Assembly: GCA_028288965.1 (NCBI GenBank) | Contig: JAQGHD010000028.1 | Location: 1-39,060, forward strand | Length of the DNA stretch: 39,060 bases | DNA from: Candidatus Saccharimonadota bacterium | Lineage (GTDB): Bacteria; Patescibacteriota; Saccharimonadia; Saccharimonadales; JAQGHD01 | Direction of reading: 5' to 3' | In this document: positions 1 through 39,060 of the stretch, in pieces | How the letters are laid out: each line of letters begins with the position of its first letter | How positions within the stretch are numbered: position 1 is the stretch's first letter | Notes under the pieces: generated by a model | What the model was told of the DNA's origin: nothing | What the model saw: only the letters and a program-made list of their open reading frames with translations | Database searches by the model: none | Program-made: the position numbers and the translations under genes

Positions 1-68
1 TTTACGATAAATTCTTGTTTCCGGTAAGCGTATCTCTAGAGCCACTTACCAAAAAGTCTTTTGGGAAG

Positions 69-85
69 AATATTCTCGGAATATT
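69..85. repeat. Short perfect inverted repeat upstream of first gene
   Basis: The sequence reads AATATTC-TCG-GAATATT, a perfect 7-bp palindrome around a 3-base centre. It lies about 80 bases before the likely promoter of the gene at 182. A dyad of this kind could be an operator, but the AT-rich setting makes chance occurrence plausible. The rest of 1-160 shows no gene. It also holds a 10-base direct repeat, TTTACGATAA, at 1-10 and 110-119. Confidence 0.3.
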
Positions 86-164
86 TACCAAGTAGTTATT
101 AATTACTCTTTTACGATAATATTTACATAAGCATAAGAATATGCCTAAAATCTGTAATGTTTGT

Positions 165-170
165 TAGAAT
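165..170 (+). promoter_or_regulatory. Putative -10 element (TAGAAT)
   Basis: TAGAAT ends 11 bases before the ATG at 182. Transcription starting about 7 bases downstream would give a leader of only a few bases. No clear -35 hexamer and no Shine-Dalgarno sequence are visible. Confidence 0.35.
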
Positions 171-181
171 GTACATACGCT

Positions 182-727
182 ATGATAAAAAAAATAAACT
201 TCACAAAATATATAAAGTTCCTCTTTGCCCTAGGCGTTGTGGTTGCAGTAATTATTGGTAGCACCTATGCCTACCACGTAACTCACAAGAAAAAACCCAT
301 TGCTACCGTCAATCAATATACAAAAGGCGAAGTCAACCAACCAAGTAATCCATCAAATTCTTCCAATCAGTCAGGAAACCCCCCGAGTGACTCAAAAACA
401 GGCGGCTCAAGTACTACACTAGTAACTCCCACCGGAAACTTTGTGAGCAACCATCATCCAAATCTCAGTGGTTCACCAGCGCCTAATTCTATAACTTCGG
501 TCTGCAATACGAGCCCTGGCGCAAGTTGTAAAATATGGTTTACCAATGGCAACGTCACAAAATCCTTGTCGGCCCAGGTTACGGACGCAGGTGGAGCAAC
601 GTATTGGAATTGGAAACTTCAAGATATTGGTTTAGCGGCAGGTAGTTGGAAAATATCTGCTACGAGTACTATGGGCAGTGCCTCACAAACATCAACAGAT
701 CCTCTGCAGTTAGTGGTATCACAATGA
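182..727 (+). CDS. Membrane-anchored Ig-like surface protein, hypothetical
   Basis: This is a 181-residue protein of unknown function. A short basic N-terminus is followed by one hydrophobic segment (about residues 10-30), which is either a signal anchor or an uncleaved signal. Next comes a Ser/Asn/Pro/Gly-rich linker (about 50-85) and a C-terminal domain whose beta-rich sequence and two close Cys residues resemble a bacterial Ig-like fold. I prefer ATG 182 over the in-frame TTG at 161 because the hydrophobic segment then begins right after the Lys-rich start. The gene overlaps the next by four bases (ATGA, 724-727), so the two are probably co-translated and may act together at the surface. 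The Ig-like assignment is a judgement from composition, not from a recognised motif. Confidence 0.7.
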   Translation: MIKKINFTKYIKFLFALGVVVAVIIGSTYAYHVTHKKKPIATVNQYTKGEVNQPSNPSNSSNQSGNPPSDSKTGGSSTTLVTPTGNFVSNHHPNLSGSPAPNSITSVCNTSPGASCKIWFTNGNVTKSLSAQVTDAGGATYWNWKLQDIGLAAGSWKISATSTMGSASQTSTDPLQLVVSQ

Positions 728-3141
728 AAAAAATATACGCACTAGTATTATTTATGATCGTTTTGGGAGGCACGTTCATGTCGCAGAGCCGTAGCGTCAG
801 TGCAGCGACATTTAATCGAAATGACATCATAGATAATGCAGTTTTTGACAAAAATAATGCGATGAATGCGGCCCAAATAAATAACTTTTTGAACAACTTC
901 CCCAACAGCTGTATCAGCCCAAATAGTGGGTTTCAGGCTATTGACCCAACCGGCTATTCGCCTTCGGCTGGATTTAGTTTTGGTAACTTCACCACAGCTG
1001 GACAGGTAATATATGATGCGGCTCAAGCCTATCACATAAACCCCCAGGTCTTGCTCGTTACCCTGCAAAAAGAGCAAAGTTTAGTGAACGGTGGTAGTAG
1101 CATTTGCAATAGCCCCAGTCAGAATCAATATGCTGCGGCAGTCGGCTACGGATGCCCTGATGGTGGGCACAGTTATAGTTATTCAAATGTTAATTTATAT
1201 GAGCGCAATGGAGTAATGGTTACCAATGTTAGCTCAACCTGTGTAAATTCAGCATCAAAAGTAGGTTTTACCCAACAAGTAATACGAGCTGCTTGGCTAC
1301 TTAAGTTTGGTGAACAACGTTCGCAAGGCAATATAAATTGGGCAGAAATCCACGGTAACTGGAACAATTCAGACGATCCTCAGTCCTGTTACAGCGGACC
1401 AATGACACAGGGAACATTTAAGATTTGTCCTAGTGGTTCTTCAACCTTTTATGATGGTAATTACATAATTGATGGAGCGTCAATACATATTCAAAATGGC
1501 CCGACTGCGGCACTTTACTGGTACACGCCACACTTTAATGGTAATCAAAACTTTTTTAATCTTTTCACTACGTGGTTTGGTAGTACAAGCTACCCCGAGC
1601 CCCTTGGCTCTTTACTGGCCGTTGATAATCAGACCGGTCAAATTTATTTTGTTAGCCTAACCAATAACACTCGCTACGCAATCGTAAGTTGGTCAACTTT
1701 AGTAGCCTACAACCTTAATGGCTATCCGATTATTCCGATGGATGATAGTGCTATCATGGGTTATTCTGACGGCGGTTATCTAAGAACATTGGTATGGGAT
1801 AGCACAACCCAGGGCTTGTTCCTTGTCGATCATGGCACTAGATACTCATTTAGCCAGTACTGTACACAGTGGGGGTTGGACTGCTTAGGAAACACCCCTG
1901 GTAGCGTATCAAACTTAAATAACACGTACTTTGACCAGGGGCTGATTAATGGCGGCAGTAACCAGCCCCTTATGCAAGTTAACGGTCAATTTTTCCTGAT
2001 GACTAATGGCACCAGACAGCCATTTGCCTCAGCCGCGGACATGCAAGCCGCTGGTTATGCAACTACTCAGTGCCTTCCTATTATCCAAACTGATTTGAAC
2101 GCCACCCAGCCACTTGGAGCCTTACAAAATAGCGTACCTAAATTTATAGTGTTCAATGGTAACTCAATGATGTATTTTGATGGTCAGAATTATCATCAAG
2201 TACCTGGGCTGCCAACGTATTATGCTTGGGGGAGCCAACTGGTAATAATCCCTCCTCCTTCCTCTACTGATACTAATCCACCTACTTCAACCAGCACTTT
2301 GAGTAATTGGGTAAAAGATGGCGGCAATAACTACTACTTAATTGATAATGGTACAAAAATGAATATTACAGCAGATCACGCAAACTGGAATAGTGGTAGT
2401 TTTGAGTCACTGCCAGCTGCTGGACTTACTTTCCTGCCAACAATGGCAGAGCAACATAATATTTATAGTCAAGGCAACGTCTTAGTGCTGCAAAATAACA
2501 CACTGCGTTACGTCCCAACTCCTGAAGACTACTATGGATTGGGAATAAACCCCAGTAATACGGTTAATCTCAGCGCTAATGCAATCAGTACAATTCCTGC
2601 TGGCCCAAACATACTTCGGGATGGGGCAGCTTATACAATAAACGGTAGTGGTGCATTATATATTATCAATAATAATACTAGCCTCTATGTCCCCTCAGTC
2701 TCTATGGCCTTAGACTTCGGGGTAAACTGGGGTGCCATTCGATTTAACCTTAACCCTAACATGTTAAGTTCAGGATATCCTTCAGCCGGAACGTTAACGC
2801 GCTGGGTTCGCCCTGACGGGAGCGGGCTAGATTATATTACAAATCGGAGCACAGTTAACGTTACCCCTGCTGCAGCCAGTGCGTGGGGTATAAATACAAA
2901 CACCCAACCTGCCACAACCATTAATTCAGCAACTCTGTATAACACAACTGGTACTGTGCCCTTAGGGCAATTTGTAAGAAACACCCAAAACGGGGGTATG
3001 TATTACGGGACGAGTGGTGCCTCTCACTATATTTCAGCATATAGTGCCTTCGTTAATTTAGGTGGGACTACCGCCAATATAATAAATGTTAGTGATGACT
3101 TCCTATCCGCAATGCCAGCAGGTTATACATACGGCTGGTAA
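724..3141 (+). CDS. Secreted protein: lysozyme-like domain plus degenerate repeats
   Basis: This is an 805-residue exported protein. Residues 1-27 form a signal peptide (MKK start, hydrophobic core, SVSA-A cleavage site). About residues 60-280 resemble a lysozyme-like domain found in large secreted actinobacterial proteins: the stretch around INPQVLLVTLQKEQSLV, a conserved Gly-Tyr-Gly-Cys-Pro element, and several Cys residues. About residues 285-805 hold eight or nine imperfect repeats of 40-60 residues, each with a hydrophobic strand, an Asp/Asn-Asn-Gly-Thr turn and a conserved Tyr or Trp, suggesting beta-propeller-like or adhesive repeats. Start 724 is chosen over the upstream in-frame start at 646 because it begins the signal peptide and forms an ATGA overlap with the previous gene. 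The likely role is a surface or secreted wall-active or adhesive protein; the enzyme activity is unproven. Confidence 0.75.
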   Translation: MKKIYALVLFMIVLGGTFMSQSRSVSAATFNRNDIIDNAVFDKNNAMNAAQINNFLNNFPNSCISPNSGFQAIDPTGYSPSAGFSFGNFTTAGQVIYDAAQAYHINPQVLLVTLQKEQSLVNGGSSICNSPSQNQYAAAVGYGCPDGGHSYSYSNVNLYERNGVMVTNVSSTCVNSASKVGFTQQVIRAAWLLKFGEQRSQGNINWAEIHGNWNNSDDPQSCYSGPMTQGTFKICPSGSSTFYDGNYIIDGASIHIQNGPTAALYWYTPHFNGNQNFFNLFTTWFGSTSYPEPLGSLLAVDNQTGQIYFVSLTNNTRYAIVSWSTLVAYNLNGYPIIPMDDSAIMGYSDGGYLRTLVWDSTTQGLFLVDHGTRYSFSQYCTQWGLDCLGNTPGSVSNLNNTYFDQGLINGGSNQPLMQVNGQFFLMTNGTRQPFASAADMQAAGYATTQCLPIIQTDLNATQPLGALQNSVPKFIVFNGNSMMYFDGQNYHQVPGLPTYYAWGSQLVIIPPPSSTDTNPPTSTSTLSNWVKDGGNNYYLIDNGTKMNITADHANWNSGSFESLPAAGLTFLPTMAEQHNIYSQGNVLVLQNNTLRYVPTPEDYYGLGINPSNTVNLSANAISTIPAGPNILRDGAAYTINGSGALYIINNNTSLYVPSVSMALDFGVNWGAIRFNLNPNMLSSGYPSAGTLTRWVRPDGSGLDYITNRSTVNVTPAAASAWGINTNTQPATTINSATLYNTTGTVPLGQFVRNTQNGGMYYGTSGASHYISAYSAFVNLGGTTANIINVSDDFLSAMPAGYTYGW

Positions 3142-3157
3142 TAAAGAGTCTGCTGTT

Positions 3158-4459
3158 CTAGCCATTTTTGATTTCGTTCCAGATCATCTCTGTTTGTTGA
3201 TCCCAGGTATAACTTAGTGATTTTTGAGCTTCATGTACTAGTTTATTTCTAAGGGCCGGGTCATCAATAAGCAAACCGATCTTTTCAGCCATGGCATTGG
3301 GTGATGGCTCAGCTAATAAACAATTCTTGCCGTCTTTGTGCAGCCAATGATGATCTTCGTTATTATTCATTACCGTAGCCATACCAGACGCACTATATTC
3401 CATCATCTGATAGGTAGTATGCTTGTTCAGCATAAATGCAAAACCAATGTCACAGGTCCGGTACAAGGCCGCTACCTCATCCAGGGACTTGATCAGCCCA
3501 AGATTAGTAATTTTGCCTTTTAGACCGTATTGGGCCTCATTCCACTCGGCACCGGCCGTAATGACTTCGATTGCTTTACCGTATTTGTCGAGTAGCTGCT
3601 TAATCGTCAGGATACCCAGGTTGAAGGCATTACGGGGGTTAAAAGGCCGGGCATAAAAGAAGATTCGCACCCGCCGGTTATTACGGTTAGGATCTGGGTA
3701 ATACAGGCTATGATTGACGGCCGGAATAAAGCTAACCCCTTTCAGGCCATGCCCCTGGTTAATGGCCGCCAACAAGCCAGGTGTGTTGACAATGCCAGTA
3801 AAACCAAACCGGTAGGTCGATTCCGCCAGGGCGTAGGTCGATCCGGCAACGTAAAATAGTGGCTCGTAGTCCTGAATAAAGTAGTATTTATGTTTGGTCT
3901 GGTTGTAACGAAGCAGCAGGTAAGCCGACATCCAAATTGTGCAAAAGGCAATGTCGCTGGGCGGTAATTTTTTGATGTCCTTAAGCTTATCATCGCCAAA
4001 GACGATAATTTCGTAATCTTTAGTTCCGGGGAAATGGTCCGCGATTTCCCGTTCCATCTTAGAGGTGTCCATGGTAGGGTTGTCGTAAATCACTATTCGG
4101 TTTTTGACACCACTAGTACTAAGTTTTTCGATAAATCGAAAAATGGTCTGGATACCGTTAAAGCCAAAATGGTCGTAGTAGGGCACGAACCAGGTGGCGG
4201 ACTTTATAGTCTCCGGCTTTGGCCCCTTGGACGACTGTTGGCTAAACTGGATGTCGTCACTGTTAATTTGGAACATCGAGTTTGAGATAAAATCGAATTC
4301 TTCGCGTAAACTCTTACCTTCTAGCGTTTCCTTGTGCGGTGCGAGCTGCCGGCGGAGTGCCCGGGTGCGATACCTAAAGGTACTACGACTCTTCTGGGCA
4401 ACTCCTTTAAAGCCTTGATTCTTGTAGACTTGCAGAGCCTTACGGGCAGCGTTACTCAT
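3158..4459 (-). CDS. WsaF-like GT4 glycosyltransferase
   Basis: This 433-residue protein resembles the rhamnosyltransferase WsaF family, which adds sugars during S-layer or polysaccharide glycan synthesis in the cytoplasm. The N-terminal 85 residues are basic and partly disordered. The first Rossmann-like half begins at about residue 87 (ATWFVPYYDHFGFNG), the segment typical of the family. The C-terminal half carries the GT4 nucleotide-sugar site around residue 354 (EYSASGMATVMNN) and a Trp-rich C-terminal helix. It is the last gene of the minus-strand glycan operon, and its start overlaps the stop of the upstream gene by eight bases. The 3' end lies 16 bases from the convergent gene at 724-3141, with no evident terminator hairpin. 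Sugar specificity cannot be read from the sequence. Confidence 0.82.
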   Translation of the reverse strand: MSNAARKALQVYKNQGFKGVAQKSRSTFRYRTRALRRQLAPHKETLEGKSLREEFDFISNSMFQINSDDIQFSQQSSKGPKPETIKSATWFVPYYDHFGFNGIQTIFRFIEKLSTSGVKNRIVIYDNPTMDTSKMEREIADHFPGTKDYEIIVFGDDKLKDIKKLPPSDIAFCTIWMSAYLLLRYNQTKHKYYFIQDYEPLFYVAGSTYALAESTYRFGFTGIVNTPGLLAAINQGHGLKGVSFIPAVNHSLYYPDPNRNNRRVRIFFYARPFNPRNAFNLGILTIKQLLDKYGKAIEVITAGAEWNEAQYGLKGKITNLGLIKSLDEVAALYRTCDIGFAFMLNKHTTYQMMEYSASGMATVMNNNEDHHWLHKDGKNCLLAEPSPNAMAEKIGLLIDDPALRNKLVHEAQKSLSYTWDQQTEMIWNEIKNG

Positions 4460-6209
4460 GACTCCTCCTAAGGACAGGTATTTCGCTCATAATATCGAGG
4501 TTTGGGTTGAAGTAAGGGTCTCCTTGGTCAATGTAATGACGGTAGTATTTCATGGACACTTCGTAATCATGCCGGTTATCATTCCTTTTATTATAGGCGC
4601 CGACACTGACATTTTCATAGTGTATAAGTTTAGCGAATGGCCAGTAAACATTGCGATAGCCCGCTTCATAGAGGGCCAGGCCTAGGCGCACGTCCTGCCC
4701 GGCAGTGATAAATTCTTCGTCGAAACCGCCAACCTTATCAAACTTAGTGGCTTCAACGGCCACACAGGCTGCCGTCACGGCCAGGTAGTTACGCGGCCAA
4801 TCGGGAAGCCAGAAAGGTGTCAGCATACCCAGTTTCAACCCCCTAAAGACGTGTCCAGCGGTACCCAGCATACCTACTACGACACCCGAATGTTGGATGG
4901 TTTTGTTTGGATAAAACAGTAGGGCACCGACCTCACCAACTTCTTTCCTCAGCGCTACCGACGCTAACTCCTCTAGCCATTCATTATTAAGGACTTCTGT
5001 GTCATTGTTAAGAAAAACTAGTACCGCACCTTCGGACTTCTTACGAGCAAAGTTATTAATTTTCGAGAAGTTAAAGGGTTTGTCATAGAAAAACACTTTA
5101 ATCTTAGGCTTAGGCTTTAGGCTATTGAGATACGTGAAAGTCTCTTCTTCAACGCTATTATTAGAAACCAGAATAATTTCATAGTTCTTATAGTTAGTCT
5201 TATCCAAGATGCTACCAACACAAGTTTCTAGCAAGCTTACTTTATCCTTAAACGGAATTATGATTGAGATCTTTGGCATACCGTCCAAGCTATATTTGAT
5301 TCGGTGATTCGTGGGGCGATTTGGCATCTGTAGAACATCTACTTTAATATGATTTCGGGAAAAGTAGTCAGACAATGCCTGCCTGCCACTGTCATGCACA
5401 TAGTCTTTAGCGGTTATAGATGAGGCGGTCGAACTTTTGGCCATTCGCATGTGATAGAGAACTTTAGGCACGTGCACTATTTTTGGATTGGTCTCTAGGG
5501 CCCGCAGTGTTAAATCATAATCTTGCGAGCCATCGTACTTTGAGTCTAAACCGCCCAGCTTCTTAAGCAACTTCGCCTTAATAACAAAAAAATGCGTGAC
5601 ATAATTGGCGCTGAAAAATAGGTCAGGTGACCAATCTGGCTTGAAAAGTGGTGACATCCTTACCTTACCGTTTTCTGAAAGCCGGTCTTCATCGCTGTAA
5701 AGAATATCTGCTTCAGGATTTTGTTTTATGGCTGTTGCCATTTCATTAAGTGCCCAGGTTGGCAGCACATCGTCATGGTCCAGAAAGCCTACGTAAGTTC
5801 CTTTGACACGCTTTAACGCAGCATTTGTGTTACCGGAGATGCCAAGGTTACCGTTAGTTTTAATATATGATATGCGCTCATCTTGACCCGCATAGCGCTC
5901 TATAATATCCGGTGATCGTTTGTCCGTAGAACCGTCCGCGATCGATAAGTGCCAATTCGTATAAGTCTGCTTAATGAGTGACTCGACTAATGCTTTAATA
6001 TAGCGCTCAGGCGTATTGAAGCAAGGCACTACTAACGATATGAGGGTTGCTTGCACCTCTAATACCGGGTTGAGGGTTTTTGGTTCGATACGACGTATCC
6101 AGTTTTTGTATATAAAGACACTATTATTTGGGCCATGCCGTAGTAAGTTTTTCACCCGGCCCGCAAATATACGTCTTTTGCTACCGGGAGGCATTATAAT
6201 TTTTAACAT
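4452..6209 (-). CDS. Tandem-domain GT2 glycosyltransferase
   Basis: This 585-residue protein has two GT-A (family 2) domains and could add two sugars or alternate linkages on one glycan. Domain 1 (about 57-280) has ADGSTD at 91-96 and the metal-binding DHDD at 144-147. Domain 2 (about 313-540) begins KISIIIPF and has NND at 401-403, followed by a GGFDEEF-type acceptor loop. The first 50 residues are basic and may associate with the membrane. There is no transmembrane segment. The layout resembles rhamnan and O-antigen polymer synthases. It lies 26 bases after the previous gene of the operon and overlaps the WsaF-like gene by eight bases, which supports work on the same glycan. Confidence 0.85.
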   Translation of the reverse strand: MLKIIMPPGSKRRIFAGRVKNLLRHGPNNSVFIYKNWIRRIEPKTLNPVLEVQATLISLVVPCFNTPERYIKALVESLIKQTYTNWHLSIADGSTDKRSPDIIERYAGQDERISYIKTNGNLGISGNTNAALKRVKGTYVGFLDHDDVLPTWALNEMATAIKQNPEADILYSDEDRLSENGKVRMSPLFKPDWSPDLFFSANYVTHFFVIKAKLLKKLGGLDSKYDGSQDYDLTLRALETNPKIVHVPKVLYHMRMAKSSTASSITAKDYVHDSGRQALSDYFSRNHIKVDVLQMPNRPTNHRIKYSLDGMPKISIIIPFKDKVSLLETCVGSILDKTNYKNYEIILVSNNSVEEETFTYLNSLKPKPKIKVFFYDKPFNFSKINNFARKKSEGAVLVFLNNDTEVLNNEWLEELASVALRKEVGEVGALLFYPNKTIQHSGVVVGMLGTAGHVFRGLKLGMLTPFWLPDWPRNYLAVTAACVAVEATKFDKVGGFDEEFITAGQDVRLGLALYEAGYRNVYWPFAKLIHYENVSVGAYNKRNDNRHDYEVSMKYYRHYIDQGDPYFNPNLDIMSEIPVLRRSHE

Positions 6210-6235
6210 TTATTTTCCATTCATGATGAAATTAT

Positions 6236-7327
6236 TTACTTCTTGTTAGAGTTGCTTCTTACGCCTCTTAGTGCCGTTGCCAGTTTCCAGACCTTACTTT
6301 TAGTAACATCTTCGAGGGCAGCGTTAAGCATTTGAATATCTTCGGATTGCTTTTTAATAATTGCTTCTAGTTTTTTTATGTGCGCGTCGTGACTACTTAT
6401 TAATTTATCCCTATCTTTTATTTGTGTCTCCTCATACGCAAGGAAACGCTTCAAAAATTCGGCCGCCATAGCGGGGTATTTTTCGAAAGCGTTGGCGAGT
6501 AACTGATTATGATCGGACTGCGATTTTAAATTGGCTATCGCTAAAAAAGCTCTGAGAATTGGCTCGTACAGAGCGTCTTGATACTCCTTTTTAGATCCGT
6601 AGATTTCAACAATCGCTTGGTGCATTGCTAAATGTTTCATGCCATTCTTTCGCCAAAACTCTTCGGCATTATCTGACCACCATATGCCGCCCTCATGGCG
6701 TCTATAGGTAGCCATGACCTTATCGATGTAGCCTATTTCTCCAAATTGAGCATTATAAAGATGTAAATACCAATCTACTGGCAATATGCCGTCGGGTATA
6801 TCCGTATGGTTTTGTTTGCGATACATGACTGAATTGGTTTGTATAAAATTTTGCTTTAGAAGTTCTTCAAGATTAAGGTCTTTGGGGTCTTTTTTATCGG
6901 GAAATATTATCTCTTTTTCCTTTTTACCCTCGAAGAATACATTGACCGGGTGGAAACAAAATGAACTTTGCGGGTTACCATCAAGAAAGTCGGCTTGGAT
7001 CTGTATTTTATTGGGATCTGTCCAAAAATCATCGCACTCGCATAAAGCTATATATTTACCACGAGCCTTGCTCATGGTATCTGAAAAATTTCTTGATATG
7101 CCTACATTACTTGTCCTTAGTATGGGCTTAACCAAATTCGGGTACTTTTCGGCATATTCTTTTATAATGCTGGGTGTATTATCCGTTGAGCAGTCATCGC
7201 CAACTATAATCTCGAACTCAAAGTTAGCTTTTTGGTTTAAAAAACTATCAAGCGCTTGTCGTATGTACCGTTCGTGATTATAGGAAATAGCAACAATGCT
7301 TACTTTTGGTTTTACTTGACCTTTCAT
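6236..7327 (-). CDS. GT2 glycosyltransferase with C-terminal coiled coil
   Basis: This is a 363-residue cytoplasmic glycosyltransferase. The GT-A domain covers about residues 8-220, with SYNH near the start, DDCSTD at 44-49 and the metal site ECDD at 97-100. Residues about 292-340 form a charged heptad-rich coiled coil. The tail VWKLATALRGVR is a basic amphipathic segment often seen at the end of polysaccharide glycosyltransferases and probably docks to the membrane. The start overlaps the stop of the formyltransferase gene by four bases (ATGA on the minus strand). Donor and acceptor are unknown; its place directly after sugar-modifying genes suggests that it may transfer the modified sugar. 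Confidence 0.85.
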   Translation of the reverse strand: MKGQVKPKVSIVAISYNHERYIRQALDSFLNQKANFEFEIIVGDDCSTDNTPSIIKEYAEKYPNLVKPILRTSNVGISRNFSDTMSKARGKYIALCECDDFWTDPNKIQIQADFLDGNPQSSFCFHPVNVFFEGKKEKEIIFPDKKDPKDLNLEELLKQNFIQTNSVMYRKQNHTDIPDGILPVDWYLHLYNAQFGEIGYIDKVMATYRRHEGGIWWSDNAEEFWRKNGMKHLAMHQAIVEIYGSKKEYQDALYEPILRAFLAIANLKSQSDHNQLLANAFEKYPAMAAEFLKRFLAYEETQIKDRDKLISSHDAHIKKLEAIIKKQSEDIQMLNAALEDVTKSKVWKLATALRGVRSNSNKK

Positions 7328-8070
7328 TGGGAGTCCTTCTCCAAGTTAATTTGAATCCAGACTTTTTCGCCTGACTTGGGATCAATAAAATAGGCATTCT
7401 TGTATGGGGGGTGCGTGAGAGCTCGTAGTTTATCTATGGTTTCCTGGAATGAAGTTTGTTCATTCATGTCTATCTCACATAATTTATCAAAATCGACCTT
7501 TAGATTAAGATTACCTTCCGCTTTTGGGACAAAGGTGGTGTAAGTATTACTAAGAATTGAGTGAAGGTTTTCTTTTAGAAGCTCTTTTTCTGCTTCTTGT
7601 ACTCTTTGGTATGCGGTAAGTGAGGTATCCCAGGCATACAAAGGCACTTCTTTTTGGGCGATTATATTACCGTGGTCAATTGCTTCATCAATCTCATGAA
7701 TAGTAGCGCCTAGTGTTAAGCCGTTGAGTATGGAAAAAACTTGCGGGAACCAACCTCTGTTATACGGGTTAAACCCAGGATGAATATTTATACATTTAAC
7801 TTTTTCGACCAATTCAGCGGGGAAGATTTGTTTGCAATGAGCAGATATTACGAGGTCATAATTCTTAATGACTTCCCCGACCTGCTTTTTCATGTCTACG
7901 GGTATTATCTCGATATCTTGAGTCCCCGATTTAAGTAGCGCGCTGTTTGGATGGCAGGCAAATCTAATAGTTCTTTTACCTAGCAGGTCCTTTTTTTCTT
8001 TTAGTAATTTAACAAAAAAATCTAAGATTTCTTTGTTATCGGTAACTACCAGTATTCTTTCATTAACCAT
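7324..8070 (-). CDS. Sugar N-formyltransferase (dTDP-4-amino-4,6-dideoxyhexose type)
   Basis: This is a 248-residue member of the Met-tRNA formyltransferase fold, of the subgroup that N-formylates dTDP-4-amino-4,6-dideoxyglucose using 10-formyl-tetrahydrofolate (VioF/QdtF-like). The catalytic triad of the fold is visible: Asn95 and His97 in INIHPG, and Asp132 in the IDHGNII element. The HPGFNPYNRGWFPQVFSI segment is characteristic of the sugar enzymes rather than of tRNA Fmt, and the Fmt C-terminal OB domain is absent. I chose ATG 8070, which gives the expected MVNERILVV first strand. The TTG at 8085 would add five residues and lengthen the overlap. The gene overlaps the aminotransferase by eight bases, matching the biochemical order aminate then formylate. 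The exact sugar isomer is not determined. Confidence 0.82.
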   Translation of the reverse strand: MVNERILVVTDNKEILDFFVKLLKEKKDLLGKRTIRFACHPNSALLKSGTQDIEIIPVDMKKQVGEVIKNYDLVISAHCKQIFPAELVEKVKCINIHPGFNPYNRGWFPQVFSILNGLTLGATIHEIDEAIDHGNIIAQKEVPLYAWDTSLTAYQRVQEAEKELLKENLHSILSNTYTTFVPKAEGNLNLKVDFDKLCEIDMNEQTSFQETIDKLRALTHPPYKNAYFIDPKSGEKVWIQINLEKDSQ

Positions 8071-9175
8071 GCATGGCCTCTTCAACTACCCTACAAATGA
8101 ACTCGATGGTTTCAGTTGCCATATCATTATGTACTGGAAGTGAGATGACTTGCTTGGAAATTTCTTCTGTGTTTTTTAGATCCCCTCTAGGGCTGTCTTT
8201 AAAAAGCGGCTGATAATGTAGTGGGGGGGCATAATAAGTGCGTGCTTCTATTTTATTATCCTTAAGATTTCTTAATATTTTGCTTCTTTCGTCCGCCGCG
8301 ACCAGAATCGTAGCGAACTGAATTGATGCCTTGTCTGCAAATGGTATGAACCTAACTCGCTTGTTTATTAGCAATCTCTCGTACGAGGCATAGACATTTC
8401 TTCTTTTACGAAGTATGGTTTCGTAATTCTTCAGAATTCTTAAGCCAATAGCACAATCTAGTTCTGTTATTTTTGCATTTAGACCTTCTTTGTCCGCAAG
8501 TTTATGGTCGTCAAACCCGAAGTTTTTTAGAGATTCTATACTCTCGGCTAAGCCTTTGTCTTTTGTTGTAATGAGTCCCCCCTCGCCAATTCCAAAAGGT
8601 TTAGTTGCGTGCATAGAAAATATCTCACACGATCCGCGGGCACCTAACAGTTTGCCGTCTGGGTACGTAGAGCCTATACCTGGCGCGGAATCTATAATTA
8701 GAGGTATATCTAGATCTTTACTAAGCGACTCCCACTCATCAATTTGATCATTGCCTATGCCATACTCGTTTATTAATAGTATGCCCGCCATATCTTTTCC
8801 ATACTTTCGATAGATTTGCTTAAAGCTGGCTTGACTTGGCTGTAGTGTATTCTTGTCTATATCAAAAAATAAAGGGACATAGCCGCACCACTGCGTGGCC
8901 AATGGTCCCGCTGGAAATGTAAAGGACGGCAGAGCGACATACTTCTTATCTGATTTAAAGCAAGCCTTCATTACCAGCATCATGGCGGTAGTAGCATTAT
9001 TAAGCGCAACCACGTGTAAGCCCTGGCCTAAGTAGCTCTCCATTGCATTAATAAATTTATAATAAATCGGGCCGTTATTAGAATAGTAATTATTGTTATA
9101 AATTAGCTCGAGGTCTTTTGCTACTTCTTCAATTTGAGGAAATTCTGGCTTAATAAATGGTATGGGCTTAGGCAT
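8063..9175 (-). CDS. DegT/DnrJ/EryC1/StrS-family sugar aminotransferase
   Basis: This 370-residue PLP enzyme would transfer an amino group to a dTDP-4-keto-6-deoxyhexose. The PLP-binding Lys is K192 in the motif MHATKPFGIGEGG, and the pyridine-nitrogen Asp is D162 in IIDSAPG. LNNATTAMM at 58-66 is the phosphate-binding loop. The short-form HATK motif and the adjoining formyltransferase gene point to a VioA-like role producing dTDP-4-amino-4,6-dideoxyglucose (Qui4N). The precise amination position is inferred from that neighbour. It starts three bases after the methyltransferase stop and overlaps the formyltransferase. The upstream nucleotidyltransferase and 4,6-dehydratase (RmlA/RmlB) are not in this window, so the precursor must be made elsewhere. 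Confidence 0.85.
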   Translation of the reverse strand: MPKPIPFIKPEFPQIEEVAKDLELIYNNNYYSNNGPIYYKFINAMESYLGQGLHVVALNNATTAMMLVMKACFKSDKKYVALPSFTFPAGPLATQWCGYVPLFFDIDKNTLQPSQASFKQIYRKYGKDMAGILLINEYGIGNDQIDEWESLSKDLDIPLIIDSAPGIGSTYPDGKLLGARGSCEIFSMHATKPFGIGEGGLITTKDKGLAESIESLKNFGFDDHKLADKEGLNAKITELDCAIGLRILKNYETILRKRRNVYASYERLLINKRVRFIPFADKASIQFATILVAADERSKILRNLKDNKIEARTYYAPPLHYQPLFKDSPRGDLKNTEEISKQVISLPVHNDMATETIEFICRVVEEAMHG

Positions 9176-9178
9176 AAG

Positions 9179-9754
9179 CTATTTTATAACCTCTATATAA
9201 GTCGTCGCCGGATCATTCCTGGCATCGATGTCGAATCCATAATCAGACTGCCTGTATTTCTTATACTTCGCGTCCTTAAATCCTATATGAAGTAATAGTT
9301 GTTTTAAGTGTTTGCGCGTGTAGCCGTATCGATGTTGCCAAGAGTATAAAAAGTCCACCAGCAATTCATCCCACGTGCCAAACAACATTCCCCCATCCAC
9401 ATGCTTCGATACATAGTTAAAGTACTTTTTATTGTGCGTTACATACGCGCGTATCATTTTCGCGGTGTCCGGCCAGCCTATCCTCATGCTGCCCCCCGGT
9501 TCAAGCACCCTATAACAATCATGCAAAAAAGCCTCGCCTTGAGCTTTCGGCAAGTGCTCTATGAAATGCTCATGAAAAATTTTGTCTACGCTATCGTCTT
9601 TATATGGAAGTGGCTTGCGTAAATCCCAATCAAGATCTAGTTGTCCTTTTTTGATATTGTGGTCAGAATTATTATCGACATTTGTCCAGCCCTTACCCTT
9701 AACAACATTCGTACCACAAGCTAGGTGTAGTTTTATAGGCTCGGCTGTCTTCAT
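9179..9754 (-). CDS. SAM-dependent methyltransferase (class I, glycan cluster)
   Basis: This 191-residue cytoplasmic protein looks like a class I methyltransferase. The motif I strand LHLACG is at about residues 8-13, the acidic end of strand 2 is NVDNN, and the DxVDKIFHEHFIEHLP plus VLEPGGSMRIGWPD segments match the central sheet of the predicted SAM-methyltransferase family seen in polysaccharide loci. The likely substrate is a sugar or glycan end group. It is the first gene of the six-gene minus-strand operon ending at 3158. The start ATG follows an AAGGAG ribosome-binding site about 12 bases upstream, a rather long spacing. The promoter and a possible structured leader lie in 9755-9880. 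Confidence 0.8.
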   Translation of the reverse strand: MKTAEPIKLHLACGTNVVKGKGWTNVDNNSDHNIKKGQLDLDWDLRKPLPYKDDSVDKIFHEHFIEHLPKAQGEAFLHDCYRVLEPGGSMRIGWPDTAKMIRAYVTHNKKYFNYVSKHVDGGMLFGTWDELLVDFLYSWQHRYGYTRKHLKQLLLHIGFKDAKYKKYRQSDYGFDIDARNDPATTYIEVIK

Positions 9755-9793
9755 TTTTTAAACCTGCTCCTTTTACTTTTGATGCTTAACATG

Positions 9794-9865
9794 AGCCTGG
9801 GGTATTCTCTTTCATTACCTGCAACTAAGCTTAAATCTAGTGATCCTCTTATGATACCCCTGGCT
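9794..9865 (-). promoter_or_regulatory. Possible structured 5' leader (long inverted repeat)
   Basis: Read on the minus strand, AGCCAGGGGTAT (9865-9854) can pair with ATACCCCAGGCT (9805-9794), giving an 11-of-12 stem with one A-A mismatch and a 48-base loop that contains further small dyads such as AAGCTT. It lies in the predicted leader of the methyltransferase operon, between the -10 at 9875-9880 and the AAGGAG site. The loop does not match a riboswitch class I can recognise. It could instead be an operator for one or both divergent promoters. Confidence 0.4.
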
Positions 9866-9867
9866 TA

Positions 9868-9898
9868 TTGATATATTATACGGTACCTGTCGTATAAT
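9868..9898 (+). promoter_or_regulatory. Promoter of 9905 gene; probably leaderless
   Basis: A perfect TATAAT at 9893-9898 is preceded by TTGATA at 9868-9873 with a 19-base spacer. The GTG start at 9905 is only six bases past the -10, exactly where transcription should begin, and there is no Shine-Dalgarno sequence. This suggests a leaderless mRNA beginning at the start codon. Confidence 0.5.
9875..9880 (-). promoter_or_regulatory. -10 element of minus-strand glycan operon
   Basis: TATAAT on the minus strand, about 120 bases before the methyltransferase start. No convincing -35 hexamer was found at the usual distance. The predicted transcript would begin near 9868, just before the inverted-repeat leader. 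Confidence 0.45.
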
Positions 9899-9904
9899 CA
9901 GAAC

Positions 9905-10672
9905 GTGTTGCCGCTTAAGAAAAAGAAGCTACTAACGTACGTGCTGGTATTCGACCAGTATCATATAATCCGTAAGACATTGGATTTTATGACAGCTTTT
10001 AGCGACCAACTCGAGATTGTCATAATTGAAAACCCAAGCCCTAATAGTCCAAAAATAAAAAAGCTAATCGACAGTTACGGAAATGCCGGCAAGTTAAAAC
10101 GACACTATCTGTTTGAAGATAATATTGCCGCCAATGTTTTCTCCGTCGTATTAGAAAGAGAGCGCAGCGTAATTAAGAAGCACAGCCTAGTAATGCTGAC
10201 CGATGGTGATTTAATTTGCAAAGATGGTGATTGGCTAAAGGAAGAGATAAGCATACTGAAACACAACCCTTCTGTCTTCGTGTGCGGCGTAAGTCTCAAC
10301 TCGTTTAATTTACCAATCAAAACGTTCCCTGAAGCGAAGAATTGGATACCTTTGGACATTAGCGAGCAGGAGGACTATTTCGAAGCTAGGACTGGGCTGC
10401 ACTTGCTTACTTTATCTAGCACTGATTTACTCGGTTTCTTGGATTGGTTCAAGGCTCACGAACACCCCTTTGTGGACAGTACTCTTCATTATTATTGCTA
10501 CGATATTTTAGGTAAAAAATGGGCACGCACTAAGAAGGCAAAGGCACGTCATTTAACATGGGACTTATATGGTGATCTGGAAAATTCATATACGAGGCTA
10601 AAGACCAGTAAGAGTCATAAGGAAATGTGGTTTCATCTAAAGAAGGCTGACTTTAGCCTTAAAGAATACTAG
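9905..10672 (+). CDS. GT-A-fold glycosyltransferase-like protein
   Basis: This 255-residue protein looks like a family-2-type glycosyltransferase. An N-terminal beta-strand region (LLTYVLVFDQYH) is followed by EIVIIENPSP at 37-46 and by the candidate metal site TDGD at 99-102. The C-terminal half is rich in His, Trp and Tyr and matches no subfamily I can name. The start is GTG at 9905, supported by the TATAAT six bases upstream; no ribosome-binding site is seen. It is a single gene lying against the direction of both surrounding glycan genes. It converges on wzt, and the two stop codons interlock in the four bases CTAG (10669-10672). A role in glycan synthesis is inferred from fold and location. 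Confidence 0.65.
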   Translation: MLPLKKKKLLTYVLVFDQYHIIRKTLDFMTAFSDQLEIVIIENPSPNSPKIKKLIDSYGNAGKLKRHYLFEDNIAANVFSVVLERERSVIKKHSLVMLTDGDLICKDGDWLKEEISILKHNPSVFVCGVSLNSFNLPIKTFPEAKNWIPLDISEQEDYFEARTGLHLLTLSSTDLLGFLDWFKAHEHPFVDSTLHYYCYDILGKKWARTKKAKARHLTWDLYGDLENSYTRLKTSKSHKEMWFHLKKADFSLKEY

Positions 10673-11844
10673 GGCTGGACAGGCGTCCAGGTATCCTCAA
10701 GTTTCATCGCAGCACCTCTTGTAATATCTTTGCCACTTATTGAAAACTTGAGCGTGGGTTGGCCTATAGACAACAATTTCCTGCCCTCAACCCTACACAG
10801 AACACTTGTTACTTGGTAGACGCCCACATTGAAAAGTGACTTATCTAAATCGTATTCAATGTGTCCGTCGCCGTTTAATGGCTCTTCATGAGACGTGGTT
10901 AGTTCTGCAACCGAAACTCCATCCCTTAGTATGGAAAAGCCTATGTACATATTACTATTGTCTTTGGACTTGTAGGTAAATTTCATCCGTAGTTTATTGC
11001 TTGTCTGTTCGACAATCTCAGCTTTTAGGTTATGCAGTGGGGATGGTTTTGGGCCATTACTATTGCCGTCTGCTTTTTTTTCAGGAGATTCAAGGTTTTC
11101 TAATTTATACACTTCGGCTATATCAAAAGCATCACCCGCCCGTTTAATCTCTCCGCTCTCTATATATACCGCCTTATTGCAGAAGCGAGAAACCGCCGAC
11201 ATGTCGTGAGATACAAAAATCACCGTCTTTTTTTCTTGCTTCAGTTTCTCAAAGTAGTTATAACATTTTTGCTGAAAGGCAGCATCGCCCACTGCTAATA
11301 CTTCATCCAATAATAAAATATCGCCCTGAGCTCTAATGGCAATAGAAAAAGCTAGCCTTACTTGCATACCAGAAGAGTAGTTTTTGAGCTTTTGGTCCAT
11401 AAACTGTTCGAGCTCGGCAAACTGAACAATGTCGTTATATATGAATTTCATTTCTTTTCGGTTAAAGCCAAGGAGTGCGCCATTTAAAAAGACATTTTCT
11501 TTACCTGTCAGCTCAGGGTTGAAGCCAACACCTAGTTCTATAAAAGGAGTAAGTTTGCCGTTAACTTGAATGTTGCCAGAGGTGGGCGTATAGATGCCTG
11601 CCAATATTTTCAGCAAGGTGCTTTTGCCGCTGCCGTTACGGCCCACAATGCCAAAGAAATCGCCTTTATGTATGTCCAGTGAAATATTTTTGAGCACCTG
11701 TTGACGCTCAAAGCTGCGTCGCTTGCGGAAACTCAGTAATGCACTTTTGAGCGTTGTCTGTTTTTCGTGTGGCAGCTTAAAAGTCTTACCGACCTCATGC
11801 ACGCTAATGGCGACTTCGTCCGGGTTAAGGGCAGGTTCAATCAT
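10669..11844 (-). CDS. wzt: O-antigen/teichoic-type ABC exporter ATPase (Wzt-like)
   Basis: This 391-residue ATPase powers export of an undecaprenyl-linked polysaccharide. Walker A is GRNGSGKST at 68-76, the ABC signature is YSSGM at 156-160, Walker B ILLLDE is at 176-181, and the switch histidine is in SHDM. Residues about 270-391 form an additional beta-rich domain of the Wzt C-terminal type, which in known exporters recognises a modified glycan end. That fits a locus with a methyltransferase and formyltransferase, whose products can act as export signals. The start shares one base with the permease stop (TAATG). It is the last gene of a two-gene unit running from 12644. Confidence 0.92.
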   Translation of the reverse strand: MIEPALNPDEVAISVHEVGKTFKLPHEKQTTLKSALLSFRKRRSFERQQVLKNISLDIHKGDFFGIVGRNGSGKSTLLKILAGIYTPTSGNIQVNGKLTPFIELGVGFNPELTGKENVFLNGALLGFNRKEMKFIYNDIVQFAELEQFMDQKLKNYSSGMQVRLAFSIAIRAQGDILLLDEVLAVGDAAFQQKCYNYFEKLKQEKKTVIFVSHDMSAVSRFCNKAVYIESGEIKRAGDAFDIAEVYKLENLESPEKKADGNSNGPKPSPLHNLKAEIVEQTSNKLRMKFTYKSKDNSNMYIGFSILRDGVSVAELTTSHEEPLNGDGHIEYDLDKSLFNVGVYQVTSVLCRVEGRKLLSIGQPTLKFSISGKDITRGAAMKLEDTWTPVQP

Positions 11845-12644
11845 TAAATATTCTCCGCAAAATATTTTGATTCACGCCGGAAGTACCATACCCCAAGACA
11901 AGTAACCAGAAGAACAACTAGAAATGGTGCATACTGGTGCCAGCCGCCGTTGAAAACTTTATATACCGTTATGGTTTCGTGGGTGATGAGTACATAACGA
12001 GCATCCTGAACAATTTGCGCAAAAGGGTTAATCATTATTAATTTTTGAAGGCTCAGGTTCGTTATTCGCGATAAAGGATACAGAATGGGCGTAATGTAAA
12101 AGCCGCCCTGAAGAATAACTTCCCAAATGTAGTTGACGTCGCGAAAGCGCACAAACAGAGCCGACAAAAAAAACGATAGGCCCAAGGCAAAAACATATAG
12201 TTCCAGCAGTATTAAAAATAGCAACGCACTACTAGGCTGGATCGCCACATGGTTAATAACCAAAAAAATGCCGACCACCACAAGGTTGAGCAAGAAATTA
12301 ATCAAGGCCGATAAGCTGCTGGATACCACGATAATCCAGCGTGGAATACGAATTTTACGGATTAAATCGCCCCGGCCCACAATCGAACCCAGACTCTGCA
12401 CCGTCATTTCTAAAAAGAAGTTCCATATGACAATGCCCAGCAGCAAATATACGGGATAGTGTGAGATGCCGCTGCCTAGTTTTAAGAATTTAACAAAGAC
12501 TACGTATAAAATTATAAAAAGCAGCAGTGGTCGCAGTAGCGACCAAGCATAGCCAAGTACCGAATTCTGATACCGCAGCTTAAAATCGGTCCGAACCAGC
12601 TCAGCTAATAGAGCGCGGTTCGTCTTTGAAAAAATATGTATCAT
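11844..12644 (-). CDS. wzm: Polysaccharide ABC exporter permease (Wzm-like)
   Basis: This 266-residue ABC-2 type membrane protein has about six transmembrane helices, beginning near residue 30 after the interfacial segment LVRTDFKLRYQNSVLGYAWSLL, which is typical of Wzm/TagG permeases. The loop containing FVRFRDVNYIWE and the PILYP element is likewise characteristic. It forms the channel that pairs with the Wzt-like ATPase encoded immediately downstream, with the stop and start codons sharing one base. Its promoter lies in the 49-base divergent gap shared with the gene at 12694. Confidence 0.92.
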   Translation of the reverse strand: MIHIFSKTNRALLAELVRTDFKLRYQNSVLGYAWSLLRPLLLFIILYVVFVKFLKLGSGISHYPVYLLLGIVIWNFFLEMTVQSLGSIVGRGDLIRKIRIPRWIIVVSSSLSALINFLLNLVVVGIFLVINHVAIQPSSALLFLILLELYVFALGLSFFLSALFVRFRDVNYIWEVILQGGFYITPILYPLSRITNLSLQKLIMINPFAQIVQDARYVLITHETITVYKVFNGGWHQYAPFLVVLLVTCLGVWYFRRESKYFAENI

Positions 12645-12663
12645 AGGAGTTAACTAGGTGTCT

Positions 12664-12669
12664 ATTATA
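12664..12669 (-). promoter_or_regulatory. -10 element of wzm-wzt
   Basis: TATAAT on the minus strand, ending 19 bases before the wzm ATG. The predicted leader is about 12 bases and has no good Shine-Dalgarno sequence. No clear -35 was seen. Confidence 0.45.
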
Positions 12670-12678
12670 GAGTAGTTG

Positions 12679-12684
12679 TATACT
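12679..12684 (+). promoter_or_regulatory. -10 element of second glycan operon; near-leaderless
   Basis: TATACT lies nine bases before ATG 12694 with no ribosome-binding site between. The arrangement TATACT-TTAATAAAC-ATG is almost the same as that before the VirB6-like gene (TATAGT-TTAATAAAA-ATG, minus strand, 37863-37880). Confidence 0.45.
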
Positions 12685-12693
12685 TTAATAAAC

Positions 12694-13677
12694 ATGTACA
12701 CACCTTATGTCAGTGTTGTAATTCCCAACTGGAACGGCAAAGATTTGCTTGGCGCTTGCTTGGACTCTTTGCTGGCGCAAACCTCTAAGGCTGAGGTAGT
12801 AGTTGTTGATAATGGCTCGGGTGATGGTTCGCAGTCCTATCTAAAAAAGAACTATCCGGAAGTGACACTGATTGAACTAGATAAAAACTACGGTTTTAGT
12901 GGTGGCGTAAATCGAGGTATCGAACATGCTATGAAAGCTGGCGCAAAATATGTTGCTTTATTTAACAATGACGCTATTGCGGATAAGCACTGGCTTAAAA
13001 ATATACTTGCGGCCGCGGAAACCCAACCAAAATCTGGTATTGTGACAAGCAAGTTTATGCGTATCGACAAAAAACACTTGGATAGCACCGGAGACTTTTA
13101 TAGCGTCTGGGGATTACCGTTCCCGCGCGGCCGCAACGAACTAGATAACGGGCAATACGACGATAAACGGGATGTTTTTGGGGCCAGCGGCGGGGCTAGC
13201 CTATACCGGGCTGCTATGTTACAAGAAGTTGGTTTATTCGACGAGACATTTTTTGCCTATTTTGAAGATGTCGATATGAGTTTTCGAGCTCAGTTGGCCG
13301 GCTGGAAAGTCGTGTATGCGCCACAGGCCATTGCGTATCATCATCTTTCAGCCACAACCAGTAAATTAGGCAGTTTTGCTCGCTACCACTCTGTTAAAAA
13401 CTTTGTGTTGCTGTATACAAAAGACATGCCGGCAAAGCTTTATTGGAAATACTTGCCGTTGGCCTGTCTACAATTTATTCGTCTAGGACTGGGTAGCTTG
13501 GTCCGGGGTGAGTTTTTGACCTTTATGAGAGGCTGGCTGGCGGCCCTTGGACTGATGGGTAGTACGCTAGTCAAGCGTCATCATATTCAGCAATCCCGAA
13601 AAGTATCGACGGCTCACATTGATGGCTTACTGTTCCATCATCGGCCGCCAAAACTTCCGGCATTAGGAGACACATAA
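12694..13677 (+). CDS. GT2 glycosyltransferase (WbbL/rhamnosyltransferase-like)
   Basis: This 327-residue cytoplasmic enzyme belongs to glycosyltransferase family 2. VSVVIPNWNG opens the GT-A fold, VVDNGSGDGS is at about 38-47, and the metal-binding NND is at 91-93. A GGASLYRAAMLQEVGLFDETFFAYFEDVD-type acceptor region follows near 160-190. This pattern is typical of WbbL-like rhamnosyltransferases, but the sugar is not certain. A hydrophobic stretch near 250-285 may be a membrane-associated helix. I chose ATG 12694 rather than TTG 12676 because the latter would overlap the -10 element. It opens a four-gene plus-strand glycan operon, and the next gene's ATG follows its stop directly. Confidence 0.85.
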   Translation: MYTPYVSVVIPNWNGKDLLGACLDSLLAQTSKAEVVVVDNGSGDGSQSYLKKNYPEVTLIELDKNYGFSGGVNRGIEHAMKAGAKYVALFNNDAIADKHWLKNILAAAETQPKSGIVTSKFMRIDKKHLDSTGDFYSVWGLPFPRGRNELDNGQYDDKRDVFGASGGASLYRAAMLQEVGLFDETFFAYFEDVDMSFRAQLAGWKVVYAPQAIAYHHLSATTSKLGSFARYHSVKNFVLLYTKDMPAKLYWKYLPLACLQFIRLGLGSLVRGEFLTFMRGWLAALGLMGSTLVKRHHIQQSRKVSTAHIDGLLFHHRPPKLPALGDT

Positions 13678-14793
13678 ATGAGCAACATTGTTATCGACGG
13701 CCGTGAGCTAACGGCCACAGGCACGGGCACCTATTTAAAGCATTTATTGAGCGAGCTGCAGCAGCTAGACCGAACCAATAGCTATGTAGTACTGCTCAAA
13801 CCAAAGGACATGGAAGACTGGCAGCCAACCAATAAGAATTTCACTAAAGTCGGCTGTAGTTACAAAGAGTTTACCTTTGGCGAGCAAATTGGCTTGCGCA
13901 AACAACTCAAGCACCTGCAGCCGGATCTGGTACATTTTGCCATGGTCCAGCAGCCTGTTTTGTACCGCGGCCGCACCATTACGACCATGCACGATCTCAC
14001 CACCGCCCGTTTCCGCAACCCCTCCAAAAACTGGCTGGTATTTATAATCAAACAAGCCCTTTATAAATGGGTAAATCGTATTGCTGCCCGCAAATCTAAG
14101 GCTATCCTTACGCCCAGTGCATTCGTAAAAGACGACGTGGCTCGCTTTGCCCGCATCAACAGCCGCAAAATTACGGTCACGTATTTGGCCGCCGACAAAA
14201 TTACCGAGGCGCCCGAAGCCATCTCCGAGCTAGAAGGTAAAAGCTACGTCATGTACGTTGGGCGGCCGCAGCCACACAAAAATTTGAGCAGGCTGGTAGA
14301 AGCCTTTGTGCAGCTTCGTCAACAGTACCCCGAGCTGCATCTGGTGTTGGTTGGTAAGCGTGACGCTCTCTATCGTCGCTTAGACAAGCAGCTACAGAAT
14401 CAAGCTATCAAAAACGTGCACTTTATGGGCTTTATGAACGATGGCCAGTTGCGTTGGTTATATGAACATACCAAGGCCTATGTCTTTCCGAGTCTGAGCG
14501 AAGGCTTTGGCTTGCCTGGACTCGAAGCCATGGCACATGATGCTCCGGTGGTAAGCAGTAATGCTACGTGCCTGCCCGAAATTTATGGCGACGCCGCCGA
14601 ATACTTTGACCCCTTAGACGTCAAAGCAATGATCAAAGCAATCGCCAAGGTTATCGACGACGACAAGCGGGCCGATCAATTACGTTCCTTGGGCAAAAAA
14701 CAAGTCGCCACGTATAGTTGGCAGCGCACTGCCGAGCAAACGTTGGCTGTTTACAAACGCGTGCTGAACGATGAGTTACCTCCGGCAGCTTGA
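13678..14793 (+). CDS. GT4 glycosyltransferase (mannosyltransferase-like)
   Basis: This 371-residue retaining glycosyltransferase has two Rossmann domains. The N-terminal acceptor half opens with NIVIDGRELTATGTGTYLKHLL, a form common in GT4 mannosyl- or rhamnosyltransferases of polysaccharide loci. The C-terminal donor half includes VMYVGRPQPHKN near 190-202 and the donor-site motif PSLSEGFGLPGLEAMA near 270-286, with the EGFGLP plus second Glu typical of the family. No membrane segments are seen. The start ATG abuts the upstream stop and has a TAGGAG ribosome-binding site about eight bases away, so the genes are clearly co-transcribed. Confidence 0.9.
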   Translation: MSNIVIDGRELTATGTGTYLKHLLSELQQLDRTNSYVVLLKPKDMEDWQPTNKNFTKVGCSYKEFTFGEQIGLRKQLKHLQPDLVHFAMVQQPVLYRGRTITTMHDLTTARFRNPSKNWLVFIIKQALYKWVNRIAARKSKAILTPSAFVKDDVARFARINSRKITVTYLAADKITEAPEAISELEGKSYVMYVGRPQPHKNLSRLVEAFVQLRQQYPELHLVLVGKRDALYRRLDKQLQNQAIKNVHFMGFMNDGQLRWLYEHTKAYVFPSLSEGFGLPGLEAMAHDAPVVSSNATCLPEIYGDAAEYFDPLDVKAMIKAIAKVIDDDKRADQLRSLGKKQVATYSWQRTAEQTLAVYKRVLNDELPPAA

Positions 14794-14807
14794 GCCCTTA
14801 TTTCTGA

Positions 14808-14813
14808 TATACT
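14808..14813 (+). promoter_or_regulatory. Possible internal -10 (TATACT) before 14825
   Basis: TATACT lies 11 bases before ATG 14825 in the 31-base gap after the GT4 gene. GAGGG follows at once and would serve as a ribosome-binding site only for read-through transcripts. An extra internal promoter is possible, but there is no good -35. Confidence 0.3.
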
Positions 14814-14824
14814 GAGGGCAATAC

Positions 14825-15811
14825 ATGAAGAGCTCAAGTGCTTGCACCATTTCAGTGGTAGTGCCACTATATAACGAAAGTGGTGCCCTCCAGGACTTTC
14901 ATCGGGCCCTCACTAGTGTGCTGGCTCAAAGCGTCGGGACATCCTACGAAATAATCTACTGCGATGATGGCAGTACCGACCAGACAGCTCATGTTGTTCA
15001 GCAGTTTTGCCAAGCTGATGTTCACACAAAACTACTAAAACTTACCCGTAACTTTGGCAAAGAAAACGCTCTGACAGCTGGCATCGCCCAGGCAACGGCT
15101 AAGGCCATCCTGACACTTGATGGTGATGGGCAGCATCCCGTTGAGCTTATTCCAAAATTCATTTCCGCTTGGGAGCATGGTGCACAAGTAGTTGTCGGCG
15201 TTCGGCAGAACCACCCAAACAATAATCGTTCCAAGTGGGTGGGCAGACAGCTTTTTTATGGGGTCTTTAACCGAATAAGTGCTCAAAAATTAATAGCCGG
15301 TTCGACCGACTTTAGGCTCATCGACCAAGCGGTCCAGCAAGCCTTTTTACAACTACCAGAAACCAATCGCATTACTCGCGGATTAATTGATTGGTTAGGT
15401 TTTGAGACTGTGCGGATTCCCTTCAGAACTAAGACTCGAGTAAGTGGCGAGCCTGGGTACAGTTTTAAAAGTCTAGTGCAACTGGCTCTGAATAGCCTGG
15501 TGTCACTCAGCCCAGCTCCTTTGTACATATTTGGTCTTTCCGGTGTAGTGATTACCGTGTTAGCTTTTTTATTGGGGGCATCGGTGTTTGTTGAACAGCT
15601 GCTTTTAGGTGACCCTTGGCACTGGAAGTTTACTGGTACGGCTATGTTGAGTATTTTGTTGCTGTTTTTAGTAGGTATCTTGTTGAGCGCCCAGGGCCTA
15701 CTATCACTGTATGTCTCCCATATTCACAGTCAAAGCAAGCAGCGTCCGCTGTATGTGATCGATTATCGCGGTTCAGCCGGAATAGATACAGAAAGCAGCG
15801 GCAATGCCTAA
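14825..15811 (+). CDS. Polyprenyl-phosphate glycosyltransferase (GtrB/DPM1-like)
   Basis: This 328-residue membrane enzyme would charge a polyprenyl phosphate with a sugar on the cytoplasmic face, giving a donor for extracytoplasmic transfer. The GT-A domain has CDDGSTD at 46-52 and LDGDGQHP at 98-105, the DPM/GtrB metal motif, and a TDFRLID element near 164. Two transmembrane helices at about 235-265 and 275-300 anchor the C-terminus, the usual GtrB/ArnC layout. The gene following encodes a multi-pass membrane protein that could use the lipid-linked sugar, as GtrB-type enzymes usually pair with a GT-C transferase. The stop overlaps that gene's start by eight bases. Confidence 0.88.
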   Translation: MKSSSACTISVVVPLYNESGALQDFHRALTSVLAQSVGTSYEIIYCDDGSTDQTAHVVQQFCQADVHTKLLKLTRNFGKENALTAGIAQATAKAILTLDGDGQHPVELIPKFISAWEHGAQVVVGVRQNHPNNNRSKWVGRQLFYGVFNRISAQKLIAGSTDFRLIDQAVQQAFLQLPETNRITRGLIDWLGFETVRIPFRTKTRVSGEPGYSFKSLVQLALNSLVSLSPAPLYIFGLSGVVITVLAFLLGASVFVEQLLLGDPWHWKFTGTAMLSILLLFLVGILLSAQGLLSLYVSHIHSQSKQRPLYVIDYRGSAGIDTESSGNA

Positions 15812-18413
15812 GCAACTTGGTTATATGAAAAAAGCTGGTACTAAAACCAGCGAAAAAGAACCACGCCTAAAACTCACCGCCTGGGGCAGAACCTATGACT
15901 TAACGCGAGTTTACGCGTTGGTTTGTGTTGGTGTTTTGGGGCTAACTACCTGGTTCTGGGCCTTATTAAGTAGCCGTTTGCAGCAAAGTAATGCCGACCA
16001 ACTGGTGAACAGTTATTTGTTTGAGCACCTCAAAACGTTTCAGCAAGCGACGTTTCCCGAAAGTCACAGTTTCTTGCTCAAGTGGCCGCTGTTTTATTTG
16101 ATCCGGCTGTTTGGTACGACCACTTTTATGTTTAGCCTGGTCACTATTGGCTTGGCGTTACTGACGGTCTTAGGATTTGCAGTACTATTGTGGCGCATCG
16201 AGCGCCGCTTGCTTATCTTTGGCACGATATGTTTAGCCCTGGCTTTGGTTTTGTTGATGGTACCGCCTCTGGCTTACCCGGGCGGTTTGTTGCCAACTGG
16301 CTTAGCCATGATCACCACGCGTAATGTTGAGTATCTTATGTATATACTAAGCCTGCTACTGCTGGCCCGCTCTCGGCGCTGGCTCAGTTGGACCGCGCTA
16401 TCGGCTACCAGCCTGTTGAGCCTCCTGATTGCCAGCGATAAGTTGTTTATGAGTTTAAGTATTGGTGGGGCTGCTTTGGCCAGCTTAGTTTACCTGGCAT
16501 TTCGACGCTGGAACAAAGCCCGCTTAGCTGGCGGCTGGTTGTTGATGAGCCTGCTGTCCAGCGTTTTGGCGATGATCATACTACACCTTATAAGCAGGCT
16601 ACACCTTACTCATTTTGCCGGACACGCTGCAGGGGCCAGTCCTTACGGCTTAAGCCATGGCGCCAAGAACTTTGTTTTGGGCGGTATATACGCCGTGGCA
16701 GGACTGTTCACAAACTTTGGAGCCAATCCGGTTTTTGACGTTACGACTGTAGCCAGGCTACCCCATCAATTGTTGAGTCGCTTCATTAGTTTTGGCTCTA
16801 TCGCCTACCTCATGAATACGGGGCTGTTGCTGGTTGGCCTTTTTGCCGCTTGGCGGGTGTGGTTGGGTAGTCTCCAAAAAACAAAAACCAAGCCGGCCGA
16901 CGACTTTAGCTTACTAGCCAACATGTTGATCTACTCCAGCCTCGCAGCGGCAATAGTATTTGTAGCAAGTAATCATTATTACGCCGTGGACGCCCGTTAT
17001 TTGGCAATCAGTGGCTTTGCGCTATTCGTAGCAGCGGCAGTTTATTTGCGACAAAAAACTTTTAAGAAATCAAAAATTTGGCTTCAGCTGGGCGGTGGTT
17101 TATGTGTCGGTATCCTGATCGCCATTGGGTGGTCGGTGAGAGCGCAGGACAGCAATCAGCAAGCTCTGACTTCGATTGATGATCGTAACCGCCTGGTCGC
17201 TCAGGTACTAGCCCAGCACAAAACCGATACCTTAGCCGGTGATTATTGGCGAGTCCTGCCAATCCGCCTGGCCAGTCGTAACAGCGTTCAGGTACTGCCC
17301 CTATCTAACTGTACGCAACCAGCTGGCGCCTTAAGCAGTAAGGCCTGGCAGCCTGACCTAAACACCCATCATTTTGCATATTTACTTTCATTCGATAAGG
17401 GCCTAACGACCTATCCGTCTTGTAGCTTAGACCAGATCATCAAAAGTTACGGGCGGCCTAACGCTAGCTTTTTGATAGCCGGCAATCCTGACCATCCTAA
17501 AGAAAGTTTATTGTTTTACGACCGCGGCGCGCACAAAAGTGCCCCCAAAATCAGAACAACTATACCAAGCACCGTTTTGCCAATTCCACTAACACTGTTA
17601 CCAAACACAGCTTGTCCAGATAGTTCAACACTCTTAACTGTTGTAGCTCACCAAGATGACGATCTCTTATTTATGAATCCTGATTTACAAAAGGCAATTT
17701 CGGCTGGCAAGTGTGTGCGCACCATCTACTTAACAGCGGGTGATGCTGGTGCCGGCCAAGTGTACTGGCTTGGGCGAGAGCAAGGGGCCGAAGCAGCCTA
17801 CTCGGCAATGCTGGGCACTAACACTATTTGGGTACAGCGAATTGTCCATATCGCTGACGACGAATTTATAACTGTCGCCAACCCCCGTGGCGACACCAAG
17901 ACGTCGCTGATTTTTTTGCGATTACCCGACGGTAATTTACGCGGACAAGGCTTTAGAGCCGCTGGGTTTCAAAGCTTGACGAGGTTGCGGAGTGGCAAGG
18001 TTAAGACACTCCATAGTGTCGACAGCCAATCTGCCTATACCGCGGACCAGTTGGTTGCGGTGTTGACTAATTTAATGTTGGCCTACCGGCCGGCCGCTAT
18101 TCATACTCAGGCAACCTATAGTCTCAACAATACCTACCCAGATCATGGTGACCATTTAGCTACCGGGCATTTTGCCCGAGATGCTTACCTGCAGTATGTC
18201 GACCACGCCTCGACGCCTTTGTCGTTTTATGCTGGTTACCCTATTCGGGCACGAGCTCAGAATGTGGTTGGTGAGGATTTAGACAAAAAGATAACTGCCT
18301 GGTTGGCCTATGCCAAATTTGATGGCGGTGTCTGTCAAAGCATTCAGCAATGCAACCATACCCCCACCTACTTTGCTTATCTTCGGCGGCAATACACTGT
18401 TGCGCCCAAATAG
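15804..18413 (+). CDS. Multi-pass membrane protein fused to PIG-L deacetylase
   Basis: This 869-residue protein has two parts. Residues about 25-430 are strongly hydrophobic, with roughly ten transmembrane helices, like a GT-C glycosyltransferase or flippase-type module, although no clear GT-C DxD motif was identified. From about residue 605 there is a PIG-L/LmbE zinc deacetylase domain. The metal motif is AHQDDD (His616, Asp618-620; the usual form is AHPDDE), and the second His cluster is DHGDH at 780-784. The domain probably removes N-acetyl groups from amino sugars in a glycan. Its side of the membrane depends on helix count. ATG 15804 overlaps the previous gene by eight bases; ATG 15825 is an alternative start. 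The fusion suggests that transfer and deacetylation are coupled. Confidence 0.8.
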   Translation: MPKQLGYMKKAGTKTSEKEPRLKLTAWGRTYDLTRVYALVCVGVLGLTTWFWALLSSRLQQSNADQLVNSYLFEHLKTFQQATFPESHSFLLKWPLFYLIRLFGTTTFMFSLVTIGLALLTVLGFAVLLWRIERRLLIFGTICLALALVLLMVPPLAYPGGLLPTGLAMITTRNVEYLMYILSLLLLARSRRWLSWTALSATSLLSLLIASDKLFMSLSIGGAALASLVYLAFRRWNKARLAGGWLLMSLLSSVLAMIILHLISRLHLTHFAGHAAGASPYGLSHGAKNFVLGGIYAVAGLFTNFGANPVFDVTTVARLPHQLLSRFISFGSIAYLMNTGLLLVGLFAAWRVWLGSLQKTKTKPADDFSLLANMLIYSSLAAAIVFVASNHYYAVDARYLAISGFALFVAAAVYLRQKTFKKSKIWLQLGGGLCVGILIAIGWSVRAQDSNQQALTSIDDRNRLVAQVLAQHKTDTLAGDYWRVLPIRLASRNSVQVLPLSNCTQPAGALSSKAWQPDLNTHHFAYLLSFDKGLTTYPSCSLDQIIKSYGRPNASFLIAGNPDHPKESLLFYDRGAHKSAPKIRTTIPSTVLPIPLTLLPNTACPDSSTLLTVVAHQDDDLLFMNPDLQKAISAGKCVRTIYLTAGDAGAGQVYWLGREQGAEAAYSAMLGTNTIWVQRIVHIADDEFITVANPRGDTKTSLIFLRLPDGNLRGQGFRAAGFQSLTRLRSGKVKTLHSVDSQSAYTADQLVAVLTNLMLAYRPAAIHTQATYSLNNTYPDHGDHLATGHFARDAYLQYVDHASTPLSFYAGYPIRARAQNVVGEDLDKKITAWLAYAKFDGGVCQSIQQCNHTPTYFAYLRRQYTVAPK

Positions 18414-18423
18414 CTGCTGAAAG

Positions 18424-19011
18424 TTAGCTGGCGCCGTCAGTCTCATCGGCCTTTTCTGCCTCAGATGATTCGGGCCCGTGGTCGTCTGGCACGTCAACAG
18501 CATCAACGTCTTCGGTGGCTGCCGACTGACTCCCAGCTGGCTTCAGCACTACGTAGCGGTCTCGGCCTTCGCCAACCGATTCAGTAGTTAGCCCCTCGTC
18601 GCTGGCCAGTTGATGAATCACGCGGCGATCAGCGGCATTCATTGGCGCCAGATCCATGGGTTGGCCGCTTTTCTTGACAGATTCTATCCAGTCCTCGGCT
18701 TTCTCGGCTAAACGGTCTGCCCGTTGTTTCTTATAATTTGCCACGTCCACGTTAACCCGAACCACGCCGAAGTTGTTGTTCTTAAGGGCACTACTTACCA
18801 TGTATTGCAATGAACGCACCGTGTCGCCTCGCTGCCCAATTAAAAATCCATTTAAATGCGTGCTGGGCACACTCAACTCAATGACTTCACCGTCGGCCGT
18901 TGTGGCGTAGACATCGGTGTTTAAACCAAAAAAGGACAGCAGGTCCTCTAAATACTTCTTAGCAAACTGGATCGATTCTTCTATGCCTAGTCGTTCTTCT
19001 GTGTCACTCAC
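18424..19011 (-). CDS. jag: KH-R3H RNA-binding protein Jag/KhpB
   Basis: This 195-residue cytoplasmic RNA-binding protein belongs to the conserved rpmH-rnpA-yidC-jag block. The KH domain has the GxxG loop LIGQRGDT around 58-64, and the R3H motif AADRRVIH is at 126-133. The C-terminal 45 residues are acidic and Ser/Asp-rich, probably disordered. Only a short segment precedes the KH domain, so the full Jag_N domain of Firmicutes is missing. In Firmicutes the protein acts with KhpA in RNA binding and cell-division control; here the role is inferred. The start is GTG, and GTGA overlaps the yidC stop by four bases. The 3' end converges with 15804-18413 across ten bases. Confidence 0.93.
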   Translation of the reverse strand: MSDTEERLGIEESIQFAKKYLEDLLSFFGLNTDVYATTADGEVIELSVPSTHLNGFLIGQRGDTVRSLQYMVSSALKNNNFGVVRVNVDVANYKKQRADRLAEKAEDWIESVKKSGQPMDLAPMNAADRRVIHQLASDEGLTTESVGEGRDRYVVLKPAGSQSAATEDVDAVDVPDDHGPESSEAEKADETDGAS

Positions 19012-19928
19012 CGCTTCCTCCTCTTCTTAGTGGAGGATTTTTTGGCCTTTTTAGCCGGCGGCAACACTTCGCCCTCAACTTCTTTAGCATTGGTGGCTGA
19101 TTTCTCTACTACCTGCACCATTTCCGTCTCGTCTTGATTAAGTACGCGGGCCTGTTGAATATAGGCCACGATGCTGCCGGCTAGCCAGTACAGCGGCAGG
19201 GCCGAAGCGATATTCACCGTAAACAAAAAGATCATAGCTGGGATAAAGTAGCGCGTGGTGCGACCAACCGCGGCGTTAACCTCGCCTTGGTCGGCCTGCC
19301 TACCTTTGCCAGCATCCTTAAGAATATTGCGCAGGCTTTTGCTTTCTTTGTTATTGGGCATGAGTTGCTTGGTTTGGAAATATTGTCCGGCGGCACTTCC
19401 AAGAACAATCACCATGGCTGGCAGATAGATAGATCCATTTTTACCCAAGGCGGCTCGTGTTAAATTAACGACGCCAAACAGCGTACCATCAAACAAATGA
19501 ATATTAGATGAGAGTTGCTTCATCCAACTCAGGTTACGCAAGAAAGGATACGAGAATGTCAGGATGGCCTCTGGGTCAACGACAATTTTCTTCAGCCCAG
19601 CGTATAGGCCAATTAATATTGGCAGCTGAAGCAGCACGATCCCGAGGCTAGAGAACGGATTGATTTGGCGCTCTTTATATAGCTCCATAATCATCATGGA
19701 CTCTTGCTGCTTATTGCCCTTGCTGGCTTGCTTGATGCGCTTCAGCTCAGGCTGCAGTTCACGCATAGCCTTGGCATGGTGCAGCTGCTTTTTAACCAGC
19801 GGCCACATAAGTAGCCGAACAACAATCGTAAAGACAATAATGGCCAGACCAAAGTTGTGGCCTGGCAGTATAGCGTAGATAAAGACGAGTAGATTAAAAA
19901 TCGGCCGGACAATAAGGGTCGTAAACAT
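19008..19928 (-). CDS. yidC: Membrane protein insertase YidC/Oxa1
   Basis: This 306-residue insertase places proteins in the membrane alone or with Sec. It has the short form without the large Gram-negative periplasmic P1 domain. The first core helix ends VVRLLMWPLVKKQ, with Arg38 as the conserved groove arginine. A charged hairpin (MRELQPELKRIKQ) follows, and then the remaining helices, including LGIVLLQLPILIGLYAGL and the last helix near 235-260. The C-terminal 50 residues are Lys-rich (AKKSSTKKRRKR), which could bind the ribosome. It is preceded by an AAGGAG ribosome-binding site seven bases from ATG and followed by overlapping jag. Confidence 0.95.
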   Translation of the reverse strand: MFTTLIVRPIFNLLVFIYAILPGHNFGLAIIVFTIVVRLLMWPLVKKQLHHAKAMRELQPELKRIKQASKGNKQQESMMIMELYKERQINPFSSLGIVLLQLPILIGLYAGLKKIVVDPEAILTFSYPFLRNLSWMKQLSSNIHLFDGTLFGVVNLTRAALGKNGSIYLPAMVIVLGSAAGQYFQTKQLMPNNKESKSLRNILKDAGKGRQADQGEVNAAVGRTTRYFIPAMIFLFTVNIASALPLYWLAGSIVAYIQQARVLNQDETEMVQVVEKSATNAKEVEGEVLPPAKKAKKSSTKKRRKR

Positions 19929-19935
19929 GTATTAG

Positions 19936-19959
19936 CTCCTTGCTTTAAGTCCCATTATA
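19936..19959 (-). promoter_or_regulatory. yidC -10 and ribosome-binding site
   Basis: On the minus strand TATAAT (19959-19954) is followed after 12 bases by AAGGAG (19941-19936), with seven bases to the yidC ATG. This is a normal leadered arrangement, in contrast with the leaderless-looking starts elsewhere in the window. It gives yidC-jag its own promoter in the 69-base gap after rnpA. Confidence 0.55.
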
Positions 19960-19997
19960 CCTAAAAAGCTGTAGATGGTGGACCTTCGAGTGAGTTT

Positions 19998-20345
19998 TTA
20001 TGAAGAGATCTTGGCTTGGCGCAGCAAATAGGTGACGTCTTGGCGCAGCTTTTCGCTTGGCATGGTGGTAACGTTATCTTGAAAGACGGTGATCACTAGA
20101 TCGTATGGTTTAGTGATCGCGGCCTCTTGCAGGCGCACCGCCTCGTAGATACGGCGGCGGATACGGTTGCGTTGCACGGCCGACTTACTGACCTTCTTGC
20201 TGACAACAACCGCCAGCCGGTAGCTGTTGCGCCGAGTGTTGAGGGTGTATTTAAGTGAACCCACGCCGGCTCGAACAGTTTGACCTTTTTGATAGACAAA
20301 CCGCAGGCTGTTGTGGCCATGAAAGCGGTGTTTGGTGGAAATCAT
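19998..20345 (-). CDS. rnpA: Ribonuclease P protein component
   Basis: This 115-residue basic protein binds the RNase P RNA and helps it process tRNA 5' ends. The family signature is clear: the first part carries the FVYQKGQ segment, and the central RNR box VQRNRIRRRIYEAVR lies near residues 55-69. The length is normal. It follows rpmH by 50 bases, the standard bacterial order rpmH-rnpA, and precedes yidC. A GAAGG lies about 12 bases before the ATG, a weak ribosome-binding site. Confidence 0.95.
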   Translation of the reverse strand: MISTKHRFHGHNSLRFVYQKGQTVRAGVGSLKYTLNTRRNSYRLAVVVSKKVSKSAVQRNRIRRRIYEAVRLQEAAITKPYDLVITVFQDNVTTMPSEKLRQDVTYLLRQAKISS

Positions 20346-20395
20346 ATGGTTATATTACCTTCAAAAAGGTGTTGTCTCCGGCTGCTAAGGAACGT

Positions 20396-20533
20396 TTAGG
20401 CAGAAATTTTAGCGCGGCCTTTGTTGCGGCGGCGCTGCAGTACGTTACGTCCGGCTTTAGAGGCCATCCGCTTTAAAAAGCCGTGTTCGCGAGCGCGGTG
20501 ACGCTTTTTTGGTTGATAAGTACGTTTTGGCAT
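20396..20533 (-). CDS. rpmH: Ribosomal protein bL34
   Basis: The minus strand encodes a 45-residue protein beginning [19 protein letters not shown] and ending GRAKISA, an almost canonical bL34, very rich in Arg and Lys. It is a component of the large ribosomal subunit. It starts at ATG 20533 and stops at TAA 20398-20396. Its place between dnaA (divergent) and rnpA is the classic origin arrangement. The upstream leader holds two hairpins, annotated separately. Confidence 0.97.
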
Positions 20534-20564
20534 AGGGGTATTATCCTTTAGTTTCTACTGTTTA

Positions 20565-20613
20565 CCAAGCTTCTTGGACTTGCATGAAGTGCGAGGCGCC
20601 CATGAATGGCGCC
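20565..20613 (-). promoter_or_regulatory. Two hairpins in rpmH leader
   Basis: On the minus strand, GGCGCC (20613-20608) pairs with GGCGCC (20600-20595) around a 7-base loop, and downstream CCAAG-AAG-CTTGG (20577-20565) forms a second perfect hairpin. Both lie between the predicted rpmH promoter and its start codon. They could be leader RNA structures involved in control of rpmH-rnpA or in transcript stability. No poly-U run follows, so they do not look like terminators. Confidence 0.4.
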
Positions 20614-20620
20614 GCGAAAG

Positions 20621-20648
20621 CGTATATGTAATACGGTGAAATTAACAA
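20621..20648 (-). promoter_or_regulatory. Putative rpmH promoter
   Basis: The minus strand has TTGTTA (20648-20643), a 16-base spacer and TATACG (20626-20621). Transcription would start near 20614, directly at the first leader hairpin, giving an 80-base leader for rpmH. Confidence 0.4.
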
Positions 20649-20789
20649 TATTTAACCCACTAATCCTATCAACTTATCCACCATTGGCCAAGCATTTTCC
20701 ACAGATTACCAGATGCGTCACGAGCCTGTGTAGAACTCCTACTCTGTTTTAGTGATTTTTCAATCGACTCCAGAATTTAGCAAGCTAAG

Positions 20790-20820
20790 TTGTGGAAAAC
20801 TTCTTGGTTTTTGGTATAGT
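20790..20820 (+). promoter_or_regulatory. Putative dnaA promoter
   Basis: TATAGT at 20815-20820 is a good -10. TTGTGG at 20790-20795 with a 19-base spacer is a possible -35 and coincides with the inverted DnaA box at 20791-20799. The leader of about 30 bases carries AGGGGC (20850-20855), five bases before the ATG, as a ribosome-binding site. Confidence 0.45.
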
Positions 20821-20859
20821 TAAGACCAATCCATATAAGATCGGGGTTTAGGGGCAGGT

Positions 20860-22221
20860 ATGCAAGATGGTTTGTGGCAAGCAGTGTTGGGCGAGATCGA
20901 GCTCACCGTATCACGCGGGAGCTATGTTACTTGGTTTAAGAACACCAGCTTGCTCAAAAACAAGGACGACACCGTGGTCATTGGAGTGCCAAATGTTTTT
21001 ATCAAGCAACAATTAGAGCGCAAGTTTAACCAACTCATTAGCGACACGCTGGCCAAAAACGGCATTACCCCAACTCATATAGAATATAAAATTCATTCCG
21101 GCCACCTGCCGGCTAAAAAAACCGAGGACGAACCGGTCTTAACCACTCAGAATGCTCCACGCCCAGCAGCCAAGGCCCTCACCAGCGCCCTAACACACAC
21201 CTACCGGCAAGGGCTCAACGAGCGCTACACGTTTGAGAACTTCATTGTAGGCAGTGGTAATGAGCTGGCTTACGCCGCTTGCCAGGCCATCGCCACCACA
21301 CCTGGCACCAAGTACAATCCATTGTTTATTTATGGTGGTGTTGGTATCGGCAAAACCCACCTCATCCAAGCCGTTGGTAACGCCATCATGGTGCGTAACC
21401 CTGGATCTAGAGTTGTCTATATATCTACCGAGCAGTTTATCCAGGAATTTTTAGATGCCATCCGCTACAAAAAGAATACCGATTTTGCCGGCTATTATCG
21501 CAGTGCTGACGTGCTGATCATTGACGATATGCAGTTCATTGCCGGCAAGGAAAAAACACAGGAAGAATTCTTTCATACTTTTAACGCCCTGCACCAGGCC
21601 AACAAACAAGTCATTATTAGCAGCGATAAACCACCTAAAGAAATCCCGACTCTTGAGGACCGGCTACGCAGCCGTTTTGCTTGGGGCATGAGTATCGATA
21701 TGCAAAACCCCGACTTTGAGACTCGCTGCGCCATTGTCCAAACCAAGGCTCACTCCCACGGCGCCACCATCCCTCAACCTGTTGTTGAGTACCTAGCGAC
21801 GTATGTTCAGACCAACATTCGCGAACTTGAGGGTGCCTTGAATCAACTGTTGGCTTGGTGTGAGATGCGCGGGCTCGAGCCCGACGTCACCATTGCCACC
21901 AATCTCTTTGGAGCGCACCGCACTCGACCAAAGCATTTGAGCGCCAAGCAGATCATTGAGCGCACTGCCAAGCACTTCCAAGTACCAATGGAGGACATGT
22001 TGGGCCCTAAGCGTGATAAAGACATTGTGGTGCCACGCCAAGTGGCTATGTATATACTGCGCAGTGAATTGCACCTTAGCTTTCCTAAAATTGCCCGAGA
22101 ATTAGGCCGCAAAGACCACACCACAGCTATTCATTCAGTTGAAAAAATCGAGAAAGAGTCTGCCCAAGATGCTGATATCCGCAGCGCCATCTCCGAAATA
22201 AAGGAGCGTTTGTATGCGTAA
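20860..22221 (+). CDS. dnaA: Chromosomal replication initiator DnaA
   Basis: This is a 453-residue initiator that binds DnaA boxes and opens the origin. Domain I (about 1-85) includes VTWFKNTSLL. A short linker follows, and the AAA+ domain starts near residue 120 with YTFENFIVGSGNELAYAA. Walker A GGVGIGKT is at 159-166, Walker B LIIDD at 219-223 followed by the sensor region, and the Arg-finger region is LEDRLRSRFAWG. Domain IV carries the DNA-binding signature GRKDHTTAIH at 416-425. The length and order of parts are normal. It is followed by a 258-base gap with further origin elements and then dnaN. Confidence 0.98.
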   Translation: MQDGLWQAVLGEIELTVSRGSYVTWFKNTSLLKNKDDTVVIGVPNVFIKQQLERKFNQLISDTLAKNGITPTHIEYKIHSGHLPAKKTEDEPVLTTQNAPRPAAKALTSALTHTYRQGLNERYTFENFIVGSGNELAYAACQAIATTPGTKYNPLFIYGGVGIGKTHLIQAVGNAIMVRNPGSRVVYISTEQFIQEFLDAIRYKKNTDFAGYYRSADVLIIDDMQFIAGKEKTQEEFFHTFNALHQANKQVIISSDKPPKEIPTLEDRLRSRFAWGMSIDMQNPDFETRCAIVQTKAHSHGATIPQPVVEYLATYVQTNIRELEGALNQLLAWCEMRGLEPDVTIATNLFGAHRTRPKHLSAKQIIERTAKHFQVPMEDMLGPKRDKDIVVPRQVAMYILRSELHLSFPKIARELGRKDHTTAIHSVEKIEKESAQDADIRSAISEIKERLYA

Positions 22222-22408
22222 ATCATGTGTACAAATTGGGGAGCGGCTGAGCATGAATGCCGGCATAACTACCGCTACTTGTGCACGTGTTGTAGTTTTG
22301 TTTGAGCGCCTGTGGGCAAAAACTGGAGTTGTGCCAGTTGTAAGCACAGCTTTTACTAGGGCTTTGTGCACGGCAGATGGTAGCGTTTTACCGAATATCG
22401 CGTTGGTG

Positions 22409-22460
22409 TTTTCCCCACTATCCACACACCCTACTACTAAAACTACTATTTTAAATAAGT
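22409..22460. other. oriC, dnaA-dnaN part: DnaA boxes and DnaA-trio-like tract
   Basis: Two 9-mers abut here: TTTTCCCCA (22409-22417) and CTATCCACA (22418-22426), the second differing from the consensus TTATCCACA only at its first base. After four bases comes CTACTACTAAAACTACTA (22431-22448), four CTA triplets in near-register, and then an AT-rich run. The order box, short spacer, CTA/TAG triplets, AT-rich DNA matches the basal unwinding element described for Bacillus subtilis oriC, where DnaA-trios guide strand opening. The rest of 22222-22408 shows no convincing gene. Confidence 0.6.
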
Positions 22461-22479
22461 AATAGAAGGATTAATAACC

Positions 22480-23571
22480 ATGGACCTACAAGTCACCCAG
22501 GAAAACTTAAGCAAAGCCCTTGGCACAGTCGCTCGTATTGCCAATACCCGCAATACCCTACCCATCTTAGCCAATGTGTTGATCAAGACGGTAAATAACC
22601 GCCTGACCATCGCGGCCACCAACCTAGATATCGCCATTACGCACGTGATTGGCTCAAAGATTGCCGGCGAAGGAGCCATTACTGTTCCGGCTCGACTGAT
22701 GCAAGATTTTGTCAGTAGCCTGCCTAGCGGGGTGATTACGCTCAAACTTGAGGAACAGCGTTTACATATCAGCACCGACAAATACCAATCAGTTATTAAC
22801 GGCATTTCAGCTGAAGAATACCCTGTCATGCCAGCCATTGCTGATGGTCAAAACTGGAAGGTAGCTGGCCAGCAGTTGCGCAAGAGCCTGCAGCAAGTGG
22901 TGGGGGCAGCCAGTAGCGACGAGGCCCGCCCGGTGCTCACCGGAGTCTATGTCCACACCCACGAGGGTTCGTTGTACATGGTTGCCACCGACAGTTACCG
23001 CTTGGCCGAAAAACGCCTGGGCACCAACAAAGACACCATGAATCTTCTCGTGCCGGCGACCGCCATGCAAGACTTGCTCCGAATTCTCAGCGATTTTGAT
23101 GAAGAAGTGTCCATTACTCATGACGACCAACAGGTGTTATTCCGTGTTGGCACCGTGGAATTGGTGGCTCGGCTCATCGAGGGCCAATACCCAGACTATC
23201 GCCGGCTTATCCCTAAAGAATTTGCCACCAGCGCCAAACTTAAGCGAGCCGAACTAGTTAATATTACCAAAGTGTCGAGTTTGTTTGCCCGCGAGAGCGC
23301 CGGCAGCATAACCATTGAAGCCGATAACAAGGCCGCCCAAGTAAGCATCCGCTCCATCGCTAGCCAGCTGGGTGAGAATACGGCCAGTGCTAGCGCCGAG
23401 GTAACCGGTGGAGGCGGCATCACGCTTAATTCTCGCTACGTACTTGATGGGTTGCAAGTTCTAGACGGTGACGACGTCCAGTTCAGCTTTAACGGCAAGC
23501 TCGAACCATGCGTGCTCAAGGCGGCCAACACCGATGATTACCTGCACGTTATCATGCCGCTCAAGAGCTAA
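22480..23571 (+). CDS. dnaN: DNA polymerase III beta sliding clamp
   Basis: This 363-residue protein forms the dimeric ring that holds the replicative polymerase on DNA. Three clamp domains of about 120 residues are evident. The start MDLQVTQENLSKALGTVARI is typical, the central TGVYVHTHEGSLYMVATDSYRLA segment is the strongly conserved domain 2 element, and the C-terminal end YLHVIMPLKS resembles the usual MPMR(L/V) terminus that helps form the hydrophobic binding pocket. A GAAGGA site lies nine bases before ATG. It is separated from recF by only 19 bases. Confidence 0.97.
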   Translation: MDLQVTQENLSKALGTVARIANTRNTLPILANVLIKTVNNRLTIAATNLDIAITHVIGSKIAGEGAITVPARLMQDFVSSLPSGVITLKLEEQRLHISTDKYQSVINGISAEEYPVMPAIADGQNWKVAGQQLRKSLQQVVGAASSDEARPVLTGVYVHTHEGSLYMVATDSYRLAEKRLGTNKDTMNLLVPATAMQDLLRILSDFDEEVSITHDDQQVLFRVGTVELVARLIEGQYPDYRRLIPKEFATSAKLKRAELVNITKVSSLFARESAGSITIEADNKAAQVSIRSIASQLGENTASASAEVTGGGGITLNSRYVLDGLQVLDGDDVQFSFNGKLEPCVLKAANTDDYLHVIMPLKS

Positions 23572-23590
23572 CCCGCTACAATAAAATACG

Positions 23591-24673
23591 ATGATTACTG
23601 ATTTACGCCTGCAGCATTTTCGTTCGTATACGGATAGCTCATTTGAGCTGAGCCCGGGCGTAAATATCATAGTTGGGCCCAACGCCAGCGGCAAAACCAA
23701 CTTATTAGAGGCGGTGATGATGGTCGCTATCGGCAGGTCTTTTAGGGCCAGGGATGAAGAGCTCAAACAATTTGAGGCGGAGTGGGCCCGGCTCGATGCC
23801 CATACCATAACCGGTCAACGGAGCGTGCTGCTAGAAGAAAAAGTTTTAGGTGTTCAAAAGAGTTTTGTTATCGACGAGCAAAAACTCTCGCGGTTGACAC
23901 TTCATAAAACACTCCCCGTGGTATTGTTTGAGCCAAATCATCTTTTGTTGTTGCACGGCTCCCCGGAGCTACGACGAGCCTACCTAGATGATTTACTAGA
24001 GCAATTGATCACCGGCTACAAGCAAGTGCGTCGCCACTACCGGCGGGCCCTGTCGCAACGTAATGCCCTACTGAAGCTGGGTTACGCCCAGGCCAAACAC
24101 CAGTTATTTGCTTGGAACCTACGGCTTAGCGAACTAGGCGAGCAAGTCGTGCGCTACCGCCAGCAACTAGTAGACGACATAAACGTTGATATGGCTGCCA
24201 CCTATAGCGAACTGGCTGATAAAAAGACAGCTGTGGTTGGTCGATATCTGAGCGACGCTGCCGTGGAAAGTTACGGCAGCTATTTATTAAAGAAGTTGGA
24301 ATCACACAATGAGCTGGATTGTCAGCGCGGCTTTACAGCCTATGGCCCGCAGCGTGATGACTTGGAGTTACTCATTAACGACAAGCCAGCCAGCCAAGTA
24401 GCTTCACGCGGTGAGCTGCGTAGCCTGGTCTTAGCGCTTAAAATAATTGAACTGAAGCTCATGGAGCGTATTCATAACAAACCGCCGCTGCTGCTGCTTG
24501 ACGATGTCTTCAGTGAGCTCGATGGTGCCCGTCGCCGGGCGCTTACCGAGCATCTCAAAGACAATCAGACATTTATTACGACCACCGATGCTGATGTGGT
24601 CGTAAAAGGATTTACTAGCAAAGCGCTCATTATACCCCTAGAAGCGAGCTTGAACTCACAAAAGAAAGGCTAG
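23591..24673 (+). CDS. recF: DNA replication and repair protein RecF
   Basis: This 360-residue SMC-like ATPase helps load RecA at gaps. Walker A is GPNASGKT at 29-36. The ABC-type signature SRGELRSLVLALK and Walker B PPLLLLDDVFSELD lie near residues 275-310, followed by a TTTDAD-type sensor. The length is normal. It ends in the four bases CTAG (24670-24673), in which the stop codon interlocks with that of the convergent gene. No ribosome-binding site is visible in the 19-base gap after dnaN, so it probably depends on translational coupling or an atypical start. Confidence 0.96.
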   Translation: MITDLRLQHFRSYTDSSFELSPGVNIIVGPNASGKTNLLEAVMMVAIGRSFRARDEELKQFEAEWARLDAHTITGQRSVLLEEKVLGVQKSFVIDEQKLSRLTLHKTLPVVLFEPNHLLLLHGSPELRRAYLDDLLEQLITGYKQVRRHYRRALSQRNALLKLGYAQAKHQLFAWNLRLSELGEQVVRYRQQLVDDINVDMAATYSELADKKTAVVGRYLSDAAVESYGSYLLKKLESHNELDCQRGFTAYGPQRDDLELLINDKPASQVASRGELRSLVLALKIIELKLMERIHNKPPLLLLDDVFSELDGARRRALTEHLKDNQTFITTTDADVVVKGFTSKALIIPLEASLNSQKKG

Positions 24674-25269
24674 TGAATTCCTTCGGTGTAGTGATAATTT
24701 CGTAACTGAGCTGTTTGATACTTTATGGTGTAGTCGCTGGGGTTAAAGCCCCGGTCTTGAATCCATTGCAGGGCAATTTGTTGAGTTTGAGGACTGGACG
24801 AAGTAATGATAAGCACTGGGCCCGTACTGGCACCGTTACTTTGAACGGTGCTAGAAATTCGAAAGCGATCGCCGGAGCCCAAGTACGGCAATAGTGCTAA
24901 TAACTTGCCGCTGTCTGGCGAACTTGCGGCCGCCGCCAACTTTAAGTTCTGGCTAGTTTTGTGCCGAGCCTGCACGGCAACAGTAGTGCTAGTTTGATAG
25001 CCATTGTCGGTAGCTGAAACCGTGTAACTGCCTGGCTTGAGCCGCACCTTACCACTCCCGGCCCCAATAACTTTGGCGTTATGATCAGCCTGACTGACGC
25101 TCAAAGCCGCATTTTTATCCGATGAGCTGAGCGAAAGAACTCCAGTTGTTTGATACGTATAAAGCGACAAACCAATCTCATACAAGCAAACCAGCACCAC
25201 AAAAATAATGCCTAGGGATACAAAGCGTTTGGCCCGAGGGTTCAAGTAGATATCGGTTTGGGGATTCAT
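24670..25269 (-). CDS. Membrane-anchored protein with PEGA-like domain, T4SS operon end
   Basis: This 199-residue protein is of unknown function. A cytoplasmic N-terminus with PRAKR is followed by one transmembrane helix (about 16-38). Residues about 65-110 resemble a PEGA-type beta domain (RLKPGSYTVSATDNGYQTSTT). The C-terminal 60 residues form a small alpha/beta domain. It would sit outside the membrane. It is the last gene of the T4SS-like operon, and its start overlaps the stop of the 138-residue gene by four bases (ATGA). It may be an accessory envelope subunit in the place occupied by VirB8-like proteins in other systems, but the sequence shows no VirB8 signature. Confidence 0.65.
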   Translation of the reverse strand: MNPQTDIYLNPRAKRFVSLGIIFVVLVCLYEIGLSLYTYQTTGVLSLSSSDKNAALSVSQADHNAKVIGAGSGKVRLKPGSYTVSATDNGYQTSTTVAVQARHKTSQNLKLAAAASSPDSGKLLALLPYLGSGDRFRISSTVQSNGASTGPVLIITSSSPQTQQIALQWIQDRGFNPSDYTIKYQTAQLRNYHYTEGIH

Positions 25270-25682
25270 AAAATTAGTACCCCTTGGCTTTTTAGATACT
25301 GCACAACATCGGCGGGCACGCCCTGAGAGCTATCAATTGAGAATGACGTTCCGGGTCCCAGCACGGTGTGGTAGGTGGTACCAACTTTTTGCATAACCAG
25401 CGTGGCACTATTGTGATCCGAACCCGTTGACTCAACTTGTATCACCGCCCACTCCTGATTGTCCAGATAATGAATGACTTTGATACTGTAATCTTTGCCA
25501 ACCTGGGGCTGCGAGACGCTTTTTGGTGCAGTGGCTAAACTTTGAGAAATAGCACCGGTTAACGGCGGTGCTGATTTGAGGGTTACGACTGGCGAGCTGC
25601 CAATAATTAAAACTCGGGCAACTATCGCTACAATGATCAACAAGCCCAAGCCAATAAATGTGGTTGTTATTTTTCTATTCAT
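25266..25682 (-). CDS. Small signal-anchored protein, T4SS operon
   Basis: This 138-residue protein is not recognised. A short basic start (MNRK) leads to one transmembrane helix (about 7-27) and an extracytoplasmic domain of mixed beta structure with the run YLDNQEWAVIQVES. The hydrophobic C-terminus ends YLKSQGVLIL. It is translated two bases after the wall hydrolase stop (TAACCATG) and overlaps the next gene. The two small anchored proteins share a topology and operon position, so they may form a pair. No homology is claimed. Confidence 0.65.
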   Translation of the reverse strand: MNRKITTTFIGLGLLIIVAIVARVLIIGSSPVVTLKSAPPLTGAISQSLATAPKSVSQPQVGKDYSIKVIHYLDNQEWAVIQVESTGSDHNSATLVMQKVGTTYHTVLGPGTSFSIDSSQGVPADVVQYLKSQGVLIL

Positions 25683-25684
25683 GG

Positions 25685-27067
25685 TTAGTTACCACTGCTT
25701 CCTGGACCAGTCCAGCGCCAAGCGCCACCCGACCAATTATTCAGCGATGAAGTCACAATACCAGTTTTGGTGCCGGTATGATGCGAGCCAAAGGTTACAA
25801 TCGAGTCGCCACTGACATGATCAACAATCTCAACGTGCTCGGGTGTGGTGACAATATCACCACCCTGGGCCTGGGCAATGGGAATTGATTGCCAGAACTC
25901 ACCTCCTGCGCCGTTCATGGTGGTGTGCACCACCCACATATAATTTAGACCAAAAGCCTTATCGACTGCCACGCTCACCAGTCCACTACAGTCGGTGGCG
26001 CACGGGCCTTGATTGCCGGCGGCTGAAGTATCTTTGGCTCCAGTCGGGTCCGGACAACCGGCGATGAAGGCCGAGTAACCCTGGTGTCCACCAGCATACA
26101 GGTAATAAATTCCTTCGTATTTTCTAGCTTCGCAAAGTATTTTGGAGTCGCCAACGGCCGAAGCGCAATTTACACTACCCCCCGTTGCACAATTGGTCCC
26201 CGAGCTATTTCCTAGGCCGCCCGATGCCGTGCTACTACCGCCATTAAATTTGAGCGTCGTGGCATCGACGTAGTGCGTTTCACGCTCGCCTGGACCGATT
26301 TGCACGCTCGCTTGATGCGCATAGTCTTTGCGTGTTGTGTTAAGGTCACCAAGTAGTGAATTAATATAGTCGTTGTGGTTAAATTGCAAAACAGCGCCCG
26401 CATCATTAGGGTTAGGGCCCCAAGCCCACGCTAAGTTGCCCGGTGTCTCATCGTAATAAGCAATTTCGTGCAGGACTTGCTCGGCAGTGGAATCGGCTGT
26501 GGTAATAATAGTGCCGATACGGTTTTGGTTGGACCCGGTCATGACAATAGCATTGGCTTCTACGCCAGCATCAAATGACTTATAGGCTTGGACTCCACTG
26601 GCGCTCGTAGCGCCGTCGACTAAATCGGGGCGGCTGGTTAAACCACTGTTCCAAAGGTTAAAGGCGCCGGTATTGGTAAGGTTACCGCCCTCGGCATAGG
26701 CCCAGGCCACCATCGCCACCACATGCTCCTGGGTTACGGCCCTCTCTACCGGAATGTTCTTTTTGGTGGCCACATCCTTTAAAACCTCAATGATGTACTG
26801 CTCCATATAATATGGCGGCTGGGCCCCGCTATTCCAAGAACTGGCCGCCGGCGTCTTGATGCCGCCAGCGCCTCCAGCTGCCGTACTTCCGCAAACGCTG
26901 GAACTGGCGTCATAATTAAAGTAGTAGACGCCGCTATCGAGTGTGCGTTTTTGGTCAGGCGATATGGCCGCCACACTTTGGGTAAAAACCAAACAACAAG
27001 CCATGGCTAGCACGAATGAAGACCCGCACATCCGCTTCAAGTGGCGCAAGCGTCGCTGCATGTTCAT
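25685..27067 (-). CDS. Bifunctional wall hydrolase: lysozyme-like plus NlpC/P60 (CwlT-like)
   Basis: This 460-residue exported enzyme would open peptidoglycan for the secretion apparatus. Residues 1-34 form a signal peptide (SVAAIS boundary). Residues about 85-250 resemble a lysozyme-like domain with candidate catalytic Glu126 in AYAEGG. A Gly/Ser-rich linker (about 275-300) follows, then an NlpC/P60-type domain with catalytic Cys360 in TDCSGLV and His411 in TPEHVEIVDHV. This order matches CwlT-type enzymes of Gram-positive conjugative elements, the functional counterpart of VirB1. The start overlaps the stop of the upstream gene by four bases. Assignment of the first domain is weaker than that of the second. 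Confidence 0.82.
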   Translation of the reverse strand: MNMQRRLRHLKRMCGSSFVLAMACCLVFTQSVAAISPDQKRTLDSGVYYFNYDASSSVCGSTAAGGAGGIKTPAASSWNSGAQPPYYMEQYIIEVLKDVATKKNIPVERAVTQEHVVAMVAWAYAEGGNLTNTGAFNLWNSGLTSRPDLVDGATSASGVQAYKSFDAGVEANAIVMTGSNQNRIGTIITTADSTAEQVLHEIAYYDETPGNLAWAWGPNPNDAGAVLQFNHNDYINSLLGDLNTTRKDYAHQASVQIGPGERETHYVDATTLKFNGGSSTASGGLGNSSGTNCATGGSVNCASAVGDSKILCEARKYEGIYYLYAGGHQGYSAFIAGCPDPTGAKDTSAAGNQGPCATDCSGLVSVAVDKAFGLNYMWVVHTTMNGAGGEFWQSIPIAQAQGGDIVTTPEHVEIVDHVSGDSIVTFGSHHTGTKTGIVTSSLNNWSGGAWRWTGPGSSGN

Positions 27068-29628
27068 AAGTTTGCCCGAGCCCCGGCTATTAAGGCGCTA
27101 TAGAGTGAAAAGCTGTTACCGGCAGCTGTTGGTGTGCTCGATGCCGGACCACTACCACCCGGAAAATTAATCTGATTGCAAGAAGTGTCATCACCTTCGT
27201 AGCAAGCGGTCGATTCCATAATCTGAGAATCAAATATGTAGAACCGAACGCGCAGCCAATCGGGATCTGGATCCTGGCAGCTGCTCGGCAGGGTATAGTA
27301 TGGTTTGGAGTCACCGGCCGTAGTTACGTCATAGGTGTGATTAGCATCGGTACCCTTGGTGATAACAGCCCCAAAACAATCCTGAGCTTGCTTGATAAGT
27401 GTGGGGCCTTTTGGACCATCTAGTATCAGCGCTGCGCTGTTGGCGTTGTCGTACGGATTTTTCACGACATCGCTATTTAGTTCTTCTACGCTGAAGCCGA
27501 ACTTATCAAAGCCGTAATCATACTGGGCCGCGTCCAAAGCGTGTGCCTTACCGGCAATCAGTGCCGAGAACGCTTTAGGGATGGCACCAAACAAGTTTTT
27601 TAAACCAAATGAACTCTTAGCAAAACTAGCCACATTATCTTTAAGATTGGGATTTTGCTCATCGATAACACCAGAAACTAAGGAATGGCTGTCGTATGGA
27701 TTAAGCAAACGATCGGCAATGCTTTTGGAGGCTTGTTCTTGCTGTAATGAGGCTTGCTGGAACTTATTAAGTTCCGCCACCTCTGGCTTTGTTAATTTAC
27801 GTCCGCCACCGGTGATGGCCGATTCGTTAGAAGCCAACCGCGCCCCATAGTTTATATAGTTGCCAAAATCTGCACCCGCCACATTGATATCTATGGGATG
27901 TCCAGCTAGCCAGTGTGTCAAGCCGTCTATCAATATTGGTCCAGTGGCCACACTGAGGGCATAGCCCCCTAAGGCACTTAGCGGGCCGCCAAGTATCGCT
28001 AGGCCCATGGTTACTACTTGACCAAAAACACCATTAACCACGCCACATGCTGCGCCTAACCCCGGCACACTAGTAACGAACTGGGTCATCAGGTTTTTTT
28101 GATTATCTAGCTTAGCTTCATCGCGAACATCTGGGCCGGTTAAAGGCTTGCCTTGCTCAGCCTGGATACTGCGAGCATTGGCCCAGGAGCCTGTTTCGGC
28201 GCTATTAAGTTGCTTGGATAAGAACCCCAGTTGCTCAGGGTTCACATCTTTGCCACTCATAACCTGGTTGCCTACCGACACAGCGTCCATGCCCATGCGC
28301 ATCAACGGCATTACCACATGCAAATACTTGATTTCATCTATATGATCAACGATGCCTTTGGCCATACAGAGAATACCAATGGCCGCTGCGACACCCCCTA
28401 CTTTGCCGGTGAGCTTGCCGGCGGTGCTGGTTCTAAATTGCTGGAATGGCCCGGCGGGAGCAGCAGTACCGGTGTTGACAAGTTCCTCACCACCCAGTTG
28501 TGCTTCTTGGGCTGTTTGGGCGGCTACGCTAGCCCGGCTTTGAGCTTCGGGAGAGGGTTGTTGTGGCGTGCCATCGGGATTTGTGGCCCCACTCTCAGCC
28601 GTAGCAGTAACGGACTGCTCGCCGTTATCTATTTCTTGTTGTCGATTCTTATGCCAGTCGGCTAAGCGTTTATCAAGAGTTTCCAATAGTTTTTTATCGG
28701 CTTTTTTCATCGGATGCCAATCTATGCCCGCCCGTTTTCCCATAATTCGGGCCCGCATTACCGCACTCAACTTTGAGTACCCCGCATCTTCCAGCACCGC
28801 CGCAATCAACCCCTTGGACTTATAGTAACCTAGGCCTTCAGCGCTAACTTTAAACTGTGAAGCCTCGCCAGCCACAGGCGTAATGTTATTAATACTGACG
28901 TTATATTTCTCGGCTAAACCAGCCCGTATTTGCTCGGGTGATTTGCCCTTAAAATCAGCCAGCACACCAGTATCTTTTATGTTATTTACATCAAACACGT
29001 ACCCATCAAAAAAATTAAGCCGCTCGGTATAGGCGGACGTTATGCCGCTTTCGTTAAGTTTGGCTTCAATTTTGTTGGCGTAGGCGTTGCCTAGTTTATT
29101 TAAGCGGGTTCGTTGATCGCCACGATACTCAATATAGCGAGCCAACTTAACCATGCGATCATTGCCGGCATTCTCTTGTGAGGAAAAATGAAATTGTTGT
29201 AGCAATTTTGCTATGTGAATAAATTGGAGTGGGCCCGAAGTGTACGTCAGTACCCCAAAAACTACAGCAATGATTGTGCCAATAATGCCTCCACCAAATA
29301 GGCGTCGCCGGTTAAATACGCGCACGCCCATCCCAGAAGCGGCTTGCGCCATAAAGCCCTCTTTGTCATCCGATTGCTTGTCGGGCAATAAGTCGCTCTC
29401 GTCCTTGGCCGCCGAACTTGGCTTAGTGGTAGTAGGATCACCTTCGGCAGTGTTCAGCTTTTCAGGGCTGGCCGATGATTCATCAGATTTTGAGTCACCA
29501 TCATGAAAACGATTGGTGATCTCGTTAAACTTATCATCATAGTCCGATTGCGGAGTATCCTCAGTAAACAGCGGCCGCCGTTGCTGCTCGTCTTCTTCCT
29601 CAGGACGCGTTTTTGTATCGAGGCTCAA
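27064..29628 (-). CDS. Large membrane protein of T4SS-like operon, unknown
   Basis: This 854-residue protein is not recognised beyond its context. Residues 1-105 are acidic, polar and probably disordered in the cytoplasm. A helix at about 108-132 (FGGGIIGTIIAVVFGVLTY) crosses the membrane. Further hydrophobic segments lie near 405-425 and 520-575, with Gly/Ala-rich, pore-like composition. The C-terminal region is soluble and holds several Cys residues, including two seven apart (TACYEGDDTSC). The start is TTG, supported by GGAG seven bases upstream and a 24-base gap after virB4. It may be a channel or scaffold subunit lying outside the membrane at its C-terminus. Confidence 0.75.
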   Translation of the reverse strand: MSLDTKTRPEEEDEQQRRPLFTEDTPQSDYDDKFNEITNRFHDGDSKSDESSASPEKLNTAEGDPTTTKPSSAAKDESDLLPDKQSDDKEGFMAQAASGMGVRVFNRRRLFGGGIIGTIIAVVFGVLTYTSGPLQFIHIAKLLQQFHFSSQENAGNDRMVKLARYIEYRGDQRTRLNKLGNAYANKIEAKLNESGITSAYTERLNFFDGYVFDVNNIKDTGVLADFKGKSPEQIRAGLAEKYNVSINNITPVAGEASQFKVSAEGLGYYKSKGLIAAVLEDAGYSKLSAVMRARIMGKRAGIDWHPMKKADKKLLETLDKRLADWHKNRQQEIDNGEQSVTATAESGATNPDGTPQQPSPEAQSRASVAAQTAQEAQLGGEELVNTGTAAPAGPFQQFRTSTAGKLTGKVGGVAAAIGILCMAKGIVDHIDEIKYLHVVMPLMRMGMDAVSVGNQVMSGKDVNPEQLGFLSKQLNSAETGSWANARSIQAEQGKPLTGPDVRDEAKLDNQKNLMTQFVTSVPGLGAACGVVNGVFGQVVTMGLAILGGPLSALGGYALSVATGPILIDGLTHWLAGHPIDINVAGADFGNYINYGARLASNESAITGGGRKLTKPEVAELNKFQQASLQQEQASKSIADRLLNPYDSHSLVSGVIDEQNPNLKDNVASFAKSSFGLKNLFGAIPKAFSALIAGKAHALDAAQYDYGFDKFGFSVEELNSDVVKNPYDNANSAALILDGPKGPTLIKQAQDCFGAVITKGTDANHTYDVTTAGDSKPYYTLPSSCQDPDPDWLRVRFYIFDSQIMESTACYEGDDTSCNQINFPGGSGPASSTPTAAGNSFSLYSALIAGARANL

Positions 29629-29652
29629 TTATAACTCCAATAGATGTATCTA

Positions 29653-31575
29653 TTATACCCCAGGCATCAGACGGTTATTCAGATCAATGGTGCCTTGCGG
29701 CTGAGTGATCTCGCCTTGCTGCTCTATTTGCTGGACTTGTTCGGGGTTGGTGGTGATGAGGCCCGTTTCGGTGGGGCTGGCGGTTATCTGGATGTGGACG
29801 TGATTCTGTCCGGCAAAGAACAGTCCTTGGCCTACCGGGAACTGGCTGAGGCGTTTCTTTTCCTCGCTCGTCAATTTAAAAACATCGGACAGTACGTCAA
29901 CTGCTGAAGTCGATTGCTTGAGCAAGATTTGCATACTGGCGTTGGCCACAATGGCTCGGCCCATGCGGCTTCCCATAAAGTCTTCTACGTCTTGGGTAAT
30001 GGTGGTGATACCTAAGTTGTACTTACGGGCTCGCTTAGCCAAGGAGAATAAAAAGTTTGCCGAATCTTCGTAACGCATTAGCTGCCACGCTTCATCTACT
30101 ACCAAGATACGGCGTTTTTGATCGCCCTTGGTTTTATTCCAAATGTAGTTGAGCACAATGTACATAGCTACCGGGCGCAGCTCATCCTCTAGGTCGCGAA
30201 TGTTAAAGACCACCAACGGGTTATTGATATCAATATTAGACTGCTGCGAAAAGATACCGGCAAATGTACCAGTGGTGTACTTGCGCAAACGTTGCGCCAG
30301 CTGTGGGCCCGTTCCGCCCATGTGGAGCAGCGTGTCGTATAAATCATTAATAGTCGGCGGCACCGAACCGTGCGTCAGTGGGTCATTAGTGATGCCGGCC
30401 TTGGCATAAGTTTCAATTAAGGCGGCATCAAGGTCGGCTTCTTCTACCGGGGATAAAGCCGGCACCATGGCATTGCCGGCAGAGTTACTGAGCATTTGAA
30501 CTTGGGCACCGCCCATCATCAAACGGAGCAACCCATGCAAGGTGATTAAATTACTGCGCAGGGCGTTATCAGCTTCCTCGGCGTCAACCACGCGGGGCAG
30601 GTCAAACGGGTTAATGCGTGTGGCCGAACTAAGACTGAGCCGTACATAGGCACCGCCGACAGCATCACACATTCGCTGATATTCGTTCTCCGGATCAATT
30701 ACAAAAACTTCTGTGCCAAACATCAGGCTGCGCAGACATTCCAACTTAACAGTAAAAGATTTACCAGCACCAGACTTAGCAAAGACCACGGCATTGCCGT
30801 TTTCTAAACTAAAGCGATCAAAAATAACCAGCCCAGAGTTGTGCATATTTATGCCGTACAAAATTCCCGAATCCTGCGTCAAGTCCGCAGAAGTAAATGG
30901 AAAACTGGTGGATAGCGCCCCAGTGTTCATGTTGCGGCGAATTTGCAGCTGATCGACAAATTGCGGCACAGTACTGTTCAGGCCCTGTTCCTGCTGCGAG
31001 CTGGCCGGCTTAGAATAAACCAGTTGCTGCCCCAGCATAGATTCTACTTTGTGGGCCACAAATTCTAGTTCTTCCATGGAGCCACCATAAATGGTGAAGT
31101 ACAAACCAAAGCGGAAGAAGCGCTCCTCACCCACTTGCAACTTGTCGCGCATTTCTTCGGCGTCGAGTATGGCGGCCTGTTTGCCCGGATCGCGCACCCG
31201 GCCTTTTTCATTGTCGATCATAATGCCAGCTTCCAGCTGACCAACTTTTTTGCGTAAGTTTTCGAGCACAACTTGGCTCTCTACGGGATACACAAACATG
31301 CTCATATCCATGATTTCGTCTAGATTAATCATGCCACTGAGCCAGCCGGTGTAGATCTGTCGGGGGTAACCATAGACGTAGTAGGTGCGGGCAAAGCGAG
31401 TGCCGATCTGAAAGTGCGTACTCATAAATTCAATCGAACTGGGCGCAATAAAATCACGCAGCGCTGTTATGCCCTTTTGGAAGGCAGCGTTTACCTCTTG
31501 CTGCTCACGCACTTGCTGCGCTTGAGCCACAATTACCGGATCAACTTTTGGTTTCTTTTTGCCAAATACACCCAT
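29653..31575 (-). CDS. virB4: VirB4-type secretion ATPase
   Basis: This 640-residue cytoplasmic ATPase energises T4SS assembly or transport. The N-terminal region (about 40-230) is the VirB4 membrane-proximal domain, with FQIGTRFARTYYVYGYPRQ. The P-loop is AKSGAGKS at 266-273; its first residue is Ala where Gly is usual, but Lys272 and Ser273 are intact. FVIDPENEYQRM follows, typical of the VirB4/TraC family. Walker B ILVVDEAWQLM lies near residue 490. The final 40 residues are Gln-rich. The start is one base after the TraC-like gene stop (TAA-T-ATG), so the pair is tightly coupled and probably forms one ATPase complex. Confidence 0.93.
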   Translation of the reverse strand: MGVFGKKKPKVDPVIVAQAQQVREQQEVNAAFQKGITALRDFIAPSSIEFMSTHFQIGTRFARTYYVYGYPRQIYTGWLSGMINLDEIMDMSMFVYPVESQVVLENLRKKVGQLEAGIMIDNEKGRVRDPGKQAAILDAEEMRDKLQVGEERFFRFGLYFTIYGGSMEELEFVAHKVESMLGQQLVYSKPASSQQEQGLNSTVPQFVDQLQIRRNMNTGALSTSFPFTSADLTQDSGILYGINMHNSGLVIFDRFSLENGNAVVFAKSGAGKSFTVKLECLRSLMFGTEVFVIDPENEYQRMCDAVGGAYVRLSLSSATRINPFDLPRVVDAEEADNALRSNLITLHGLLRLMMGGAQVQMLSNSAGNAMVPALSPVEEADLDAALIETYAKAGITNDPLTHGSVPPTINDLYDTLLHMGGTGPQLAQRLRKYTTGTFAGIFSQQSNIDINNPLVVFNIRDLEDELRPVAMYIVLNYIWNKTKGDQKRRILVVDEAWQLMRYEDSANFLFSLAKRARKYNLGITTITQDVEDFMGSRMGRAIVANASMQILLKQSTSAVDVLSDVFKLTSEEKKRLSQFPVGQGLFFAGQNHVHIQITASPTETGLITTNPEQVQQIEQQGEITQPQGTIDLNNRLMPGV

Positions 31576-31576
31576 A

Positions 31577-32563
31577 TTACTTCATCTGCCTATCTAAATT
31601 AGGTTGGGGCGCGTTGCCGGTACCTTTGGAAATGACGGCTGCAGATAATTCATCAAAGTTTTTGAGTTCTTGCCGAGTAGCGGTATCGGGATTGTAAGTA
31701 TCGTAATACAGCTCAATAAGTTCTTGAGTATCAAGCGGCAAACCTTGCACACCAGACTGCATCAAGCCAGATAGCACGGCTTGGACGCGGTTGCGCAGTT
31801 CGGTCTTGGCCTTTTCTAGGTCGGCCTCGTTAATGGTGACGTGGTCCTGCTTGTTGTTAAACAGTCCAGCCACACCCTTAAACAAGCCCTTGCTAGCTTC
31901 GATTGGTTTTTGCAGGTCAATTGTTACCGGGAAATACGGAACCACAATGTAAAACTTCTTGTCCATAATGTTGGTCTGCAAAGATAAGTTATCAATAAAG
32001 CCAATATAATCCTCCATTAGCATGGCCAGCAGCATGTTGTCGTGCTCGGAACGGATTTTATCCAGGCGTTCAATGTAAGGCCGAAGGTCTACCTTTTGGC
32101 TTCTCACAAAAATTTGCACCGGAAAGTACAGCGAGTTGAGGAAACCCTGATAGCTGTATTCAACCGCTTCGCGCTCTTGCTGGCTCATCAGATCGAAGTT
32201 AATCGACTTGACCATAACTACCGAGCGAAAGGAGCCATCATTCATAATGGCAATGCCGTCGCGAATCTCGGCAATCTGCAAAGTGTTTTGAGTACTATTG
32301 GGATTAATTTTTGGCTGGATGGCCGGTGGCTGCGGGTTGCCAGTTGCGGCGGGTTGCGGCGGGTAGATGGCGTTTGGGGACGGGACGGGACTTGGCGGTG
32401 CGGTTGGAAAAGCAGTATTTGGTGCCATAGCTTGTAGCGGGGCAGCCGGAATTGGACTCGCTGCTGGCGAGGGCAAGACATTATCTGTTGTCATACCACT
32501 ACCATTAGGTGCGGCAGCAGAATTATTTTGAGCCGGTTGTTGGTTTGGCGTTTGAGGATTCAT
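31577..32563 (-). CDS. TraC-like domain protein preceding VirB4
   Basis: This is a 328-residue protein. The first 90 residues are Pro/Ala/Gln/Asn-rich and disordered. From about residue 95 a compact domain begins IAEIRDGIAIMNDGSFRSVV and continues with FNSLYFPVQIF-type strands, resembling the N-terminal domain of TraC/VirB4 proteins. It contains no P-loop. A gene of this type between PrgI and VirB4 is a common arrangement in CPR genomes. It is probably a structural partner that docks VirB4 at the membrane. It begins 49 bases after prgI. Confidence 0.8.
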   Translation of the reverse strand: MNPQTPNQQPAQNNSAAAPNGSGMTTDNVLPSPAASPIPAAPLQAMAPNTAFPTAPPSPVPSPNAIYPPQPAATGNPQPPAIQPKINPNSTQNTLQIAEIRDGIAIMNDGSFRSVVMVKSINFDLMSQQEREAVEYSYQGFLNSLYFPVQIFVRSQKVDLRPYIERLDKIRSEHDNMLLAMLMEDYIGFIDNLSLQTNIMDKKFYIVVPYFPVTIDLQKPIEASKGLFKGVAGLFNNKQDHVTINEADLEKAKTELRNRVQAVLSGLMQSGVQGLPLDTQELIELYYDTYNPDTATRQELKNFDELSAAVISKGTGNAPQPNLDRQMK

Positions 32564-32612
32564 TAATTTATACCCACCCTCTCTAATAAGAGGCTCACAA
32601 TCTTAACTGCAA

Positions 32613-33689
32613 TTAACGAAGCGGAATGACCACCTCGTTGCCATCACTCAGCTTAGTGTCGCCTTTGCGTTTGTGTGCCTGCCGAGCGATGGTTGCCACA
32701 TCAAGATCGTCGTTTGTAGCAAGGTTAAGTATAGCAGGATCAGCGGTGCCAAGGGAAGGTGTTTGACTGGTGTTATCTCCCTGTCCCAGTGGCTGGATAA
32801 TCTTCATGTGCGAATTCACTGGATCTGCCTGCGATTGTTGTCGGTGCAGGTCGTTAAGTAACCCTTGCTCGTCCGGCGTGGCCGTCCGATTGTTTGTGCT
32901 ACCCGCACTGCCGGGCAATACCGCCGCGGGGTCATTAAATGAGCTGTAGCCTTTTGGTGCCGCAGCGGACTGATTTTGGTGTAAAAACCAATAATCTGGC
33001 GTTGGTTCGGCGGGCTCATCGGGATTCTTGCCCCCTCGCTTCACTTTATTGATCAACGATTGTTTGTAGCTGCTACCATACTTACTCAGCATTTGGTTGA
33101 GGTGTTGGGCCACCGGACTAGTTTGAGCGTCTAGCATATCTTCATCGGCGCGGATATCTATCCCTGGAACTTGTTTGGGCAAAAGCAGGTCAAGGCCCAG
33201 CAACCTATCAGAGCTTTGAATCCCAGCCATCGGATTCTCTTGGGCGTATAAGTTTACATTAACGTTTTTAATGGCCCAGCCGCGGCTATCAATGGTATCA
33301 GCCAGCGCTCGCAAACGACTTTTAACTTCCATAGAGTCTAAGCCATTGGTCATCTGCTTGTCTATTTTTTTAGGCACAGTAATAGTAACGAGCTCCTGCA
33401 CGCCGCTTTGATTCCAGATTCGCCGCCGAGGCTTAAACATGAAACGCAGCTTGGCGAGTGCCCACACCTCGGTTGGTTGATCGCGGCTCCACGGCCACGC
33501 CAAAAATGTCGTAATCATGATAACCGGCACGGTAAAGAACAATAAGAATTTAATGCCCTTAGTCAACGCAATAAAAGATAAGTAAGCGCTGACAGCGGCA
33601 ATGCCAGCAAACACAAACTGCTTGAGCGTTAAAGGGCCGACAAATTTATCTTCAGCCTCAATGTCCTGAATTACCTTATACGTTGCCAT
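32613..33689 (-). CDS. PrgI-family (VirB3-like) membrane protein with long tail
   Basis: This is a 358-residue protein. Residues 1-110 match the PrgI family: an N-terminal strand (MATYKVIQDIEAEDKF), two close transmembrane helices at about 24-44 and 47-67, and the basic AKLRFMFKPRRRIW segment. PrgI/VirB3 proteins link the ATPase to the membrane channel. The remaining 250 residues are hydrophilic, partly disordered and cytoplasmic, which is long for the family. It lies upstream of the TraC-like and VirB4 genes. The minus-strand TATACT nine bases before the ATG suggests its own near-leaderless promoter. Confidence 0.85.
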   Translation of the reverse strand: MATYKVIQDIEAEDKFVGPLTLKQFVFAGIAAVSAYLSFIALTKGIKFLLFFTVPVIMITTFLAWPWSRDQPTEVWALAKLRFMFKPRRRIWNQSGVQELVTITVPKKIDKQMTNGLDSMEVKSRLRALADTIDSRGWAIKNVNVNLYAQENPMAGIQSSDRLLGLDLLLPKQVPGIDIRADEDMLDAQTSPVAQHLNQMLSKYGSSYKQSLINKVKRGGKNPDEPAEPTPDYWFLHQNQSAAAPKGYSSFNDPAAVLPGSAGSTNNRTATPDEQGLLNDLHRQQSQADPVNSHMKIIQPLGQGDNTSQTPSLGTADPAILNLATNDDLDVATIARQAHKRKGDTKLSDGNEVVIPLR

Positions 33690-33698
33690 TTACGCTTA

Positions 33699-33704
33699 AG
33701 TATA
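33699..33704 (-). promoter_or_regulatory. -10 element before prgI, near-leaderless
   Basis: TATACT on the minus strand ends nine bases before the prgI ATG. No ribosome-binding site occurs in the intervening TAAGCGTAA, and no clear -35 was found. The position suggests internal transcription of the ATPase part of the operon. Confidence 0.4.
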
Positions 33705-33737
33705 CCGGATGTGGCAACCAGGCTGAAGAACGACAGG

Positions 33738-34937
33738 TTATTTCTTCTTAGGAGATTTCGTCTGAGGAGCTCGGAGCGCTTCTAACTCACCCGTAGACTT
33801 ATCAACCAGGACTTGAACCCGGTCTTGGACCCAAAGCGGAACCTCGGTACCTTTTGCTAACTCGTCAGTCGGTAGGCCAAAATATTCTTCCAGGTGTTTG
33901 CGAACTATTGATTGCGCAACTGTAACATCGGCATCTGGTTGTTCTTGGCGAGCGGCGCCTAACTCGGCATCAATAGCTTTTTTTAATCGCAAGACACTAT
34001 TTAGATTAAGCCAGGCGTTTAACTGTGCCCGGCGTTCAACCTGCTTATTGTCCTGCTCATGGGGTGGAGCCTCAAGAGTTTCTTTAGGAGCCTCTTTGGT
34101 TGACTCAACTGGTTCTGTCTTGGAGTCGTCAGAATCGGTATCTTCAGTATCCTCTTCCTCGAGAGGATCTTCTGTCTCACCGGCGGCGTTGATTATATCT
34201 TGCTCGGTTAGTATGCCTGCTGCAGCCGAAGTCTCCACGCTCGTTTGATTAGAGAGTGGTGCGGGGATTTCGGGTACTACTTCTGTTGCCGCTACTGGAC
34301 CTTGGGTGCTCGCTAGTGTGTCGGTAATCCGCTGCTTTAACTGTGATTTTATCTCATTTTCTGGTGATGCCAAGCCCAACTTGGAGGCCAGCTGGTATAG
34401 CCGACGTGTGCGATAAAAGTCTACTAAGCCGTCAATGGCGGCTGTTCTTGATTCGAGCAAAGCGGTGTTGCCTTTTCGCTTAGCAACCACAGCATCCCCA
34501 GTGAAGACATCAATAGGCGGGAGGCGGTAGTGCAGGTCATCTTCAAAACGCTTCTCTAGTCTTTCTTTAATGTGAGCTTTCAAACCTCGACTTCGCTCGG
34601 CAAAACGGTGGAACCTGCCTTTAGGGCGGCTTTCACCGGTGTCTTCAGTAAGAGCGGCGCTACCTAGGGCGCCCACAAAAGTTTGATCAAGCTCATCAAT
34701 ATCCTCAATGGCCTCGGCTTCCGCCTTTTCGGCTTTTGTCGGCTTTTGTTCGACAGTATTTGTGGATTCGGTTAGTTCGGGCTCACCAGCAGGGCCAATA
34801 GCTTCCCAAGGATCCTGGCGCAACGCACCCTGGTACACCTGATCAGGTAATTGACCGCTATCTAGTGGTTCATGCACACCATGGACGGGCGGTAGTTCCA
34901 TAGGGGTGCTTTCTCTTTGCAAAGTTTCAGAGGACAT
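33738..34937 (-). CDS. Acidic cytoplasmic protein of T4SS-like operon, unknown
   Basis: This 399-residue protein has no signal peptide or transmembrane segment. It is strongly acidic and low-complexity in two regions (about 50-100, and 240-300 with runs such as EEEDTEDTDSDD). Two compact parts lie between and after these: about 105-215 with a basic start (RPKGRFHRFAERSRG), and 305-385, which is helical. It ends with a Lys-rich tail (SPKKK). It could be a substrate adaptor or cytoplasmic regulator of the apparatus. No family is recognised. The promoter directly before its ATG suggests a leaderless transcript. Confidence 0.7.
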   Translation of the reverse strand: MSSETLQRESTPMELPPVHGVHEPLDSGQLPDQVYQGALRQDPWEAIGPAGEPELTESTNTVEQKPTKAEKAEAEAIEDIDELDQTFVGALGSAALTEDTGESRPKGRFHRFAERSRGLKAHIKERLEKRFEDDLHYRLPPIDVFTGDAVVAKRKGNTALLESRTAAIDGLVDFYRTRRLYQLASKLGLASPENEIKSQLKQRITDTLASTQGPVAATEVVPEIPAPLSNQTSVETSAAAGILTEQDIINAAGETEDPLEEEDTEDTDSDDSKTEPVESTKEAPKETLEAPPHEQDNKQVERRAQLNAWLNLNSVLRLKKAIDAELGAARQEQPDADVTVAQSIVRKHLEEYFGLPTDELAKGTEVPLWVQDRVQVLVDKSTGELEALRAPQTKSPKKK

Positions 34938-34943
34938 ATCTAA

Positions 34944-34972
34944 ACATTAGCATAATGTAGCTAAATAGTCAA
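34944..34972 (-). promoter_or_regulatory. Promoter before 34937 gene; leaderless
   Basis: On the minus strand TTGACT (34972-34967), a 17-base spacer and TAATGT (34949-34944) make a good sigma-70-type promoter. The ATG at 34937 is six bases past the -10, so transcription should begin at the start codon. No ribosome-binding site is present. Confidence 0.55.
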
Positions 34973-35015
34973 TTAAGTTTCAAAGCACCCACAAAGGAAA
35001 TCCAATAAGCCAGAC

Positions 35016-37865
35016 TTAACCTTGCTCAGGCGGCGGCGCGTCGCGCCCTCCTCCTCTGTCACGTTGGGTGTCATAAACCCGAGCTTTTTCTCTGACGGCC
35101 TCAGTCCCGGAAACTATGGCTATTTTTGGTACGCCAGACGATGGATCATATGGTGCGCCCGTGACTTCTGTGATGACCTGATCAGGTAAGCTTTGCATAG
35201 CCCGAGCAATTCTTTCTCGTTGTACATAAGCCTCGTCACGCACTGCACCAGATCCGCTTTGGGAAAGCTGAGGTTGTTCTGTATAAAACGTCGCAGCGGC
35301 TTCAGTGGCTACGGCACGAGTTGTTTTACCTCTTTGTTTTGCTTCGGCTCCGAAGTTGTCCTCATCTAGTTTCGTCATATTCCCAGAACCCACTCGCGAT
35401 ACGAGGCCCTCAAAGTAGTCTCCTGCGCCCGTAATATTACTCGGCTTTCCGTTGCCATGTTGGTAAAGTCCGACACTGGTCCAAGCGCGGTAACCATTGT
35501 AGACATCGCTGTCGGTGTTACCAGACAGATCGGGACGGCCGACTTGTTTGGCCTGGTACTGAAACTCGTTAACCATTTTTCTAAATACTGCATCATCACC
35601 ACCCGAAATATCTCGCATGGCACCCACCGCTTGGTTCCAGCCAGTCTCGCCTGGGCTCAACGCGTATCCGATCGTAGCAGCGTTCTCTATGCCCGCTCGT
35701 CTAGAAGCCGAGTTTCTGCCTATTTTATCAGCTGTAGCAGAAGCAACTAATAACTGCTGTCTTCGGGCATCCTTTTCGTCTTTTGTGGTTAGCCTCTTAA
35801 AGCTCCCGGTGCCGGCACTATAGTCTCGGTCGATTGCTGCCCGGGATGCGGCGCCCGAACCAAACATTGCCAAGTCCCCCATCACATCACTGTCGTCTTT
35901 GTTGGCCTCAAACATAAGCTGAGACGCACTGGATTGCCGCAAACTCTGTAAGGTGGCATCTTTTTGAGCAGTCATGGCTGCCCGCCTTCGGTTGCGTCCA
36001 TTCTTACCAAAGAGAAAGGCCGGGTTTACCGCGTTGCCCACATTCGCGCCAATTATGCCTTTCTCGGCATAACCAGTACGGGTCTTGAGGCGGACACGAT
36101 TGCGTAAACTGTTTGGGTCGTTGGCATTACCCTTAACAGCTTCGTGGCCTCTTTGCTTCCAGCCATCAAATAAGCCGTAAAGATTGCCGATGGCACCACC
36201 GGCTAACTTAAACGCAAATGGGATGAGAAACAGGGGCAGTAGTGGCAAAATTATGGAGGCAAAGTCTGCCAGCAAGTTACGCTGCGGCGAGTCGTTGTTG
36301 CCCAGTTGTATGGCAACTGCCGCCACGTTAGCCACGCCAAAAATGCTCGCCACAATGGGGTAGACCAACAGCGCCTTAAAGAAAAATTCCCACCACTTGC
36401 GAAAGTACTTCTCGGTATTTGGCAAGCAATACAGGGCAAAGGCCACCGGGCTTATGAGTACTAAGAATACAATCAGGCCCTGTCGGAGCAGCAAAGTTAT
36501 AAAAACACCAAGCATAGCCAAAAAAGCGGGTAGTAGCACAAACAGCAAGAAGAATTCGACCACAGCTCCAAGGTTGATTGCCACGGCCCATATTCCGGCA
36601 AGTGTTCCGGCAATTCCAAGTGTTCCGCTGGTGCCGCTAATAGAGAACTTGAGATTACCAGAGTCGGCCAAAGGAGCTGAAATCAGCGCCTCGATTCCTT
36701 TGCCGGCAACGTTTGTCAGATCTACCATCAGCGCCATAGCGTAATACGATATGTTTATCATAATTGCCGCCACTAATATTCGCGGCACCATCTTTTTGGC
36801 GGTATAGGCATCTATCAAACCGCCGCCTATTGCCTGGCCGAATACGGCAACCAATAGCGCGACTATTAGAACAACATTAGCAATGATACGGAAATTGGAC
36901 CATATTTGAAAAACTTTGTTGTTAGGATCAGAAGTATTGGTATCTACAGGTTGAACTTGCAGCATGGGCTGGATAAACCACTTGTACATATGGTCGGTGG
37001 CATCACCTAAGCCATTGATTAGGGCACAAAATATCCAAGACAACGCAAAACCGCTCGATTCACAAGTGGGCTTGGTGTCGCTGGGCGTGCTACTACCGCT
37101 GCTACCAAGGGTATCGGCCACCTTACCATCGACAGTAGTTGTTTTTCCAGCCGCCACCGTAATCACTTCTGAATAAGCGTGGTTAAAAGAATCGGCCGCG
37201 TTAGTGCTAACGGGCGTGTAATTGGCCGTTATGGTGTACTTGCCAGCCGGCACATTATTTATGGTGTGGAAATTACCGTTATCATCAAAATTTAAGTTAG
37301 CAAATGTGCTGCCATCCGAAGCCGTTAGTTTACCGTCGGCAGTGCTTTTAAAGGGCTGATTTTTTACAATGGCGTCAGAGTAGTGAACCGATCCTTTTAC
37401 GGTCCCAAATTGCCCGGCACTGGAGGCGCCGTTAACGGTCATATCGTAGTAATAGATATTGCCGTCGCTCTTATCGCAAAGATCTATGGGTTTAGAACCG
37501 GCGGTTTTCCCACCTATGGTAGCAACTACCAGTATTTGGTTGTATTCTTTGACGTTAGCCGATTTTGCACAACTACCGCCAGCGGGCTGGAGCGTGTCCG
37601 AGTAAAAAGCTTGGGCGCCACCCGATGGTTTTTTATACGAAAACTTAATAGCCTGCTGCTGACCATTAAAGAACCGAGAACCAGCTAGGTTGTACGAGCT
37701 TGGATTGTCTCCACCACCAAGGACTAGGCCAACAGCAATGCCATTTGAGCCTAAAGGTACGGGGCTAGGCGCGGCGTGTGCTTGATGGAGGGAGCCAAAT
37801 AAGGATATGAAGAGAGAGGACAAGAACAACAATACAAAACCAATGTTGAGGGCACGGTGTTTCAT
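35016..37865 (-). CDS. VirB6/TrbL-like channel protein with large ectodomain and tail
   Basis: This 949-residue membrane protein probably forms the inner-membrane channel. Residues 1-31 form a signal peptide (AHA-AP site). About residues 32-260 are an exported region including a carboxypeptidase-regulatory-like beta domain (VPAGKYTITANY). Roughly residues 270-575 hold six or seven transmembrane helices with the VirB6-type pattern (for example NVVLIVALLVAVFGQAIGGG and LLPAFLAMLGVFITLLLRQG). About 590-949 is a long hydrophilic, charged tail. I chose ATG 37865 rather than the longer start at 37886 because it opens the signal peptide and is nine bases from TATAGT. It is the first gene of the minus-strand operon and is divergent from the pilin genes. 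Confidence 0.85.
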   Translation of the reverse strand: MKHRALNIGFVLLFLSSLFISLFGSLHQAHAAPSPVPLGSNGIAVGLVLGGGDNPSSYNLAGSRFFNGQQQAIKFSYKKPSGGAQAFYSDTLQPAGGSCAKSANVKEYNQILVVATIGGKTAGSKPIDLCDKSDGNIYYYDMTVNGASSAGQFGTVKGSVHYSDAIVKNQPFKSTADGKLTASDGSTFANLNFDDNGNFHTINNVPAGKYTITANYTPVSTNAADSFNHAYSEVITVAAGKTTTVDGKVADTLGSSGSSTPSDTKPTCESSGFALSWIFCALINGLGDATDHMYKWFIQPMLQVQPVDTNTSDPNNKVFQIWSNFRIIANVVLIVALLVAVFGQAIGGGLIDAYTAKKMVPRILVAAIMINISYYAMALMVDLTNVAGKGIEALISAPLADSGNLKFSISGTSGTLGIAGTLAGIWAVAINLGAVVEFFLLFVLLPAFLAMLGVFITLLLRQGLIVFLVLISPVAFALYCLPNTEKYFRKWWEFFFKALLVYPIVASIFGVANVAAVAIQLGNNDSPQRNLLADFASIILPLLPLFLIPFAFKLAGGAIGNLYGLFDGWKQRGHEAVKGNANDPNSLRNRVRLKTRTGYAEKGIIGANVGNAVNPAFLFGKNGRNRRRAAMTAQKDATLQSLRQSSASQLMFEANKDDSDVMGDLAMFGSGAASRAAIDRDYSAGTGSFKRLTTKDEKDARRQQLLVASATADKIGRNSASRRAGIENAATIGYALSPGETGWNQAVGAMRDISGGDDAVFRKMVNEFQYQAKQVGRPDLSGNTDSDVYNGYRAWTSVGLYQHGNGKPSNITGAGDYFEGLVSRVGSGNMTKLDEDNFGAEAKQRGKTTRAVATEAAATFYTEQPQLSQSGSGAVRDEAYVQRERIARAMQSLPDQVITEVTGAPYDPSSGVPKIAIVSGTEAVREKARVYDTQRDRGGGRDAPPPEQG

Positions 37866-37874
37866 TTTTATTAA

Positions 37875-37913
37875 ACTATAGCACAATTATAAGTGTTACT
37901 GAACCGGAAACAA
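37875..37913 (-). promoter_or_regulatory. Promoter region of VirB6-like gene
   Basis: Two -10 candidates are seen on the minus strand. TATAGT (37880-37875) is nine bases before the ATG. TATAAT (37891-37886) has TTGTTT (37913-37908) 16 bases before it and would give a short leader. A small dyad, ACCGG-N7-CCGGT (37903-37919), overlaps the second -35 and could be an operator. Confidence 0.45.
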
Positions 37914-37975
37914 CCCGGTATCGCGGGGTCATAGATAGGCTGCTGGCTAGAAATATTGGCAATAACGTTGTAAAG

Positions 37976-37981
37976 TAAAAT
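37976..37981 (+). promoter_or_regulatory. -10 element of pilin genes; leaderless
   Basis: TAAAAT ends seven bases before ATG 37989, without a ribosome-binding site. The nearest -35-like element, TTGGCA (37956-37961), has a spacer of only 14 bases, so the promoter assignment is tentative. Confidence 0.4.
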
Positions 37982-37988
37982 TACGTAT

Positions 37989-38762
37989 ATGAACAAAATC
38001 AAAAAACTAAAAATGCTTTATCTTGCTGCGACGATTGTAGGCGCTGTGGGCATACTTTTCTTTGGCGTTCTGGCGCCCAAAGCCCAGGCAGCTGTCGATC
38101 CTAGCAAGAACTATATATATGGCAATAGTTTCAGCGATTGTAATGCCGCAGATTTTGTAACTACACCCGCCACGGCGCAGGCCAATAATTACCACTGCAT
38201 TCACTTCAGCACCGATACCTCTACCTACACTACCGGACCAACTGCTGGCCCTCATGGGGAGACCTGTGCACGCAGCCCGTATGCCGCAGAAGGCGGTTGG
38301 CAATATAACTCCAAGGCTTTTGGCATATTGTGCGCCTATTTCAAGCCCGGCACTACTGTAACGCAAGCTGGAATCTTGGACCTTGGTGCGGCCGAAGACG
38401 TTGGCAGCTTTGGGTTTAAAAAGGTAACTGGAAATGATACTTGTGGTAAGGGGCCAAGAACTCAAGAGGTAGCTATCAACATTGGCTGTCTGGGCGATAA
38501 GTACAAAGCAGGTGATGCCAACGCCACCCTTAACCCAATCACTGACGCGGCCTTTGCTATCATTCGATTTTTGTCGATCGGGGTCGGTATTGTATTGGTG
38601 GCGTCGATAGTTGTGGCTGGGATCCAGTACACAACGTCACAAGGCAATCCCCAAGCTACCGCCAACGCGCTTAAGCGAATTATGAGTGTCGGCAGTGCCT
38701 TAGCGCTATACCTGCTGTCCTACGCTTTGCTAAACTGGTTAGTGCCCGGAGGATTGTTCTAA
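37989..38762 (+). CDS. Secreted ectodomain fused to T4SS pilin-like domain
   Basis: This is a 257-residue protein. Residues 1-33 are a signal peptide (basic start, hydrophobic core, AQA-AV site). About residues 34-175 form an exported domain with at least six Cys residues, Tyr- and Gly-rich. Residues about 178-257 contain two hydrophobic helices around the motif TTSQGNPQA, the pattern of T4SS pilin (VirB2-like) proteins. The C-terminus ends NWLVPGGLF. It is divergent from the T4SS-like operon. The next gene's ATG follows its stop directly, so the two pilin-like proteins are made together. The additional ectodomain is unusual for VirB2 and suggests a tip or adhesive subunit. Confidence 0.82.
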   Translation: MNKIKKLKMLYLAATIVGAVGILFFGVLAPKAQAAVDPSKNYIYGNSFSDCNAADFVTTPATAQANNYHCIHFSTDTSTYTTGPTAGPHGETCARSPYAAEGGWQYNSKAFGILCAYFKPGTTVTQAGILDLGAAEDVGSFGFKKVTGNDTCGKGPRTQEVAINIGCLGDKYKAGDANATLNPITDAAFAIIRFLSIGVGIVLVASIVVAGIQYTTSQGNPQATANALKRIMSVGSALALYLLSYALLNWLVPGGLF

Positions 38763-39060
38763 ATGTTTGATGTATTCACTCAATTTGCAGCTTCATGTGC
38801 CAATAAAGGCTTCTTTGGTTTTCCAACTTGGTATAGGTACCTCGACGGTGTGACGACTACTAATAAAGCCGGAGTCACGGCCTGCACACCCGTACTAGAT
38901 TCTCTAAATAGTGTCTGGCTAATTGTGGCTGCAATAGTCGAAATGCTATTACAAATCGCGGCCATAGCTGCTGTGGCTTTTATTGTGGTTGGCGGTGTTC
39001 GCTACATTACCAGTCAGGGTGAGCCGGACAAAACCAAGCAAGCGCTCAGCACCATAATCA
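38763..39060 (+). CDS. T4SS pilin-like protein (partial, cut by window end)
   Basis: The reading frame starts at ATG 38763, directly after the TAA of the upstream gene, and is still open at the last base, giving 99 visible residues. Residues 1-45 are mildly polar with two Cys. Residues about 52-80 form a hydrophobic helix (VWLIVAAIVEMLLQIAAIAAVAFIVVG within it), followed by VRYITSQGEPDKTKQAL, the same SQGxP motif as in the preceding gene. A second helix is expected beyond the window. It is probably the major VirB2-like pilin. A signal peptide is not obvious at the start. Confidence 0.8.
   Translation, partial: MFDVFTQFAASCANKGFFGFPTWYRYLDGVTTTNKAGVTACTPVLDSLNSVWLIVAAIVEMLLQIAAIAAVAFIVVGGVRYITSQGEPDKTKQALSTII

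Follow-up and report, generated by a model that had tools for sequence, protein, structure and literature searches.

Type IV secretion system (T4SS) genes that lie directly beside the chromosomal origin of a member of the Saccharimonadia raise the question of whether they belong to a mobile element or to the fixed equipment of the chromosome, and of what such an apparatus would do for its bearer. The window, that is, the whole 39,060 bp stretch of DNA analysed here, coincides with contig C13. This contig, whose last base is 39060, belongs to a 0.92 Mb genome in 30 contigs that is 94% complete. Eleven open reading frames arranged as two divergent units, as originally predicted, occupy the block from 24670 to 39060, nine on the minus strand (24670-37886) and two on the plus strand (37989-38762 and 38763 onward). 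The minus-strand genes likely form one operon, because the gaps between them are only −4 to +78 bp, and this unit is positioned tail to tail with dnaA-dnaN-recF.

20860..22221, plus strand: dnaA, a neighbour conserved in relatives
22480..23571, plus strand: dnaN, a neighbour conserved in relatives
23591..24673, plus strand: recF, conserved in relatives, its stop sharing 4 bp with the end of the T4SS operon
24670..25269, minus strand: 199-aa protein with a single transmembrane (TM) anchor, a PEGA/CarboxypepD-like beta-sandwich and a C-terminal beta-beta-alpha-beta domain (GxxPxxYxIxY motif)
25266..25682, minus strand: 138-aa protein with a signal or TM sequence and a small extracytoplasmic domain
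25685..27067, minus strand: 460-aa putative wall hydrolase in the VirB1/CwlT position, with a lysozyme-like N-terminal half and an NlpC/P60-type C-terminal half; chimeric
27064..29628, minus strand: 854-aa protein with a disordered N-terminus, a TM segment near residues 110-129, a large helical part and an invariant Cys784
29653..31575, minus strand: VirB4 ATPase, C-terminal part (NCBIfam NF045971, Pfam P-loop_TraG)
31577..32563, minus strand: TrsD, the separate N-terminal half of VirB4, 328 aa (matches to NF041427 and NF045971)
32613..33689, minus strand: PrgI (VirB3-like) with a long C-terminal extension (PF12666)
33738..34937, minus strand: 399-aa acidic protein, probably cytoplasmic
35016..37886, minus strand: VirB6-like polytopic membrane protein, 956 aa, extended, with an N-terminal beta domain (from topology, position and invariant columns)
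37989..38762, plus strand: VirB2-like T4SS pilin 1, 257 aa (PF18895)
38763..39060, plus strand: VirB2-like pilin 2, truncated where the contig stops (pilin search)

On the origin side the order is a yidC-like gene, rnpA, DnaA-box-like sites, dnaA, dnaN and recF, followed by the minus-strand T4SS genes. The two DnaA-box-like TTTTCCACA sites, at 20695 (plus) and 20791 (minus), just upstream of dnaA, are probable markers of oriC, a suggestion that comes from their placing, as over the window as a whole the TTTTCCACA pattern is no more frequent than expected by chance.

Components of the secretion apparatus

The motor is recognisable from family profiles. VirB4 matches NF045971 (348 bits, cut-off 325) and P-loop_TraG (99 bits), and PrgI matches PF12666 (43 bits, cut-off 27), so both of these earlier calls lie above the curated family cut-offs. 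VirB4 is in addition 64-89% identical to saccharibacterial VirB4, and on the strength of this identity and the NF045971 score we assign it to the MPF-FATA type. The 328-aa protein, previously called TraC-like, is indeed related to VirB4, but it is properly TrsD, a separately encoded N-terminal half of VirB4, because it matches both TrsD (NF041427, 4e-6) and the N-terminal part of the VirB4 families (NF045971 positions 2-103, 5e-6). Both predicted pilins are likewise borne out, the first scoring 33.7 bits against PF18895 (cut-off 26.6) and the second 30.7 bits. The presence of TrsD, PrgI and an array of predicted VirB2-like pilins near virB4 places the locus among the T4SS of the Patescibacteria clade.

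Family assignment of the fast-evolving proteins draws on position together with sequence. The VirB6 identity of the 956-aa protein is plausible from its topology, its position and the 18 invariant columns in an alignment of 18 homologues; these fit the original call, but the window copy has no family match and the homologues match TrbL/VirB6 weakly (3/18, best E 0.005). The VirB6 profile gave no match to solved structures. As had been predicted, VirB8, VirB9 and VirB10 of the diderm core have no Pfam or NCBIfam match in the locus. We considered whether a VirB8 is hidden in the 199-aa protein and rejected this, as the AlphaFold model (pLDDT 75) comprises a TM segment, a beta-sandwich and a beta-beta-alpha-beta domain, and Foldseek comparison with solved structures returned nothing at E<0.02. 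The model of the 854-aa protein (pLDDT 69, pTM 0.58) has no match in the PDB or in a viral library and its fold is not interpretable; neither the Pfam/NCBIfam search nor the two models compared with solved structures identified a VirB8 equivalent. An equivalent of the 199-aa gene, with a variable middle part, is the last gene before recF in relatives. The 138-aa protein has no family match, and genes of similar size are found in some relatives (e.g. 139 aa in locus L193). The 399-aa protein has no relative detectable by tblastn in the loci examined.

Distribution and mobility

Among 84,980 species genomes scanned, 105 relatives were found, 80 of which were kept, mostly Candidatus Saccharibacteria/Saccharimonadia. 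Most of these genomes are metagenome assemblies, and some of the 80 loci and of the 36 compared in the following section may derive from shared genomes. VirB4 is present in 53 of the 61 genomes of the order. Wherever an independent saccharibacterial locus has at least 9 kb of downstream sequence, recF, dnaN or dnaA is found tail to tail with the virB4 locus (50/50), and divergent pilins, most commonly six, occur in 46 of the 48 loci with enough upstream sequence. The distribution among relatives, where patchiness had been named as a sign of mobility, is thus not patchy, and because of these three counts we regard the T4SS locus as vertically kept, fixed chromosomal equipment. In both comparisons made (34/34 and 46/46 loci), VirB4 is without exception more identical than DnaA, by a median of 12-14 points.

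Mobility genes just past 39060 had been named as the other sign. A pilin search of the genome located five further pilins at the beginning of contig C22, within 2.1 kb (locus L045, bases 2-2076); after them come Hsp20, comF and other genes of an ordinary chromosomal kind. We looked for a sequence overlap between C13 and C22 and found none; the two contigs are probably neighbours in the chromosome, because the pilin array is unbroken in relatives (6–9 pilins). No relaxase of families PF03432, PF08751 or PF01076 was found in the genome (94% complete), and we saw no integrase gene either in the window or over the initial 12 kb of C22. The earlier statement that the window carries neither a relaxase nor VirD4 is correct, but two VirD4/TraG-like ATPases are encoded elsewhere in the genome, on contigs C27 and C1. 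These ATPases leave room for DNA transport, which may use an unusual relaxase.

It is highly improbable that the locus is a mobile conjugative element (ICE), relic or active, that lies at oriC by chance. The family to which VirB4 belongs (NF045971) does take its name from conjugative elements, and some relatives possess a second VirB4 system, 33-39% identical, which is sometimes accompanied by VirD4 and in one case lies beside a serine recombinase. Against this, the position is fixed in all 50 loci, chromosomal genes are found on both sides, and the attributes of a conjugative T4SS or ICE (relaxase, nearby VirD4-type coupling protein, integrase, patchy distribution) were not encountered within the searches described. 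We reject a mobile element on the fixed synteny, the continuation on C22 and the lack of a relaxase of the three families, and the original reading of a chromosomal apparatus is upheld; with respect to those three families the locus is relaxase-less and chromosomal near dnaA, as in the Patescibacteria clade.

A variation in gene arrangement is observed in a few relatives. In L193 the block encoding VirB6, the 854-aa-like protein, the hydrolase and proteins of 139 and 191 aa is located upstream of PrgI rather than downstream of VirB4, and in L174 and L192 this block is absent within the stretch examined, PrgI-TrsD-VirB4 lying directly on recF. From these arrangements the T4SS therefore seems to be made of two separable gene blocks.

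Wall-hydrolase genes downstream of virB4

The 460-aa protein had been called CwlT-like. Its NlpC/P60 match is below threshold, but the C-terminal half shares 51% identity with its counterpart in relative G051 and retains the D-C-S-G and His motifs. The two halves have different affinities: residues 1–300 best match the gene type of G017 (36% over 325 columns) and residues 301–460 that of G051 (51% over 159), and in this comparison neither half has a comparable match to the gene type that best matches the other. On this pattern the window hydrolase is a visible chimera.

Positional equivalents of this gene were collected from 36 relatives and scanned for domains one by one. All 36 contain one or more wall-hydrolase or esterase domains, drawn from a set that comprises phage-type lysozyme, glucosaminidase, SLT, CHAP, NlpC, C39, M23, VanY/M15, amidase 2 and 3, GDSL, GH3, 3D, PlyCA/ELLD and beta-lactamase-like domains. 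Pfam labelling distinguishes about 27 architectures among the 36 genomes, an approximate figure because a half in which no domain was detected counts as unknown. Wherever both genes are labelled well enough, the architecture differs in same-family or sister pairs whose VirB4 proteins are 84–90% identical, among them same-family genomes with VirB4 at 86–89% identity; in the two same-genus pairs it is the same. The 854-aa protein, the core of which shows low identity among relatives, is only 24–35% identical in the same-family or sister pairs. In 25 of 38 relatives its homologue is lengthened by an enzyme-sized C-terminal tail (133–511 residues), the window copy being tail-less, and many of these tails, though not all, match a VanY, M23, M14, GDSL or exonuclease/phosphatase domain. 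Judged from sequence, the two genes that follow virB4 form a swappable wall-hydrolase cassette, and the motor barely changes between lineages.

The presence of wall-related genes at this position was already known (PMC12102498), whereas the turnover of the cassette seems to be new; we found no published report of hydrolase turnover in the saccharibacterial T4SS in the open-access literature. We tentatively suggest, at somewhat less than even chances, that this is a host-range cassette in which conserved entry parts, namely an N-terminal signal or anchor with a YYDP...C motif plus the 854-aa scaffold, are recombined with changing wall-cutting domains (lysozyme, glucosaminidase, SLT, CHAP/NlpC, M23, VanY, M14, amidase, GDSL esterase, GH3) and so fit each T4SS to its host wall, much as phages swap tail lysins. 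The hydrolases could also act only on the wall of the epibiont itself.

The same divergence bears on a different role, in which the hydrolases and 854-aa proteins are T4SS substrates delivered into or onto the host and not assembly helpers. Fast divergence and the swapping of C-terminal domains on conserved N-terminal parts would suit such effectors, putative effector genes have been marked in the same region by the TM7x authors (PMC10768705), and protein export by a Gram-positive T4SS has a precedent in the 89K system of Streptococcus suis (PMC12857230). We consider this rather unlikely, as the hydrolase genes carry N-terminal signal or TM sequences that make exit through Sec possible, and many have a combination of domains that is typical for VirB1-like helpers.

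Possible function and related systems

Tn-seq has shown that a homologous locus (SEML1_0006-0019), pilins included, is essential for the growth of Southlakia epibionticum, an organism other than that of the window, on its host (PMC10633639, 2023). Among T4SS, that of the Saccharibacteria was the first for which essentiality to the bearer was demonstrated. Reviews treat the system as established and functionally unexplained, one of them describing its role as completely unknown (PMC11665869, 2024). We think it probable that the locus encodes a non-conjugative chromosomal T4SS of Saccharibacteria that forms a pilus or channel where the cell meets its host, with hydrolases that open the wall. VirB4, composed of TrsD and the ATPase half and anchored by PrgI (VirB3), would drive the VirB6-like channel and the VirB2-like pilus at the site of contact with the bacterial host, and the secreted hydrolases encoded beside virB4 would open peptidoglycan for the passage of the pilus or channel. 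The host-facing parts (hydrolases, 854-aa protein and probably the pilins) would diverge fast and recombine under changing selection, the motor being held nearly constant under strong constraint. Within the searches described, the sequences themselves show the gene content and order, their conservation, the absence of a relaxase or coupling protein close by, and the turnover of the hydrolases; we infer that a pilus is assembled, that the hydrolases work on the wall of the host, and that protein or nutrients, not DNA, are carried.

It has been proposed that the apparatus imports host DNA or nucleotides, as does ComB of Helicobacter pylori, since the competence machinery of S. epibionticum is dispensable and the T4SS essential (PMC11665869). 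An importer would be expected to have neither a relaxase nor a coupling protein beside virB4, as is the case here, and an exonuclease/phosphatase-like domain is fused to the 854-aa homologue of G006. This domain is present in only 1 of 39 homologues and its match is weak (E 5e-4), and by Pfam and NCBIfam the locus encodes no DNA-binding or uptake protein of the ComB-like VirB8/9/10 kind, so we judge an uptake machine distinctly unlikely. The contact-site apparatus that we favour fixes no cargo, and both effector export and nucleic-acid import are compatible with it. If swapped hydrolases do set which host wall can be opened, the host range of mostly uncultured epibionts would be predictable from one locus, and such predictions could be tested in the S. 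epibionticum/Actinomyces israelii system.

Several known systems resemble parts of this locus. The hydrolase-family profile aligns to nearly all of the phage phi29 tail-knob wall enzyme gp13 (4.5e-13), which combines a lysozyme with a LytM endopeptidase; the likeness is confined to the domain set, gp13 being a virion enzyme whereas the gene of the window hydrolase is part of a T4SS operon. PrgI, VirB4 (NF045971), TrsD and a two-domain VirB1-like hydrolase are shared with conjugation systems of Gram-positive bacteria (pCF10 Prg, pGO1 Trs, CD1110-type), but the window locus differs in possessing a pilin array and in lacking a relaxase of the three families searched, a nearby coupling protein and a recognisable VirB8.

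The closest counterparts are the T4SS of Patescibacteria (PMC12102498; SEML1_0006-0019, PMC10633639; the TM7x region, PMC10768705), and by sequence comparison the window locus is a further member of the published Saccharimonadia T4SS of MPF-FATA type. The system is not a new one, and its proximity to oriC and its essentiality were already published (PMC12102498, PMC10633639). The 2025 survey (PMC12102498) describes a VirB4 clade within MPF-FATA with TrsD, PrgI, VirB6 and VirB2 arrays, relaxase-less and near dnaA, with coupling-protein homologues common in the phylum but rarely near virB4. The window locus is alike in its VirB4, TrsD, PrgI/VirB3 and VirB2-like arrays and in its putative VirB6, in having no relaxase of the three families and a coupling protein away from virB4, and in lying beside dnaA, as observed in several classes. 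In that survey VirB1 homologues are seldom associated with virB4 in most classes, whereas we find a hydrolase gene in the VirB1 position in every saccharibacterial locus examined singly; these genes are probably missed by VirB1 profiles since their domains keep changing. According to the survey, 83 VirB1 homologues also have additional wall-related domains, and S. epibionticum has hydrolases downstream of virB4; in that species the peptidase and lysozyme genes that directly follow virB4 are reported to be essential. We see no fundamental difference between these systems and the window locus.

Gene arrangement beside virB4 and recF

Neighbours of virB4 vary among the relatives. At two loci (L174 and L192) the block encoding VirB6, the homologue of the window's 854-residue protein and the wall hydrolase is missing beside virB4, as judged from the stretch around that gene only, and at a third (L193) it has moved upstream of PrgI, so that PrgI, TrsD (the separate VirB4 N-terminal half) and VirB4 directly abut recF. 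The hydrolase gene of genome G021 (L102:9842-12097) begins with a beta-lactamase-like domain joined to CHAP, an unusual combination. Two small genes, with products of 90 and 138 residues, separate the T4SS operon from recF in genome G020 (L050:10775-11451); the product of the second is PIN-domain-like, judged by eye, and the two look like an inserted toxin-antitoxin pair.

A possible surface polysaccharide locus in the window

Upstream of the yidC-rnpA-dnaA region lies a cluster of glycosyltransferase and O-antigen-type ABC export genes (1-18413). This content, together with a GC fraction of ~0.40 at 5-13 kb vs ~0.49 elsewhere, suggests that the cluster serves surface polysaccharide and differs in origin.

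A second, compact T4SS in relatives

Several relatives possess a second T4SS (L106:4779-9692 in genome G051; also L107, L108, L109, L110 and L111) that comprises one pilin, a VirB6 of ~300-440 residues, PrgI, the TrsD half, a VirB4 ~37-39% identical to that of the window and a CHAP/M23 hydrolase, with VirD4 also encoded in some representatives. The G051 copy is located on the opposite side of dnaA from the oriC system, the chromosomal relaxase-less T4SS tail to tail with dnaA-dnaN-recF, and these three genes therefore lie between two different T4SSs. In a variant from genome G018 (L112:6718-19014) TrsD and VirB4 form a single fused protein of 729 residues, and a VirD4-like ATPase, restriction-modification genes and a serine recombinase are encoded close by; this version looks mobile, unlike the oriC system.
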